This document shows positions 1 to 60,336 of a DNA stretch of 60,336 nt, piece after piece. Both the position numbers and the translations under genes were made by a program. The DNA comes from Luteitalea sp. GTDB lineage: Bacteria; Acidobacteriota; Vicinamibacteria; Vicinamibacterales; Vicinamibacteraceae. The notes under the pieces were generated by a model. It was not told the origin of the DNA. It was given only the letters and a program-made list of their open reading frames with translations, and searched no databases. Numbering within the stretch: position 1 is the stretch's first letter; every line of letters starts with the position of its first letter. The stretch covers positions 1 to 60,336 of the forward strand of contig WHTT01000038.1 in the NCBI GenBank assembly GCA_009377605.1, given 5' to 3'.

Positions 1-96
1 GGGAGCATACAGGCCGTATTTGACCGACGAGCAACGCCGCCAGCCGGGATGCCCCGCCCGGGACTTATGTGACGAATCACTGTTACGGGACACTAG
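1..96. repeat. Dispersed repeat, copy 1 (cut by window edge)
   Basis: This segment is almost identical to 23573-23666. The only clear differences are three extra bases near position 55 and the base just after the shared ACACTAG end. The two copies lie in unrelated flanks, and the right end of both is the same. A related end in reverse orientation (actagtgtcctgtaacag) is at 56076-56093. This suggests the terminus of a mobile or REP-like element. No transposase is visible next to it, and the copy starts at the first base of the window, so its left limit is unknown. Confidence 0.75.
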
Positions 97-427
97 GTTC
101 CGGCGAGCCTTCGAAACGCTACCGTGCATGACAGTCTCCTTTGGGGTGCCCGCGCGGACCCGCCAATTGACCGCAGGAATTTCTGCTATGCAGAACTGGT
201 TCTATTTGTGACGGCTGGCTACGGAGTCTACTCATGCGTACCGAGAGTGTCAACAGCTTGCCCGCGAAATGTTTGCGTGAAATGCCCGCGAACAGTCCAA
301 AGATGTGTCTGTCTCCTGCGTGCGAGACCGAATGGGAGCAAAGCTGCTCCCCTGAGCGCTGTCGGAACGGAGACCCCCGTCAGCTCGCACCGGGGCGGCC
401 GGCGTGGGCCTCGGTGCGGTCCAGCAT
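97..427. other. Non-coding stretch with an IclR-like palindrome
   Basis: No convincing gene is present; the short frames have no recognisable protein signature and overlap each other. The one notable signal is a perfect inverted repeat TTCTGC-TAT-GCAGAA at 181-195, which resembles operators of IclR-family regulators and a similar site upstream of the rhamnose isomerase gene at 41738-41753. Its target gene is not obvious, because the enolase-like gene to the right is transcribed toward it. Confidence 0.4.
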
Positions 428-1686
428 TCACAGCGTGGATCCGAGGCCGGCCGGTATCGCGAACGCGAGCTGATGCAGGCCTCCTCGTGGCTGGAAGAGG
501 GACGCCAGTCGAGGCAGCCAGTCACGATTGGCGTCAGGCGTGAACTGCGGCGAGTTCAGCTCGACGCCATTGATCGTCGGCACGTGGGCCGCGAACAGGG
601 CGGCATGAATGGCCGCCAGGCCAGGGTTCGTCAGGTCCTGCATGGCGAGCAGAAGCTTGTGTTGGGCCGCCCATGCCGCAACGACCAGCGAGAAGCTGTG
701 TCCCTTGCAGGTCTTGACGGCGAGACCGCTCCACCCCTGCTCGACAGCCGCCGGAAGCACGTCGCCGCCGACGAGGCCTTCATCCAACAGGACAGGCTTG
801 AGCCGTGCCACCTTGCGCCAATCGAAGGCGTGGCGGCGGATGTCGCGACCGGTCGGCTGCTCGAGATACGCGACGGCCTGGAACGCCTCGGGATCGGCCC
901 CACGAAGCCGCTCGAGATAGTCGACGACGCTGTCCGCGTCCGGGTTGCCTTCATTGCTGTCGAGCGACAGCCTGGGACGTCCGCGACTGAGCGCCTTGGC
1001 TGTTCGAAAGATCTCGACCGTGCGAGCCACGTCCGCCGCGCTGTCCTTTCCGGAGAGCTTCAGCTTGAAGCAACCGTAGCCCCCTGCGCGCACGATCGGC
1101 AGCACCTCGGCCGTCAGGGAGTCGTGTGCGCCGACGATCCACCAGGCGGAAGCGCTGTGACCGGCTCGCGGACGATGCGCTGGATGGCTCGACAGGCGCC
1201 GGTCTTCGGAAAGTAGCGGTCTGCGGTGGGGATGGGGACTGGCTCGGTGTAGAGCTGGAATGCCGAGCGACCCAGGGCGATGCCGGCAGCGTCGTGTATG
1301 GCGGCATCGAACGGGCTGGCGCACATCAGCCGGGCGAGCACCGGCGGATGATCCGCTGCCCACATGGCACCATGCAGGCGGAGGCCGAGCTCCAAGGGAT
1401 GTTCCGCCTCGCCCCCGCAGAGCGAACCGAGGCCTCCTGCAATGGTTTCGCAGAGACGGCGGAGCGCTGCGTTCTTTTCTGCGTGCGAGAGCGACGCATC
1501 GGGCCAGGCCCAGAGATCGCTCAAATAGATGGAGGCACGGCCCGTAGCCTCCTTCCCCGCGACGATGACGCGGACCGCGACGCGAGCTTCCGTCAGCTTC
1601 GTGATCGGTCCGTTGCTCAATTGAAGCGGTCTGGCAAGTGCTCGCTCGAGGAACTCGACATCGGCATGCAGGAGCTCGGTGTTCAT
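428..1686 (-). pseudogene. Enolase-superfamily protein (mandelate racemase/muconate lactonizing type), frameshifted
   Basis: Two minus-strand frames together give one enolase-superfamily protein of about 415 residues. The N-terminal capping domain begins with MNTELLHADVEFL at 1686 and reads to about 1140. The barrel domain continues in another frame to 428. The barrel keeps the expected landmarks: a K-x-K strand (CFKLKLSGKD), a metal Asp in LSLDSNEG, a Glu in YLEQP and the LLDEG strand. The change of frame falls around 1130-1150, where VREPV should run into SAWWIVGAHD; a one-base indel would restore the gene. It is either a recent pseudogene or a sequencing error. Members of this superfamily are acid-sugar dehydratases or epimerases, which suits this locus, but the substrate cannot be read from the sequence. 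Confidence 0.75.
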
Positions 1687-1778
1687 GTCGGTGGGATCGA
1701 TGGCCCAAAGACCTTAACATGAGGGCAATCTCGCGGAGTGGAAGAGCGTCCGGCGAGTGAGGTCGCCGCCGGAGCTGC

Positions 1779-2017
1779 TGGTTGGCGAGCGACCACCGCT
1801 ATCTGCTCGACACCGTGGCTCGTTCTCCGCAAGTCTTCGCCGCAACGGCCTCTTACCCGACGTCGTGTCCAAGGACGCCCGTCTGCTCGAGCGCATGCGA
1901 CTGTCGGCGGCGGGCATCCGTGCCGTTCGGCTGGTCGGCGGCAGTCTTGAACGCCGAGGGAAGGACTGGATGGCCGTCGATGATCCGGTCCTCAGCGGGC
2001 TGCCCGCCGGCTCGTGA
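1779..2017 (+). pseudogene. Amidohydrolase (TIM-barrel) relic
   Basis: A short decayed stretch resembles the beginning of the amidohydrolase-2 family. One frame reads SDHRYLLDTVARSPQVFA, and after a shift near 1845 another frame reads a piece with ARLLERMRLSAAGIRAVRLVG, which is how such proteins continue (a date-with-cohort segment followed by the GVRGVRL strand). There is no start, no metal-binding HxH and no C-terminal half. It lies beside a broken enolase-superfamily gene, the same pairing found intact in the operon at 9.6-19.3 kb, so this may be the remains of a related catabolic locus. The assignment rests on motif memory, not on an alignment. Confidence 0.4.
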
Positions 2018-2020
2018 CCA

Positions 2021-2060
2021 TACAATAGTCACGCCGATAATGGTAGTTGAAACAACCATT
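2021..2060 (+). promoter_or_regulatory. Candidate -10 and hairpin before the ATPase gene
   Basis: TACAAT at 2021-2026 matches a -10 box at five of six positions. It is followed at 2039-2060 by an inverted repeat AATGGT-N10-ACCATT whose inner part (GTTG-AAA-CAAC) extends the stem with a bulge. The hairpin ends 15 bases before the GTG start of the downstream gene, so it could act as an operator or a leader structure. No good -35 is visible. Confidence 0.35.
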
Positions 2061-2075
2061 GTCTGAGATACCATT

Positions 2076-3551
2076 GTGCCGATGCGCAAGCCGGACATCC
2101 TCTGGAATCGCGACGCCGAGTGGACCGACCTCGCGACGGTCGCCACCGACCCCAGGCCCGGCGCCACGCTGGCACTACTCTACGGGCGGCGGCGGCAGGG
2201 CAAGACGCTCATGCTGGAGCTGCTCACCGAGGCAACCGGCGGCTTCATGTTCACCGGCCTCCAGCAGTCAGCCACACAGCAGCTGGCGGGTCTTGGCGAA
2301 GCCTACGCTCGCTTCCGGAGGCTGCCAACACGAAGCGCGTTCGCGGACTGGCGGACGGCGATCGACGCCCTGCTCGCCCTGGGCGACGGCGTCAAGGCAC
2401 CGGTCCCGGTCGTGCTCGACGAGTTCGGCTACCTGCTCGAGGCATCCCGCGAGCTCGCGTCGGTCATTCAGAACGGCCTCAGCCCGCGTGGTACCGCGCG
2501 TCGGCGTGGCCGCACTCGGTTGATTCTTTGTGGCAGCGCCTTGACAACGATGCGCAGTCTCCTCACGGGGAGCGCGCCGCTGCGGGGCAGGGCCAGCGCG
2601 GAGATCATGCTCAATCCCTTGGACTACCGCGCCGCGGCCGGTCTCTGGGGACTCGCGGGGCAGCCGGCGCTCGCCTTCCGCGTACATGCGCTCCTCGGCG
2701 GCACGCCCGCGTATCCTGAGATGGCCGGTGCCGCCCCAACGACCCTCGCCGCTTTTGACCGTTGGGTTCAGCAACGTCTGCTCCACCCGTCGAGCGCGCT
2801 CTTCCGCGAAGGCAACGTGCTGCTGCAGGAGGAGCCCGAGATCACCGACCGGCTCACCTGCCACGCGGTCCTGGCCGCGCTGAGCCAGGGCCGCACGCGC
2901 CGTGGGGAGATCGCCGCCGCGCTCGGGCGGCCGGATTCCAGCCTGACTCATCCGCTCGTTGCCCTGGAACAGGTCCAGCTCGTCGAGAAGGTGGAGGATG
3001 CGTTTCGGCAGAAGCGAAGTATTTATCGAATCCGCGAACCGATCATCCGTACGCACCAGTTGATCCTTCGCCCCAACGAGGCGCGTCTCGTCGCGCGAGC
3101 CTCGGCACGGGTGTGGGCGGACGCTCGAGAGACGGTCGTCTCCCTCATTTATGGCCCCCACCTGGAGGATCTGGCGCGAATCTGGTGCATGCACCATGCC
3201 GCCGAAGCGACCGTCGGTGGTGTCGCGACCAAGGTGCGGCCGGCCGTTCTCGCCTGCCGCGACCACCGGCGGGGACACCAACTCGATCTGGTCGTCACCG
3301 ACGGCCGGCCTGGCAAAGGCGAACGGATCATCGCGATCGGCGAAGCCAAGGCCCACGGACGAGCCCTGGCCATCGAGGAGCTGAAGCGGCTCGATCATCT
3401 CCGCGCTCTCCTGCCGCCTAGCCAGGTCACGGTCCCGCCGCGTCTGATTCTGGTGTCCACGGCCGGAGTCGCGCGCGACCTCCGTGCCGAAGCGCAGCGT
3501 CGAGGTGACGTCGAGCTCGTCGACCTCGACCGCCTGTACGCCGGGCAGTGA
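2076..3551 (+). CDS. AAA-type ATPase with DUF234-like nuclease-fold C-terminus
   Basis: This 491-residue protein matches the archaeal-type ATPase_2/DUF234 family. The P-loop is YGRRRQGKT (residues 36-44) and the Walker B strand is VPVVLDEFGYL (about 110-120, with D115 and E116). A winged-helix-like segment follows (about 280-330: RRGEIAAALGRPDSSLTHPLVALEQ). The C-terminal third contains QLDLVV followed by IAIGEAKA, a spacing that fits the PD-(D/E)xK nuclease fold known for DUF234. These ATPases are found sporadically in bacteria and have no settled function; roles in defence or mobile-element biology have been suggested for relatives. The start is GTG at 2076, with ATG at 2082 as an alternative. 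It stands alone between debris and a non-coding stretch, consistent with horizontal gain. Family call is firm, biological role unknown. Confidence 0.8.
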   Translation: MPMRKPDILWNRDAEWTDLATVATDPRPGATLALLYGRRRQGKTLMLELLTEATGGFMFTGLQQSATQQLAGLGEAYARFRRLPTRSAFADWRTAIDALLALGDGVKAPVPVVLDEFGYLLEASRELASVIQNGLSPRGTARRRGRTRLILCGSALTTMRSLLTGSAPLRGRASAEIMLNPLDYRAAAGLWGLAGQPALAFRVHALLGGTPAYPEMAGAAPTTLAAFDRWVQQRLLHPSSALFREGNVLLQEEPEITDRLTCHAVLAALSQGRTRRGEIAAALGRPDSSLTHPLVALEQVQLVEKVEDAFRQKRSIYRIREPIIRTHQLILRPNEARLVARASARVWADARETVVSLIYGPHLEDLARIWCMHHAAEATVGGVATKVRPAVLACRDHRRGHQLDLVVTDGRPGKGERIIAIGEAKAHGRALAIEELKRLDHLRALLPPSQVTVPPRLILVSTAGVARDLRAEAQRRGDVELVDLDRLYAGQ

Positions 3552-4106
3552 GGGTTCGGCATGTCCGTGCGCGACAGGCGGTGGCGGTCGACGCGCTGAA
3601 GTCGCCCGCCTGCAGCTCCCGTCGCTGCCGCATCGCAGCAAGCCGGAACGACGGCGTCGTCTTCTCGCTGCCCCTGAGGAGCGGACAGAGGTCAATATGG
3701 ATCCTCCGGAAGCGGTAGGCCCGACAAAGTGGCGGAAAACGCTTGCGCGTCTCTCGACCTGTCGGCCACGAGCGAGACCCAGCACGCGGGCGACCAGCGC
3801 ACGGACACTGATGACAGCGACTCCGGCAAATCGAGCATGCCATACGGCACGTCAGTCTTGAAACCAGACATGTTGTTTCGCTACAGATGCATGACAAGGC
3901 CAAAGCTGTAGCCTGTCAACAGCTATAGTGAAGGCTCGGCTGTTCCGAAGTTGGCGCGACGCGATCGAGACCGCGGTGCGCGGATCGCGACCGGGAAGAG
4001 CGACGGGTATTGCTGTGTCAAACATGATTTGACAGAGCGAGGCCACGCATGCCATGGTGACGCCTGCCAGCCCGACGGTCGGGCTTTGGCCTTCTGGGAG
4101 AGCCCG
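3552..4106. other. Intergenic region upstream of the EF-hand protein gene
   Basis: No gene is supported here; the frames on both strands lack family signatures. The right part contains the TGTCAA-N7-TTGACA palindrome at 4016-4034 and a half-site (TGTCAA) near 3916, listed separately. Confidence 0.5.
4016..4034. promoter_or_regulatory. Operator palindrome overlapping a -35 box (site 1)
   Basis: TGTCAAAcatgaTTTGACA is a perfect 7-5-7 inverted repeat 73 bases upstream of the chosen start of the EF-hand protein gene. Its right arm contains a consensus -35 hexamer TTGACA (4029-4034). The same architecture occurs at 9519-9537 between the TBDR and the DUF4861 operon. The regulator is not identified. 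Confidence 0.6.
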
Positions 4107-5957
4107 ATGACTCGCGCCATGGCCGCACGGCTGCTCGCGACACTGCTCCTGGCGACGACGCCGCTCACGACGGGACAGATCGCAGCTTCCTCGGGTGCCG
4201 CGCCCGGCCGCGCGCGCAACGTCGCACCGCTGTCCCCGGCGTCGCTGCCCTGGTACATGCGCGAGACCGCGATGACGGAGGAGGGCCGGCTCACCTTCCT
4301 GACCAAGCCCTGGTGGCCGAAAGCGCAGGCCCTGGCCGACGGCGAGCGCTTCACGCTGGACCTCGACGGCAACGGCCGGCCGGAGACGATCGTCACCCGT
4401 CAGAACGGGCACATCGTCGAGGCGATCGACGACTCGGGGCGCGCCGAGGAGATCTGGAACAGGGCGAGCACCGCCTATCTCGTGAGCTTCAAGGGCACCG
4501 GTCTCGTGGACCGGCTGGTCGACTACATCGACAATGACGACGACGGCCGGGCCGACGAGATGGAGCTGCGGTACTACCGCGACGGGTACCTGCGCTACGC
4601 CTGGTTCGGCGAGAACTATGACGACGACGGCGCACAGATCTTCGGGCTGAAGGAGTGGTCGTACGCCGGCGAGGAGGGGATCAACAGGTTTCGCGGCAAC
4701 CTGCAGATCTTTCTAAACAAGTACGATCCGGTGACGAAAGAGTGGCTACCGCTCTCGGAGTGTCCCTTTGCGTTCTGGGACGACGATGGTGACGGACATG
4801 GCGATACGGTGCTGCGCGTGAGCGCGGCGCCGCTCGCCAGCCTGACGGGCCCCGATACCGACTACGCGAACAACTACGACTACATGTGGGCACCACAGGC
4901 CACGCCGCTCGGCGAGCTCGGCAACGTGAACGTGCGCCTGAGCTTCAATCTCGATGTCGAGCCGCGGCCGGAGGGAGTCGACGCGCCGCACTATACGTTC
5001 GGATTCACCATGGTGGGACGTGCGCCGTACGACTATCCCGACATGACCTACACGAATCCGCGTCGTCGCCCGCCGCAAACGGTGCGGCGCATCGCGTGGA
5101 AGCGGGGCATCGCCGTCGGCCTGCGCTATCCCGCACAGGAAACGGGGTTCACCTGGGATGAGTCGCGCTCGGTGCGGCGATGGGAGGGACAGTTCTGGAT
5201 CTACGAGCGCGTCTATCTTTCCAACACCGGCGGCCCAACCACGCGCTGGAACATGCGCCGCGAGTATTCTCCGACGCCGTCGTCGGCGCGTGCGATCTAC
5301 TACTCGGACGCTGACAAGCGCTATCACCTGTTCGGCGCGACGGAAGGATGGCTCGAAGCCGGATATCTCGTGGAGCCGCGCAAGGATCTCGAATTCCGCT
5401 GGTTCGACACCGATCGCGACGGCTATCTGGACACCGTGCAGGTGTTCCTGCCCGACCGTCCCACGCCCGTGCGTGTCGCGCGGTTCACGCCGCGGGCACG
5501 GCGAGTGCCGCTCGATCGGGAGGCCTTGACACGCGAGTACCACGAGCGCGTGCTCCCGAGGGCCATCGAGGAGAACCGCCAGATCATCGCGGCGCTGAAG
5601 AACGTGGCGCGCTCGCCGGCCGCCACCGCCTACGAGGCCGAGGCCGCGCGCGCTTCGCACCCGGAGCGCATCCGCTACTGTCTCGACATCGCGCGTGAGC
5701 TCCACTATCTCGCGGTACGCGACGCCCTGTACGCGCGGGCGGCGGCCGGTCCGTATCCGTCGCGGGAGCGAGATGGCCGGAAAAGGCGCAGCATGGACCC
5801 CGGCTCCCTGGAGACCGGCTACTCGATGGGCGACAGCCTGCGCTTCTGGAGGATGACGAAGGAGATCGAGGCGTTCAGCCAGCGCTACGACGAAGGCCGC
5901 TACGTGGAGGCGGCGCGAGCGCTCGACGCGCTCGCGTCCGCGCTGCCAGTCCGTTAG
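4107..5957 (+). CDS. Secreted protein with EF-hand/dockerin-like calcium loops, function unknown
   Basis: The protein is 616 residues. The ATG at 4107 was chosen because it follows a GGGAG motif and opens a good signal peptide (MTRAMAARLLATLLLATTPL...); the frame is open further upstream but that part is not protein-like. Four DxDxDG-type calcium loops are spread over the chain: LDLDGNGRPE (about 4358), YIDNDDDGRADE (about 4525), WDDDGDGHGD (about 4777) and FDTDRDGYLD (about 5404). The C-terminal part (from about 5530) is helical and charged. I do not recognise an enzyme domain. Its convergent TBDR neighbour and the operator shared with the TBDR/DUF4861 promoters suggest an exported role in polysaccharide binding or cleavage. 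It could be an uncharacterised lyase or glycan-binding protein. Confidence 0.75.
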   Translation: MTRAMAARLLATLLLATTPLTTGQIAASSGAAPGRARNVAPLSPASLPWYMRETAMTEEGRLTFLTKPWWPKAQALADGERFTLDLDGNGRPETIVTRQNGHIVEAIDDSGRAEEIWNRASTAYLVSFKGTGLVDRLVDYIDNDDDGRADEMELRYYRDGYLRYAWFGENYDDDGAQIFGLKEWSYAGEEGINRFRGNLQIFLNKYDPVTKEWLPLSECPFAFWDDDGDGHGDTVLRVSAAPLASLTGPDTDYANNYDYMWAPQATPLGELGNVNVRLSFNLDVEPRPEGVDAPHYTFGFTMVGRAPYDYPDMTYTNPRRRPPQTVRRIAWKRGIAVGLRYPAQETGFTWDESRSVRRWEGQFWIYERVYLSNTGGPTTRWNMRREYSPTPSSARAIYYSDADKRYHLFGATEGWLEAGYLVEPRKDLEFRWFDTDRDGYLDTVQVFLPDRPTPVRVARFTPRARRVPLDREALTREYHERVLPRAIEENRQIIAALKNVARSPAATAYEAEAARASHPERIRYCLDIARELHYLAVRDALYARAAAGPYPSRERDGRKRRSMDPGSLETGYSMGDSLRFWRMTKEIEAFSQRYDEGRYVEAARALDALASALPVR

Positions 5958-5961
5958 AAAC

Positions 5962-6052
5962 GGACGCCTCGGCGAGGTGTCCCTACCATTGAACCCACGC
6001 CTCGGGCGAGGCGTCCCCTACCGTGTGGTAGGGCGCGTTCGCCGAACGCGCC
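5962..6052. repeat. REP-like palindrome cluster
   Basis: Between the two convergent genes lie two imperfect copies of a short GACGCCTCGGCGAGG-type palindrome (about 5963 and 6000), each followed by a CCCTACC motif. A perfect palindrome with arms GGCGCGTTCG/CGAACGCGCC follows at 6032-6052. Such clusters are typical REP-type intergenic repeats in high-GC soil bacteria; the assignment to a particular repeat family is not made. Confidence 0.6.
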
Positions 6053-6148
6053 GTGAAAAAGGAACCGGGGACCTTTTCCGCGACCAAGGAGGGAGGTCCT
6101 TCTCTGGGTATCGTTCGTCCCGGAAAAGGTCCCCGGTTCCTTTTTCAC
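6053..6148. terminator. Perfect 28-bp inverted repeat, likely bidirectional terminator
   Basis: The arms 6053-6080 and 6121-6148 are exact reverse complements (outer end GTGAAAAAGG, inner end TTTTCCG), separated by a 40-base loop. The hairpin ends one base before the stop codon of the TBDR gene on the minus strand and also lies downstream of the EF-hand gene on the plus strand. A-rich and T-rich outer ends would give U-tracts in both directions. It may equally be a dispersed repeat that was domesticated as a terminator. Confidence 0.6.
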
Positions 6149-6149
6149 G

Positions 6150-9100
6150 CTAGAACGTCAGCTTCAGGCCAAACTGCAGGATCCGCGGAGCCGCGGCCGA
6201 GAAGACAGTGCCAGCCGTCGCGGTGTCGATGAACGCAGCCGGCCTGCCGTAGTTCGCGTGGTTGAACAGGTTGAACGCCTCCGCACGGAACTGCAGCGCG
6301 GCCCGCCCAACGAGCCGCTGCGTCCTCGACAGCACGAGGTCCACGTTGACGTAATTGTCGGCGCGCAGGATGTTGCGGCCGGAGTCGCCGAACGTGAATG
6401 CGGCCGGCACCTCGAAATCGGCCGGGTTGAACCACTGAGCCACCGTGGGCTCGTCACGGCCCCCTGAGCCGATACGGTTAGGCCGCTGGGGCGTCCCCGT
6501 GTTCGCCTGATCCACGCTGATGCGCGGCGTGAACGGCAGCCCGCTCCGCACCTGCACGATCGTGCCCACCTGCCACCCGCCGAGCAGCGCGCCCGCTACG
6601 CCCTCCGAGAGCCAGGGCTTGTCGGGACCGAACGGCAGCTCGTACAACCCGCTGAACACGAAGTTGTGCGTGACATCGAAGTCCGAGACCGCCCATTCCG
6701 CGTCGAAGTCCCGCGGGTTCTGCACCGCGCCGCCGATATCGGAGCTGACATCGTCCATGGACTTGGCGTAGGCGTATGACGCGAGAAACGACAGGCCCGC
6801 CGACAGCCGCCGCTCGACCTTGGCCTGCAGCGCGTGATACGTGCTGCGGCCGCCATCGTCACGCAGGATGCCCCGGCCGAAGCGCGGGAACGGGCGCCGC
6901 GTCTGGATGTCACCGGGGCCGGGCTCCGGCTGATTGAACCACACATCGCGCTCGAGATGCTTACCGCGCTTGCCCAAGTAGGAGATCTCGACGGCCATGT
7001 CGTCGAGCAACTCGCGCTGGACGGTCACGTTCCAGGTCTCTTCGTCGGGCGATCGTTGATCCAGCGGGCGCGCGTCGATGATCGGCGGCGAGGCAGCTGA
7101 CGGCGGCTGCGCCGCGAAGAACTCCGCGAGCGAGCGGTTCGGGATAGGCGTGTCGTTGCTCGCGGCCTCGTCGAACAGGAAGGGCGGATTGATCACGCCG
7201 CCCGTGCGCCCGTTGGCGTTCACCGGCTCGTAGAACACACCGTACCCGCCGCGCAGCACGGTGCGGCCGTCGCCGAACAGGCGCCAGGCGGCGCTCACGC
7301 GCGGCGCGACGTTGTTCAGGTCGTTCGACTGGATCCGGCGGGGCAGGCCGAGCTCGTCGGTCGTCACGTATGCGCCAGGCAGCGCGTCGTACGCGGCGCG
7401 GGCGATCTTCTGGCCGTCCAGGTTCACGGGCGACGACAGGATCACCTGGCCGCGGCTGATATCGAACAGCGACAGCTGGTTGTCGTAGCCGAGCGGCCAC
7501 GGATTGTACTCGTAGCGCAACCCGAGGTTGATCGTCAGGTCGTTCGAGACGCGCCAGTCGTCCTGGACGAACGCGTGCAGGTTGGTGAAGCGGTTACCGA
7601 ACCGCTCGCGCGGGAACGACCGCTGGGCCGAGCCGGGCAGGCCCAGCAGGAAATCGGCGAAGGCCGATCCGGATCCGCTGACCGACGGGGCGCGCGTGTA
7701 CGCGCCTGTGAAGCTGAACAATCCACTGTTGTACGCAGCGTTGAAGTTGCTGTTGTCCTGATACCGGTAGTCGAGGCCGGCCTTCCAGGTGTGGTTGCCG
7801 GCGAACCAGGAGATCGTCTGAATCAGCTGGTAGATGTCGTTGGTGTTGTTGAGTGGCCTGAAGGTGCGCCCGTCGATGCCCGCGAAGCCGATGATCCCGA
7901 TCTGCGGGAACCGCGGGAGCTCCTCGGTCGTGCGCTCGAAGCCGCCGATGCCGGCGGCCTGCGTGTGGTTCGTGCCGAGGCCAGGGGCACCCTCGAGCGT
8001 GTATTCGCGGTTGTAGCCGAACCGCGTCTCGGAAAGCATGGCCGGGCCTAGCGTGCGCGTGTAGCTGGCAGCGGCGTTCTGAAACCGCGACGTGAGCGTC
8101 TGGCCGATGAGCGCCGGAAGGGCCGCCGGCGTGAACGTCTCGACGTCGACGAGTGTGTAGCGTCCGAATAGACTGCTGCCTCCGCCGAGCGCCTTGTCGA
8201 CGCGCAGCGTGAGCTGATCGTTGTCGTCGCGCGTGCTCGGCGAGTGCACGAAGCGCTGCCCGTCAGGTGTGTTCGGCTCGGGCAGAAACTGGAGGAAGTA
8301 GGCGGCCTGCGGCGCGATGCGGTCGGCCGGGATGCGGTTATCCGGGAAGGTCGCACGCCTGAACGAGCTGCCCTCCACCACCGTGGTCGCTGGATCGAAG
8401 ATAGGCGTGGCCCCAAAGTCGCCCTGCCGTTGTGCGGCCGTGGGGACGACGAGGTTGTATGTGACGCCGCGGCGTTCGCGAAGTCCTTCATAGTTGGCGA
8501 AGAAGAAGAGGCTGTTCCGGCGAATCGGGCCACCGAGCAGCGTGCCGAACTGCCTGCGGTCGAGCGGCGGCTTCTCGAGTGCGAACGTCTGGCGCGCGTC
8601 GAAGACGTCGTTTCGGAAGAAGCCGTAGGCGCCGCCGTTGAGCTCGTTCGTCCCGGACTTGATGGAGATGTTCACGAGGCCCGGCGAGCGTCCGAACTCG
8701 GCTGCGAACGCGCTCGTCTGCACCTTGAACTCCTGCAGCGCGTCCACCGATGGCAGCACGCCGGTGCCGCCGTTGATCGGCCCCGTGGTCGACACGCCGT
8801 CGAGCAGGAACTCGGTCTTCGTCGCGCGCGAGCCGCTCACCGCCACGGAGCTGGCGCGGCCCGTTCCCAGCGGCCCGCTGGCGGTGACGCCCGGCGTGAG
8901 CGTCGCAAGCTGGGTGAAGTTCCTGCCGTTCAGCGGCAGCTCCACGATCTTGCGATTGTCAATCACCTGGCCGAGCGCGCCGGTCGTCGACTGGACGAGC
9001 GGCGCCTTGGCCTCAACGGCCACCGATTCAACGATGTCGCCGAGCTGCAGGGTGACGTCGACACGTGCGGCCTGGTTCACCTGGAGCACGAGCCCGGTGA

Positions 9101-9374
9101 GCACCTGCTTCTTGAATCCGGCCAGCTCGGCGGCAAGCGTATACCCGCTGGGCTGGAGGGCGCGCACCTCGTAGCCGCCGGCGTCGCCGGTGACGACGGT
9201 CCACGTGGCGTTCGTGCGAACGTTGGTCACCGTGATCGTCACGCCCGGCAGCACGGTGCCGGACGGGTCGTAGACGGTGCCGAGCAAGGTCGCGTCGGTG
9301 CTCTGCGCCAAGACCGCACCGGACGCGAGCGGCAGCGCAGGCAGAACGAGCAGAAGGCGGATCGCCCAACCCAT
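6150..9374 (-). CDS. TonB-dependent receptor, Oar-like (TBDR 1)
   Basis: This outer-membrane protein has 1074 residues. The start is ATG at 9374 (MGWAIRLLLVLPALPL), preceded by GGGAGG at good spacing; the frame is open four codons further through a TTG. After the signal peptide comes a carboxypeptidase-regulatory-like beta-sandwich (about residues 30-110, GTVYDPSGTVLPGVTITV). The plug domain (about 120-240) contains [12 protein letters not shown] and VNISIKSGTNELNGG. A long beta-barrel follows and ends in LKLTF with a terminal Phe. Such receptors import large glycans or peptides with TonB energy, usually without a SusD partner. The gene is divergent from the DUF4861 catabolic operon and shares its operator, so it probably imports the substrate of that operon. 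Confidence 0.93.
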   Translation of the reverse strand: MGWAIRLLLVLPALPLASGAVLAQSTDATLLGTVYDPSGTVLPGVTITVTNVRTNATWTVVTGDAGGYEVRALQPSGYTLAAELAGFKKQVLTGLVLQVNQAARVDVTLQLGDIVESVAVEAKAPLVQSTTGALGQVIDNRKIVELPLNGRNFTQLATLTPGVTASGPLGTGRASSVAVSGSRATKTEFLLDGVSTTGPINGGTGVLPSVDALQEFKVQTSAFAAEFGRSPGLVNISIKSGTNELNGGAYGFFRNDVFDARQTFALEKPPLDRRQFGTLLGGPIRRNSLFFFANYEGLRERRGVTYNLVVPTAAQRQGDFGATPIFDPATTVVEGSSFRRATFPDNRIPADRIAPQAAYFLQFLPEPNTPDGQRFVHSPSTRDDNDQLTLRVDKALGGGSSLFGRYTLVDVETFTPAALPALIGQTLTSRFQNAAASYTRTLGPAMLSETRFGYNREYTLEGAPGLGTNHTQAAGIGGFERTTEELPRFPQIGIIGFAGIDGRTFRPLNNTNDIYQLIQTISWFAGNHTWKAGLDYRYQDNSNFNAAYNSGLFSFTGAYTRAPSVSGSGSAFADFLLGLPGSAQRSFPRERFGNRFTNLHAFVQDDWRVSNDLTINLGLRYEYNPWPLGYDNQLSLFDISRGQVILSSPVNLDGQKIARAAYDALPGAYVTTDELGLPRRIQSNDLNNVAPRVSAAWRLFGDGRTVLRGGYGVFYEPVNANGRTGGVINPPFLFDEAASNDTPIPNRSLAEFFAAQPPSAASPPIIDARPLDQRSPDEETWNVTVQRELLDDMAVEISYLGKRGKHLERDVWFNQPEPGPGDIQTRRPFPRFGRGILRDDGGRSTYHALQAKVERRLSAGLSFLASYAYAKSMDDVSSDIGGAVQNPRDFDAEWAVSDFDVTHNFVFSGLYELPFGPDKPWLSEGVAGALLGGWQVGTIVQVRSGLPFTPRISVDQANTGTPQRPNRIGSGGRDEPTVAQWFNPADFEVPAAFTFGDSGRNILRADNYVNVDLVLSRTQRLVGRAALQFRAEAFNLFNHANYGRPAAFIDTATAGTVFSAAAPRILQFGLKLTF

Positions 9375-9503
9375 ATGTCCTCCCAATCACACCGTCGTCA
9401 CCGCAGGCACGCGTGGACGCTCCGGTCCGGGGTGCATTCGAGTGCCGCCGTGCGGGGAGACGGCAGCCGTCGTCTGGTCACTGAGCGTTGGGGAGAGTTA
9501 AAC

Positions 9504-9560
9504 TCTGTTTGTCACAATTGTCAACCGCCATTTGACAGAGTGACACGGCAGTGTCATCAT
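9504..9560. promoter_or_regulatory. Face-to-face divergent promoters on one operator (site 2)
   Basis: The 7-5-7 palindrome TGTCAACcgccaTTTGACA (9519-9537) reads TTGACA on both strands, giving a -35 for each divergent gene. On the plus strand CATCAT lies 17 bases downstream (9555-9560). On the minus strand TTTAAC/TTAACT lies 16-17 bases downstream. A second perfect palindrome TGACAC-GGCA-GTGTCA follows at 9541-9556. The first palindrome has the same architecture as that at 4016-4034. A regulator bound here would control the receptor and the catabolic operon together. Confidence 0.6.
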
Positions 9561-9575
9561 GCGCGCCGACACGAG

Positions 9576-10838
9576 ATGGTCATGCTCGCGGTATCCCTCC
9601 TCGCCAGCGCGCTCATGGCGCCCCAGGCCCAGCCCCCGGACGACGTGCCGCCGGACTGGCTGCTTCCGAACTTCGCCGAGCGCTTGGAGCTCGACGTGAT
9701 CAACCCGTCCTCGGCCTCCGTGCGCACGCTCGCCGCAGTGCCGGTCGCGCGGGCGTCCTCGGCCGCGCTGCGCTTTCCTGGCACGCTTGCGATCGTCGTG
9801 CGACCCGGTTCGCCGCCGGCGGTGCTCCCGTCCCAGATCGACGATCTGGACAGCGACGGCACGCCAGACGAGCTCGTGTTTCCGATCGAGCTGGACGCTC
9901 ACGCCTCGGCACCAGTCCATGTGTATTTCTCGCGCACGCTACGCGACACGCTTCCCTGGCCGAAGCGCGTGCACGCGAGCCACGCCTTCGGGTACAACCA
10001 CGCGACCGCGACGCTCGAGTCGGCGCTGATCGGGTATCGCACGTACGGCGGCTTCTTCCTCGATGTGCAGGCCCGGCACGAGGGGCAGCCGGGTCTGTTC
10101 AACGCGCTGGTGGGGTACCTGGGATCGCGTCATCCATCGCCGGCCGGACGCGACGTCATCCACCTGGGCGACACGCTCGGTCTTGGCGGGCTCTTCCTCC
10201 GCCACGGGCGCGAGGTCCAGCGGCCTCCGCTCAACGTTCCCGATTACGCGCACGCGCGTCCGCCACCCCACGTGCCGCGGTACCGCGTCGTCGCATCCGG
10301 CCCGCTGCGGGCGATCGTCGAGGCCCGCCTGGATCGGTGGCGGTTGAGCGAGGCCGAGCAGGTCGCCGTGCGCGCCACGTACACGATCACGGCCGGCGCA
10401 ACGCACGTCGAATGCCGGTTTCAAGTCGTGCCGCTGCAGATCGTCCGCCGCTACGAGGTCGGCGCCGGCGTGCGCCACCTCCCGGACATGACCGTGGACC
10501 ACGCGGCCGGACGTCTCGCGCTGCGCGGCACCGAATCGCCCGAGATTGGGGCGCTCGGCCTCGCGCTCTACTACGACACGTCCACGGCCGCAGCGGCGCC
10601 GCCGATCGCGACGAAGGACGGCGCGAACGAGGTCGTGCTGTTCCGCCGGCAGCTCGCGCCGGGACAGCTCGTCGAGGGCCAGTACTGGCTCGCCGCCGCC
10701 TGGAGCGGCACCGGTATTCGCGACCTGCTCTCGCACCTGACGCACGTGGAACAGCAGGCGCGCGCAGCCGTGCGGATCGAGCACCTGCGGCTCGCGCGAA
10801 CTCCGTGGCCGGAGCGCATCGAAGGCGAGGCGCACTGA
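9576..10838 (+). CDS. DUF4861 family exported protein
   Basis: The 420-residue protein starts at ATG 9576 (or 9582); the N-terminus MVMLAVSLLASALMAPQAQ is a signal peptide. The long frame upstream is only an antisense shadow of the TBDR. The body fits DUF4861, a family found next to polysaccharide lyases, with segments such as FGYNHATATLESALIGYRTYGGFFLDVQ and a core of the type GPLRAIVEARLDRW. A DxDxDG-like loop (DDLDSDGTPDELV) lies near residue 90. DUF4861 has no firmly established activity that I know of; genomic context elsewhere links it to uronate-containing glycans. It is the first gene of the operon, and its stop overlaps the next start (TGATG). Confidence 0.8.
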   Translation: MVMLAVSLLASALMAPQAQPPDDVPPDWLLPNFAERLELDVINPSSASVRTLAAVPVARASSAALRFPGTLAIVVRPGSPPAVLPSQIDDLDSDGTPDELVFPIELDAHASAPVHVYFSRTLRDTLPWPKRVHASHAFGYNHATATLESALIGYRTYGGFFLDVQARHEGQPGLFNALVGYLGSRHPSPAGRDVIHLGDTLGLGGLFLRHGREVQRPPLNVPDYAHARPPPHVPRYRVVASGPLRAIVEARLDRWRLSEAEQVAVRATYTITAGATHVECRFQVVPLQIVRRYEVGAGVRHLPDMTVDHAAGRLALRGTESPEIGALGLALYYDTSTAAAAPPIATKDGANEVVLFRRQLAPGQLVEGQYWLAAAWSGTGIRDLLSHLTHVEQQARAAVRIEHLRLARTPWPERIEGEAH

Positions 10839-11575
10839 TGCTGGTGGACTGTCACGTCCACATCGGCAAGTCCACCCGGCTGCAGATCGACGCCGACGGC
10901 GACCTGCTCGTGCGTCGCGCGGACGAGCTCGGCATCGACATGATCTGCTGCACCGACCTGACCGCGCTCTTCTACGACATGCACGAAGGCAATCGGCTGC
11001 TCTTCGAGGAGATGCGTCGCTTTCCCGATCGCATCCTCGGGTATGCGAGCCTGCACTCCACGCGGTTCGGCCGGGAGGCGCTCGACGAGCTGGAGCGCTG
11101 CCGCCACGACTACGGCATGCGCGGGCTCAAGATCTATTCGACGCCCGAGATGAGCATTGCCGAGCCGGCGATGATCCCCATCCTCGAGAAATGTGTCGAG
11201 CTGCAGTTTCCAGTCCTCGCGCACACGACACCGCCGGAGTGTGACTACCTGCTCGGGCACGTGCCGGAGTGTCGCCTCATCATGGCGCACGCCGGCGCGC
11301 AGCCCTTCGCGAAGGGCGACTGGAACCGGGCCATTCAAGCGGCCCAGCGGTTCGAGCACCTGTACCTGGACACCGCCAGCTCGACGATCGACACCGGGTT
11401 CCTCGAGACGTGTGTGGCGGCGCTCGGCGCGGACCGCATCCTCTTCGGCACCGACATGCCGCTGCTCGATCCCTGGCCGCAGCTCGAGAAGATCCGCGGC
11501 GCGCGCGTCTCCTCGTCACAGCTCGAGGCGATCCTCGGCGGCAACATCCTGCGCGTGATGGGAGTGCAGGCGTGA
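10838..11575 (+). CDS. Amidohydrolase family protein (metal-dependent, TIM barrel)
   Basis: The 245-residue protein has the full set of amidohydrolase-2 landmarks: D4-x-H6-x-H8 (VDCHVHIG), H129 in FPVLAHTT, H151 in LIMAHAGA and D206 in ILFGTDMP. It ends with the usual GGNILRVMG helix. Enzymes of this type hydrolyse lactones or decarboxylate acids; the L-rhamnono- and L-fucono-lactonases belong to the same superfamily. The ATG overlaps the DUF4861 stop, and its own stop overlaps the GTG of the next gene by four bases, so the two amidohydrolase-fold proteins are probably made in equal amounts. No signal peptide, so cytoplasmic. Lactonase is the favoured guess from context, not proven. Confidence 0.85.
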   Translation: MLVDCHVHIGKSTRLQIDADGDLLVRRADELGIDMICCTDLTALFYDMHEGNRLLFEEMRRFPDRILGYASLHSTRFGREALDELERCRHDYGMRGLKIYSTPEMSIAEPAMIPILEKCVELQFPVLAHTTPPECDYLLGHVPECRLIMAHAGAQPFAKGDWNRAIQAAQRFEHLYLDTASSTIDTGFLETCVAALGADRILFGTDMPLLDPWPQLEKIRGARVSSSQLEAILGGNILRVMGVQA

Positions 11576-12336
11576 TTCTCGACATCAACGCCTTCATCGG
11601 CAGATGGCCGTACTGGCCCATCCCCGCCTCCGCACCGCAAGAGGTCGCCGAGACGCTCGCCGCGGCTGGCATCGATCGGGCGGCCATCTGTTCCACGCGC
11701 AGCGTGTTCGTGCACTGGGAAGATGGCAACGGCGACGTGGAGCGCGCGTGCCGCGAGCACGACGGCCGGTTCGTGCCCTTCGCCTGCCTCGGCACGCTCG
11801 AGCTCAGCCACGCGCTCCCGCCGCGCGAGCTCGATCTCGAGGCGTACGCGCGACGCGGCTTTCGCGGCATCCGGCTGTATCCGCAGCACCACAGCTACCA
11901 TCCGCTGTACAACGCGTTCGTCGACCGCATCCTCGAGGACGCCGCCGCGCGGCGATGGCCCGTGCTGCTGCCGCTCCGGATCGTGATGAACTGGGGCGTG
12001 CCGATGCAGGAGCTGCCGGTCATCGAGGCGCTGGTGGCACGGCACCCACGTGTGGTCTGGCTGCTGGCCGGCATCAACTATCTGTGGGAGCTGCAGCTCG
12101 CGGTCTGGCTGATGGCGCGCTATCGGGACGTACATCTCGAAACATCGTGCGTGATGGGGTACGAGGCCATCACGACGCTCGTGGCGCAATGTGGGAGCGA
12201 CCGGATCCTGTTCGGCAGCGGCGCGCCGATCCAGCTCGCGGCCGCGGGCCTCGCGAAGATCCTGCGGGCGCGCATCAGCGACGCTGACCGGGACGCCGTG
12301 CTCGGCGGCAACGCGCGGCGACTGCTCGCCTTGTAG
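11572..12336 (+). CDS. Amidohydrolase-fold protein lacking metal ligands (probable pseudoenzyme)
   Basis: The 254-residue protein starts at GTG 11572, overlapping the previous stop as GTGA. It is a clear paralogue of its upstream neighbour: both have an ILFG strand and a C-terminal GGN helix (ILGGNILRVMG versus VLGGNARRLLAL). However, the metal and catalytic positions are replaced. The HxH motif is N6-A-F8, the barrel His pair becomes P134 and G167, and the final catalytic Asp (FGTDMP) becomes G217 in FGSGAP. It therefore probably cannot hydrolyse by the usual mechanism. It may be a regulatory or structural partner of the active paralogue, or have a metal-free activity. The reading frame is intact and well conserved in composition, so decay is unlikely. 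Confidence 0.8.
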   Translation: MILDINAFIGRWPYWPIPASAPQEVAETLAAAGIDRAAICSTRSVFVHWEDGNGDVERACREHDGRFVPFACLGTLELSHALPPRELDLEAYARRGFRGIRLYPQHHSYHPLYNAFVDRILEDAAARRWPVLLPLRIVMNWGVPMQELPVIEALVARHPRVVWLLAGINYLWELQLAVWLMARYRDVHLETSCVMGYEAITTLVAQCGSDRILFGSGAPIQLAAAGLAKILRARISDADRDAVLGGNARRLLAL

Positions 12337-12346
12337 TGGGGATCCG

Positions 12347-13231
12347 ATGCGCATCCTCCGATTCTTCGCTGACGACGATGCCGTGCACGTTGGCGTGCGT
12401 CGGGGCGCCACGGTGTTGGATCTCGGGCCGGCCCCCGGGCTCGATGCCGGCGCGGGCGGCGTGCGTGCGCCGCTCAGCGTGCCGCTGGCGCCGCCCATCG
12501 CGGAGCGGCCGTTGGCGACGCTGCGGCTCGACGCGCCCATCCGCGGCTCGCGCAAGCTGCTCGCGCTGGCCGGCAACTACCGCTCGCATGTCGTCGAGAG
12601 CGGCTTCACGCCGGTCGGGGAGCGCGAGACGGTGACGCCGCAGGTCTTCTGGAAACCGCCAACGGCCGTCAACCGTCCGGGCGGCGCCATCGCGCTGCGG
12701 CCGAACAACGTCTGCCTCGATTGGGAGATCGAGCTGGCCGTCGTGATTGGCCGGGCGGCGACGCGCGTGAGCACAGACGAGGCGATGGAGGCGGTCTTCG
12801 GCTACACGGCCATGAACGACATCAGCGAGCGCCGGTTCAACGCGCGCGTCGAGCCCCGGACCCTGCGCGAGCTCGATCCGTTCTTCGACTGGCTCATGGG
12901 AAAGTGGTTCGACGGCTCGGCGCCGCTCGGTCCCGAGATCGTGACGAAGGACGAGATCCCGGAGCCGCACGATCTTCGCCTCCGGCTGTGGGTGAACGAC
13001 GAGCTGATGCAGGACGGCCACACGTCCCAGATGATCTTTCGCATTCCAGAGACCATCGCGTACATCTCGTCGGTGGTGACGCTCGAGCCTGGCGACATCA
13101 TCGCGATGGGCACACCGGACGGCGTGGGCGCCGCGCGCGGGCTGTCGCTGAAGCCAGGCGATCGCGTGCGCGGCGAGATCGAGGGCATTGGCGTGCTCGA
13201 CACGCTGATCACCGCCGAGGCGCCGCGATGA
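12347..13231 (+). CDS. Fumarylacetoacetate hydrolase (FAH) family protein
   Basis: The 294-residue protein has the FAH fold. N-terminal residues 1-65 form the small domain. Then come LLALAGNYRSH (71-81), FWKPPTAV (101-108) and the metal site DWEIELAVVIGR with E127 and E129, and NDISER with D158. The C-terminal part has LEPGDIIAMGTPDGVG, the signature of the superfamily. FAH enzymes cleave C-C bonds of 2,4-diketo acids or act as decarboxylases or dehydratases; 2,4-diketo-3-deoxy-L-rhamnonate hydrolase is a member. The gene starts 10 bases after the pseudoenzyme gene with GGGGA as ribosome site. Its stop overlaps the next start (ATGA). A role in sugar-acid breakdown is inferred from the operon. 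Confidence 0.88.
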   Translation: MRILRFFADDDAVHVGVRRGATVLDLGPAPGLDAGAGGVRAPLSVPLAPPIAERPLATLRLDAPIRGSRKLLALAGNYRSHVVESGFTPVGERETVTPQVFWKPPTAVNRPGGAIALRPNNVCLDWEIELAVVIGRAATRVSTDEAMEAVFGYTAMNDISERRFNARVEPRTLRELDPFFDWLMGKWFDGSAPLGPEIVTKDEIPEPHDLRLRLWVNDELMQDGHTSQMIFRIPETIAYISSVVTLEPGDIIAMGTPDGVGAARGLSLKPGDRVRGEIEGIGVLDTLITAEAPR

Positions 13232-14268
13232 GAGCCGTCCGGATCGGCATCATCGGCGCCGGCTTCATGGGCCGGACGAATGCCGAGACGGTCACCCGCT
13301 ATCTGACGCGAGCCGCGCTCGTCGCGATCGCTGGCGGGTCGCGGGCGGCCGCGCTCGCGCAGGACTACGGCGCGGCGTCCGAATCGTCCGTCGAGGCACT
13401 GGTGGCACGGGACGACCTCGACGCCGTGCTGATCAGCACACCACCGTCCGAACATGCGGCGCACGCCATCGCCGCGGCCGCACACGGCAAGCACGTCCTG
13501 CTGGACAAGCCGATGGCGACCACGGTGGAGGAATGCAATCACATCCTGCACGCCACGCAGGAAGCGGGCGTCACGCTGATGATCATGTTCGGCCAGCGGT
13601 TCCGCACCTGCAACATGACCGCGCATCGCCTGATTCGCGAGGGGGCGATCGGCGAGGTGCGCATGGTCGAGGAGCGAATCCTCGCCACGGGCGGGATTGG
13701 ATCGCTGCCACCCTGGCAGAGCGAGCCGCAGAACGGCGGCACGTTCCTCGGTCACGCCGTCCACAACATCGACCGGATCCGGTGGCTGACCGGGGCGGAG
13801 GTGACGAGCGTCAGCGCGCAGGTCCAGCACGATCCCGCGCGCGGCGCCGAAGTGTCGACCATGGCGCTGCTCTCGTTGAGCAACGGCGGGATGGCGACCA
13901 TCTGGTCATCGTGGAACGTCGCCAAGCCACTGTTCCCGGGCAGCGCGTCCGGTGCGTGGATCGCGGGACGTACGGGCAATCTCGATCTCGATGCGTACGG
14001 CCAGCTACGTCTGGGCAGGGACGAGACGTGGACCGTCGTGGCCGAGCAGGAGCCCATCGACTGGAAGGGTGAAGGGATGCTGGCGCGCGTGCGGATGAAG
14101 GCGTATCAGCTGCAGCACCAGGAGTTCGTCGATAGCATCCTCGAGCGGCGCGTGCCGTCGGTCACGGGTGAAGACGGGCGGGCAGCGGTCGAAGTAGCGG
14201 AGGCGGCGTATCGTTCCGCGAGGCTCGGACGAACCGTGCACCTCGGTCGCGTGAAGGAGAATCAATGA
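13228..14268 (+). CDS. Gfo/Idh/MocA family oxidoreductase
   Basis: The 346-residue protein has an N-terminal Rossmann domain with IGIIGAGFMG (G10, G12, G15) for NAD(P), and the family motif DKPMA (K94, P95). The C-terminal alpha/beta domain has the substrate-side motif GHAVHNIDRIRWL with H179 and D182. These enzymes oxidise or reduce sugars, cyclitols or amino sugars. The start ATG overlaps the stop of the FAH gene by four bases, and the stop overlaps the DegT start in the same way, so translation is coupled across three genes. In this setting it probably oxidises the sugar released by the exported enzymes, or makes the keto substrate of the following DegT protein. Confidence 0.9.
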   Translation: MRAVRIGIIGAGFMGRTNAETVTRYLTRAALVAIAGGSRAAALAQDYGAASESSVEALVARDDLDAVLISTPPSEHAAHAIAAAAHGKHVLLDKPMATTVEECNHILHATQEAGVTLMIMFGQRFRTCNMTAHRLIREGAIGEVRMVEERILATGGIGSLPPWQSEPQNGGTFLGHAVHNIDRIRWLTGAEVTSVSAQVQHDPARGAEVSTMALLSLSNGGMATIWSSWNVAKPLFPGSASGAWIAGRTGNLDLDAYGQLRLGRDETWTVVAEQEPIDWKGEGMLARVRMKAYQLQHQEFVDSILERRVPSVTGEDGRAAVEVAEAAYRSARLGRTVHLGRVKENQ

Positions 14269-15524
14269 CGCACGCGCTCGCCATTGACGGCGGCCCGAAG
14301 GCCGTGGCCGAGAAGCTGCCCACGTTCCTCGACGCGGCCGGACGCACGTTTGGCACGGAGGAGGAGCGCCTCGTCATCGAGGTCCTGCGTTCGGGGTGTC
14401 TGAGCCGCAACGGCGGCGCCATGGTCGAGCGCCTCGAGCGCGACTTTGCCACCGCGCTCGGCGTGCCGCACGCGATCGCCTGTTCCACCGGCACGGCGGC
14501 CGTGCACCTGGCGCTCGCCGCGCTGGATCTCGAGCCGGGTGACGAGGTCATCGTGCCACCCATCACCGACATCGGCTCGATCCTGCCCGTGCTCTGGCAG
14601 AACGCCGTGCCGGTGTTCGCCGATGTGGATCCGGTGACGCTGTGCCTCGACCCGGAGGATCTGGCCTCGCGGATCTCGCCGCGCACCCGCGCGGTCATTG
14701 CCGTGCACCTCGCGGGACAGCCATGCGATATGCCGGCGCTGACGGCGCTTTGCCGCCGGCACGGGTTCGTGCTGATCGAGGACTGCTCGCAGGCGTACTG
14801 GGCTGAATGCCACGGGCAGATCGTGGGCACGATGGGCGATCTGGCCTGTTTCAGCTTGCAGCAGAGCAAGCACATGACCTGCGGCGAAGGGGGGCTCCTC
14901 GCAACCCCCAATCACGCGTACGCTGCGCGCGCGCGGCTCTTCGCGGACAAGGCCTGGCCCCGCGATCTCACGTCGCTCGGATCGATGCGATTCCTCTTCC
15001 TGGCGCAGAACTACAGGATGAGCGAGCTGCAGGGGGCCGTGGCGCTCGCGCAACTCGGGAAGCTGCAGGCCACGCTCGCGTGCCGGCGGAGGCAGGCTGC
15101 CGCGCTCACGGCGCTGCTCGAGGACGTGCCCGAAGTGCAGTGTCCGCGGGCGGCCGCGGGCACGACACATTCGTTCTGGCTGTACATGCTGCGCGTGAAC
15201 GAGGAACGGTGCGGCGCCCGCACGGCGGACTTCGGGACAGCGCTGCTGGCGGAGGGCGTTCCGTCGTGGGTACAATACATCGTCGATCCGTTGTATCTGT
15301 CGCCGCTCTTCACGGAACGACACACATACGGAGCGTCGGAGTATCCGTTCCGGCCATTCGGGCGGCAGGTCTACGACAGCGGCCTCTGCCCGCGTGCAGA
15401 ACACGGACTCCGCAACGTCATTGCCCTATGGTGGAACGAGGCGTACACCGACGAGCACGTGAGGCAGATCGCGTCGGCGATCCGCAAGGTCGCCCGGCAC
15501 TTCTCCCGCGCGATGGCCCGCTAG
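14265..15524 (+). CDS. DegT/DnrJ/EryC1/StrS aminotransferase family protein
   Basis: The 419-residue PLP-dependent enzyme of fold type I keeps the key residues: D173 in LIEDCSQAY binds the pyridine nitrogen and K202 in LQQSKHMTCGEGG forms the Schiff base. VIVPPITDIGS (95-105) and FADVDPVTLCLD (118-129) are typical for the family. Family members aminate keto-sugars or, in a few cases, dehydrate them. Pairing with a Gfo/Idh oxidoreductase is classical for oxidation then amination of a sugar. In an otherwise catabolic operon this is unexpected, so it may run the reverse reaction or act as a lyase. The start overlaps the previous stop (ATGA). Two further paralogues occur in the window (56394 and 59333). 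Confidence 0.9.
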   Translation: MTHALAIDGGPKAVAEKLPTFLDAAGRTFGTEEERLVIEVLRSGCLSRNGGAMVERLERDFATALGVPHAIACSTGTAAVHLALAALDLEPGDEVIVPPITDIGSILPVLWQNAVPVFADVDPVTLCLDPEDLASRISPRTRAVIAVHLAGQPCDMPALTALCRRHGFVLIEDCSQAYWAECHGQIVGTMGDLACFSLQQSKHMTCGEGGLLATPNHAYAARARLFADKAWPRDLTSLGSMRFLFLAQNYRMSELQGAVALAQLGKLQATLACRRRQAAALTALLEDVPEVQCPRAAAGTTHSFWLYMLRVNEERCGARTADFGTALLAEGVPSWVQYIVDPLYLSPLFTERHTYGASEYPFRPFGRQVYDSGLCPRAEHGLRNVIALWWNEAYTDEHVRQIASAIRKVARHFSRAMAR

Positions 15525-16318
15525 CCACGCGGCCAACGTCGAAATCGGACATCTATTACATCGAGGTGCTGGGCAAAGCGCTCGACATCCTCGACGTGTT
15601 CGTCCAGGCGCAGAAGCCGCGTCTGACGCTGCAGGAGATCTCGACGCTCAGCCGACTGAACAAGAACACGGTGTTCCGTGTGCTCTATACGCTCGTCGAG
15701 CACGACTACGTGGTCAAGCGGCAGCACGAGTACGAGCTGGGCCCCAAGGTGCTGGACTTGAGCGAGTCGAAGCTGGGACGACGGGATCTGCTGAGCGCCG
15801 CCGGGCCGTCGCTCGACGCGCTGCGTCGGCAGTTCCAGGAGACGGTCAACCTCGGCGTGCTGGAGGGAGGCCAGATCCGGTACGTCGACGTGCGCGAGAG
15901 CCCTCATCGTTTTCGCCTCGCCGAGCGGGTGGGCGGCAGCGACTTCCTGCACTGCACAGCGCTGGGCAAGTGTCATCTGGCGTTCCTCCCGTTCGACCAA
16001 GCGCGGCAACTGCTGAAGGCACAAGGCATGCCGCGGCAAACCACGCGCACCATTGTTACGTTGACCGCCCTGAAGGCGGAGCTCGACGGCGTCCGCCGGC
16101 AGGGCTATGCGGTCGACGCTCAGGAGAGCATGGAGGGAGCGTTCTGCCTGGGCGTGCCGATCCTCGACGATCACGACGCCCCAATCGCCGCAGTCAGCAT
16201 CTCAGGGCCCATCACGCGCTTCAACGAATCCGTCGTGCCTGCGGCGAGCGACGCCCTACGCCGCGCCGCCGGAGAGATTCGCGCCAAGCTCGGATACGGG
16301 CGAGGCCCCCGGGCCTGA
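15428..16318 (+). CDS. IclR family transcriptional regulator (start uncertain)
   Basis: The recognisable protein begins with SDIYYIEVLGKALDILDVF (from about 15545). It has an N-terminal winged helix (LTLQEISTLSRLNKNTVFRVLYTLVEHDYV) and a GAF-like IclR effector domain ending in VSISGPITRF and the usual C-terminal helix. In this frame the nearest upstream ATG is 15428, inside the DegT gene; there is no ATG, GTG or TTG between GTG 15431 and GTG 15566, the latter being too far inside. Either translation starts within the DegT gene, adding about 38 residues, or a non-standard start near 15527-15536 is used. IclR proteins bind small aromatic or sugar acids. It is the likely local regulator of the operon, though its binding site is not proven. 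Confidence 0.85.
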   Translation: MVERGVHRRAREADRVGDPQGRPALLPRDGPLATRPTSKSDIYYIEVLGKALDILDVFVQAQKPRLTLQEISTLSRLNKNTVFRVLYTLVEHDYVVKRQHEYELGPKVLDLSESKLGRRDLLSAAGPSLDALRRQFQETVNLGVLEGGQIRYVDVRESPHRFRLAERVGGSDFLHCTALGKCHLAFLPFDQARQLLKAQGMPRQTTRTIVTLTALKAELDGVRRQGYAVDAQESMEGAFCLGVPILDDHDAPIAAVSISGPITRFNESVVPAASDALRRAAGEIRAKLGYGRGPRA

Positions 16319-16389
16319 TCCCGCCGGCCGCGCGCCTCACGTCCGCACAGCGCATCCAGGCGCATCGCCGTGGCCCCTGCGTATCGCAC

Positions 16390-16431
16390 GAGATCGAATC
16401 TCGTTGCGGAATAATCAAACGCGGTTATACT
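16390..16431 (+). promoter_or_regulatory. Promoter with operator palindrome, leaderless gene
   Basis: TATACT at 16426-16431 is a strong -10 box, with TTGCGG at 16404-16409 as a weak -35 (16-base spacer). The -10 ends only ten bases before the ATG at 16442 and no Shine-Dalgarno is present, so the transcript is probably leaderless. A perfect palindrome GAGAT-CGA-ATCTC (16390-16402) abuts the -35 and GGTTA/TAACC arms (16423-16441) flank the -10, both candidate operator sites. Confidence 0.5.
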
Positions 16432-16441
16432 CTGCGTAACC

Positions 16442-17587
16442 ATGTTCGCGGTCGATGAGCTCGCGCGCCGCACCGGCCCCATCCGGCTCGCGCGCCTCGA
16501 AGCGTCGCGTGTCGAGATCGCCATGCACGAGCCCTTCCGGATCAGCTCCGGGACGGTGGCCTCGAAGGAGGCGGTCATCGTGTGCATACGCGACGGCGAG
16601 TCGCTCGGCTGGGGAGAATCGTCGGCGATGCCGGGCGGGTTCTACTCGTCGGAGACGCCCGACGGCTGCTGGCACGAGCTGACGGCCACGCTGCTGCCGG
16701 CGCTCGCTGGACGGACGTTCACCGATCTCGCCGCGCTCGATGGCTTCCTCCGGGAGCGCGCGACGACCCCATTCGTGCGTGTCGCCGTCGAGACCGCGGC
16801 ATGGGAGCTAGCGGCGCGTGCCCGCGGGCAGTCGCTGCGTGCTCTGTTCGGCCTGCCGGACCGTGCCGTGCCCTCTGGCCTCGCGGTCGGGCTCTACGAC
16901 GATCTGAGCGGGCTGCGCGCCGCGCTCGAGCGGTACCGGCCGCGCGACTACCTGCGGCTGAAGATCAAGATCACGCGCGGCGACGACATCGCGCTCGCCC
17001 AGGCCGTGCAGGACTGGTGGCCCGGCATGCCCCTGTCCGTCGACGCAAACGGGGATTACGCACGCGACGACTTCCCCGTCTTCGAGGCACTCGATCGCTC
17101 GGGCCTGGTGATGTTCGAGCAACCCTTCGGCAAGCGCGACCTCGAGACGTCCGCGGCGCTCCAGCGCATCGTGCGCACACCGATCTGTCTCGATGAAAGC
17201 GTGGACAGTGTCGAAGCGGCCGCGCGCGCGATCGCTCTGCGCAGCTGCCGGATCGTCAATGTCAAGCTGCAGCGCGTGGGCGGCTTTCTCGACGCGCTGC
17301 GGATCATGGAGGCATGCGCCGAGAGCGGCGTTCCCGTCTGGATGGGCACCATGCCGGAGCTGGGCGTCGGCGCCGCCCAGGCGCTGGTCCTGGCATCTCA
17401 TCCGGCATGCCGCTTTCCAACCGACGTCGAGCCGAGCGCGCGCTGGTACGTGGATGACCTCCTCGCGCCAGCGCTCCAGCTCGAACGCGGCTATCTGCAT
17501 GTGCCGTCGGGGCCGGGCCTCGGCTTCACCGTGGACGAGCGGTCGCTGGAGCGCCACACGCTGGATCGGCGAATCTTCGTGGAGTGA
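16442..17587 (+). CDS. Enolase-superfamily enzyme (muconate lactonizing / MenC-like)
   Basis: The 381-residue protein has the N-terminal capping domain (about 15-130) and the barrel of the enolase superfamily. Catalytic lysines K174 and K176 lie in LRLKIKI; metal ligands are D201 (SVDANGDY), E226 (MFEQP) and D251 (ICLDES); the opposite catalytic lysine is K275 in VNVKLQRVGG. The two-lysine arrangement is that of the muconate-lactonizing/o-succinylbenzoate synthase subgroup, which includes racemases and epimerases, rather than the His-Asp acid-sugar dehydratases. It could therefore epimerise or cycloisomerise a sugar-acid or dipeptide-like substrate. It is transcribed from its own promoter and is followed after six bases by the symporter gene. 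Confidence 0.88.
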   Translation: MFAVDELARRTGPIRLARLEASRVEIAMHEPFRISSGTVASKEAVIVCIRDGESLGWGESSAMPGGFYSSETPDGCWHELTATLLPALAGRTFTDLAALDGFLRERATTPFVRVAVETAAWELAARARGQSLRALFGLPDRAVPSGLAVGLYDDLSGLRAALERYRPRDYLRLKIKITRGDDIALAQAVQDWWPGMPLSVDANGDYARDDFPVFEALDRSGLVMFEQPFGKRDLETSAALQRIVRTPICLDESVDSVEAAARAIALRSCRIVNVKLQRVGGFLDALRIMEACAESGVPVWMGTMPELGVGAAQALVLASHPACRFPTDVEPSARWYVDDLLAPALQLERGYLHVPSGPGLGFTVDERSLERHTLDRRIFVE

Positions 17588-17593
17588 GGGGCG

Positions 17594-19336
17594 ATGACGC
17601 GCGCGCAGCTCTCGATGCCGGATTATGTGGTCATTGCGGGATACTTCGTCATTGTCCTGTGGATCGGGTTCTACTTCCGGTCGCGGCTCGACGCGCCGAA
17701 AGACTACTTCGCCGGCGGCCATCGTGTGCCGTGGTGGCTGGCGGGTATCTCGCACTACATGTCGAGCTTCAGCGCGTTCTCGTTCGTCGCGTACGCGCAG
17801 ATGGGCTACATGTACGGCTGGGTGTCGGTAACGCTGTTCTGGGCGACGATTCCCGGCTGCCTCGCAGGAGCGCTGTTCTTCGCGCGACGGTGGCGCCGCG
17901 CGCGGATCATCACCCCGATCCAGTTCCTCGAGGCCCGGTTCAACAGCTTCGTGCGGCAGCTGTTCGCGTGGTCGGGAATTCCGATGAAGGTGCTCGACGA
18001 TGCGCTGAAGGTGTTCGCGACGGGGCTGTTCGTGTCGGCGTCGACGGGTGTCGATCTGGAATGGATGATCGCCGTCTGCGGCCTCGTCATGGTGGCGTAC
18101 ACGTTCCTCGGTGGGCTCTGGGCGCTCGTGGTGACGGATTACGTGCAGTTTCTGATGAAGACGCTCGCGATCCTGCTGCTGCTCCCGCTGGCGATCGTGC
18201 AGGCGGGAGGCGCCGCGCGTGCGTTCGCAGGCCTTCCGCAGGGGTTCTTCGCGCCGACAGGCGGCCCCTACGGGATGATCTACATCGCGGGCTTCGTCGT
18301 GCTCATGACGATCAGCTACAACGCGAGCTGGTCGCTCGCGCAGAAGTACTATTCGGTGCGGGACGAAACGGAGGCAGCCAAGGCCGCGTATTGCGCCGCG
18401 GCGCTGAACTTCGTGGGTGCCCCGCTGATGATCCTGCCCGCGCTCGTCGGACGCCACCTCTTGCCCGACCTACTCGCCGAGCAGCGGACGGCCGACGTCT
18501 ACATCCTGCTCGTGCTCACCTTGCTGCCGGTTGGCATGGTCGGCATCATCGTGGCGGCGATGTTCTCGGCCACCATGGCCGTCGTCAGCGCGGACTTCAA
18601 TGCGATTGCCAGCGTCCTCACGAAGGACGTCTATCAGCGGCTGCTTCGGCCCGGCGCGTCCGACCGGCAGCTCCTGCAGGTCGGACGCTGGGCGACGCTC
18701 GCGCTGGGCCTGGTCACGATCGGGCTTGCGCTGTGGATTGCCGCGCTCGGCCAGCAGGCGCTCTTCAACACGATGGTGACGCTTCTGGGACTGTTCATGG
18801 CGCCGACGTTCCTGCCGCTGCTGGCGGGTTTGGCATCGCGTCGCTTGACCGCGCACGGCGCCCTCCTCGGTTTTTGCCTGGGGTTGATCACGGGGTTCGT
18901 GATGTTGGCGGCCAAGACCTGGTGGCTGCCGTCCCTGCCGGGTGGGGCGTCGCTGACCACGACGTACGCATTCGAAGGGCTCTCGCTGCTGGTGAATGCC
19001 GCGGTGACGGTGATCGGACTCGTAATCGGCACGATGCTCGGACCGCGCGACAACGCGGAGAGCGAGCGGGCGGCTGCGTTCTTCGACGCGCTGGATCGTC
19101 CGATCGCGGCGCACGAAGTGCCCGGAGCGACCAGCAACACGGCGATGCCCATTCTCGGGCGGTCGACCATGGCCGTCGGGATGCTGCTCGTGCTCGCGGG
19201 GCTGCTCGCGCGATCGCAGGCGGCACGCCTGAGCGACCTCGCGATCGGCGTGCTGCTGGTGGCGTTCGGCGCCATGCTGCACAGACGCGGCCGCCGTACC
19301 GCCACACCCGCAGCCGCCCTCGTCTCCGGATCCTGA
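17594..19336 (+). CDS. Sodium:solute symporter family protein
   Basis: The 580-residue inner-membrane protein has about 13-14 hydrophobic helices and the features of the SSS family: DYFAGGHRVPWWLAGISHYMSSFSAFSFV near the N-terminus and IIVAAMFSATMAVVSADFNAIASVLTKDVY in the middle. SSS proteins couple Na+ entry to uptake of sugars, uronates, sialic acid or other small organic molecules. It starts six bases after the enolase-superfamily gene (GGGGC before ATG), so the two are co-transcribed. As the last gene of the block it most likely takes up the monomer or disaccharide processed by the upstream enzymes. The stop is followed by a strong hairpin at 19415-19444. Confidence 0.92.
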   Translation: MTRAQLSMPDYVVIAGYFVIVLWIGFYFRSRLDAPKDYFAGGHRVPWWLAGISHYMSSFSAFSFVAYAQMGYMYGWVSVTLFWATIPGCLAGALFFARRWRRARIITPIQFLEARFNSFVRQLFAWSGIPMKVLDDALKVFATGLFVSASTGVDLEWMIAVCGLVMVAYTFLGGLWALVVTDYVQFLMKTLAILLLLPLAIVQAGGAARAFAGLPQGFFAPTGGPYGMIYIAGFVVLMTISYNASWSLAQKYYSVRDETEAAKAAYCAAALNFVGAPLMILPALVGRHLLPDLLAEQRTADVYILLVLTLLPVGMVGIIVAAMFSATMAVVSADFNAIASVLTKDVYQRLLRPGASDRQLLQVGRWATLALGLVTIGLALWIAALGQQALFNTMVTLLGLFMAPTFLPLLAGLASRRLTAHGALLGFCLGLITGFVMLAAKTWWLPSLPGGASLTTTYAFEGLSLLVNAAVTVIGLVIGTMLGPRDNAESERAAAFFDALDRPIAAHEVPGATSNTAMPILGRSTMAVGMLLVLAGLLARSQAARLSDLAIGVLLVAFGAMLHRRGRRTATPAAALVSGS

Positions 19337-19665
19337 CCTCGAACGCGTGCGCACCTGCGTTCGAGAGCCGTCGATATTCTCAACCGCATATACGACGCTC
19401 GCGGACCAACGGAACCTAGACATCTCCCTTAGGAGATGTCTAGGAGCGGCGGTGCTTCGAAAGACGGCATCGGCGGTTACCCTTGTCTGGACTAGATATA
19501 GCCCGGACAAGCTTCGATGGTCAACACCACAGGTCTGGACCGTTCGGCACAACCCTTGTGCCACTTCGCTGGGGCCCCGATGGCCTCGTGCTGGCCGCGG
19601 TTTTCCGCCGCACGCGCAGCACCCTGAGGAGGCACGAACGTTGGTTCAGTGTCACCAGTCCCCTT
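19337..19665. other. Intergenic region between convergent genes
   Basis: No gene is supported. It holds the perfect hairpin at 19415-19444 and a smaller one with CTTGTC/GACAAG arms near 19481-19511. Confidence 0.5.
19415..19444. terminator. Perfect 13-bp hairpin between convergent genes
   Basis: CCTAGACATCTCC (19415-19427) and GGAGATGTCTAGG (19432-19444) pair perfectly around a CTTA loop. It lies 79 bases after the symporter stop, with the heparinase-like gene converging from the right. There is no T-run, so it is either a factor-assisted terminator or the relic of an inserted palindromic repeat. Confidence 0.5.
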
Positions 19666-21642
19666 CTACTCGAGACGGATCCACTTGGTGGCAGCACGGT
19701 CCGCGGGACCCGCTAGGAGCAATGTCTCACCTTCCATCCTGGTGACCGGCGGCGTCCACCCCGCAACCCCGCCGCGCCAAAAGATCCACCAGCGGACGCC
19801 GCTCCCCTCGGGCAGGCGAGCCCTGGGCGTCAGCGTCAGCGGTCCGCGGCTGCCGGCGTGACGGACCAATTGAGATGCCTCTAGGCCGCCTGGCGACGTG
19901 CCTACCCAGAGCGCATGCTCGCCGTCGCTCAATCGAGCCCAACCGCCGACGAACGCCCACGCGAGATACGCGCCGCCCGTCCAACTCGTGCCGACTTCGG
20001 CATCCTTCTTCAGTGAGCGGAAGGTGTCGCGCACAACCATCGCCGGCGCCTCGCCGCTCATGAGCCACACGTCGCGCCGAACGACAGCGCCTGCGGGCAA
20101 GCCCTCATAACAGGCGCTCAAGTCAATGCCCACATGCTGCCACCCACGCCTGTCCGTTTCCAAGACACGCAGTCGGGCGGCGCGCGGCTTCTGCGCCTCG
20201 CCGTCGATCACGGGGCTGTTGTGCGCCCAGATTCCCAAGGTGTAGTCCCGTTCCGCGCCCGGCCGATATTGCTGATAGCCAGGATCGGTAATCCAGAAGC
20301 GATTCTGCCAGCCGAGGATGACATGGCCGCCATCGGCGTGCAGATGGCGCATCGCGTTGCGTGTCAGACTCACGGACGCGGCAGCGTCGCCACTGGCCCA
20401 ACCGGTTCGAAGCGTGACGGCGTGCGGGTGCTCATGCGGGGCAGCGACCGGCCGCCGCGAGGCGGACGCTTGCTCGAAAAAGCGGAAGTCGCCGCGCGCC
20501 GCGACGAGCGCGGCCGCAGGCAGCCGCACGGCGGGCACATGCGCGAGAAGCCAGGCCGCATCGCGCCACTCATACCAGCGCGCGAGCCGCAGCAGCGCGC
20601 TGCTCCAAAACGGCATCTCGGGCTCGACATCGCCCAGCGGTGCATGGAGGTCGGGCCGGCCCGGCAGCGTGAGATCAATCCACTCGTCCGCGACGCTGCG
20701 GAACGCATCGCGATGCTTCTCCAATATGTCGCGGACGCCCGGCAGTCCCGCCAGCCACTCGGTCACGCTGTCCATCAAATACCCGTCATAGCTCGTGCCT
20801 TCGGTGTGATATTCCTTGCCCGTGCGAAACCGGCCCCAGGCGGTGAGCACTTCGGTCATTTTCCCTTCCAAGGCATTGGTCCGCGCGCTGCCGATGATGC
20901 GCGCGAGCTGAGCGCTGCGCGCGAGCGTGATGACCGGAATATTGTGCAGGCGCGCGGGAGCATCCACCTTCGCGCTCCACTGCTCCTCGAACCAGGGCCA
21001 GACGTCGCGCTCGATCAACGCCTCGGCCGCGGCGCGGGCCTCTCGCAGGAGGGCGGGGTCCCAGCGGCTCGAGTCCGCCAGCGCGAGTGACAGGCTCGCT
21101 GCCAGGTGAGCGGTCACGAGCCCCGCCTGATTGGTCATCTCGTAAAATCGATCCCATCCCGCCAGCGCGGCGAGCTCGTGCTGGAGGAGGCGCCCTGCCT
21201 CGAGGTCGTTGTTCCCGCGCCATGCCGCGTGCAGAATGCGCCAGCGCTCCTCGAGATCCCACGCCAACCAGGTCAACCACGGATACGTAATCGTGCTGAT
21301 GCCGGCGGGCAGCTCCTCCGGCGTCGGACGCGTTGCCACCGGCAGCGGAAAGGCAAGCGTATGACCGATCCGGTAGTAATAAACGTTCAACTCGCGGCGC
21401 TGTTTTTCCCGTGCCGTGCGCTCAGCGAGCACGCGTTGCAGATCAGTGCGAGTCCACGGCCGGTCGTCTTGCGGGATGAAGGGGTCGAGCTCGTAGGCCG
21501 ACGTCTCATACGCGAGCGGGGGCCGCTGTGGCTCAGCGGCGCCTCGAGTGGACGTGCCCTGTGCGGCAAGCGCCGCACCGCACGCGAGCACGCCGAAGGC
21601 AGCAAGCGCGCGCAAGCGGCCGACGGAGGATCCCATGAGCAT
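19666..21642 (-). CDS. Heparinase II/III family protein (exported polysaccharide lyase-like)
   Basis: The 658-residue protein has a signal peptide (SSVGRLRALAAFGVLACGAALAAQG), then an alpha/alpha-toroid (about 60-390) and a C-terminal beta-sandwich. The helical domain holds EGTSYDGYLMDS (281-292), matching the family Tyr motif. The heparinase II/III core motif is HLHADGGH (433-440) followed by FWITDPGYQQY (449-459), with the His and Asp that bind metal and act in catalysis. Family members cleave uronate-containing glycans (heparin, alginate, ulvan-like) by beta-elimination. No operon partner follows on the minus strand; it converges on the symporter gene. ATG at 21636 is an alternative start; no clear ribosome site. 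Substrate not deducible. Confidence 0.85.
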   Translation of the reverse strand: MLMGSSVGRLRALAAFGVLACGAALAAQGTSTRGAAEPQRPPLAYETSAYELDPFIPQDDRPWTRTDLQRVLAERTAREKQRRELNVYYYRIGHTLAFPLPVATRPTPEELPAGISTITYPWLTWLAWDLEERWRILHAAWRGNNDLEAGRLLQHELAALAGWDRFYEMTNQAGLVTAHLAASLSLALADSSRWDPALLREARAAAEALIERDVWPWFEEQWSAKVDAPARLHNIPVITLARSAQLARIIGSARTNALEGKMTEVLTAWGRFRTGKEYHTEGTSYDGYLMDSVTEWLAGLPGVRDILEKHRDAFRSVADEWIDLTLPGRPDLHAPLGDVEPEMPFWSSALLRLARWYEWRDAAWLLAHVPAVRLPAAALVAARGDFRFFEQASASRRPVAAPHEHPHAVTLRTGWASGDAAASVSLTRNAMRHLHADGGHVILGWQNRFWITDPGYQQYRPGAERDYTLGIWAHNSPVIDGEAQKPRAARLRVLETDRRGWQHVGIDLSACYEGLPAGAVVRRDVWLMSGEAPAMVVRDTFRSLKKDAEVGTSWTGGAYLAWAFVGGWARLSDGEHALWVGTSPGGLEASQLVRHAGSRGPLTLTPRARLPEGSGVRWWIFWRGGVAGWTPPVTRMEGETLLLAGPADRAATKWIRLE

Positions 21643-21858
21643 TTATATACACCGAGACGATAGCATGACGGCCCTGTCATGCTCACCTCCCACCCGCCTC
21701 CTCAGTTTACATATCGTCCGTTATCGGATTCACGCGACCCGTCACCCCAGCCCCAGCGCAGGCCGCCCTGCCGAGCGCAGCATACTACGAAGCGCACGGA
21801 GCGCGCCTGCCGCTTCGACGCGCCACAACCGATCTCGCCGTGGACGCGGTGTTCTCAA

Positions 21859-23268
21859 TCACGGATCTTGATCGGAGGTGATCGAGAGCAAGCGGCGCAT
21901 CCCGTCCGAGAGGATGCCGTCGACCTGCGGCGCGCACCACGCCACGCTCACTTCGTACCCTCCCTGCGGATACGCTCCTTTCGTCGGGATATACCACGGC
22001 CCTCCGTCACCGTACGCCGCGCATACCACGAACCGCCCGGGAGCCGTCCGCTGGGCCGCAAGCTGATACTCGACGAAGCACTCCGCGGGCAGGTGCAGTA
22101 GCGAAACATCGTTGACGTGCAGCGCGCTGAGCACGATCGGCAGCTTCCGTTCGTGCCGCCGGATCCACGCCACCGTGTATGCAGGCCGGTTGCGGTTGAC
22201 GACGATTTGGGACTTGTCCGCGATTTGCCGCAGAATACGCGCGGCGTCCCAGCGTTCGTCAGTCGGCGGGAGGATGTCGTGCGTGACCCAGCGGACGGAC
22301 TCGATCGGCTCGGGCTTCAGGTCCGCTTCCGACTCGACGATCCCCTTGTACATTCGCTCTACAAGCACCGGTCGCATCTCCTTGGAGCCGTCGTTGTACT
22401 TCCCGGCCCCGATGTTGCCGCCGCAGCCGTTGAAGTAAAGGTGCGTGCAGTCCGGCTCGTCCTCTTGCCGGCGTCGGCGGGCGAGACCGCAGAAATCGGC
22501 GCTCACGCGGCCGTCGCCGTAGTAGCTCATGGGATGGCAAGCGTAGTAGTGGCAGGCGGCGAGCTTCTTGTCGCGATCGTAAAAAGCGATGGTCTTGAGG
22601 AAGGGGTCGATCAATCCCTCGGGGAGCGCGCGGAACTCGGGATTTGTGGAGCTGCTGCCGCGCATCGCGCGGACCTTGCCGTCGGGGTCGAGAATCCGGC
22701 GGTTGGAAGCGACCTGCACAACTTTCGCCTGGCCATGCGCTACGTGAGTGACGCGCCGGGCGCGGGGCAGCGCGGCGGCGATCGCCTTACGTCCCGCGTA
22801 GAGACAGCGGCGGAAGAAATCGACATCCACGATGTGCGGCAGATCCCCCTGCTCCTGCGTGATCCGCTCGGCTTCGAGACAGGCGAAGGGGGCGTTGTGC
22901 TGATGGACGCACTGCACGGCGACGCGCTCGGGGGGCGCGCCGGCGGCTTCGGCCAGCGCCGTCCGCCATTCCAGATGCGCCTTGTTGAGGATGCCGGTCC
23001 AGTCGACGGCGCAGATCACGATCGGCCGGCCGGCGCCAAGCAGGACGAACCCGATCGCTTCCAGCGGATCGTCGTAGCCTTCGACGGGCTTGATCCAGCC
23101 CCCGCAGCAGGGATGGCCGATCGGGGGAGAAACGTCGAAACGAAACGGCGCGAGGCGCAGATCGGCGGGCGAATCCTCATTCGCAACGGCGGCGGAGATC
23201 CTGGCGAACGGCGCCGCGGCGATCCCGGCGGCTGACGCATGGATGAACTCACGACGAGAGAACTGCAT
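21859..23268 (-). CDS. Neutral/alkaline ceramidase-like hydrolase, Tat-exported
   Basis: The 469-residue protein starts at ATG 23268, preceded by AGGAGGT at good spacing; it opens with a Tat signal (MQFSRREFIHASAAGIAAAP). It resembles the N-terminal zinc domain of neutral/alkaline ceramidase: the metal motif VQCVHQHNAP, ACHPMSYYGDGRVSADF and FNGCGGNIGAGKY occur in the order seen in that family. Bacterial members of this type are common in polysaccharide loci of soil bacteria and their real substrates are mostly unknown; they need not act on ceramide. A relative with the same motifs lies at 57975-59318. It is transcribed in the same direction as the heparinase-like gene 217 bases downstream. 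Confidence 0.82.
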   Translation of the reverse strand: MQFSRREFIHASAAGIAAAPFARISAAVANEDSPADLRLAPFRFDVSPPIGHPCCGGWIKPVEGYDDPLEAIGFVLLGAGRPIVICAVDWTGILNKAHLEWRTALAEAAGAPPERVAVQCVHQHNAPFACLEAERITQEQGDLPHIVDVDFFRRCLYAGRKAIAAALPRARRVTHVAHGQAKVVQVASNRRILDPDGKVRAMRGSSSTNPEFRALPEGLIDPFLKTIAFYDRDKKLAACHYYACHPMSYYGDGRVSADFCGLARRRRQEDEPDCTHLYFNGCGGNIGAGKYNDGSKEMRPVLVERMYKGIVESEADLKPEPIESVRWVTHDILPPTDERWDAARILRQIADKSQIVVNRNRPAYTVAWIRRHERKLPIVLSALHVNDVSLLHLPAECFVEYQLAAQRTAPGRFVVCAAYGDGGPWYIPTKGAYPQGGYEVSVAWCAPQVDGILSDGMRRLLSITSDQDP

Positions 23269-23286
23269 AAGCGGACCTCCTAGCCG

Positions 23287-23445
23287 ATGACCGAGACCGA
23301 CGTCCACTGGAGACAGACCGTCCGCACTCGCAGCCCGATGGAATGGCGGCACCGCAAACGGAGGGTCTACGTCGGCTCCGACCTGTTCGTGTATTACAAG
23401 CAGGGCGACACGGAGAAGCGAGTCGCCCCGGACGTGACGGTCTGG
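23287..23445 (+). pseudogene. Uma2-family endonuclease relic (N-terminal piece)
   Basis: The frame reads DVHWRQTVRTRS, then VYVGSDLFVYYKQGDTEKR and VAPDVTVW. This is the beginning of the Uma2 (DUF820) nuclease-fold family up to its conserved VAPDV motif. After about 23445 the frame has no more similarity, and the rest of the gene is missing. Uma2 genes are usually present in many copies in such genomes. The relic lies between the Tat-hydrolase gene and the dispersed repeat, which suggests the break is linked to repeat insertion. Confidence 0.6.
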
Positions 23446-23572
23446 CTGTGTGCCGCGGCCTCGAGGTACTCACGCGCCGACGCCCACCCCCAGGTGTCGT
23501 CGCCGCAGAAGATGCCATTGGCAAACCGACGCAATGCCCGGCGATCGGAGGCAGGGAACGCGGAGAAGCGGA

Positions 23573-23666
23573 GGGAGCATACAGGCCGTATTTGACCGAC
23601 GAGCAACGCCGCCAGCCGGGATGCCCCCGGGACTTATGTGACGAATCACTGTTACGGGACACTAGT
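23573..23666. repeat. Dispersed repeat, copy 2
   Basis: Nearly identical to positions 1-96 of the window, with the same right end ACACTAG; here it is followed by a second CTAG-containing hexamer (ACTAGTACTAGT), possibly a target duplication. The left limit of homology cannot be defined because copy 1 begins at the window edge. Confidence 0.75.
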
Positions 23667-23668
23667 AC

Positions 23669-23873
23669 TAGTTGCGTTTGGGCGACCGAGTACGTTCCCG
23701 CACGGAAAACCGTGGCCTTGGCAACGTCGGCGTTTTATGCCTTGTGGGGTGTGGCATGGCTAGTCCCTTTGATCGTGCTGAGGCGCCCCGCCAAAGACTT
23801 CCTCGTCCTCAGCCAGTGGCTGTTGTGCTTCATCTGTGCGGCTTTGATTTTCTGGGGCTCTCGCCGTCTATAA
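23669..23873 (+). pseudogene. C-terminal piece of a small membrane protein
   Basis: Directly after the dispersed repeat the frame reads two hydrophobic helices (ALATSAFYALWGVAWLVPLI and SQWLLCFICAALIFWG) and ends SRRL-stop. There is no plausible start downstream of the repeat, so this looks like the 3' end of a membrane-protein gene cut by the repeat. I do not recognise the family. Confidence 0.4.
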
Positions 23874-24080
23874 ACCACGAGCGCCCTCATCCATGCTGTC
23901 GTGGCTGAGCAGTCACGGACGGCGCGCACTTCGAGCCCGACGTCTCGATCACGCTCGAGCCGCTCCACTCTGGGGATCCGGCGCTCCGCAAGGCAGGCCG
24001 TGTGATACGTGACGCACTGCTGGCCAACCTCCGCGGGCGAGGCCCGCTCCCGCTGCCGTTCTATCCCCAAGACACGCAAC
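23874..24080. other. Short intergenic stretch with possible peptidase relic
   Basis: A plus-strand frame reads HFEPDVSITLEPLHSGDPALRKA from about 23928, which recalls the C-terminal end of S41-type peptidases. It is too short to assign. Nothing else is seen before the stop of TBDR 2. Confidence 0.2.
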
Positions 24081-27000
24081 TCAGTACTGCAGACGCACGC
24101 CGAAACGGAAGTTGCGCTCTCCCACACCCCTGGTTGAACGAATAAAGCCGAACGTCCCCGCATCGGACACGTTGCCGCCGGGATTGGCGAAGTTGGGATG
24201 GTTCAGCACGTTCAAAGCCTCCGCGCGGAGCTGCATCTGGATACCGAAGGGCAGGGAGATCGTCCGGAACAGGCCGAGATCCAGGTTGAAGAATCCCGGC
24301 CCGCGAATCGTGTTTCTGCCCACGTCGCCGAAGCGCGCTTCGTCGACGGGGGCGAACGCCGACGTGTCGAAGTACTGGAACTGCGCGGGGTCGGCGCCAG
24401 GCGGCGGCACGCCCTTCTGGTTGTTGTCGAAGATCTCGACCTCCGGCTTGACCTGGTCGGGGACCTGTCCGCTGCCGCCCGCGAGGAGCTGCGGCGCCGT
24501 GCCTTGCACGATAGAGAACGGGGTCCCGCTCATCGCAGTCAGCACGCCGTTGAGCTGCCACCCGCCGAGCAGCACGCTCCCGAGTCCCTCTTGCAACCAC
24601 GCCTGACCGCGCCCGAACGGAGCGTCCAACACCCAGTGGACCTGTAGGTTGTGCGTTCGGTCGAACGACGCGCGGCCTCTATTACGGTCAATCTCGCCCG
24701 GCGCTTGGATGCGCGCACCGCCAGCATTTTCTCCATCGCTTAGCAAGTTGATGGCTTTCGACCACGTATAGGACACGCCCACCAGCGAGCCCCCCTTCCG
24801 GTACGTGAGCTGCGACTGCAGGGCGTCGTAGAACGCGTCTGCGAACGGTTGAATGGAGACGATGTCATCCACAATGCCAAACTGCGCCAGCGGCCGTCCC
24901 TGATCGCCTGCGCCCGGCGGCGCGGCGTTCAGGTTGATGCGGCCCATCTGCCCCGTGATGCGCGTGCCGACATAGCCGACCTGTGCCGTCAGCGATCGCG
25001 TCACCTCATGCTGGATGGTGACGTTGAACGAGTGGGTGTGCTCGCGCTCGACCTCTTGCGGCCACGTGAGCGTCCCCACACCAGTCGGCAGCGGGATCAC
25101 CCCGGAGCCGATATCAGGTGGTTGGCCAAAGCGCTCGACGTCGAGCCCGTCCCTGAGCGTGGTCACCGGGATGAACTCATTGTCGACGCCGTTCAATTGG
25201 ATGGTGGGGTGTTCGAACGACAGCACCGCAGGAAACGCGTCGCGAAAGTCTTTGAACGAGGTGCCGTCGGCCGACAGGCCGTAGCCCGCGCGGACGACGG
25301 TCTTCTCGCTGGCGCGATACGCCACACCCACGCGCGGCAGGAGCTTGCCGGTCCCCACATCCGCACCCGTGTCCTTCGGCACATCGCCGAGACCGCCGAT
25401 GAGGACGTTGCCCGTCGCGGGGTCGAAGCGTGACACGCCGATGTCGTTGTCGCGGCTGGGCCAGAGATACTGTTCCCATCGCAGACCATAGGTCAGGGTG
25501 AGATTGCGCGCCACTTGCCACTGGTCCTGCGCGTAGAGCGCGTGCACCTGCATGTAGACCGCGCTCGGATTCGACAGCTGGTCGGTCTTGCCGGCGCGCA
25601 TGGGCAAGCCGAGCAGGAAGTCGGCCCAACTGTTGAACCGATCGGCCGCAGCGCCCCCCTGCCGCGCCGTGGCGTTGCCGTTGAAGCCGAAGGTGCCACG
25701 GGGTGACAGGCCTCGCGCCTGGGGCTGAAAGTGATTGAGTTGCTGATTCTGATAGTCCCATCCCATGCGGAAGGCGTGCGCGCCCGTCAACCAACTCAGG
25801 TTGGCCGTCGCCACGTACTGGTTATCGCGAAACAGAAACGGGTTGCTCGGATTTGGGTTCCCGAGACTGGCCCAGTTGTTGATGCGGAACGCCGGCATGC
25901 CACCCTGCAGCCGGTCCGGACCATTCGTGCCGGGAATGCCGAAGACATCCAATCCGAAGTTGGTGTCGATGTCCACGTTCTCGGCGCCCAGTCGCTGGCG
26001 CGTGTATCCCACGTTGCCGTCGAACACGAGCGTCGGACCGAAGGTATAGGTGCCGCCAACGCCCGCGACTTGAGTGCGGGCAGGCGAGAGGCCCTGTTGG
26101 CCACCGGCAAGCGCGTCGCCGCCCGCCTCGCCCAGGGCCGGCGGATCGAAGACCTCGCTCGGCGACAGGCTGTAGCGCCCCCACAGGGTGGACCTGTCGC
26201 TGGCGTTGAGGCTCACCTTGAAATCGAGGTTGTCGCGGTCGAACGTGTTCGTGCCGCTTGCTTGAAAGTTGTCGACGAGGCCGGGCCCCGTGGGATCCGG
26301 CATGCGCGCGATGAGCTCTCGCGCGGCCAGGTCGATTCTGTCGCGCGGAACCTGGTTGTTTGGAAACGGCGCGCGCTGACGCGGGTCGGGGCCGGAGGCG
26401 GGGTCGTAGATGACGGTGTCGACCCCACTGAAGTCGCCGTTGCGGAGCGCCTCGGTCGGCAGGCTCGAGAGCCGGACCGGCGAGGCCTGCCGCCGCGTCG
26501 TCGTCTCCCAATTGCCGAAGAAGAACAGCTTGTTCTTCAGAATCGGGCCGCCCAGATTCGCGCCGAACTGGTTGAGGAGATCCTTGGGGACGTCTGGCGT
26601 CGTGAGAAAGACGTTGCGCGCTTTGGTCGCGCTGTTCGTGTGGTTCCACCAGCCGGTGGCGGCGTACGCGTTCGTGCCCGACTTGATGCTCACGTTGATG
26701 GCGGCGCCGCCTGCGATCCCCTGCTCGGCGCCGAAGGCATTGGTCACGATGTTGACCGATTCGATGGCCTCCGCCGACGGCACGTAGGCCGTGTTAGTGG
26801 GGAGCCATGGGTACTGGATGCTGGCGCCATCGATCTTCGTGTTGTTCTGCACCCTCGAGACGCCGTTGACGTTGAACGAGATGGAGCGTTGCGGGCTGCC
26901 CGCGACGGAGTTGATCTCGCCGACCAAGGTGACGCCCGGCACGAGGCCCATCAGGCCCTGGTAATTCCGGCCCATGCTGCCTTGGAGCGGCAGGTTGTTC

Positions 27001-27470
27001 ACCTGCCTGGCCGTTTGCACCACGTTGACGTCGGCACGATCGGTCTGGAGCGTCACGTTGGTGCCTGAGACTTCGACCGTTTCGGCCACCTCGGCGACCT
27101 CCAGCGTGACATCGACGCGCTGGACGCGGTTGGTCTCGATGCGCACGTCCTCCTGCACAACGGTGGTGAAGCCCTGCAGGGAGACGGTCACCCGGTAGGC
27201 ACCCGGCAGCAAGTCACCAAAGAAGTACCCACCGCGCTGATCCGTGGTGACCCGCTTCGCCACGCCCGTGCCGACGTTCAACGCCTCGACATCGGCGCCC
27301 GGCACCGCCTGGTCAGTGGCATCCGTGACCGTGCCAGTGAGCGAGCCGTAAAGCACTTGCGTCGACGCGGGCAGGACCGCGACCGCCAACACAAATGGCA
27401 CCAGCAACAGCGGAAGGCCACCAGCGCGATGCGTGCGTACGGGCGCAAGGAAAAGCGACAGCCATTTCAC
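24081..27470 (-). CDS. TonB-dependent receptor, Oar-like (TBDR 2)
   Basis: The protein has 1129 residues. The start GTG 27470 (VKWLSLFLAPV) was chosen because it follows GGAGG at six bases; the ATG at 27548 lies before that ribosome site. After a signal peptide with a long n-region come a carboxypeptidase-regulatory-like domain (GSLTGTVTDATDQAVPGADVEAL), a plug with LPLQGSMGRNYQGLMGLVPGV and AINVSIKSGTNAYAATGWW, and a barrel ending FRFGVRLQY with a terminal aromatic residue. The plug motif differs from that of TBDR 1 (LPLQGSMGRNY instead of [11 protein letters not shown]), so it belongs to another receptor subgroup. It has no enzyme gene directly downstream. Confidence 0.93.
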   Translation of the reverse strand: MKWLSLFLAPVRTHRAGGLPLLLVPFVLAVAVLPASTQVLYGSLTGTVTDATDQAVPGADVEALNVGTGVAKRVTTDQRGGYFFGDLLPGAYRVTVSLQGFTTVVQEDVRIETNRVQRVDVTLEVAEVAETVEVSGTNVTLQTDRADVNVVQTARQVNNLPLQGSMGRNYQGLMGLVPGVTLVGEINSVAGSPQRSISFNVNGVSRVQNNTKIDGASIQYPWLPTNTAYVPSAEAIESVNIVTNAFGAEQGIAGGAAINVSIKSGTNAYAATGWWNHTNSATKARNVFLTTPDVPKDLLNQFGANLGGPILKNKLFFFGNWETTTRRQASPVRLSSLPTEALRNGDFSGVDTVIYDPASGPDPRQRAPFPNNQVPRDRIDLAARELIARMPDPTGPGLVDNFQASGTNTFDRDNLDFKVSLNASDRSTLWGRYSLSPSEVFDPPALGEAGGDALAGGQQGLSPARTQVAGVGGTYTFGPTLVFDGNVGYTRQRLGAENVDIDTNFGLDVFGIPGTNGPDRLQGGMPAFRINNWASLGNPNPSNPFLFRDNQYVATANLSWLTGAHAFRMGWDYQNQQLNHFQPQARGLSPRGTFGFNGNATARQGGAAADRFNSWADFLLGLPMRAGKTDQLSNPSAVYMQVHALYAQDQWQVARNLTLTYGLRWEQYLWPSRDNDIGVSRFDPATGNVLIGGLGDVPKDTGADVGTGKLLPRVGVAYRASEKTVVRAGYGLSADGTSFKDFRDAFPAVLSFEHPTIQLNGVDNEFIPVTTLRDGLDVERFGQPPDIGSGVIPLPTGVGTLTWPQEVEREHTHSFNVTIQHEVTRSLTAQVGYVGTRITGQMGRINLNAAPPGAGDQGRPLAQFGIVDDIVSIQPFADAFYDALQSQLTYRKGGSLVGVSYTWSKAINLLSDGENAGGARIQAPGEIDRNRGRASFDRTHNLQVHWVLDAPFGRGQAWLQEGLGSVLLGGWQLNGVLTAMSGTPFSIVQGTAPQLLAGGSGQVPDQVKPEVEIFDNNQKGVPPPGADPAQFQYFDTSAFAPVDEARFGDVGRNTIRGPGFFNLDLGLFRTISLPFGIQMQLRAEALNVLNHPNFANPGGNVSDAGTFGFIRSTRGVGERNFRFGVRLQY

Positions 27471-27475
27471 AATAC

Positions 27476-27495
27476 ACCTCCGAGCTCCGGAGCTC
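27476..27495 (-). promoter_or_regulatory. Palindrome abutting the TBDR 2 ribosome site
   Basis: GAGCTCCGGAGCTC (27482-27495) is a perfect 14-base palindrome directly upstream of the GGAGGTG ribosome site. It could be an operator or a structure that modulates translation. No promoter boxes are obvious. Confidence 0.35.
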
Positions 27496-27698
27496 ATTAG
27501 TTGTCGTCGCGAACTATTCATTCTATCAGGTGTCATTCGCGTCAACAACGTTGCTCAGTGTGGTCACGACCCTCATTTCCGTGAAGCACCCCCTGTCCAT
27601 ACGCGCCTTGACAGCGTCGCCCGAGACTCGTAAAATACTGCACTTCAGCTCAGATATGGATGGGCGCGGGTTTGCAGACCCGTTGGGAGGAACTGGGT

Positions 27699-28007
27699 AT
27701 GCTTACCGGTCGCAACTTGCGGCGGCAGCGCGCTTCAATCTCATTCGGACCGTACGCCGAAGGCGTCAACGGCTCCCTCCTGCTTGACTGGTGGATTGAC
27801 CGATTCTTGGTGGCTGACCCCGATGCTTCGTTCGGCAGTCTCCCCTCCGTCGGGGAGGCCACCGACGACATGACGTGCCTCAATACGGATGCGGGCGTCC
27901 GAATCCTCGAAACAACTAGCCAGTCCGCACTTGCAGCGCGCGTGGAGGTTGCCGAGTCCTTCAACCTTTCAAGGTTTCAGCGAGGGCTCCGATGCGTGCG
28001 GACATGA
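27699..28007 (+). CDS. Small hypothetical protein (doubtful)
   Basis: A 102-residue frame opens with ATG 27699 after GGGAGG at eight bases, and a small hairpin (CGGGT/ACCCG) lies just before it. The sequence (MLTGRNLRRQRASISFGPYA...) matches no family I know, and its composition is less GC-rich than its neighbours. It overlaps an antisense frame of similar length. The remaining stretch 27496-28138 shows no other gene. Confidence 0.25.
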   Translation: MLTGRNLRRQRASISFGPYAEGVNGSLLLDWWIDRFLVADPDASFGSLPSVGEATDDMTCLNTDAGVRILETTSQSALAARVEVAESFNLSRFQRGLRCVRT

Positions 28008-28138
28008 TGCATTGCGCTCGATCGTTACGAGAAGTTGACGCGACGGTGACACCCTCGTTTCAGCACACGGCTATCGTTCGATCCGCACTCGCGCCCGTTG
28101 CAACACATGACCAACTCGTCATCACAGGGAGGAAGGCT

Positions 28139-28897
28139 ATGAAGAAGTTTACAGCGTCTCTACTGGCAGGGGCAGGTCTCGTCATCTTCGTGACCACATC
28201 GGCGTTTGCCCAGGCTTCTCAGGCCGCGTGGAGGTTTGAAGAAATCGTCGCGCTTGACCATGCGGTCGCCGAGACGGAGGATCCCGGTCCGAACGGCACG
28301 GGTTGGGTGAGCATCCTTACAACTCACATCAAGACACCCAATGCCAAGGAGCTGGCGATCGGCGTTTCGCTTCAGTGTGGGATTGTCACCGATACTACCG
28401 TCAAGAGCGTTGGTGGGAACCAAGATACCGCTGCCGCCCAAGGGAGAATCAAGGTCAGAGTCAAGATCACGCAGCCAGACGGGACCATCGTTTATGCGCA
28501 GCCTAGCAACGGGGCCGATCTTGCCGGCACGCTTCTAGATCCCGGGCCCGGTGTTACGTACTGCGACAGGTACCAGAAGCTGGCGGCGAAGTTCGCGGGT
28601 CTGAACTGCACTGCCGACCCCGTCACGGGTGAGGTCACGTGCGTAGATCCTGAGGAGCTCCAACTGATTCTGAAAACGCTGGGCGCTCACCACTTCAATT
28701 TCCTGAGCGCGAACGTTGTTCCGGGGGTTCAGAAAGTTGAAGTCCAGGCGATGGCACAGGCTGCCGTTGAACTCGGTGGTAGCAGCTTAGGCGCTGCCGG
28801 CGCCGAGGCGTTTGCGGGTGCCGGGGCGTTGTCCGTTGGGATCATTCGGCTGGTGAAAAATGCAGACGGAACGACTGACCTGGGAAACCTCAAATAG
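28139..28897 (+). CDS. Orphan secreted protein, unknown family
   Basis: The 252-residue protein starts at ATG 28139 after GGGAGGAAGG. It has a textbook signal peptide (MKKFTASLLAGAGLVIFVTTSAFA) cleaved near AFA-QAS. The mature part contains four cysteines (LQCGIV, TYCDRY, LNCTADP, VTCVDP), which could form two disulfides, and a glycine/alanine-rich stretch (GGSSLGAAGAEAFAGAGALSVG) near the C-terminus. It has lower GC than the flanking genes. I do not recognise the family. Upstream is a non-coding stretch, and downstream, converging, is the Phd-VapC pair. Extracytoplasmic location is the only safe statement. Confidence 0.7.
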   Translation: MKKFTASLLAGAGLVIFVTTSAFAQASQAAWRFEEIVALDHAVAETEDPGPNGTGWVSILTTHIKTPNAKELAIGVSLQCGIVTDTTVKSVGGNQDTAAAQGRIKVRVKITQPDGTIVYAQPSNGADLAGTLLDPGPGVTYCDRYQKLAAKFAGLNCTADPVTGEVTCVDPEELQLILKTLGAHHFNFLSANVVPGVQKVEVQAMAQAAVELGGSSLGAAGAEAFAGAGALSVGIIRLVKNADGTTDLGNLK

Positions 28898-28984
28898 CGG
28901 ATGACCATCAGGGTCCCGGCGGTGCGCGGGCGGGGCCCTGACCTTTCTGCCGATCGCGACCTTTGTCGTCGCTGCGATCACGGG

Positions 28985-29017
28985 GTCGCCGCCACCGGGC
29001 GAATGGGTAGCGGCGAC
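28985..29017. terminator. Hairpin between convergent genes
   Basis: Perfect arms GTCGCCGC and GCGGCGAC enclose 17 bases. The hairpin lies 88 bases after the stop of the secreted protein gene and 74 bases after the vapC stop on the other strand. There is no clear T-run. Confidence 0.35.
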
Positions 29018-29090
29018 GGAACGGCACAGTGCCGACCGTTCCCCGATCTGAGACGCCACGAACCTCTCTGAGATTACGGCTCACTCACTC

Positions 29091-29573
29091 TCAGCCGCTC
29101 CACGGGTTGAAGACCGGCACACCGGTTGTGGCCACGTCCGCAGTATTCCGCGTGACGAACGTGAGCCCGTGATGCAGCGCGGTGGCGGCGAGTTGGGCGT
29201 CGATTGTCGGCAGGGTGACGCGCTGTCGCTTCGCGAGCGCCTCGACTTGGCCCCATCGCTCGGCCACGGCATCATCGAAGGCCAATAAGCGCCCTGCGAA
29301 CCGGAGACGCACGTCCCGATCGAGCCAGCTCTGGAGGGAGGCGCGCTTCGGATCGTCGTGTGGAAGAAGGTCGATGCCCTTCCGGACCTCACCGATGGTG
29401 ATGACACTTAGGTGCAGGAGCTCCTCGGCTGTGGCATCGACCCAGGCCGTGACACCTCGGTTCGGCCGACGCTTCATAAGCTCTGAGATCACACTCGTGT
29501 CGAGGAGGTAGCCACTTCTGGAGACAGAGCGTTCATCGGCTCGATGTTCCCCCGCTAGCGTCGCTGCTACCAC
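29091..29573 (-). CDS. vapC: VapC-type PIN-domain toxin
   Basis: The 160-residue protein is a PIN-domain RNase. YLLDTSVISEL places the first acidic residue at D25 with E31 after it. VITIGEVRKGIDLL carries the second, and LPTIDAQLAATALHHGLTFVTRNTADV the conserved Asp and the C-terminal strand with the N-T pair. VapC toxins cleave RNA and are neutralised by a partner antitoxin. The GTG start overlaps the antitoxin stop by seven bases, so translation is coupled. About 20 residues precede the PIN core, slightly longer than usual. Confidence 0.9.
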   Translation of the reverse strand: MVAATLAGEHRADERSVSRSGYLLDTSVISELMKRRPNRGVTAWVDATAEELLHLSVITIGEVRKGIDLLPHDDPKRASLQSWLDRDVRLRFAGRLLAFDDAVAERWGQVEALAKRQRVTLPTIDAQLAATALHHGLTFVTRNTADVATTGVPVFNPWSG

Positions 29574-29845
29574 TCGATGTCCCGTGTGGTGTCACGCTTG
29601 CGCTGGATGTCGAGCGCCCGCCCGCCGGTGGGCGCCTGGTGGAAGAACTCAACGAGCGATTCAGGCTGCTCGGCTCGTCCTCGGAGCCGGTCGAACTCCT
29701 CGGCCGGCACGATCACGACCGCCTCACCACCCTGCTTAACAACGCGTTGAGGCCCCCCCGCGCGCGCGAGTCGGAACAATTCGCTGAAGCGCGCCTTGGC
29801 CTGATGAAGCCTCCAGGCCCGCGCAGGTGGATTCAATGGACTCAT
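29567..29845 (-). CDS. Phd/YefM-family antitoxin
   Basis: The 92-residue protein reads WRLHQAKARFSELFRLARA and QRVVKQGGEAVVIVPAEEFDRL, the signature of Phd/YefM antitoxins: an N-terminal DNA-binding dimer domain followed by a flexible tail that wraps the toxin (PESLVEFFHQAPTGGRALDIQRKRD). It is the first gene of the pair and lies just downstream of a long palindrome that it probably binds with the toxin for conditional autorepression. Confidence 0.9.
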   Translation of the reverse strand: MSPLNPPARAWRLHQAKARFSELFRLARAGGPQRVVKQGGEAVVIVPAEEFDRLRGRAEQPESLVEFFHQAPTGGRALDIQRKRDTTRDIEW

Positions 29846-29852
29846 GCGACTA

Positions 29853-29878
29853 GACTACTCTGACCGGTCCAAGTAGTC
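29853..29878 (-). promoter_or_regulatory. Autoregulatory operator of the Phd-VapC module
   Basis: A 26-base near-perfect palindrome has outer arms GACTACT/AGTAGTC and a central GACCGGTC; only the two-base linkers break symmetry. It lies 8-33 bases upstream of the antitoxin ATG. On the minus strand TTGACT and, 17 bases on, TAGTCT could be the -35 and -10, so the operator covers the promoter. Confidence 0.65.
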
Positions 29879-29986
29879 AAATCATGGGTCGGCTGCGCGT
29901 AGTCTCACCGCCCTTCTGACTGAGGGATCCTCACCGCTCCGCCACCCGCGCGCAGCGCCCATGGGTGGCCCACGCAGCAAGACGCA

Positions 29987-30015
29987 GGTGACAGGGTCAC
30001 AAGGTGACAAGGTGA
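29987..30015. repeat. Short tandem repeat, GGTGACA-type
   Basis: Four imperfect 8-base units of the type AAGGTGAC follow each other. The repeat interrupts what was once a glycosyltransferase gene and lies near a run of nine C residues (30054-30062). Confidence 0.55.
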
Positions 30016-30062
30016 ATGGAGGCGGCTCGGCGATCGGCGTCTGCGGCGCGCCGCCCCCCCCC

Positions 30063-30378
30063 GCGTCTCTGGATACAGGTTGCGCGTGAGGCCCATCGCG
30101 AGCCACAGCGCCGCGACGGCGACCGCGCCATACTCGAGCGTAAGCAACGGCACGGGCACAATCCACGATCCATCCAGCGATCGCAGATACCAAACCAGGT
30201 CCGAGTGGAGCCCGCTGAGCGCCGGGTCGTTTGGGCGAGCGCGGTAGGGATCCAGCCCCGCACGCTGGACACGCGCGTCCCACACGTAGCGGATGGCGTC
30301 ACCACCCTGTCCCTCCGGTAGCGCGAGCAAGGCACCGCGTCCGATGAGAGCCAGCGCCAGATAGACGCGCCCTTTCGC
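30063..30378 (-). pseudogene. Membrane glycosyltransferase/mannosyltransferase-type relic
   Basis: The minus-strand frame reads GRVYLALALIGRGALLALP, then GGDAIRYVWDARVQRAGLDP and YRARPNDPALSGLHSD. This is the conserved first-loop region of DUF2029-type polyprenyl-phosphate mannosyltransferases (GDxxRYxWDxRVQxxGxNPY). A hydrophobic helix (YGAVAVAALWLAMGLTRN) follows. The gene then runs into a C9 tract and a short tandem repeat, and the rest is missing. The parts 29879-30062 and 30379-30581 show nothing else. Confidence 0.5.
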
Positions 30379-30581
30379 CCGGTGGGTTCATCGGGCGCGA
30401 TGGCCGAGGGAGTGTGGTTATTCGCTATGCTCGTCCGATTAGTGCTCGTATCGCTCACATCCGTCGGTTCGCTTGCGCTAGCCGCGGTCGTCATGGCTGT
30501 TGATCATTACCCCATCAACGACGTTCCACGGTAGGTTCTTTCGTAGCGAAGAGCCAGTGGGGGCCTTCGCCGTGCCAGCGA

Positions 30582-31961
30582 TCAATGCGGCCAGGCGGTC
30601 TGGACCTGGCGCTCGGTCACCGGCCACCATCGAGCGATCTTCTTCGCCAGGCGCTCGGCGACCTCCGGATGCCGCGCGGCCACGTTGTCCGTCTCGTGCG
30701 GGTCCGCGGTGAGGTCGTACAGCTGCGGTCGGCGCTCCGTCCGGGGATGCGAGCTGGCGTAGCGGCCGAGCGCCCCGTCGTAGGTCAATATCAGCTTCCA
30801 TCGGCCCTCGATCGCCCAGCGATACAGCAGCGACGCTTCCGGGTTGTCGAGATCCGCCACATCATGGGCGAACCCCTCGCCAAAGATCGTGTCGCGATCC
30901 AACTTCTTCCCGTCCCGCACCACCGGCAGCAGGTCGATGCCGGGCAGGTTCTTCGGAATCGCGGCACCCGCTGCACTCAGAATCGTCGGCGCGAGATCAA
31001 CGCTGCTCACCAGCGTGTCATGCTCCTGGGGATCGATCACACCTTTCCAGCTCAGCATGATCGGCGTTCGCACACCTCCCTCGTTCGGCGATTGCTTCGA
31101 ACGTAACGCATAGCCTCCGGCGTCGTCTCGCTGAATCCAGCCGTTGTCGGCCACGTAGAGAAAGAGCGTGTTCTCCGTCAGCCCTTTCTCGTCGAGATAG
31201 TCGATCAACTGGCCGGAGGTCTCGTCGAACCACTCGCACATCGCGTAGTACTTCGCGACGAACAGCGAATCGACCTTGTCGCGATACTTCGCCAGGAGGC
31301 GCTCCGGTGGGTTGTGGGGGGTATGTGGGAGAAAGGGGGCGTACCATACGAAGAAGGGCCTCTTCTCGGCGACCGTATGGTCGATAAACTCGAAGACCGG
31401 TTCCATGCCCTCTCGTCCGATCGTCAATCCGTCGTCGCCGTGGCGGCCGCCGGGTTTGGGAAACCCACGAGTCATGCCATGCGTGAAGCCGCCGCGCTGA
31501 TACGATCCCTCCCACCACTTGCCCGACTGGAAGCTCAGATAGCCCCGCTCGGCCAGCAGCTTCGGCACGGTCGGGTAACGATCGATGTGACTGATCATCT
31601 GCTCGCGCAACTCCGCGTACCGGGTCGAGTCCGGCGGCGCGAGCGCAGGCGAGGGATCGTTCCCGCTGATCTTGTGCTGGTGCGCGTACACGCCCGTGAT
31701 CAGTGTCGCCAGCGACGGCCGGCACAGCGCCGTCGCGACATAGCCTCGGCGGAAGACCGCACTGTGATCCGCCAGACGATCGAGGCGCGGCGTCTGAACG
31801 ATCGGATGCCCCATGAAACCGTAGTCTGTCCACGCCTGGTCATCGGAAACGATCAGCACAATGTTGGGCCTCGCCTGCTCCGCGGTCTGCGCCCAGGCGG
31901 TCTCAGCTCTGGCCAACGCAGCCAGAAGCAAGACCCCAATGATCGTCGTCGCGCCGTGCAT
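30582..31961 (-). CDS. Sulfatase (CRPSL active-site variant)
   Basis: The 459-residue exported sulfatase has its start at ATG 31961, eight bases after GGAGGAGG. A signal peptide is followed by NIVLIVSDDQAWTDYGFMG with the metal-binding Asp pair. The formylglycine motif reads ALCRPSLATLITG: C-x-P-S is present but the usual Arg of C-x-P-S-R is Leu. Further family segments are SGKWWEG, VWYAPFLPHTPHNPP and LYVADNGW (second metal site). Some sulfatase subfamilies tolerate this change, so activity is plausible. The gene lies 17 bases downstream of a TBDR C-terminal relic on the same strand, echoing the TBDR-sulfatase order elsewhere in the window. The sulfated glycan is unknown. Confidence 0.88.
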   Translation of the reverse strand: MHGATTIIGVLLLAALARAETAWAQTAEQARPNIVLIVSDDQAWTDYGFMGHPIVQTPRLDRLADHSAVFRRGYVATALCRPSLATLITGVYAHQHKISGNDPSPALAPPDSTRYAELREQMISHIDRYPTVPKLLAERGYLSFQSGKWWEGSYQRGGFTHGMTRGFPKPGGRHGDDGLTIGREGMEPVFEFIDHTVAEKRPFFVWYAPFLPHTPHNPPERLLAKYRDKVDSLFVAKYYAMCEWFDETSGQLIDYLDEKGLTENTLFLYVADNGWIQRDDAGGYALRSKQSPNEGGVRTPIMLSWKGVIDPQEHDTLVSSVDLAPTILSAAGAAIPKNLPGIDLLPVVRDGKKLDRDTIFGEGFAHDVADLDNPEASLLYRWAIEGRWKLILTYDGALGRYASSHPRTERRPQLYDLTADPHETDNVAARHPEVAERLAKKIARWWPVTERQVQTAWPH

Positions 31962-31978
31962 CACGTCGTCCTCCTCCT

Positions 31979-32137
31979 TCAAAACAAGACCTTCAGGCCG
32001 AACTGCACCTGTCTCGGGGCCCTGGCGCTCAAGATGCGGCCGAAGTTCGGATCCGCGGTGTTGGCCACGGGCAGGTTGAAATTGGCCCGGTTGAAGAGAT
32101 TGAACGCTTCGGCTCTGAAGGCGACCGTGACCGTTTC
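31979..32137 (-). pseudogene. C-terminal relic of a TonB-dependent receptor
   Basis: The last 50 or so residues of a TBDR barrel are preserved: AFRAEAFNLFNRANFNLPV, then FGRILSARAPRQVQFGLKVLF-stop. Upstream of about 32140 the similarity ends abruptly. The missing 5' part suggests deletion or an insertion now decayed. It directly precedes the sulfatase gene. Confidence 0.8.
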
Positions 32138-32934
32138 ATGGCGTTCCCTCGTTTCCTGGCTCTTCCAGGCTCTTCGTCGCTTGGCTAGGCTGACGCGCTG
32201 TAGCCATAGAGCCAAGACCGCGGCGCAACAGCAGGGGCCCCTGCGCTACCTGCGATCTCTCGCTGCGGGTTCCTCTTGCTGGGGGCAGCCCCTTCTCAAC
32301 CCCGTGGATGCACCGAGACATTACCTGATTTCCCGTGAGCATCAAGCGTTTTACGCTCGGAGGGGCTCGTTTGACGTGTCGAAATGCATCAATGAACCAC
32401 TCAGTGGCGATAACTCGAGGGCTCGCCGAGCGCAAGCGCGGCAAACGCTCTCCACGGCCGATGGGGTGCGCAGGGCCTGGGCCTTCCTGCCGTTTTGCCA
32501 TACAAAACGGCGACACATTCGGATTTCCCAACGATCCACGTCCGTACGCTCACGCTCGATGGCGTCATTGCTCAGAACAGCGCCGTTTCGAAACGCGGGA
32601 TGTCGCATGCTGGTCATACGTCTCGGTCCAAGAGGATGCGCCTTTGCTTAGTCTCGCTCGCTGTATCACTTACATCCATTCAGGTGGCTATGGAAGTATT
32701 TCGCAGAGTCAAACTGAAAGCGCTCAGCGAAAAGCTGTTGACGGTGTCATGACGCATTGGTCATTCTTTCGCTGTTCAGCGGTACATGCGTCTGTCCCTA
32801 CGGGCCGAGGAAGCTGAAGCTATCCACTGCATGGCATGCCTCGCCCTCCAGCCGGTTGGATCTGTCGTGGAGACATCCGCGATCCCGGCACAGAGGGGGC
32901 TGACGCGCGTCCGTTTGTCCGGAGGGGGCCCTTT
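32138..32934. other. About 800 bases without recognisable gene
   Basis: Frames on both strands have no family signature. The GC content is lower than in the flanks. The left edge is the abrupt end of the TBDR relic, so this may be decayed inserted DNA. The right part is the leader of TBDR 3, with GGAGGGGG just before its start. Confidence 0.4.
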
Positions 32935-35900
32935 ATGTTCTCCAACGCTGACATTCAGGTTCGCACGGGGTGTGCTCTCGCGGGAGTCCGACTTCTCGGG
33001 AGCATGGCGACCTGCCTTCTCTTGATCGTGATGCCGCTGTTTGGGCAGGGTTCGACCGGGACGATTACTGGGGTGGTTACCGACCCGTCGCACGCGCACC
33101 TGCCGGGTGTCGACGTGGTCGCGACGAACGTGGCGACCGGCGTCTCGCGGTCGACCGTGACGAATGCGCAAGGCGAGTATACGATTCCGCTGCTCCAACC
33201 AGGAGAGTATCAGTTGACGGCAAGCCTCCCCAGTTTCCGCGCCTTCACGCGAAGCGGCCTGGTCGTGGAGTTGGGGCGGGTTATTCGGCTCGACATGGCG
33301 TTGGAGCTGGGCGAGGTGACCGATTCGGTGGAGGTTCGTGCCACCACGCCACTGCTCGAGTCGGAGACGTCGAGCGTGGGGCAGTTCATCGAGAACGAGA
33401 CGGTAATCAACATGCCGCTCAACGCCCGCCGCGCTGGCGAGTTGATCTCGCTGATGGGGAACGCCATCACCATATCCAAAGACGTGCTTCGCCCACGCGT
33501 GGCCGCGGCGGGCGGACGCGGGGATCAGCAGCAGTGGATGATCGACGGCGTCAATGCCTCCAACATCGCGTTGGAGATTCCGCAAGCCCTGTTCAACCCG
33601 CCGGTGGAAGCCGTTCAGGAGATGCGGGTCCAGCAGAACGCGTACTCCGCGGAGCTCGGCAACAGCGCCGGGGGTGTCGTCACGATCTCGACCAAGTCGG
33701 GCACCAACGAGTATCGCGGGGGCCTCTACGAGTTCCTCCGCAATGACGCACTGGACGCCAGGAACTTCTTCGCGGCCGACAAAGCCCCCCTTCGCTGGAA
33801 CGTGTTCGGCGCGGCGATGGGAGGGCCCATCATCAGGAATCGCACGTTCTTCTTCGTGCACAACGAGTGGCAGCGGCAGCGGATTGGCGTGACCAACACC
33901 CTCACCGTCCCCACCGAGCTCCAGCGTTCGGGAGATTTCTCACAGACCACGGACAACGCCGGCGCGCTGACGGCGATCTACGATCCGCTCACCGCGCACC
34001 AGGATCCGGAAGACCCGAGCCGAATCATACGCGATCCGTTTCCCAACAATGTCATCCCGGAGGACCGCTTCGATCCGGTGGGCGCGACGCTGGTCGAGTT
34101 CTATCCGCTGCCCAACCAGGCGCCGACCAACCCGGCCGGCGCGAACAACTTTGTCGGCAATCGCACGAACGCGCTGAATCTTTCCACCCTGACAGCAAAA
34201 GTGGATCACACGTTCAGCGACACGGACCGGTTCGCGTTCCGCTTTATCCTCCATGACTTTCCGACCAACAATACACCCGTCTTCTCACAGGCGGCGGCCG
34301 ATCCGTTCGGGGTTGAAACGGACAGGCGGGCCTACAGCTTCCTGTTCAACCACCTGCACAATTTCTCCCCAACCCTGCTCAACGATCTGCGGGTGAATTA
34401 CCAGCCGCGGCGGTTTCAGATTCACCCGCTGGAACCCGACGGGAACTGGCCGGCGCAACTTGGCTTGAACGGAGTGAACGGCTCTCCCTTCCCGCGGGTG
34501 AACGCGGCCGGTTTCGTGGCGCTGGGCAACAACAACCAAGGGCGTGTGCAAGCGCCGATCACTGACACGCACATCGTGAATACGTTCTCCTGGTTCCGGA
34601 AGTCGCACGCGCTGAAGCTCGGAGGGGAAATCCGGTTGTCCCGAAACCAGGAGGCGCTGGCGCAGTCGATTTCTGGGAACCTCACGTTCCAGCCACAGGG
34701 CACCGGATTGCCCGGACAGGCTAATACGGGCAACGCGATTGCCAGCCTGCTGCTCGGCTACGTGCACCGCGGCCGAGTGGCGGAATTCGACATCCTCGAT
34801 CGGCGCGCGAACTACTTCGCGCTGTTCGTGCAGGACGATTGGAAGGTCACCCCGACTCTCACGGTGAACCTGGGCATCCGGTGGGAGGCCCATACGCCGC
34901 GCGTCGATGCCAACGACCGGCAAAACGGATTTGACCCCGTGGCCACCAACCCGGTCTCCGGCACGCCGGGCGTGGTCACGTTCGCCGGGCGGGATGGCCT
35001 CGGCCGCACTGTCTATGATGGCGACTACAACAACATCGGTCCCCGCATCGGTCTCGCCTGGAGGCCATTCGGCAGCAGAAATGCGGTGATCCGGTCGGGC
35101 TATGGCATCTTTTACGGCCCGCCGCTGCCGGGATCCAACAACACGGCTGCCGGCTTCGGCATCGAGGGAGACCTCCAGACACCCGACAACGGCATCACCG
35201 CGCCCTTCCTGTTGCGGGACGGTTTTCCGGCGTCGTCCCGGCTCGAGTTGGGACCCGGTTTCGGAGCGGTTCCGGTGGGGGAAGCGCCGGTGTTCTCTCC
35301 CGAGTTCATCGACAAGGACCGCCGGCTCGGGTACTCGCACATGTTCAACCTCTCGATTCAGGGGGAGATCGGCTTCAGCACGATGGTCGAGCTCAGCTAC
35401 CTCGGCAACCTGGGCCGCAATGTCCCTGGCCCAAGTATCAGCATCAACCAGGTGCCCCCGGACAACTTCGGCCCGGGCAACCGGCAGGCGCTTCGCCCGT
35501 TCCCTCAGTTCAACGACGTCACCCGCGTCAGTCCCATGGACGGGACCTCCAGTTATCACGGCATGAACATCAAGGTCGAGAAGAGGTTCTCGCACGGCTT
35601 GAACTTCCTGGCCAACTACACCTGGTCGAAGTTCATCGACGATGTGCCCGCGCAGTTCGAGGCGGGCTCGGTCGGCGGCGGCCCGCAAAACCTCTTTGAC
35701 CGCGCGTCGGAGAAGGCCCTCTCCGGCAATGACGTTCGCCACCGCCTGGTGTGGAGCTCGGTGTACATGCTGCCGTTCGGCAAAGGGCGGGCGACGCTCA
35801 ATGAAGGGATCGCGGCCAGCGTGCTCGGAGGCTGGGACGTCGGGCTCATCATGACACTGCAGGCGGGCAACCCGATAGGCCTGGTGACGCAGGTGAACAC

Positions 35901-36270
35901 GACGAACGGTTTCACGCCGGGGCCCCAGCGGGTGAACGTCCTCCGGGACCCGAGTCTGCCCACGTCCGAGCGGACTGTCGAGCGCTACTTCGATACGGAG
36001 GCCGTGGTTGCGCCGCCGGAACTCACGTTTGGCAACGCCGGCCGCTCGCTGCTGACCGGACCAGGACTGGCCAACTTCGATGTGTCGCTGATCAAGAACC
36101 ATCGCTGGGGACAGCACTACAACGTCCAGTTCCGTATCGAGGCTTTCAACGTCTTCAACCACCCAAACTTCAACAATCCGGGCCGGGCGTTGGGATCGCC
36201 CAACTTCGGCGTGATCAGCTCGGCCGGGGCTCCCAGAGAGGTGCAGCTCGGCCTCAAGGTGGAATTCTGA
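32935..36270 (+). CDS. TonB-dependent receptor, Oar-like (TBDR 3)
   Basis: The protein has 1111 residues. ATG 32935 follows GGAGGGGG; a later ATG (33004, MATCLLLIVMPLFGQ) would also give a signal peptide. The N-terminal carboxypeptidase-regulatory-like domain (GTITGVVTDPSHAHLPGVDVVA) is followed by a plug with NMPLNARRAGELISLMG and WMIDGVNASN, then VVTISTKSGTNEYRGGLYEF. The barrel ends FRIEAFNVFNHPNF and VQLGLKVEF. It is separated by about 60 bases from the sulfatase gene downstream, so receptor and sulfatase are probably one transcript. The receptor would import a sulfated oligosaccharide. It is the least ambiguous of the TBDR-sulfatase modules in the window. Confidence 0.93.
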   Translation: MFSNADIQVRTGCALAGVRLLGSMATCLLLIVMPLFGQGSTGTITGVVTDPSHAHLPGVDVVATNVATGVSRSTVTNAQGEYTIPLLQPGEYQLTASLPSFRAFTRSGLVVELGRVIRLDMALELGEVTDSVEVRATTPLLESETSSVGQFIENETVINMPLNARRAGELISLMGNAITISKDVLRPRVAAAGGRGDQQQWMIDGVNASNIALEIPQALFNPPVEAVQEMRVQQNAYSAELGNSAGGVVTISTKSGTNEYRGGLYEFLRNDALDARNFFAADKAPLRWNVFGAAMGGPIIRNRTFFFVHNEWQRQRIGVTNTLTVPTELQRSGDFSQTTDNAGALTAIYDPLTAHQDPEDPSRIIRDPFPNNVIPEDRFDPVGATLVEFYPLPNQAPTNPAGANNFVGNRTNALNLSTLTAKVDHTFSDTDRFAFRFILHDFPTNNTPVFSQAAADPFGVETDRRAYSFLFNHLHNFSPTLLNDLRVNYQPRRFQIHPLEPDGNWPAQLGLNGVNGSPFPRVNAAGFVALGNNNQGRVQAPITDTHIVNTFSWFRKSHALKLGGEIRLSRNQEALAQSISGNLTFQPQGTGLPGQANTGNAIASLLLGYVHRGRVAEFDILDRRANYFALFVQDDWKVTPTLTVNLGIRWEAHTPRVDANDRQNGFDPVATNPVSGTPGVVTFAGRDGLGRTVYDGDYNNIGPRIGLAWRPFGSRNAVIRSGYGIFYGPPLPGSNNTAAGFGIEGDLQTPDNGITAPFLLRDGFPASSRLELGPGFGAVPVGEAPVFSPEFIDKDRRLGYSHMFNLSIQGEIGFSTMVELSYLGNLGRNVPGPSISINQVPPDNFGPGNRQALRPFPQFNDVTRVSPMDGTSSYHGMNIKVEKRFSHGLNFLANYTWSKFIDDVPAQFEAGSVGGGPQNLFDRASEKALSGNDVRHRLVWSSVYMLPFGKGRATLNEGIAASVLGGWDVGLIMTLQAGNPIGLVTQVNTTNGFTPGPQRVNVLRDPSLPTSERTVERYFDTEAVVAPPELTFGNAGRSLLTGPGLANFDVSLIKNHRWGQHYNVQFRIEAFNVFNHPNFNNPGRALGSPNFGVISSAGAPREVQLGLKVEF

Positions 36271-36330
36271 CCGCGAATGATTATGGGCGTCGAAGCGAAC
36301 GGACGGATGAGGAGCTCGAGAGGCATGCCA

Positions 36331-37761
36331 ATGGCAGCCCGACTAGCTGCGGCGTTGCTACTCTTATTGCTCCCGAGGCCCGCTTCCCTGGCGCCGCTCG
36401 GCGCAGCGCGTGACCAGTCGGCCGCGGCTGTTCGTGCCGTGAGGCCGAACGTCATTCTTATCCTGGCCGACGATCTCGGCTGGGCAGACCTCGCAGCGTA
36501 CGGGAACACGTACAACGAAACGCCGAACATTGATCGTCTGGCACGGCAAGGTGTTCGTTTCACGCAGTTCTATGCCGGACCGGTCTGCTCGCCGACTCGT
36601 GCGAATCTGCAGTCAGGACAGGATCAAGCGCGGTTCGGCATCACCCAGCACATTCCGGGCCACCGGCGCCCGTATGCCAGACTGATCGATCCGATTGTCC
36701 CGCTGCATCTGCCGCTGGAGGTGGAAACCTTTGCCGAGCGGCTACGCCGCACCGGCTACGCCACGGGGTACTTCGGCAAGTGGCATCTGGGCGGCCCCGG
36801 GTACGGGCCGGCGGACCAGGGTTGGGAGACGGCTGTGGAGCATCAGGGCAATACGGCGCCGCCACGGGTTTCCGGGCGCGGCGGAGAGCAACGCACAGCG
36901 GAATTTCTCACCGACAAGGCACTGGACTTTATCGAGGCGAATCGAGACCAGCCTTTCCTGCTGCAGGTATCCCACTTCGCGGTGCATATCCCGCTTTCCA
37001 CGACGCCGCATTTGCTGGCCAAGTACGAGGCCAAGCCGCCGATGTCCGGCTACCCCAGTCTGCCCGTGTATGCGGGACTCCTCGAGGAGTTGGATCAGGG
37101 CGTCGGCCGCATTGCCGACACGGTTGATCGCCTCGGTCTGGCCGAGCGGACGCTGATCCTTTTTCTGTCCGACAATGGTGGGCTAGAACACGAGCAGAGT
37201 GGGCGCGTCGTGACCTCGAACCAGCCGCTGCGCGGTGAGAAGGGGACATTGTACGAGGGAGGGATCCGGGTTCCGGCCATCGCGCGGTGGACGGGCCGCA
37301 TCCCCGCCGCCACCCACTCCGATACGCCCGTGACCACGATCGACCTGTATCCCACGCTCCTCGAAATCGTGGATCTCACCGGGCCGAAGAACCAGCCCCT
37401 CGACGGCACCAGCTTCGCCTCGTTGCTGCAGGCCCCCACCACCCCTCTCGCGCGTGACGCCCTGTACTGGCACCTGCCCCACTATCATCACAGCACGCCG
37501 GCCAGCGCAATTCGGCGCGGCGACTGGAAGCTGATCGAGTTTTTTGAAGACGGCGCCCTTGAGCTCTACAATCTCCGCGCGGACCCAGGCGAGCAGACCA
37601 ATCGTGCCGCCCACATGACAGAGAAGGGACAAGAGCTCCACACAGCTCTCGAGACTTGGAGAGAAGAGGTCGGCGCGCGGATGCCCCGGTCCAATCCGCA
37701 GTACGATCCTCAGCGCGCCACCGAGCTCGCAAAGCGCCAACCGCCACCGACCAAGCCATGA
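36331..37761 (+). CDS. Sulfatase (CSPTR type)
   Basis: The 476-residue exported sulfatase is read from ATG 36331 (MAARLAAALLLLLLPRP), which has GAGAGG seven bases upstream and a compact signal peptide; ATGs at 36277, 36307 and 36325 in the same frame are alternatives. NVILILADDLGWADL holds the metal-binding DD pair. The formylglycine motif is VCSPTRANLQSG. GYFGKWHLG carries the usual K-x-H. FLSDNGG is the second metal site and EGGIRVPAIARW the substrate-side loop. The protein resembles arylsulfatases of polysaccharide loci. It directly follows TBDR 3. The last 30 residues are charged and probably disordered. Confidence 0.92.
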   Translation: MAARLAAALLLLLLPRPASLAPLGAARDQSAAAVRAVRPNVILILADDLGWADLAAYGNTYNETPNIDRLARQGVRFTQFYAGPVCSPTRANLQSGQDQARFGITQHIPGHRRPYARLIDPIVPLHLPLEVETFAERLRRTGYATGYFGKWHLGGPGYGPADQGWETAVEHQGNTAPPRVSGRGGEQRTAEFLTDKALDFIEANRDQPFLLQVSHFAVHIPLSTTPHLLAKYEAKPPMSGYPSLPVYAGLLEELDQGVGRIADTVDRLGLAERTLILFLSDNGGLEHEQSGRVVTSNQPLRGEKGTLYEGGIRVPAIARWTGRIPAATHSDTPVTTIDLYPTLLEIVDLTGPKNQPLDGTSFASLLQAPTTPLARDALYWHLPHYHHSTPASAIRRGDWKLIEFFEDGALELYNLRADPGEQTNRAAHMTEKGQELHTALETWREEVGARMPRSNPQYDPQRATELAKRQPPPTKP

Positions 37762-37806
37762 ACGATTATGAGACGCAGCGGAACGAGGTTTCACACATGA
37801 AGAGTG

Positions 37807-38220
37807 GCCTGCGGCTCGAGTCTGAATCGCTCTCAAGGGCTTGCGCTGGGTCTGACGTGGACGTTGAGCCCCACCCTCGTCGGCGACATCCGATTCGGGT
37901 ATGCGCGCGGGAACTAACTTCACGTATCCACCGACCTTCGGCGTGGACGGCCCGGCTGAAATCGGGTTGACCAACGTGCCCAACGATCCGGCGATCATGG
38001 GCGGTCTCCCAAAGATGAACATCCAGGGCTTTGACGCCATTGGCCGTCATACGTCGACGCCACAGTTTCAGACACCACGCTCATGGAATCCTCGAGCGAC
38101 GTTCAGTTGGACGAATACGCGACGCCTCCTCGAGAGGCGGAGAACCGCTTCGTCAACTTCGATCCCGAGACAGGAACGGAGGTCGTCGCCAGCGACGGCA
38201 GCAACCGAACGTTTTACCGG
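37807..38220 (+). pseudogene. TonB-dependent receptor relic (barrel piece, several frames)
   Basis: Pieces of a TBDR barrel occur in successive frames: LTWTLSPTLVGDIRFGYA near 37840, FTYPPTFGVDGPAEIGLTN and PNDPAIMGGLPKMNIQGF from about 37920, and NRFVNFDPETGTEVVASDG near 38142. There is no start, plug or C-terminus. It lies just after the intact TBDR 3-sulfatase module. The remainder to 38533 shows no gene. Confidence 0.6.
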
Positions 38221-38533
38221 CACCTGGAAAGACTTCATCAATGTCTCTCGCGTGATCGATCCGCGACAGTTGTTGCAGAAGCGGAGGATGGCGCTGGTGT
38301 CACGCTGGAACAGCGCCACGATCAATCAACACTTCTTGCCTTACAACTTTCGCCCCAAAACGGAATGGCCCTCGTTGACGGGCTCTCGTCATAGCGACGG
38401 CCAGCGGAGACAACCTCGCTACTGAATTCGCCCCTTGGATTAATCGCCTCCAGCGCTCGCCGTGGTCGGAGCGTTTCTTCTGGTGATGTCGTCGCCCGAG
38501 GCGACCTAGGGCGTTGGGCGTCCGTCTCGCGGA

Positions 38534-40024
38534 CTACAGCTCCGGGATCGGCGTGCCGGGGGCGATCGCCTCGCCCTCCCACACCGCGCGTCCGTTCTCG
38601 TACGTGAGGATGCGAGACGCGCTGCCGGGCGCGGGCGGCGCGCTCGACGCGGGCGCCCAGCGGCGGTGCTCCTCCAGAATCGACGCGAACTTCGGATCCC
38701 CCGCGAGGTTTGTCCACTCATTCGGGTCGGCGCGCATGTCGTAGAGCTCTTCCGAGCCGTCGGCGTAGCGGATGTAGCGCCAATCTTCACTTCGCACGCC
38801 GTGATTGCCCGCGTTGTGCGTGGTGATCGCCGGGCGCTCGCGCGGCGCGGCGGCGTCCTGCAGTTGCGGAACGAGGCTCACGCCCTCGATCCCCTCTTTT
38901 GCCGGCAGCCCCGCCAACGCGACCAGCGTCGGGTAGACGTCGAGCAGCTCGGCCGGACGCGTCGAGGCGGCGCCCTCGGCGATCCCCGGCCCGGCGAAGA
39001 TCAACGGTACCCGCGTCGAGGGCTCCCACAGCGTGTTCTTGCCGGTGATGAGCTTCTCGCCGAGATGCCAGCCGTGATCGGACCACAACACCACGATGGT
39101 GTCGTCGGCGTGGCCCGAGCCGTCCAGCGCGTCGAGCAGACGGCCGACCTGGCTGTCGACGAAGCTGATCGAGGCGAGATAGGAGCGCGTCAGGTTCTTC
39201 CACTCGTCGGCTTCCTCGAGGAACTTCAAGCGCGGCTCGGGGAGCTTCCAGTGCAGGAACCACGAAAAGCGCGGCGTGTCGTCGCGGTCGTCCTCGCGCA
39301 CGCGCGGCAGATCGAGGTGATCCTCGGAGTAGAGATCGAACCACTTCTCGGTGGCGTAGCACGGCACGTGCGGCAGGAAGAACCCCACCGACAGAAAGAA
39401 CGGCGCTTCGAGGTCTTCCTCGAGGCGCTCGACCGCCCAGCTGGCGACCTGCCAGTCGCCCTTGTCCTCGTCGCGGTGAGGAAACAGGCCCCAATCGACC
39501 AGCGGGTGCGGGTTTGGAGTGTCGACGAGCTTCTTGTCCGGCTTGGCGCCGACGCCCGCTGGCGGACCCAGGACGTTGAATTCGCGGTCCTCCGCCTTGC
39601 GGCCGTAACCGCCGTGGTAGATCTTGCCGGTCGAGTACGTGCGGTAGCCGGCGCGCTCGACGTGTTGCGGCAGCGTCGTGACGTCGCGCAACTCGGCGAC
39701 GTCGCGAAACCAGGGCGCCAGGCCGTAGATGCCGGTGGTCGAGGGCCGCAGCCCGGTCATGAGGCTCGTCCGCGAGGGGTTGCACAGCGGAGCCTGCGCA
39801 TGGGCGTTGAGGAAGGTCGTGCCGCGAGCGGCCAGCCGATCCATGTGGGGCGTTTGAACTTGCGGATGGCCTTGCAGCGGTCCGACCCAGTCGTTGAGAT
39901 CGTCGATGGCGATGAACAGGATGTTCGGCCGCGCGGCGGCGGGCGGCGCGGCGCGTCCGCCGCAAGCGACGGCCGTGAGAATGACGACACTCGCCGCAAG
40001 AACGGACAGGCGACCCACCTTCAT
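38534..40024 (-). CDS. Sulfatase lipoprotein (iduronate-2-sulfatase-like, CNPSR type)
   Basis: The 496-residue protein starts at ATG 40024: MKVGRLSVLAASVVILTAVACGG has the shape of a lipoprotein signal with Cys21. NILFIAIDDLNDWVG holds the metal Asp pair and LCNPSRTSLMTG is the canonical formylglycine motif. YSTGKIYHGG and VLWSDHGWHLGEK are typical of the iduronate-2-sulfatase/choline-sulfatase-like branch, and WEPSTRVPLIFAGPG follows. Enzymes of this branch remove sulfate from uronates or other sugars of glycans. No TBDR gene is adjacent on the same strand. A TATA-rich stretch (TATGTATATGTAT) about 75 bases upstream may hold its promoter. Confidence 0.9.
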   Translation of the reverse strand: MKVGRLSVLAASVVILTAVACGGRAAPPAAARPNILFIAIDDLNDWVGPLQGHPQVQTPHMDRLAARGTTFLNAHAQAPLCNPSRTSLMTGLRPSTTGIYGLAPWFRDVAELRDVTTLPQHVERAGYRTYSTGKIYHGGYGRKAEDREFNVLGPPAGVGAKPDKKLVDTPNPHPLVDWGLFPHRDEDKGDWQVASWAVERLEEDLEAPFFLSVGFFLPHVPCYATEKWFDLYSEDHLDLPRVREDDRDDTPRFSWFLHWKLPEPRLKFLEEADEWKNLTRSYLASISFVDSQVGRLLDALDGSGHADDTIVVLWSDHGWHLGEKLITGKNTLWEPSTRVPLIFAGPGIAEGAASTRPAELLDVYPTLVALAGLPAKEGIEGVSLVPQLQDAAAPRERPAITTHNAGNHGVRSEDWRYIRYADGSEELYDMRADPNEWTNLAGDPKFASILEEHRRWAPASSAPPAPGSASRILTYENGRAVWEGEAIAPGTPIPEL

Positions 40025-40266
40025 GCCGCCGAGAATGCCAAGGTGGCGCAGGCACCGTTTCGACAAACCGTCGGCGTGGAACCGAGCGCGCTGGAGTTGT
40101 TGATACATATACATAACCCTTCGAGGGCATATCCACTTCACACGTTACTGTCCCAGGACACCAGGTCGAGCGCCCACCGCACGATGACGCACCGGCCAGT
40201 CCTCCCCGTGGATTGCGCGAACGCGATCTGCTGGTTGGACGACGACCACCGCGCCAAGACCACGGG

Positions 40267-41451
40267 TCATGTCATTCCAGTGAACAGCCGATTGCCTGGG
40301 GCGTTTCTCGGGTAATGACCTCCATTCACGTGCATCAGTTCGTCATTCGGATAGACGTGATTCACGTTGTCCGGCGTGACCAATTGATGCTTTACGAACA
40401 CCGCGGGCGGAACGGGACGCCGGTCCAGGATATCGAGCGCCACGCCCACGATGGCCGTGCCGTACTTTTCAGGAAAGTACGCGACCGAGCCAATGAGGCG
40501 GGTGCCCGGCTGGCGGAGCTCGCTCCGTCCTTCCGGGGAGGCGTTCTGGCCCATGATGGCGCAGCACTCGGTGCGGCCCGCCTCCTGAAACGCGCGCAGC
40601 GCGCCCAAGGCGCTGGGATCGTTGATGGCGCCGACCAGCAGACGGCGCGATCGGCTCGTGCGGAGGCAACGCCGCATGGCCTCGAAGCTCGGACCAAGCG
40701 TGCCATCGCCATCGAGAAACGTCACCCGGCAGTTCTCGAGCACCGGACACATCTCCTTCATCCCCACCAACATGCCGGTGAGGCGCATCATCGGCAGGTT
40801 CCCCGCACGCGGCAGCGCCATCAGGACAATCTCGTCCACCTGGCCCTGCCAGCGCTGCTTGGCCCAGCGACCGAGCTGGCGTCCGCCAATGACGCCCGCC
40901 TCGTAGTTGTTCGCGCCAAAATAGGTCGCACCGGGATGCGGGATCTCGATGGCAATCAGTGGAATATTCGCCTCGCGATACTTCGCCGCCACGATCGGGG
41001 CGACGGTCTCGTCGGTTTGGAACTCGATCACGAGGTCGACCTTCTCGCGCACGAGCACATCGGCATTGCGCAGGGCGGTCTTGGCGCTGTACGCGTTGTT
41101 GACCGAGATCAGCTCGATGCCCTCGGCATCCGCCGCTCGCTGCAAGCTCGTCGAGACCTCCGTTGAGAACTGATAATCGGTACCTTGTGCCGCATACCCA
41201 AGTCTGTAGAGCCGTGGTTTGAACGGCCGAAGGCAGGACCGATACAGGTTTTCGCCGACCTTCTCGATCAAGCTGCACCGCTCGAGTGTATATAGCAGCC
41301 GGAACGCCATGCTCTTCGGTAAGCCGCTTCGCGCCGCGACTTCACGAAGCGGCAATGCCTCGCCGGGCGACCGAAAGGCAGACAAGAGCTGAGAGGAGTG
41401 GACAACGGCCTTCACCAGATAGCGATCGCGCTTTGGGGACTGAGCGCTCAT
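40267..41451 (-). CDS. Hybrid regulator: IclR-like winged helix plus sugar-binding PBP domain
   Basis: The 394-residue protein starts at ATG 41451 (MSAQSPKRDRYLVKAV) after GGAAAGG. Residues about 10-75 read as an IclR-type winged helix (LLSAFRSPGEALPLREVAAR, SGLPKSMAFRLLYTLERCSL, IEKVGENLYR). Residues about 90-385 are a type-1 periplasmic-binding-protein/LacI ligand domain of the ribose/galactose kind (VDLVIEFQTDE, IPLIAIEIPHPGATYFGANN, LVGAINDPSALGALRAFQ). The usual LacI HTH is absent, as is the GAF-like effector domain of IclR. It lacks a signal peptide, so it is cytoplasmic. It is divergent from the rhamnose isomerase gene, so it probably senses rhamnose or a related sugar and controls that gene and TBDR 4. 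Confidence 0.8.
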   Translation of the reverse strand: MSAQSPKRDRYLVKAVVHSSQLLSAFRSPGEALPLREVAARSGLPKSMAFRLLYTLERCSLIEKVGENLYRSCLRPFKPRLYRLGYAAQGTDYQFSTEVSTSLQRAADAEGIELISVNNAYSAKTALRNADVLVREKVDLVIEFQTDETVAPIVAAKYREANIPLIAIEIPHPGATYFGANNYEAGVIGGRQLGRWAKQRWQGQVDEIVLMALPRAGNLPMMRLTGMLVGMKEMCPVLENCRVTFLDGDGTLGPSFEAMRRCLRTSRSRRLLVGAINDPSALGALRAFQEAGRTECCAIMGQNASPEGRSELRQPGTRLIGSVAYFPEKYGTAIVGVALDILDRRPVPPAVFVKHQLVTPDNVNHVYPNDELMHVNGGHYPRNAPGNRLFTGMT

Positions 41452-41812
41452 ACTGACATCCTTTCCTTGCAGTGCTGCCGCGCAGTTTCGGCGGCTCTGT
41501 TGGCAAAACAGACACTTCTGTGCGCTGGTGGCCCGGATTCTCTCACGCCGCCAAGCGTCCGCGAAACGGAAACTATGGAAGGGACAGGCGTATCGCATCG
41601 AGAAACGTGAGAGGCCGTAAGGCTTCACGCGCGCCGCGGTCAAGAAGGCCTGTTTACGTCGGATTCATCGTTTCGATACACAATATTCTCTCCCATTTCC
41701 CCGCAAATTGGCCTGGATGAGTCCAGGCGCCACGATATTTCGCATTGCAGAACGCGTGCGCCGTCAGAGAACTCGCTTGCGATCGCTCGCGGTGAGTGGC
41801 AGGCTCTCCTGT
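41452..41812. promoter_or_regulatory. Divergent control region with an IclR-like site
   Basis: The region between the hybrid regulator and the isomerase gene holds TTTCGCATTGCAGAAC (41738-41753), an imperfect palindrome of the IclR-operator type similar to the site at 181-195. It also holds GTATCGCATCGAGAAACG (about 41590) and CGTTTCGATAC (about 41669), which share an inverted TTTC-GATAC half-site. Any of these could be bound by the hybrid regulator. There is no gene in between. Confidence 0.45.
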
Positions 41813-43003
41813 ATGGATCGCAGACTGGGAGATCAGGTGTTCGGAGCTCTGGAGACCTTTCGCATCGAGCTGCCGTCCTGGGGATTCGCGAATACCGGCA
41901 CGCGGTTTGGCAAGTATCTGCAGCCTGGCGCGGCGAGCACGCTCGAGGAGAAGCTCGCCGATGCGGGACAGGTCCACGCGCTCACCGGGATTTGTCCGAT
42001 TGTCGCCTTGCACGTGCAGTGGGACTTCCCTGGCGGCCCCGCCGACGCGGAGATGGTCAAGGCGCTGTCGCGCCGGCACGGCGTCCAGCCCGGTGCGATC
42101 AATCCCAACTTCTTCCAGGATCAGGAATACAAGTACGGCTCGTTCGGGAATCCGGATGCGGCGATTCGCGAGCGGGCGGTGCAGCATGGCATCGACAGCG
42201 TGCGCATCGCGACGCGCGTCGGCAGCCGCGATATCTCCTGTTGGTTTGCTGACGGCTCCAACTATCCCGGGACGGCGAACATTCGCCAGCGACGACAGTG
42301 GTTTGAAACCGCGCTCGCCCGCCTGCACGGGGAGCTATCGCCAGACCAGCGGCTCTTGGTGGAATACAAACCGTTCGAGCCCGCCTTCTACCACACTGAC
42401 ATCGCGGACTGGGGGATGGCGCTCCTCTTGGCGCGCGCAGCAGGGCCGCGGGCGAAAGTGCTGGTCGACACGGGACACCATTACGCCGCACAGAATATCG
42501 AGCAGATCGTCGCCTGGCTCTTGGCCGAGCATATGCTCGCGGGCTTTCACTTCAACGATCGACGGTATGCGGATGATGACCTGACGTTGGGATCTATCGA
42601 CCCGTATCAAGTGTTTCGCATCTTCCACGAGATTCGATCGTTCGCGTGGGAGACTGACACGCGCGCCGACATCGCCTACGTCATCGACCAGAGTCACAAC
42701 CTGAAGGCCAAGATCGAAGCGATGATCCAGACAGTGACCATGGCGCAGGAGCTGTTCGCAAAGGCCGCGCTCGTGGACCACGAGCGCCTGGCGGCGGCCC
42801 AGCGCGCGCCCGACCTGATCCGAGCGGAGGCGTGCCTGCAGGATGCCTTTGCGACGGATGTGCGGCCGGTGATTCGGGACTGGCGCGCCTCGAAGGGACT
42901 GCCTGAGGATCCGATCGCTGCGTTCCGCCAGAGCGGGTATCTGGAGCGGGTCGCCAAGGAGCGCGGCGCTCACGTCACGGCGGGCGCCTCGTCGTACGCG
43001 TGA
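41813..43003 (+). CDS. rhaI: L-rhamnose isomerase-type sugar isomerase
   Basis: The 396-residue protein is read from ATG 41813 (MDRRLGDQVFGALETFRIEL), because the family similarity starts there; the upstream frame is not protein-like. FRIELPSWGFANTGTRFGKY, LADAGQVHALTGICPIVALH and VQWDFPGG are characteristic of the rhizobial/Streptomyces type of L-rhamnose isomerase. LLVEYKPFEPAFYHTD, VLVDTGHH and FHFNDRRYADDDLTLGSIDP carry the acidic and His metal ligands of the xylose-isomerase-like barrel. It converts L-rhamnose to L-rhamnulose. Kinase and aldolase genes are not in the window. Its stop lies just before TBDR 4, so receptor and isomerase are probably co-transcribed, which points to a rhamnose-containing glycan. 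Confidence 0.88.
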   Translation: MDRRLGDQVFGALETFRIELPSWGFANTGTRFGKYLQPGAASTLEEKLADAGQVHALTGICPIVALHVQWDFPGGPADAEMVKALSRRHGVQPGAINPNFFQDQEYKYGSFGNPDAAIRERAVQHGIDSVRIATRVGSRDISCWFADGSNYPGTANIRQRRQWFETALARLHGELSPDQRLLVEYKPFEPAFYHTDIADWGMALLLARAAGPRAKVLVDTGHHYAAQNIEQIVAWLLAEHMLAGFHFNDRRYADDDLTLGSIDPYQVFRIFHEIRSFAWETDTRADIAYVIDQSHNLKAKIEAMIQTVTMAQELFAKAALVDHERLAAAQRAPDLIRAEACLQDAFATDVRPVIRDWRASKGLPEDPIAAFRQSGYLERVAKERGAHVTAGASSYA

Positions 43004-43050
43004 ATCTCCGCGTGCACTACGTGAGCATCACGAATCTGCAGGAGGGCATT

Positions 43051-46000
43051 GTGACTCCCGAGGTCCGTTCGTTCGTGCGTGTGTTCGTCGTCTGGCTTGC
43101 CGCGCTCGCTCCCGCCACCCTCTACGCCCAGGGCTTGACCGGGCAGATCTCCGGAACCGTGATGGACTCGTCTGGCAGCGTGTTACCAGGCGCAACGGTG
43201 ACCGTCCGGAACACCGGGACCGAGGCCACACGCAGCGTGGCCTCGGATTCGACGGGTGGGTTCGTCATCACCGAGCTGCTGGCGGGCACCTACGACGTGA
43301 CCGTCGCGCTGGACGGGTTCAAGGCCCACACGCGCACCGGCGTCGCGCTGTCGGCCAACGAGCGTGTCGCGCTGAGGCAGATCGTGCTCGAGGTCGGCGA
43401 CGTGACCGAGACCGTGTCGGTGACCGCCGATGTCGCCCGCGTCCAAACGAGGAGCGCGGAGCGCTCTGGGCTCGTCACGGAGGAGCAGCTCGAGAACATC
43501 GCGCTCAAAGGGCGCGACTACATGGGCATGCTACGTCTGCTGCCGGGCGTGGTGGACACGAACGCCAGGGAAGCGCCGGGCTGGAACAATCTCACCGGGC
43601 TGAGCGTCAACGGCGGCCGCACCAACACCATCAACCTCACCTACGACGGCGTCACCAATCTCGATACCGGGTCGAACACTGGGCCCTTCCTGGCGCCCGG
43701 GCTCGACTCGATTGCCGAGATCACGGTGCTCACCTCCAACTATCAAGCGGAGTACGGCCGCAGCTCCGGCGGCACCATCAACGTCGTGACGAAGAGTGGC
43801 ACGCAGGAGCTCCACGGCGGCGGCTTCTATTCGAAGCGGCACGAGAAGCTGAACGCCAACGAGTGGGAGAACAACAAGTTTGGCGAGCCGAAGCCGCCGT
43901 ACCGATTCGACTACGTCGGCTACCACCTCGGCGGGCCGGTCCTGCTGCCGAGCTTCAATCGCCAGCGCAACAAGCTGTTCTTCTTCTGGAGCCAGGAGTT
44001 CCTGCCCAGGACGAACCCCGGCAACTTGGAGCGCCGGACGATGCCGACCGAGCTGGAGCGGCGGGGGGACTTCTCACGGTCGTTCGACACGAATGGGAAT
44101 CGGCTCGTCATTAACGATCCGTTGACCGGGCAGCCGTTCCCCGGAAACGTCATTCCGTCCGATCGCATTGATCCCAACGGCCAGGCGTTGCTGACCCTCT
44201 TTCCGTTGCCGAACGCAAGCGATCCGGCGAGGCAGTTCAACTACACGTTCCAGAGCTCGTTCGACCAGCCGCGCAACGACCAGGTGCTGCGCGTCGACTG
44301 GAACGTGGCGCCGCAGACGACCTTCTACTCGCGGCTGAATTTCGGCTACGAGGCGTTCAAGGGCGGATGGGGCTTCGTCTTGAACAACGCCAACTGGCCG
44401 CAGCTCCCGATTGCGTACGAGATTCACAGCTACGGGGTCGTCAACACGCTCCTGCACACGTTCGACCCGACGACCGTCCTCGAGGTCACCGTGGGCCTGA
44501 ACCACGGGAAGCAAACGGTGGAACCGCTGACGCAGGCGGACCTCGACCGCAACGATCGACTGAACGTTGGTCTTGCCGGCCTCCCCCAGTTCTTCCCGGA
44601 GGCCAATCCGCAGCGGATCGTGCCGAACGCCAGCTTTGGCGCGTCCGGCCTCGCGCTCGCGAACCTCCCGCAGCTCGGTGTCGAGAGGCGCTATCCGTTC
44701 TTTGGTGAGAACGATATCTGGAACACGTCGGCCAACCTCACCAAGATCCTGGGCGCGCACAACCTCAAGGCCGGCATCTTCTACGAGTACACGACGCGTC
44801 CGGCGGCTCGCGGCAGCCAGTTCAACGGCGCCTTCAATTTCTCACGTGACACCAATAATCCACTCGATGCCAACCATCCGTTTGCGAACGCGCTGCTCGG
44901 GTCGGTGCAGAGCTATTCCGAGGCGACCAGCCACCCGGACGCGGACGCGCAGTTCATGAACCTCGAGTGGTTCGTCCAGGACAACTGGCGCGTGTGGCGT
45001 CACCTGACGATCGACGCGGGCGTGCGCTTCTACTACATCGGACCGACCCGCAGCCGCGGCGATCAGCTCGCCGTGTTCCAGCCGGACGATTTCGACCCTG
45101 CCAACGCGCCGGAGCTCGTGCAGCCGATCATGACGCCTGATGGCCGGCGCGGCCTCGACCCGGTGACTGGCGAGATCCTCCCGGCGGTGAAGATTGGCAC
45201 GTTCGCGTCTGGCTCCGGCGATCCGGCCAACGGCGTGCAGATCTTCGACGAGACGGTGCTGGACGCACCGCCGATTCAAGTCGCGCCGCGCGTGGGATTC
45301 TCGTGGGACGTTACCGGGGACGGCAGGACCGCGGTGCGCGGTGGCTTTGGCGTCTTTCCCGACCGCTTCAACGACGACCTCATCTTGCAACTGGTCGAGC
45401 TGCCGCCGCTGGTGAACACGCCGTCGGTCAATTACACGACCATCGACGAGCTGTTGTCGTCACCGCTCAGCCTGAGTCCGGCCACCGCACGGCATCTCGA
45501 CACCGACTACGAGCCCCAGATGAAGTACAACTGGAGCGTCGGTGTCCAGCGGGATCTCGGCTACCAGTTGGTAGCGGATGTCGCCTATGTGGGGTCGGCC
45601 GGGCGCGACCTGCTGCAGGTCAGAAATCTGAACGCCGTGCCGTACGGCACGCGCTTCCAGGCCTCGAGCATCGACCCCTCGACCGGCGAGTCGCTTCCGC
45701 CGAATTTCCTGCGGCCCTTCCGTGGGTACGGCGACATCCTGTTCCACGAGTTCGCCGGCTTCTCCGACTACCAGGCGCTCCAGGTGCAGTTGAACCGGCG
45801 GTACACGGACGGCTTGCAGTTCGGCGTTTCCTACACGCTGTCCTCCTCCAAGACCACGGCCGGGACCGTGAACCCATTTCTCGATGCCCGTGATCGGAAC
45901 TATGCGGGCATCGGGCGCACGCACAATCTGGCGATTAACTACGCGTACGATCTCCCGAATCTCAGCGAGCGCTGGAACAATGCGCTGGCGCGGGTGCTCT

Positions 46001-46491
46001 TCGACGGCTGGCAGGTGTCCGGTGTCACGACCGCGCTGAGCGGCGCCGCGCTGAATCTGTCGTACGCAATCGAGGGCGCCAGTGACCTCACCGGCGGTGC
46101 GGGCGCCGGAGTCGATACACGCGTCGACCTCACGGGCGACCCCAACCTGCCACGCGGTGAGCGCACACCTGATCGCGCGTTCCGCACCGAAGTGGTACAG
46201 CCCCCCTCGCTCGAGACGAACCGGATCGGCACGGCGAAGACGGATGATCTGATTGGTCCCGGTTATCTCAACTGGGACATGGCCATCAATCGCAATGTTT
46301 CGCTCGGCGGTATGCGGCGTTTGCAGTTCCGCGTCGAGCTATACAACGCGTTCAACAACGTCCAGTTCTCGAGCGTGGACACCGGTGCCGTCTTCGACGA
46401 GGCGGGCAATCAGATCGACGGCCAGTTTGGAGCCTACCTCGCGGCGCGCGACGCGCGGCGGATTCAGCTCACCCTCAGGGTGCAGTTTTAG
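43051..46491 (+). CDS. TonB-dependent receptor, Oar-like (TBDR 4)
   Basis: The protein has 1146 residues. GTG 43051 was chosen because AGGAGGG lies seven bases upstream and it opens a signal peptide (VTPEVRSFVRVFVVWLAALAPATLYAQ); the frame is open to 43000, overlapping the isomerase stop. Carboxypeptidase-regulatory-like domain GQISGTVMDSSGSVLPGATV; plug with NIALKGRDYMGMLRLLPGVV and INVVTKSGTQELHGGGFY; barrel ending FRVELYNAFNNVQF and IQLTLRVQF. The plug motif LKGRDYMGML marks a different receptor type from TBDR 1 and 3. Located between a rhamnose isomerase gene and a sulfatase gene, it likely imports a sulfated rhamnose-containing oligosaccharide. Confidence 0.93.
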   Translation: MTPEVRSFVRVFVVWLAALAPATLYAQGLTGQISGTVMDSSGSVLPGATVTVRNTGTEATRSVASDSTGGFVITELLAGTYDVTVALDGFKAHTRTGVALSANERVALRQIVLEVGDVTETVSVTADVARVQTRSAERSGLVTEEQLENIALKGRDYMGMLRLLPGVVDTNAREAPGWNNLTGLSVNGGRTNTINLTYDGVTNLDTGSNTGPFLAPGLDSIAEITVLTSNYQAEYGRSSGGTINVVTKSGTQELHGGGFYSKRHEKLNANEWENNKFGEPKPPYRFDYVGYHLGGPVLLPSFNRQRNKLFFFWSQEFLPRTNPGNLERRTMPTELERRGDFSRSFDTNGNRLVINDPLTGQPFPGNVIPSDRIDPNGQALLTLFPLPNASDPARQFNYTFQSSFDQPRNDQVLRVDWNVAPQTTFYSRLNFGYEAFKGGWGFVLNNANWPQLPIAYEIHSYGVVNTLLHTFDPTTVLEVTVGLNHGKQTVEPLTQADLDRNDRLNVGLAGLPQFFPEANPQRIVPNASFGASGLALANLPQLGVERRYPFFGENDIWNTSANLTKILGAHNLKAGIFYEYTTRPAARGSQFNGAFNFSRDTNNPLDANHPFANALLGSVQSYSEATSHPDADAQFMNLEWFVQDNWRVWRHLTIDAGVRFYYIGPTRSRGDQLAVFQPDDFDPANAPELVQPIMTPDGRRGLDPVTGEILPAVKIGTFASGSGDPANGVQIFDETVLDAPPIQVAPRVGFSWDVTGDGRTAVRGGFGVFPDRFNDDLILQLVELPPLVNTPSVNYTTIDELLSSPLSLSPATARHLDTDYEPQMKYNWSVGVQRDLGYQLVADVAYVGSAGRDLLQVRNLNAVPYGTRFQASSIDPSTGESLPPNFLRPFRGYGDILFHEFAGFSDYQALQVQLNRRYTDGLQFGVSYTLSSSKTTAGTVNPFLDARDRNYAGIGRTHNLAINYAYDLPNLSERWNNALARVLFDGWQVSGVTTALSGAALNLSYAIEGASDLTGGAGAGVDTRVDLTGDPNLPRGERTPDRAFRTEVVQPPSLETNRIGTAKTDDLIGPGYLNWDMAINRNVSLGGMRRLQFRVELYNAFNNVQFSSVDTGAVFDEAGNQIDGQFGAYLAARDARRIQLTLRVQF

Positions 46492-46506
46492 AGACAATCG
46501 TATTCA

Positions 46507-46565
46507 CCTCGCGCCCGACCTAGTGGGCCTACACCCTTGCTGCTGGGATGAGGTCATGTAGGCCC
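46507..46565 (+). terminator. Hairpin downstream of TBDR 4
   Basis: Arms GGGCCTACA (46525-46533) and TGTAGGCCC (46557-46565) pair around 23 bases. The preceding CGCGCCCGACCTA is also found at 56110-56121, where it forms its own hairpin. It may attenuate read-through into the truncated sulfatase gene. Confidence 0.4.
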
Positions 46566-46627
46566 GAACCTTCAGGACGGCGTCTCAGAAGCGCTGTCAT
46601 CCAAGAACTCGAGGGCCTGATCCCCCT

Positions 46628-47395
46628 ATGATCTTCATGAAGAACCATCGGTCTACTCGTAGGTGGACGACCGCAGCCCAACGGACGCTGGCCGCGTGTG
46701 TCGTCCTGTTCACGGTGTCCCCGGGGCTGCCGGGTCGACTACTCGTCTCACAGAGCCGCGCCACACCAAACTTCGTGATTGTTTTTCTCGACGATTCCGG
46801 ATGGGCGGATTTTCGGCCCTTCGCCAATCCGGGATATCCAACCCCGAATGTCGATCGACTGGCATCGGAGGGCCGTCGATTCAACAATTTCTACGTGCCC
46901 CAGGGCGTCTGCTCGGCGTCGAGAGCCGCCCTGCTCACCGGCTCGTATCCGGGCAAGATTCAGCCGGGGACGACGTCTGAAACAGCCATCTGCTCCATTG
47001 ACATCCTGCCGACCATTGCCCACCTGGCGGGCGCCCAGCCGCCGGACAACGACATCGATGGGCGCAACGTGTGGGATCTCATCGCCGGCAAACCTGGCGC
47101 GCAGAACCCGCATGCCTATTATGCCTTCTCCACCGGGGACCGGTTCGAGGCGGTCATGTCGGGGGATGGGAAATGGAAATTGCATCTTCCTCACGAGTAC
47201 AGGCATGTGATTCGACACGGTGAGGGTGGGTTCCCCGGTGAGCACGAGCAGAGAGCGCAGCAATTGGCCTTGTATGATCTCGGGGCCGATCCCTACGAGC
47301 GCATGAATGTGATCGACGATCATCCTGCGATCGCGCAGACGCTCCAACAGCTCGCCGAACAGCATCGGAAACAGTTCTACGCTGACCGGAAGTGA
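46628..47395 (+). pseudogene. Sulfatase with in-frame internal deletion
   Basis: The 255-codon frame is open, but the protein lacks the middle of a sulfatase. Residues 1-115 give a signal segment, NFVIVFLDDSGWADF with the Asp pair and the motif GVCSASRAALLTGSYPGKI with the formylglycine Cys. At about residue 116 (near 46975) the chain jumps straight to the C-terminal segment ICSIDILPTIAHLAGAQPP and GRNVWDLIAGKPG. About 200-250 residues, including the K-x-H and D-N-G metal/active-site segments, are missing, so a working enzyme is not expected. The rest of the frame is uncorrupted, which suggests a recent deletion, a functional miniature form, or an assembly error. It follows TBDR 4, like the other TBDR-sulfatase modules. 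Confidence 0.75.
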
Positions 47396-47473
47396 AGCCG
47401 CGCCTGGAGCCCCGACGTTCGAGTGTGCGGCTAAAATCGGCCAGAGCGCCAGTGCACGCGAGAACCGGCGGGG

Positions 47474-49771
47474 TCAACGCTGTTGCAGCAGCGTCCGCGC
47501 CGGCGCAAATCCCGAGTCGGCTGCGAGCGCGCGGCGCGCTGCCGCGACCGCCCGGTCGCGATCACCCAACTGCCAGTGGATGGTTGCCGCCGCGTACGGA
47601 TACTCGGGAACGGCCGGGGCACGCCGCTCCGCCTCGGCCAGCGTCTCCAACGCCTCGTCCCGCCGGCTCGTCTGCGCCAAGAGGAGACCGAGATTGTACC
47701 AGCCCCGGTGGAGCGCCGGTTGACGCTCGACTGCCGCGCGCAGCGCCATCTCGGCTTCAGGCAGCCGGTTGGCCTCAGCGTAAGCAAGACCGGCGCGCAG
47801 CATCAGTTCCCCGTTGTCAGGCTCGAGCTCCGCCGCGCGAGACCATGCGTCAGCCGCGTCTCCGGCCCGGCCCAGTGCCTGCAATACCCTCCCATGGCTC
47901 TCGTGGATCCCCGCAGAATAGCGATCCCACGTGGCCGCGAGACGCATCTCCGCCTCTGCCTCCTCGAGGCGGCTCGTGTTGGCGAGGAACTGACCGCGTC
48001 GCAACCGGCCGCTCGGCTGATCCAGGAGCAGATCGAGGTAATCGAGAAGCTCCCGTTCGACCGCTGAGCCCGCCGGCAGCGTCGCCGCCTGGGCCCAGGC
48101 CGCGTCGAGCCTCACCAGCCGCGCCGGATCACGCAGCGACGGGCCGAGCGCCGCCGCGGTGGACGACTCGCCGGTCAACACCTGCACCGCCGACGCACGC
48201 ACCAGTGGGTCCGCATCGCGTAGCGCCGCGCGCGCGGCAGATACGACCGCGGGCGCATCCGGGCGGCCGGCGAGCAACTGGAGATACGTCGCGCGCCACG
48301 CCGCGATGTCCTCCGACGCCAGCAACCTCAGCAACGCCTGCTCCGCGGACGCGTCGCCGGCTTGCACCGCCGCCACGGCTCGCGCGCGCGCACGCTGCCG
48401 GGACTCGAGCCTGTCGCCATACCACTTCGTCACGTGCGCGATCGCCCAGTCGACCGATTCGTCGGTATGACAGCGATTGCACGCATTGGGAATGCCCAAC
48501 TCTTTGGTCAGGAGCGGATCCGGCTTGAGCCAGCCGTGATCGTGTCGCGGTGAGCGCACCATATAGCTCGTCGTGGGCATGTGGCACGTGACACATTGGT
48601 TGCCGGTGGAATCGGCCGCATGGTGCGAGTGCGCGGTGGGATCAATCGCCGGGGCCTCGATGCCTGTGTCCGGCATGACTTGCCCGGGCGCGCTGTGACA
48701 CTGCAGACACAACGCGTTGTTCCTGACAGGCAGCATTGGCTTCGTCGTGTGCGGGTCGTGACAGTCCGTGCATGTCACGCCGGCGTGGCGCATCCGGCTC
48801 AGCATCACCGAGGTCCAATTGAACACCTCGTCGCGCTGCTGGCCGTCGGGCCAGAACATCGCGGGATCCACCGGCAGCGTGAGCCGAAAATGGTCGTGAT
48901 AGTTGGCGCCGGGTGGGAGCTCCGCGGTCAACGGCTCGTTGCGCGCATGGCAATAGGCGCAGCGCTCCATGGCGCGCTGAGGATCGCGAATCCACGCCAG
49001 CCTCGACCCGCTCGAGTCCTTGCTCTCGTTCGCCGACCGCCGACCATGCGTGGCGGATACCGGGCCGTGACACTGGATGCACCCCACGCCGTGCTCGACC
49101 CACGTGGAGCGATAGCGATCCGTCGCAGCGTCGTAATGCTTGCGGTAACCCGTCATATGGCAGTGCGCGCACATCGAGTTCCAGTTCATGCCGCGGCCCG
49201 TCCAATGGCCCCACTCACCGGCATGACGACGCTCGTTCCCAAACACGTTGAACCACTCCTGTCGCGCGGGATCCCACGCGAGGTCGACCGCCTGCCAGCG
49301 CCCACCCTCCGCCGGCACCAGCACCTGGCGTGAAGGCTTCCAGCCCAGCACGGCCTCGACCGGATGTGTCGCGCTGCCGGCAGACGGGTCACCCGCGATC
49401 ATCTGCGGGTGCCCCTTCTCGCTGCGTCCGACGCGGAATCGCGAACCGCCGTCCTCCTCCGCCCGCGGCGGATCGAACGCACCCGCCAGATCCGCATCTT
49501 CCACCGGCTGGTTGGCGCGCGCGTGGTCGGTACCTGCCCACGCGGCGACGATGTCCCCGTGACACTCGCGGCAGGAGGCCGAGGTTTGTGCGACCGCCTG
49601 CGACGGCAGAAGCGGCGTCTCAGTCGCCACACGGCGTTCGCGCGTGCATGCCGCCACACCGCTGCCGATGACGACACAGGCGATCCACACCAGGCAGATG
49701 GGGGGTGAACCGGCAAGGTGATTGGCCGAGTGGGCGACGCAGCCCTGACCGCGTACCACCGTATCTCTCAT
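47474..49771 (-). CDS. Octaheme cytochrome c with TPR domain, lipoprotein
   Basis: The 765-residue protein starts at ATG 49771 (or at 49837, which only adds non-signal residues). The N-terminus ICLVWIACVVIGSGVAACTR ends in a lipobox with Cys. Eight CxxCH heme sites follow in the first half: CRECH, CAHCH, CIQCH, CAYCH, CTDCH, CLQCH, CVTCH and CNRCH. The second half (from about residue 450) is helical: HEAT-like repeats (AALRDADPLVRASAVQVL) then tetratricopeptide repeats (WYNLGLLLAQTSRRDEALETL) to the C-terminus. Such cytochrome-TPR proteins occur widely in Acidobacteriota and may mediate extracytoplasmic electron transfer; the partner is unknown. It converges on the truncated sulfatase and is not obviously linked to glycan use. 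Confidence 0.9.
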   Translation of the reverse strand: MRDTVVRGQGCVAHSANHLAGSPPICLVWIACVVIGSGVAACTRERRVATETPLLPSQAVAQTSASCRECHGDIVAAWAGTDHARANQPVEDADLAGAFDPPRAEEDGGSRFRVGRSEKGHPQMIAGDPSAGSATHPVEAVLGWKPSRQVLVPAEGGRWQAVDLAWDPARQEWFNVFGNERRHAGEWGHWTGRGMNWNSMCAHCHMTGYRKHYDAATDRYRSTWVEHGVGCIQCHGPVSATHGRRSANESKDSSGSRLAWIRDPQRAMERCAYCHARNEPLTAELPPGANYHDHFRLTLPVDPAMFWPDGQQRDEVFNWTSVMLSRMRHAGVTCTDCHDPHTTKPMLPVRNNALCLQCHSAPGQVMPDTGIEAPAIDPTAHSHHAADSTGNQCVTCHMPTTSYMVRSPRHDHGWLKPDPLLTKELGIPNACNRCHTDESVDWAIAHVTKWYGDRLESRQRARARAVAAVQAGDASAEQALLRLLASEDIAAWRATYLQLLAGRPDAPAVVSAARAALRDADPLVRASAVQVLTGESSTAAALGPSLRDPARLVRLDAAWAQAATLPAGSAVERELLDYLDLLLDQPSGRLRRGQFLANTSRLEEAEAEMRLAATWDRYSAGIHESHGRVLQALGRAGDAADAWSRAAELEPDNGELMLRAGLAYAEANRLPEAEMALRAAVERQPALHRGWYNLGLLLAQTSRRDEALETLAEAERRAPAVPEYPYAAATIHWQLGDRDRAVAAARRALAADSGFAPARTLLQQR

Positions 49772-49881
49772 ACCGTTCTCAAAGATCTGAATGGGAGCGA
49801 CCCGGCAGACCTCGTGGCCTCCGCTTTCGGGGACCATGACCGCGGACGTTTTGTAAGGAGCCCAATAGAACGACCGGCTGC

Positions 49882-50423
49882 CTACAATGGCGCGGCATTG
49901 TCGTCACTGTAGCGGGAGAGTTTATCAGGCTGTGGCCCAATATAGTGAAACGGCTCAGGGTAGGCGAGACCGAAACGGCTGCCGACGGCCGCATCATCTT
50001 CCAGGACGAAATGCTTGATGTATTGGCGATTCGCTTCTTCGTCACTATCGCCAAGAATGGGGAGTTTTCTTCCCTCTCGCGCTAGACGCACGCGCCAGGC
50101 GGCGCCGCTAGCGCCCGCGGGACCTTGCGTCACGTTGACAAGGTTGACTTCCACGTTCTGATCGATCACCGAACTAATATCAACGACTCGATTGATCAGT
50201 TGAGGCCCGCGCGCGAAGTAGTATTTCTCCCGCACGGCATGAGGGAGAATGCCTGCTTCCCGGTGTTCTGGATAATCCCATCGCCCTCCCGCCATCCAGC
50301 AAGCCGCCTCCACCGCCCTGGCGGTGATGTAGTGATCCGGATTCCCTTCGTAGTGCCCCCACGGGGCGTAACAAATCACCGGATCAACTTTTAGGCGCTT
50401 ACGGAAACGAGATCGGCAAATGT
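49882..50423 (-). pseudogene. PIG-L family deacetylase, 5'-truncated
   Basis: The C-terminal part of a PIG-L (LmbE-like) N-acetylsugar deacetylase is preserved: RFRKRLKVDPVICYAPWGHY, then EGNPDHYITARAVEAACWMA and GGRWDYPEHREAGI. The stretch continues with a beta domain (YYFARGPQLINRVVDISSVI) to a stop at 49882. The N-terminal half with the metal motif AHPDD is gone; similarity ends at about 50423, eleven bases before the stop of the next ORF. The gene has been cut at the edge of that mobile-type segment. Confidence 0.75.
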
Positions 50424-50433
50424 TTGTCAGTTT

Positions 50434-51690
50434 TTAGACGGCGGCGATGCCCAGGTCTTGGAATAGGGTGAACATGGTTTGTCGGATCGTAGCGTAATGG
50501 TTATCGATCGGGCTCCGGTTGTTACATGTGCGAGGCGCCCTGGTGTGCGCGACGCCCGCGAGGATGGGTCGAAGGACGTTCTCGCGGAGAGTGACGAGTG
50601 CGGCGATCGTACGAATCGCGTCGGTCGGGATGCGGTAGCGGTGAGAACGGGCGGGTCTCGTGAGCAGGGTCTTCCCTCGGAGTTTCTTGAGGTCGTACGC
50701 GGCCTGGCGGGCGCCATAGGTCGGCGTCGAGGTCGCCAGCCGCGGACGGACGATCGCCGCGACCTGTGTGACCGTGAAGCCCTCCGGGGCAGCCGCCAAG
50801 GCGAGCACGCTTGTCAGCACCGCGCGCATGCGTGGCGAGTTGAGATCGACGCCGCCGACGCGCGTGTGCCCGACCCGAGAAGGAGTGGGGAGGTGGTCCA
50901 ACGTGTCGTCGCTGACGAACGCGGCATCCATGCCGGAGAGGGTGTCCATGAACCGCTCCAGGATCTGCTGGAGCCGGTTGACGATCAGGGGAAACCGATC
51001 CAGGGCCCGGCCGCAGTGGAGTTCTTTCGTGTTGTGCACAATCGCTTCGAACCGGAGCACGCGTTCGCCTTTGGTATCGGCCTTGAGGGTCACCTTGCCG
51101 ACGTGAATCTTGAAGATGACCAGGTCATACTGAGGTGTCTCGACCACGACTTCGATGCGAGGCGATGTCCCCTTCCGATCCCGATGCGGCCGGGCCTTCA
51201 TCCCGAAGATCGTTTTGAGTCGTTTGACGTTCAGGCGCGTGCGGGTCCGATCGATCACGCCTTGAAAGATCTGCTCCATGTGGCCGCCGCGCTGAAAGAG
51301 GAGATTGCGGCTCATTTCGACCTGGTAGACCGAATACTCGTAGCAGAATCCGCTGTGTTCCTGGTCGGCGCGATCGACCGCAAAGCACAAGCACGTACCG
51401 TAGATCCACGCCTCACAGACTTGGCTCAAGCGCCCTATCGTCCGGGGGTCGGACAAGGTGTCTGCGATGGTCGCGAAGGCTGCGGGCGTGTCGATGGCGG
51501 TGAAACAATTGCCTTCCTTGGTGAACGTCACCTCCTGTTGGCGTCCCTGGCAGGCCACGTACTCATGCCCGTTCAGGATGATCTGCGCTCCGAAGGGGGG
51601 TGCCCGGCCATCTTGATCGTGAGGTGGCCCCACGCGGGATCGATCGAACCGCACGATCCCGTCACCCTGGTTGGAGCGGTCGTCGTACTC
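50434..51690 (-). mobile_element. Conserved mobile-type ORF of unknown mechanism (5'-truncated)
   Basis: The frame reads IVRFDRSRVGPPHDQDGRAP, PFGAQIILNGHEYVACQGR, FTKEGNCFTAI, RLSQVCEAWIYGTCLCFAVD and YSVYQVEMSRNLLFQRGGHM, and ends FTLFQDLGIAAV. I recognise this as a family seen repeatedly, near identically, in actinobacterial, chloroflexal and acidobacterial genomes and annotated as hypothetical. It is not a DDE or HUH transposase by eye, and the C-terminal part (AAYDLKKLRGKTLLTRPARSHRYR) looks like a winged helix. The open frame continues upstream into an UnbV-type relic, so the true N-terminus is missing or fused. A truncated PIG-L gene abuts its 3' end. The repetitive distribution is from memory; the mobility is inferred from the broken neighbours. 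Confidence 0.5.
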
Positions 51691-51779
51691 GTTGTCATCG
51701 GTCTGGCGGCGGCGCTCCCAGTCGGGCGGCGAGTATCGACCCCGCTGCGGTGCTGCGCGAGAGTTGAGCGATGAGGAGC

Positions 51780-52180
51780 GTACAGGCTTTCCGCTGTCTT
51801 CTTTCAGGATCACAAGACTATTTGTCTCGATTTCGTCCCATCCTTCGCACTGTCCAGTCGGCCAACAGACTCTGATCTCGTCCACCGTGGTGGTTTTCCC
51901 AGTCGGACGTGCACACGCGGATCGCTCGAGGCGAGATAGCTTCCGTCGCGGCGCACGCGCTGGACCAAGGGAGGCGAGCCGCGAAGGAGGACTGTCACCA
52001 GGGACCCGAGACCCTCCCGATTGCTCACCCGGCCCTGGGGCCCCACGGAAATCCAGTGGCCTCGTGAGCTCGACCGATTGAGCAGCAGCCTGGCCGGACC
52101 ATTGTTATTGGAAGTCAGGAGATCGACGTCTCCATCGTTATCGATGTCTCCCGTTGGTATTGCAGCTTGGTCCCCTTGTT
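51780..52180 (-). pseudogene. FG-GAP / ASPIC-UnbV protein, C-terminal relic
   Basis: The last FG-GAP repeat (GDIDNDGDVDLLTSNNNGPA) and the ASPIC/UnbV domain (NRSSSRGHWISVGPQGRVSN, then VTVLLRGSPPLVQRVRRDGS) are readable from about 52180. Near 51895 the frame shifts and the domain ends in DEIRVCWPTGQCEGWDEIET and LVILKEDSGKPV. That last piece is in frame with the mobile-type ORF. The 5' end is cut at about 52180, exactly where a TBDR relic ends. Such proteins are exported or surface-bound. Confidence 0.7.
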
Positions 52181-52183
52181 CCC

Positions 52184-53950
52184 CTAGTACGCGAGGTCGA
52201 GCAGGAAATCGCGGCCAAGCTCCTGCTGGACGGAGAGGTTCCACTGCTGCGTGTAGCCAACCGGCTCGTCGTGCACGAAGCCGGAGATGCCAAAGCCAAC
52301 ATCCGTCAGCGGATCGCGCGCATGGGTCGGAAGGTTGAAACCTTGCGGAAATGGATCCGAGATGAGGGCTTCGGACCTCAGATCGTCGAGCGTGGCCACC
52401 CACGGCGTGGACGAGTTGAAACCAATAGAACCATCTGCGATCACGACCACGGGAATATAAAAGATGCCATAGCCACCTCTGACGACGGTCATTTCCCTCA
52501 GCTGATAGGCGAAGCCAGCCCGTGGGGCGACGTTGTTCTTGTCCGTCTTAACTGATTGCGGGGGCCCCCCTCGTCGCCCAGATAGCGGAGGACGCCGTGT
52601 AGCTCCATCCCCACCTGGTCGCTCAGCGGACTGCGGGCCTCCAGGTCCATGACAGTCAGCCGGTCGAATCGCTCGGTTTGAGCATAATCAAGATCGTAGC
52701 GGAGCCCGACGTTCAACGTGAGCCGAGGCGTGATCTTCCAGTCGTCCTGGACGTAGAACGCGTAGTAGAGGCGCTGCAGCGAGAGGCCTTGCGTGTGATT
52801 GATGCTGCCGCCATTGCCGGTTCCCAGCAGGAACGAAGCCAGGCCGAACCCGGCGTCGCCCCGAGCCGTGAGGGGATCGGGCCCCTGGGTCGTCAGACGG
52901 CTGAAGTTGAACGTGCCGGTCGGGTTCGTATCCTGAAGTGCGTGAAAACGAGGCGCCCGAATGTCGAATCCGCTCTTCAGCGAATGCCGGCCCGCGACCT
53001 TGTTGACACTCCCCTGCAGCGCATACGTGTTCCGCGGTTGGTTGTGAAAGACCCCGTTGCCGAGGTTGCTCATATCGGCGACGCTGAACGTGGGAAAGTG
53101 TGGGGCCGCCACGTCCACGTAGTCCTGCGGAAAGCCGAGCTGACCGAGATCAAATCCTTCGGAAATACTGGTCTGCTGTGGGTGAGCCCGGGCTCGAGTG
53201 AGCGTCGGGGGTCATAAATCCTGATATCAGGCTGCCGTCCGAAGCAAGCGTCTGAGAGAAGTCACCCTGCCGTTGACGAGCGGTCGGCACCGTAGACAGC
53301 CTCGTGTCGGGGGTTCCTGGCGGAACCCCTCATAGGCTGCGAAAAAGAAGGTCTGACCTCGAACGAGTGGCCCGCCGGCATTGATACCGAACTGGTTCCG
53401 CCGAAAGTCCACCCCTTCGAGGCCGGAGCGGTTGGCGAAGAGGGTGTTCGCGTCCAGCGCGTTGTTGCGGTGAAACTCGAAGGTGGTGCCGCGGAAGTCG
53501 TTGGTGCCCGACTTGGTCACGATGTTCACGACGCCACCGATGGTCCGCCCGAACTCCGCCGAGAAGCTGTTGGCCTGGACCTTGAACTCCTGCGTGGGTC
53601 CACGGAAGGAACATAGGGTGCGAAGTTGCGGTCCGAGGTCGTGCTGGGCGCGCCGTCGAGAAGGATTTCCTGCCCCCGCATCATGCCACCGCCCACCTTG
53701 AAGTCGGACTTGAAGAAGCTCCGGCCGACGTCGCTACCCCCACTTGCCCCAAAGCCTTCAGCGGTGAACACTCCTGGAGGAGTCAGGGCAATCAGCCCCA
53801 TCGAGTCGCGAACGTTCAACGGTAACTCTCTGATCGTGCGCTCGTTGATGACCGTGCCGAAACTGCTATCTTCCGTCTCCAGCAGCGACGCCCCAGCGCT
53901 GACGGTGACTTCGTCGGTCACGCCACCGACGGCAAGCACGATGTCCAGGG
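52184..53950 (-). pseudogene. TonB-dependent receptor relic, multiple frameshifts, 3'-truncated
   Basis: A TBDR can be followed from about 53950 to 52184 through at least three frames. The carboxypeptidase domain end and plug (VTVSAGASLLETEDSSFGTV, ELPLNVRDSMGLIALTPPGV, EILLDGAPSTTSD) come first. MNIVTKSGTNDFRGTTFEFH and FGINAGGPLVRGQTFFFAAY follow, then barrel pieces (QRLYYAFYVQDDWKITPRL, VVRGGYGIFYIP). It ends with WNLSVQQELGRDFLLDLAY, about 300 residues short of a normal C-terminus. The end coincides with the start of the UnbV relic, so two dead genes are joined there. Confidence 0.85.
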
Positions 53951-54044
53951 TATAGAAGCTGTGAAACTCGCCCGCTCGGCTTGGCTGGCGGAGCCCGAGA
54001 TCCGTCCGCGCTGGGTCCAGCGGCGTCGGCCTGGGAGAGAAGCG

Positions 54045-54182
54045 ATGGACGCTGGTGACATCCGCCGGGAGCTCGACCGTGTCCTGCAGAACCCCCAGTT
54101 TCGGTCGGCCCGCAACCGCACTCGGTTCCTGCGCTACGTCGTTCTGAAGACGCTTGCTGGGGAGCACGCGGCTCCAACGTGA
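54045..54182 (+). pseudogene. N-terminal stub of a regulator/cyclase-type protein
   Basis: A 45-residue frame with GGGAGAG before its ATG reads IRRELDRVLQNPQFRSARNR and TRFLRYVVLKTLAGE, then stops. This segment is the usual N-terminus of large signalling proteins of Acidobacteria (with a following winged helix and TPR or adenylate-cyclase-like domain). The rest is missing. The stretch 54183-54365 shows no gene. Confidence 0.45.
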
Positions 54183-54365
54183 GGCAGGCGAACAGGGCCT
54201 CGATCTGGCGCCACTCACGAAATCGTCCCTGAACCATTTGGTCACTACCTTACCGAAAAGTGCATTCCTGACAAGGGGTTCCTTGCTGCGTAGGATTGAT
54301 CCGACGGAGCACGATGAGTCCGAGTCTCCGGAAGATTGAATAGCCACGACCCCAGGAGGAACACG

Positions 54366-54950
54366 ATGACCATCCCCGGGTACACGTACGGCACGAGTGC
54401 CGTGGCGCCCTCCCCTATCACGCTCGGCGACCTCGACCTGATGAAGAAGAGCGTCCTGTTTGGCGAGGAGGACGTCAAGTACCTCCGCCTCTCGCGGGAG
54501 GTGCTGCAGGACCAGGTCGAGGCGATCCTCGACGTCTGGTACGGCTTCGTGGGCTCGAACCCACACCTGCTCGCCTCGTTCACGGGCGCGCGCGACGGGA
54601 AGCCACTCGTGGAGTACTTGACCGCAGTCCGCAAGCGCTTCGGCCGGTGGATCCTCGACACGGCCGCAGCCGAGTACGACCAGAAGTGGCTCGACTACCA
54701 GCATGAGATCGGCCTCCGCCACCACCGCACGAAGAAGAACCGCACCGATGGCGCGGCCTCGACCGATATCGTGCCGTTCCGCAACCTGTTCCTGCTGGTA
54801 TTCCCGGTGACATTCACGCTCAAGCCGTTCCTCGCCAAGAAGGGACACTCGGCCGAAGACGTTGAGAAGATGCATGCTGCGTGGATGAAATCATGCCTCT
54901 TGCAGGTAACGTTGTGGAGTCACCCCTACGTCAAAGACGGGGATTTCTGA
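54366..54950 (+). CDS. Protoglobin domain protein
   Basis: The 194-residue protein is a stand-alone protoglobin. ATG 54366 follows AGGAGGA at good spacing. The N-terminal Z-helix segment (LMKKSVLFGEEDVKYLRL) and the B-C region (VLQDQVEAILDVWYGFVGS) are typical. KWLDYQHEIGLRHHRTKKNR holds the proximal heme-binding His region, and VTFTLKPFLAKKGHS and KMHAAWMKSCLLQVTLWS form the last helices. Protoglobins bind O2, NO or CO; their roles range from gas sensing to carbene-like chemistry, and no output domain is attached here. It is an intact gene among fragments, with no obvious operon partner. Confidence 0.92.
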   Translation: MTIPGYTYGTSAVAPSPITLGDLDLMKKSVLFGEEDVKYLRLSREVLQDQVEAILDVWYGFVGSNPHLLASFTGARDGKPLVEYLTAVRKRFGRWILDTAAAEYDQKWLDYQHEIGLRHHRTKKNRTDGAASTDIVPFRNLFLLVFPVTFTLKPFLAKKGHSAEDVEKMHAAWMKSCLLQVTLWSHPYVKDGDF

Positions 54951-55009
54951 GCGAGCCGAGGAGTTCCCCGGTGGAAGAGGGGGTCACCCAGATTCAGCGG
55001 AGGCAGAAG

Positions 55010-55993
55010 CCGCCGCGCAGACGCCGCCGACCGCGTCGCCTCCGTCTGCCAGGTTGGCCCGTCGGGCCCGGACGGACTCTGGCCGAAGACCTACACGCGC
55101 GAAGGCCGGCCGCTGCAGCTCGCCGACGGGGAGATCTACGGCGATCTGTTCGTGGCCGAAGCGCTGCAGGAATACGCCGCCGCGACGGGTGAAACGCGCT
55201 TCACCGACACCGCGCGGGACCTGTTCTTCAAGTGTGTACGCCGGTACGACCGGCCGGACTACCGGCCGGTCGTCGGCGAAACGTATCTGGGCCCAGGCGC
55301 ACGGCCCATCGCCGGCGCACGCATTCTCGGCGTCTGGATGGTCCTGCTGCGCGTTGCCTCCCAAATGCTCGAGCGCCGCACGGACGCCGGGGTGGAACGG
55401 GTCGCCGACCGCGCCCTCACGGCGTTGCTCGACCATCACCTGCATCCGGGCTTCGGTCTTCTCAACGAGCTGCTCGAGCACGACCTGTCACGCCCCCAGA
55501 ACGAGTACGCGCAACTCGTCTACACAGGCCACGCGATCGAGGTGCTCTGGATGGTGCTGGCCGAGGCACGCCGGCGCGGCGACCGTGCGTTGTTCGATCG
55601 TGCGGCCGGCCACGATCGGCGTCACATCGCCGTGGCGTGGGACGATGTGTACGGCGGCGTGTTCCGCAACCTGCAGCATGTCGATCGGAACGTGTGGCTG
55701 TGGACAAGGTGCTGTGGGCGCAGGAAGAGGTGCTCATTGGAACGCTCCTGATCGTGGAGGAGACGGGCGCGCAGTGGGCACAGGATGAGCTCGCGCGGAT
55801 GCACCGGTACGTGACGGAGACGTATCCGCTCCGCGCGCGCGGCCGGCCGTCACCGGTCTGGATGTACGCCGGCGACCGCGCCATGACGATGGCATCATTT
55901 GACCGGATGCCGCCGCGCCTCGAAAACTACCACCATCCGCGGCACCTGATGCTGAATCTTCTGGTGTTCGATCGGATCCTGGAGCGCCGCTAG
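55010..55993 (+). pseudogene. AGE (N-acylglucosamine 2-epimerase) family protein, truncated and frameshifted
   Basis: From about 55010 the frame reads GPSGPDGLWPKTYTREGRPL and IYGDLFVAEALQEYAAATGE, then VVGETYLGPGARPIAGARI and NEYAQLVYTGHAIEVLWMVL. This is the alpha/alpha-barrel of sugar epimerases related to N-acylglucosamine 2-epimerase and cellobiose 2-epimerase. At about 55697 the frame shifts; the protein continues as KVLWAQEEVLIGTLLIVEET and PRLENYHHPRHLMLNLLVFD to the stop at 55993. The N-terminal quarter is missing or scrambled. One indel plus 5' loss makes it a pseudogene unless the shift is an error. Confidence 0.7.
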
Positions 55994-56129
55994 CCGATTC
56001 GCTGCCCCCAATCCAGCCGGTCATGGAGTTAAAAATCACTTGACAACTGCATTCTGGAGGAATACTACTCCGCTAACTAGTGTCCTGTAACAGCAATGCT
56101 GTTCACTTAGCGCCCGACCTAAAGGTCGG
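55994..56129. other. Intergenic repeats
   Basis: The stretch holds actagtgtcctgtaacag (56076-56093), the inverse of the end shared by the two dispersed repeat copies. It also holds a perfect hairpin GCCCGACCT-AA-AGGTCGGGC (56111-56130), related to the sequence after TBDR 4. No gene is present. Confidence 0.5.
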
Positions 56130-56164
56130 GCGTCTGCGTCGCCGGCACGTGGGGGGAGAAGGCC

Positions 56165-56397
56165 GCTCGGCTCGCACGGCTGGCGTTCCGCGCCGCACCC
56201 ACCGTGACCGTGCTCGCCGGCGGCGGCGTCACGCTGGACGCCTGCGCCTGCTCGCTGCCGAAGGCGTGGCAGAAGCGCACGTCGGGCGAGCCACCCGATC
56301 GCCAGCGTCACCCACGGGCAAGGTGTCGGCGCGGAAGGTCGCGGCGTTGGTGGAGGCCGCCCGGGAATGCGCGCGATTGCTGGAGAAAGAGCCATGA
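56165..56397 (+). pseudogene. TIM-barrel C-terminal relic (CutC-like?)
   Basis: One frame reads FRAAPTVTVLAGGGVTLDA (about 56190) and, after a shift near 56245, another reads LLAAEGVAEAHVGRATRSP and SARKVAALVEAARECARLLE to a stop that overlaps the next ATG (ATGA). The order GGGV strand, then G-x-x-E-x-H-V-G-R strand, then a final helix is that of phosphate-binding TIM barrels such as CutC. Only the C-terminal third survives, so the family is not certain. Confidence 0.35.
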
Positions 56398-57596
56398 ACG
56401 TGAATGATGCACTCGCAATACACGGCGGCACGCCGGCCGTTCAGACGCCCGCCCCCCGCTGGCCGGAATTCGACGATCGCGAACGGCGCGCACTGGTCGC
56501 CGTGCTCGAGAGCGAGACGTGGGGCGGCTACCACTCATCCGTGGCCGAGTTGGAGAGCCGGATGGCGGCGATGCACGGCGGCCGGTTCGGGATTGCGGTC
56601 GCCAACGGCACGGTCTCGCTCGAGATTGCGCTGGCTGCGACTGGCGTCGGCCCCGGCGATGAGGTGATCGTCCCGCCAATCAGCTTTGTCGCGTCGGCGA
56701 CGTCGATTGTGCGCGCCGGAGCGGTGCCTGTGTTTGCGGACGTCGATCCCGAGACGACCAACCTGGACGTTGAACGTGCATCCGAAGCGATTACCGAACG
56801 CACGCGTGCGATCGTGCTCGTGCACTTTGCCGGGTGCCCGGCGGATCTCGACGCGTTCGGCGCGCTCTGCCGAGAGCGGCAACTGGTGCTCATCGAGGAC
56901 TGCGCGCACGCGCCTGGTGCCGCGTGGCGAGGCCGGCCGGTGGGCAGCGTCGGGGCGTTCGGGTCGTTCAGTTTTCAGGCCAGCAAGAACCTGACGGCCG
57001 GCGAGGGAGGCATGCTCATCACGAGCGACGCCAACCTGGCAGAACGTGCGCGATCGCTGATGAACCAGGGGCGCCGCGCCGGGGGAGCATGGTACGAGCA
57101 CGTACGTCTTGGCACCAACGCGCGACTGACGGGATTCCAGGCCGCGCTCCTGCTGGCGCAGCTCGCGCGGCTTCCGGAGCAGAGTCGCCGACGGGTCACC
57201 GCCGCGGCCCGGCTGCGCGACGCGCTGCGTGAGATCGGCGGTGTGGTGCCCACGCCGACCTCGCTCGATCCGGGCATCGACGCCCATGCGTACCACATCT
57301 TCTCTATGCGGCTGGACACCGCGGCATTCGAGGGCGCGACCCGGGCAGACGTCATTGCTGCGCTGGCGGCGGAAGGCGTGCCCGTGACTGCCGGATATCC
57401 TCATCCGCTGTATCGCAATCCGTTGTTCGACGCGCATCGGCATCGCGTGGAGCCCTGTCCACACGCCGAAGCCTACTGCCGCGACAGCATCTGGCTACCG
57501 CACCACGCCTTGCTCGCGGCGCCCTCGTGGATGGACGAGGTGATTCGCGCGCTCCGGAAGGTGCGCATGGGTGCGTTCACAGTGCGGCCGCGCTGA
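56394..57596 (+). CDS. DegT/DnrJ/EryC1/StrS aminotransferase family protein (second paralogue)
   Basis: The 400-residue protein starts at ATG 56394 after GGAGAAAG. D169 in LIEDCAHAPG and K198 in [15 protein letters not shown] are the PLP-contacting Asp and Schiff-base Lys. VIVPPISFVASA and FADVDPETTNLD are family motifs; the FSFQASKNL segment is nearly identical to that of the paralogue at 59333, and different from the operon paralogue at 14265 (LQQSKHM). It is intact among broken genes. The relic of an upstream TIM barrel overlaps its start, so it was once part of an operon. Keto-sugar aminotransferase is the standard role; substrate unknown. Confidence 0.9.
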   Translation: MNVNDALAIHGGTPAVQTPAPRWPEFDDRERRALVAVLESETWGGYHSSVAELESRMAAMHGGRFGIAVANGTVSLEIALAATGVGPGDEVIVPPISFVASATSIVRAGAVPVFADVDPETTNLDVERASEAITERTRAIVLVHFAGCPADLDAFGALCRERQLVLIEDCAHAPGAAWRGRPVGSVGAFGSFSFQASKNLTAGEGGMLITSDANLAERARSLMNQGRRAGGAWYEHVRLGTNARLTGFQAALLLAQLARLPEQSRRRVTAAARLRDALREIGGVVPTPTSLDPGIDAHAYHIFSMRLDTAAFEGATRADVIAALAAEGVPVTAGYPHPLYRNPLFDAHRHRVEPCPHAEAYCRDSIWLPHHALLAAPSWMDEVIRALRKVRMGAFTVRPR

Positions 57597-57789
57597 GACG
57601 GCCACCCATTGACGGCGGACCGCAGAGCGTTACGGCATGTGTGCATCTACTGGAAGTCCTCGATCGAGCCATGCGACAGGGTTCCAGATTTATCGCATCA
57701 ATTGCTGTTCCATGACACTTGATGAAGCTATACTCCCCGTAACGAAACGCCAGTCCGAGTGTCGGGGGACACGGCACGACCGAGGCCCC

Positions 57790-57978
57790 GGCTCCGCGGG
57801 GGATGATGGGCGCATTCAGGCAATTGCCGAATTCTTCCACACCGGCCTCCCGCCGGTTGACGTGGCTCAAGCCATCGAAGAGTTCGAGCTCATGACGGCC
57901 GCCCCAGTGAGCAAGGAGCGGAACGGCGCTGAAGTCTCGCGTGTGCGGCACGTCGACAGTGAGGGCCAAAGAGAATGA
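57790..57978 (+). pseudogene. Gfo/Idh/MocA oxidoreductase, C-terminal relic
   Basis: The frame reads AIAEFFHTGLPPVDVAQAIE and EFELMTAAPVSKERNGAEVS, then stops overlapping the next gene's ATG. This is the conserved end of Gfo/Idh oxidoreductases (FF-x-T-G-x-PPV, then AADESK-type helix, then G-x-x-V-x-L). The rest of the gene is absent; 57597-57790 shows no gene. Confidence 0.5.
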
Positions 57979-59318
57979 AGAGGCGAACTCTCCTGACGCT
58001 CATCGGCGGATCGGTGGGCGCGGCGCTTGCGTGTAGCCGACGGCCGGCATGGAGCGCGGCGGTAGCCGCTGTGGACATCACGCCTGCGGCGAAGATCTGG
58101 ATGGCCGGGTATGCGGCGCGAACGCTGCCATCGCAGGGCGTGGCCATGCCGCTTCATGCCAAGGCGCTCGCGCTCGAAGACGAGCATGGTACGCGCGCGG
58201 TGCTGGTCACAGCCGACATCCTCGGGTTTACGGACCGGATTGCCGAGCGTGTGGCGACAGCCGCCGAGCGACGCTACGGCCTGCCGCGTGCGCGCCTGTT
58301 GCTGAACGCCAGCCACACGCACTGTGGGCCGGTTGTGGACGACATGCTGTCGGTGGCGTACGACCTCACGGCCGAGCAGCGCGCCACAATCCACGCGTAC
58401 TCACGTGAGCTCGAGACAAAGGTCGTCGCCGTCATTGGTAAGGCGCTCGGACGGCTGCAACCCGCCACCCTGAGCGTCGGTCAGGGAACGGCAGGGTTCG
58501 CGGCGAACCGGCGTGTGGACGTCACGCCCGACGGTCCGGTCGACCGCGCGGTGGCCGTGCTTCGGGTGGACGGCTCGAGCGACGGACCGCTGGCCATCGT
58601 CTTCGGCTACGCCTGTCACAACACGACGCTTGGCGACGACTTCGTTCAGTTTCATGGAGACTATGCCGGGGTCGCACAGGCGGCGCTCGAGCGGCGGTAC
58701 CCCGGAGCACGCGCGCTGTTTGTCACTGGTTGCGGTGGCGATGCAAACCCCAAGCCGCGCGGCACGCTGCAGCTGGTGGAGCGGCACGGGCAAACCCTCG
58801 CGGGTGTCGTCGCCAGCACCCTGGCGTCGATGACACCAGTGTCAGGCTCGCTCAGTGCCGCCTACGGCACTGTCGACCTGCCGTATGCGGACACGCCCGG
58901 GCGAGAGGTGTGGCAATCCAAGCTCGAGGACCCGGACCGATACGTGCGGCGCCATGCCAGCCTGATGCTGGAACAGCTTCAGCGCGATGGCGCGCTTCCC
59001 GCGGTTCAGCCAGAGCCGGTCCAGATATGGCGTTTCGGTGGCGACCTCACGCTGGTGGCGCTCGGCGGCGAAGTGGTGGTGGACTACGCGCTGCGCCTGA
59101 AGAAGACGTACGCGCCAGCGCGGATGTGGGTGGCCGGGTACAGCAATGACGTCTTCGCCTACGTCCCCTCCCGACGTGTGCTCGAGGAGGGCGGCTACGA
59201 GGGTGGCGGTGCGATGATTTACTACGGGAAGCCAAGCGCGTTTGCCGCGTCCGTCGAAGAGCGCATCCACGACAAGGTCGGCGATCTTATGCGGACCGCC
59301 ACCCGCGCAACGGCGTGA
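57975..59318 (+). CDS. Neutral/alkaline ceramidase-like hydrolase (second paralogue)
   Basis: The 447-residue protein starts at ATG 57975 in an ATGA overlap. [26 protein letters not shown] is a twin-arginine-like signal that also has a possible lipobox Cys. The order of zinc-domain motifs is [15 protein letters not shown], then [20 protein letters not shown], then [14 protein letters not shown], then [15 protein letters not shown]. These are the motifs of the neutral ceramidase N-terminal domain. A relative lies at 21859-23268. It is next to two DegT genes and the Gfo/Idh relic, so an exported sugar-conjugate amidase or esterase role is possible; ceramide as substrate is not implied. Confidence 0.85.
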
Positions 59319-59332
59319 GAACGAGGGACAGC

Positions 59333-60336
59333 GTGAAAGTCGATGTCAACCGTCGGACGTTCATGGGGGCGGTCACCGCTGGCAGCGCGGCGCTCTTCAG
59401 CCGTCGCGCCGCAGGAGACGAGAGCTCGGCACCGGCGATGCTCGGTGGAACACCCGTGCGTCGGGAACCGTTTCCGACGTGGCCCGTCGCGGACACGCGT
59501 GAGACGGAGGCGCTCGCCAGGGTGGTTCGGAGCGGCCACTGGTTCCGCGGCAGCGGTGAGGAGGTGAATCGCTTCGAGGCGGCGTACGCCAAGCTGACTG
59601 GGGCGCGGCACTGCTTGGCTACCGCCAACGGGACCAGCGCTTTGACTACCGCACTTCAAGCGATCGGGGTCGGGCCGGGCGACGAGGTGATCGTCCCGCC
59701 CTATACCTTCATCGCGACCGTCAACGTGGTGCTGCTGGCGCACGCGCTCCCCGTGTTCGTGGATACCGATATCGAGACCTTCCAAATCGACGCGCGAAAG
59801 ATCGAGGCAGCCATCACCAAGCGTACGCGCGCCATCGTCCCGGTTCACCTCGGCCGCGCGGCCGCGGACCTCGACACAATCCTCGCCTCCGCGCGCGCCC
59901 GCAATATCCCGGTCGTGGAGGACCCGTGCCAATCGCATCTTGGCGAGTGGAAGGGCCGAAAAGTCGGGACCTACGGACGCGCCGGCTGCTTCAGCTTTCA
60001 GGCGAGCAAGAACCTCAACGCGGGCGAGGGCGGCGCGGTGCTGAGCGACGATGGCGAGCTCATCGAGGCCTGCTACGCGTTCCACAACAACAGCCGCGGG
60101 CGGAAGAGTACGGGGTACGACTTCTCGTACCGAAGTGCTGGGGCCAATCTCCGGCTGACCGAGTTCCAGGCGGCTGTGCTGATGGCCCAGATGACGCGAT
60201 TGGAGGCCCAAGCGCGTGCCCGCGACGAGAATGCCCAAGTCGTGAACCTGCCGCTCAACGGCCGGAACTTCACGCAACTGACCGTGCAGGTGGCTGGCGT
60301 CGCGGAATCGCCGGGGAATGCGGCGGGATCTCATCT
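59333..60336 (+). CDS. Tat-signal DegT aminotransferase-family protein, fused in frame to a TBDR plug at the window edge
   Basis: The frame opens at GTG 59333 after GAGGGAC and is still open at the window end (335 residues visible). Residues 1-30 form a twin-arginine signal ([20 protein letters not shown]), unusual for this PLP family. From residue 35 it is a DegT protein: [14 protein letters not shown] in [11 protein letters not shown] where DegT proteins usually have C/A after the conserved D197, and K226 in [15 protein letters not shown]. Around residue 302 (about 60236) the DegT helix [10 protein letters not shown] passes directly into [20 protein letters not shown], the plug motif of Oar-type TBDRs (compare [12 protein letters not shown] in TBDR 1). 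The DegT C-terminal domain is therefore missing. This is either a recombination junction or a chimeric contig end. Confidence 0.8.

Follow-up and report, generated by a model that had tools for sequence, protein, structure and literature searches.

Within the amidohydrolase superfamily, the enzymes that depend on a mononuclear metal site share a ligand set consisting of an HxH motif, two further histidines and an aspartate. The ACMSD, gamma-resorcylate and 5-carboxyvanillate decarboxylases are homomers with metal in every chain, and LigI (2-pyrone-4,6-dicarboxylate lactonase, COG3618) keeps the superfamily His/Asp residues. One account puts Amidohydro_2 (PF04909) at >100,000 unique proteins, most of the superfamily being uncharacterised, and cites LigI for its cofactor-less enzymes (PMC10811679). 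As far as they are presented in PMC7782822 and PMC10401708, the two proteins of the 2-aminoisobutyrate hydroxylase AibH1H2 of Rhodococcus wratislaviensis, paralogues that are 28% identical, encoded by neighbouring genes and assembled into a heterotetramer, are the nearest published case to the gene pair reported here. AibH2 is the catalytic subunit, with the oxygenase ligands D25, H27, H211, E265, D337, and H340 (PMC10401708) and a gene near that of a Rieske-type ferredoxin, while AibH1, thought by the authors to be non-catalytic, retains metal via D24, H26, H201, E255, and D328 (PMC7782822, PMC10401708). A different arrangement is reported for Pseudomonas aeruginosa, in which a pseudo-dihydroorotase, an inactive dihydroorotase homologue, is needed for aspartate transcarbamoylase activity (PMC7053772). 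In addition, the title of structure entry 4ifk names Arg239 from the neighbouring subunit as essential for catalysis, a precedent for a partner that completes an active site.

The window (the whole stretch of DNA that was analyzed, 60,336 nucleotides of a Luteitalea sp. contig) carries two adjacent genes of the amidohydrolase superfamily, here called A and B, with the following features:

10838..11575, + strand: gene A, Amidohydro_2 protein (ATG start, 245 aa; PF04909, 101 bits)
10853-10855, + strand: ligand H6 of A (ligand table HHHHD)
10859-10861, + strand: ligand H8 of A (HHHHD)
11222-11224, + strand: ligand H129 of A (HHHHD)
11288-11290, + strand: ligand H151 of A (HHHHD)
11453-11455, + strand: ligand D206 of A (HHHHD)
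11572..11575, + strand: GTGA, start codon of B over the stop codon of A (4 bp common to A and B)
11572..12336, + strand: gene B, metal-ligand-free paralogue of A (GTG start, 254 aa; PF04909, 79 bits)
11587-11589, + strand: N6 of B, at the H6 column of A (ligand table NFPGG)
11593-11595, + strand: F8 of B, at the H8 column of A (NFPGG)
11872-11874, + strand: R101 of B, strand-4 Arg (R in 29/29 B rows counted)
11971-11973, + strand: P134 of B, at the H129 column of A (NFPGG)
12070-12072, + strand: G167 of B, at the H151 column of A (NFPGG)
12220-12222, + strand: G217 of B, at the D206 column of A (NFPGG)

Both proteins pass the curated cut-off of the Pfam profile that defined Amidohydro_2 membership (26.4 bits), and are therefore paralogues. 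The mononuclear ligand set is complete in A (HHHHD), as it is in its four full-length orthologues, and 0/5 superfamily ligands are kept in B (NFPGG). The original prediction had described B as a paralogue of A with an intact frame and a 4-bp overlap, in which HxH had become NAF, the later histidines Pro and Gly, and the catalytic Asp Gly; the substitutions proved exact in the ligand columns, and the remainder was confirmed by the Pfam scores and the sequence. The GTGA overlap suggests that the two genes may be translationally coupled. Their neighbours on the same strand are:

9576..10838, + strand: DUF4861 protein, upstream of A (PF16153, 92.3 bits)
12347..13231, + strand: fumarylacetoacetate hydrolase-family enzyme (FAH), next after B (PF01557, 214.6 bits)
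13228..14268, + strand: Gfo/Idh/MocA oxidoreductase (PF01408, PF22725, PF02894)
14265..15524, + strand: DegT/DnrJ/EryC1/StrS PLP-enzyme family protein (PF01041, 299.4 bits)
15524..16318 (start codon provisional), + strand: IclR-family regulator (PF01614, PF09339)
16442..17587, + strand: enolase-superfamily (MR/MLE) protein (PF13378, 139.6 bits)
17594..19336, + strand: sodium:solute symporter (SSS; PF00474, 124.9 bits)

The stop codon of the DUF4861 gene shares one base with the ATG of A (TGATG), the Gfo/Idh/MocA gene starts in an ATGA overlap with the preceding FAH gene, and the best NCBIfam model for the MR/MLE protein is o-succinylbenzoate synthase (TIGR01928, 228.7 bits, cut-off 200.65). 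No Rieske ferredoxin gene was found among the genes annotated from 9576 to 19336.

The likeness to AibH1H2, as described in the two reports, lies in two adjacent amidohydrolase paralogues. The AibH1H2 heterotetramer is a precedent for a complex of two superfamily paralogues, such as A and B may form. The differences concern both halves: unlike AibH2, A has HxH, H, H and D and no Rieske gene among the annotated neighbours, and AibH1 binds metal whereas B has none of the five superfamily ligands. The dinuclear oxygenase ligands of AibH2, PtmU3, and SfbO are absent from A, which has His at the position of the first Asp, His at that of the Glu, and no His three residues after its Asp (TDMPLL), and A was rejected on its ligands as an AibH2-type oxygenase. 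AibH1H2 was not among the sequence matches, which is no evidence by itself. The predicted structure of B, of middling confidence (pLDDT 74.4), has the same fold as the decarboxylases (Z 19.8 against 2dvu and 18.7 against 2hbx), which differ from A/B in that one half of the pair is without ligands. LigI, likened to B by fold only (4d8l, Z 19.4), differs in being one protein. The pseudo-dihydroorotase, to judge from its published account, resembles the role proposed for B as an inactive homologous chain required by its partner, but that partner is a transcarbamoylase and not a paralogue. No paper on the A/B pair was found in the open-access literature searched.

Four further full-length B orthologues on Acidobacteriota contigs (68, 59, 59, and 59% identity to the window B) read NFPGG, NFPGG, NFSGA, and HYPGG in the five ligand columns, respectively, with the first His of the L016 protein as the sole ligand retained, and all of their A partners read HHHHD. 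As these orthologues also lack a usable set, the ligand loss in the window B is not due to chance. Together with the window they make five full type-1 loci (a fifth contig, L017, contains a partial B only), all of which have a DUF4861 homologue (5/5). A and B overlap by 4 bp, as ATGA or GTGA, in 4/5; at L015 the junction is TGATG, which becomes a 4-bp overlap when an upstream GTG is taken as the start. B is under purifying selection, with dN/dS of 0.085–0.196 in two close type-3 sets, and 92/254 positions are invariant across the five type-1 proteins. The invariant residues of the pocket face are R101, Q105, H106, H107, R136, N140, W141, N169, Y170, E190, S192, C193, and S216. The C-terminal barrel face as a whole has 29/48 positions invariant vs 63/206 elsewhere, which suggests that B may have a pocket of its own, although a contact face would explain the conservation equally well. 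The name 'pseudoenzyme' given to B at the outset is not borne out, as the pocket face is its most conserved part. Across all three types (16 sequences) only D4, N53, R101, and G215 are invariant, and the strand-4 residue is R in 29/29 B and K in 28/29 A when the pairs L039 and L023 are excluded.

In a survey of 396 Acidobacteriota genomes, 18/18 B-clade places among the matches listed (≥ 155 bits with the clade profile; 11 genomes) adjoin an HHHHD protein, i.e., A, and 18/18 A-clade places among the matches listed (≥ 215 bits with the A profile) adjoin a B; at most the six best candidates were scored in most genomes, so further B or A genes may exist. The B-clade proteins retain at most one of the five metal ligands. 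Eight A-profile matches below 178 bits were listed, two of which are the L023 pair; a B neighbour was absent at the other six, two of them near contig ends. A single-sequence search with B gave matches in 2/162 genomes of the order and the clade profile in at least 11/396 of the phylum; the family is patchy but taxonomically broad, and may have spread by horizontal transfer. As a control for neighbourhood by chance, a PF04909 search was run over 40 Acidobacteriota genomes, 28 of which gave matches, and the loci were taken with their flanks, save for three weak places (two in G180, one in G164), yielding 101 PF04909 domains, with seven loci giving none that covered half the model. The domains without H6, H129, H151, and D206 all adjoin an HHHHD protein (4/4), while those keeping only H151 (MYQHN twice, WQQHN once) have a PF04909 neighbour in 0/3 cases. 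Nine of the other 90 domains (the four A partners excluded) have a same-strand PF04909 neighbour within 900 bp, none of these neighbours being ligand-free. On these counts chance neighbourhood of A and B is rejected, and it is membership of the B clade that predicts pairing; ligand loss by itself does not.

The phylogenies agree with this pattern. In a careful maximum-likelihood tree 25/27 metal-less proteins are united in a single clade (99/94). The corresponding A proteins fall into two groups with memberships matching those of B (93/93 and 88/98), a single A clade not being rejected (p-AU 0.459). The 33 single (unpaired) PF04909 proteins of the tree all lie outside the A and B groups. The A and B trees have 14/22 splits in common (shuffled mean 0.15, maximum 3), and their distances are correlated (r 0.908). 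In a quick tree of 104 rows, 28/31 metal-less proteins and 28/31 partners grouped together, with the long-branched L044_B1 outside the B clade (inside it in the careful tree) and L023_B within the A group.

A precedes B in types 1 and 2, and type 3 has the reverse order (B-A), so the linkage outlived a rearrangement, and across the loci compared A and B stay joined while DegT, FAH, and Gfo/Idh homologues occur at some loci only. B matched ten plasmid records, of which L042 and L043 are canonical singles and not B. Six A-B fusion polypeptides occur in five haloarchaeal plasmid records, one of which also encodes a B-A fusion; where the plasmid records are annotated, the fused proteins and a Klebsiella pair are named only as amidohydrolase. 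The partnership of A and B is supported by the 18/18 adjacency, the mirrored trees, and the fusions in both orders.

Given the side-by-side evolution and the archaeal fusions, A and B probably constitute one two-part enzyme, previously undescribed. Our preferred reading, which we hold to be probable with some reservation, is that they form an obligate heteromeric enzyme with the Amidohydro_2 fold, in which A is the catalytic subunit and B its metal-free partner. We infer a physical A-B complex, A as the subunit that catalyses, an old age for the pair, and a small carboxylated intermediate of a catabolic cluster as the substrate. A would perform the chemistry at a single metal site, probably a hydrolysis, hydration, or decarboxylation, and B, a barrel without metal, would pair with A and stabilize it, or might lend residues, including the clade-wide strand-4 Arg, to a pocket that is shared or lies next to it.

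Two enzymes of consecutive steps, however, would likewise account for the adjacency, the mirrored trees, and the fusions. More tentatively, B could be a second, metal-free catalytic subunit, giving two active sites, with its own Arg/His/Asn/Glu/Cys pocket and possibly an intermediate passing to or from A. The 13 invariant pocket-face residues of the five type-1 orthologues, the enrichment of invariance on the C-terminal face, and the cofactor-less PF04909 enzymes for which LigI is cited (PMC10811679) point to this possibility, and consecutive steps would explain the fusions and co-inheritance as well; the 16 B sequences, on the other hand, have no common catalytic set beyond D4, N53, R101, and G215. 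It is conceivable, if doubtful, that A/B make up an old, undescribed two-active-site family in bacteria and archaea, a metal-dependent barrel with a metal-free one that has its own strand-4-Arg chemistry, with three or more types that serve different pathways. The original proposal, that B is either a heteromeric partner kept by selection or has a new activity without metal, is supported as an either/or, since the data fit both halves. Its two possible refutations were examined and neither held, as homologues of B had lost the metal ligands and B has conserved residues.

That A and B are independent enzymes merely sharing a pathway and an operon is highly unlikely: both are cluster genes, and consecutive-step enzymes often co-occur and sometimes fuse, but these two are paralogous, adjacent in 18/18 places, matched only with one another in the tree, fused both ways, and still joined where the neighbouring genes change. 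A metal site rebuilt in B from other residues, e.g., H188/E190/C193 of type 1 and the His-rich segment that follows strand 4, is very unlikely, for H106, H107, H110, H188, E190, and C193, although invariant among the five type-1 orthologues, are not retained as a set in the 16-sequence clade alignment. Decay of B into a pseudogene, in line with the ligands lost in the window and a G208:C97 B divided over two frames, has a negligible probability and was rejected by the low dN/dS of the close sets and the depth of the single clade; the reading frame is open at the remaining full-length B places listed.

If one PF04909 clade does exist only as metal-free partners, its annotation would be corrected, A expressed without B might be inactive, and the pair would represent a natural experiment on the passage from a homomeric metalloenzyme to an obligate heteromer with a dead or repurposed half. 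The haloarchaeal single-chain versions make the idea of a two-part enzyme directly testable.

Two pairs of a metal-poor and a canonical protein also lie outside the two clades, an observation that weighs against the heteromeric reading. In L023 (G284) a half-way protein (NHHHE) adjoins an HHHHD protein, and in the Klebsiella plasmid pair (L039, NTTGD) A groups with its own B (98/89), apparently the result of an independent duplication. L159 (G403; NSHHD) is a single protein and groups with another single.

At the five ligand columns of the Amidohydro_2 fold (H6, H8, H129, H151 and D206 of A, written HHHHD for the full mononuclear set), A carries H, H, H, H, D whereas B carries N, F, P, G, G, exactly the substitutions claimed for the second protein by the original prediction. 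The two genes lie next to each other on one strand and share the bases GTGA, and no NCBIfam model matched either protein at E 0.001.

10838–11575 (+): A, Pfam Amidohydro_2
11572–12336 (+): B, Pfam Amidohydro_2

The homologue alignment proposed for consistent ligand loss was then carried out and bore the prediction out. When genome contigs were scanned using B, five loci were found, all in Acidobacteriota: four complete pairs of type 1, one of three subgroups of A-B pairs (L013–L016; A 81, 69, 74, and 72%, B 68, 59, 59, and 59% identical to the window copies) and a partial B (L017). A usable ligand set was absent from all four full-length B proteins (NFPGG, NFPGG, NFSGA, and HYPGG) and retained by all four A proteins. 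The window and L013 have the order DUF4861-A-B-FAH-Gfo/Idh-DegT-IclR-MR/MLE-symporter in common. In L015, A through MR/MLE are ordered as in the window, with the DUF4861 and symporter genes on the opposite strand, while L014 holds DUF4861 through DegT, no IclR homologue being found in the remaining ~1 kb of its contig. The partial B of L017 is followed by FAH, DegT, IclR, and MR/MLE, the Gfo/Idh gene being absent, and L016 yielded DUF4861, A, and B alone of the cluster homologues looked for. A distant DUF4861 relative (28–29% identical to that of the window) also lies directly 3' of type-3 A at two loci (L205:7211-8572, L206:10435-11790), linking this family to the pair outside type 1 too.

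Three more distant pairs, each canonical plus metal-less, were present in the window's genome and one genome of its genus, and additional ones came from a type-1 B profile run on 396 Acidobacteriota genomes and from a B search of plasmids. The latter gave ten records: five with haloarchaeal fusions, three with two-gene pairs (Klebsiella, Nonomuraea with two pairs, and Subdoligranulum), and two with canonical singles, i.e., PF04909 proteins without a PF04909 partner. Broad profiles (B from alignment A5, A from alignment A4, 16 rows each) were searched against the same 396 genomes. The B profile matched at least 18 places at ≥ 155 bits in at least 11 genomes, with a further, incomplete copy where a contig ends, and an HHHHD protein adjoined B at all 18 places counted; the A profile matched at least 18 places at ≥ 215 bits, with B adjoining in 18/18 counted. 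The next eight A-profile matches listed scored ≤ 178 bits; the L023 pair accounts for two of them, and the other six lack an adjacent B. As a control, among PF04909 domains from the 40 Acidobacteriota genomes searched, 4/4 domains lacking H6, H129, H151, and D206 stood beside an HHHHD protein vs. 0/3 proteins with H151 alone and 9 of the 90 remaining domains (the four A partners excluded) with a PF04909 neighbour (for the 90, within 900 bp on the same strand, and in no case ligand-free). One B gene (G208:C97, L202:8940-10037 and beyond) is divided between two reading frames, either by an assembly error or by a true frameshift.

A careful tree was built from 87 domains (27 A, 27 B, and 33 singles) with the ligand columns kept in; it omits 16 near-copies and 17 singles of a quick tree with 104 rows and includes 16 rows absent from that tree. 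One clade (99/94) takes 25 of the 27 B, the exceptions being the pairs L039 and L023, and the A partners fall into two groups, type 1+2 (15 rows, 93/93) and type 3 (10 rows, 88/98); constraining the 25 A to one clade was not rejected (p-AU 0.459). None of the 33 singles lies inside the B clade or the A groups. Type membership is identical in the A and B trees.

Members of the three types
Type 1: window, L013–L016, L022
Type 2: L018, L021, L024, L025, L157, haloarchaeal A-B fusions
Type 3: L020, L026, L027, L029, L044 (twice), L045, L095, L156, B-A fusion

Among the 25 core pairs, the A and B trees agree in 14 of 22 splits (shuffled mean 0.15, most 3), and A and B pairwise distances correlated at 0.908 (shuffled maximum 0.343). 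As linked, co-inherited genes also yield mirrored trees, this speaks for a lasting partnership, not for contact. The L039 pair, on Klebsiella pneumoniae plasmid CP067510.1 (L039:2807-7777), lies in a run of genes for an amidohydrolase, a mannose-type PTS, a second amidohydrolase that has lost ligands (NTTGD), and an ADP-ribosylglycohydrolase, followed by a GntR regulator, and is apparently an independent origin of an A-B-like arrangement.

A precedes B in the two-gene pairs of types 1 and 2, and B precedes A in those of type 3. The five haloarchaeal plasmid records encode fusion proteins of 558–567 aa in which the N-terminal domain is canonical and the C-terminal one metal-less. Halomontanus rarus has a second A-B protein (562 aa) elsewhere on the same plasmid, directly adjoined by a 541 aa B-A protein, one half matching type-3 B and the other type-3 A, in a cluster that also holds IclR, DegT, and MR/MLE genes. 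Every fusion is thus ordered like the two-gene pairs of its type.

Close type-3 copies, taken as two sets of four genomes each, gave dN/dS values of 0.085–0.196 for B and 0.044–0.212 for A; type-1 values are less certain since dS is close to saturation. Five type-1 B proteins are identical at 92 of 254 positions, with 29/48 on the C-terminal (active-site) barrel face vs. 63/206 elsewhere (Fisher p 0.0002) and 11/44 on the opposite face, the faces being assigned by hand from DSSP of the B model and the final strand by alignment. With near-copies counted and the pairs L039 and L023 excluded, a strand-4 residue is Arg in 29/29 B and Lys in 28/29 A (Gly in one), and is mixed in the other 100 domains (43 Lys, 16 Arg, 6 gaps). 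B was modelled with AlphaFold2 from 5 rows (pLDDT 74.4, pTM 0.81; below 50 pLDDT at residues 1–17, 106–109, and 137–144), and its predicted barrel is complete, the nearest solved folds being Amidohydro_2 and related barrels. Sequence-profile matches to solved chains were distant, the best being 3s4t (92 bits, A clade) and 3irs (59 bits, B clade).

Solved folds nearest to the B model
3cjp: Z 21.8, rmsd 3.0, 229 aligned
3irs: Z 20.7, rmsd 3.1, 241 aligned
4dlf: Z 20.1, rmsd 2.7, 229 aligned
2dvu: Z 19.8, rmsd 3.0, 242 aligned

Taken from genomes, the evidence argues strongly for a lasting A-B partnership. The simplest model would be a heteromer in which A is the half that has kept its metal and carries out the reaction. 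For a relative, a neighbouring subunit is reported to complete the active site (structure 4ifk), so a heteromer could plausibly arise from a homomer when one half loses its metal site and its pocket face remains conserved. The closest published case is AibH1H2, described as a heterotetramer of two paralogues from the amidohydrolase superfamily (PMC7782822, PMC10401708); both are paralogue pairs of one superfamily, but ligands and chemistry differ, and the second AibH1H2 subunit bears metal. No description of the A-B pair was found in the open-access literature searched. The pair would vary a known theme, the heteromer in which one paralogue is non-catalytic or repurposed, and stands out for its depth, its bacterial and haloarchaeal spread, and its fusions in both orders.

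From its genes (DUF4861, FAH, Gfo/Idh, DegT, enolase-superfamily, Na+ symporter), the cluster seems to serve for importing and oxidizing a compound resembling a sugar acid. Type-2 and type-3 pairs, too, have DegT homologues nearby (L021, L044, L048, L213, L214, L217, L219). Surrounding genes point to a possible use of sulfated or uronic glycans:

19666–21642 (-): heparinase II/III-like gene
36277–37761 (+): sulfatase gene
24081–27548 (-) and 43000–46491 (+): outer-membrane beta-barrel genes (PF25183)

Twin-arginine-like N-terminal signals were seen by eye on type-2 B of the window's genome (G000:C17, L018:5208-6089) and on type-2 A and the neighbouring DegT of G161:C33 (L021:8453-10667), which suggests possible export of some type-2 pairs.

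Other PF04909 proteins were met in the survey. Two genes of L055 (G184:C231) and one of L086 (G184:C196) have the signature D, H, H, E, D plus a His three residues after the Asp, in common with the AibH2/PtmU3 oxygenases; the tandem at L055 may therefore encode an acidobacterial hydroxylase of the AibH1H2 kind. The unpaired L087, L097, and L061 proteins (MYQHN or WQQHN, H151 alone retained) are, by their ligand columns, another reduced-ligand lineage, and the careful tree places L061 and L097 together with singles from haloarchaea that adjoin a cupin gene (L221, L222). The window's own genome also holds a canonical-canonical tandem of two long PF04909 proteins, both HHHHD (L019, G000:C151).
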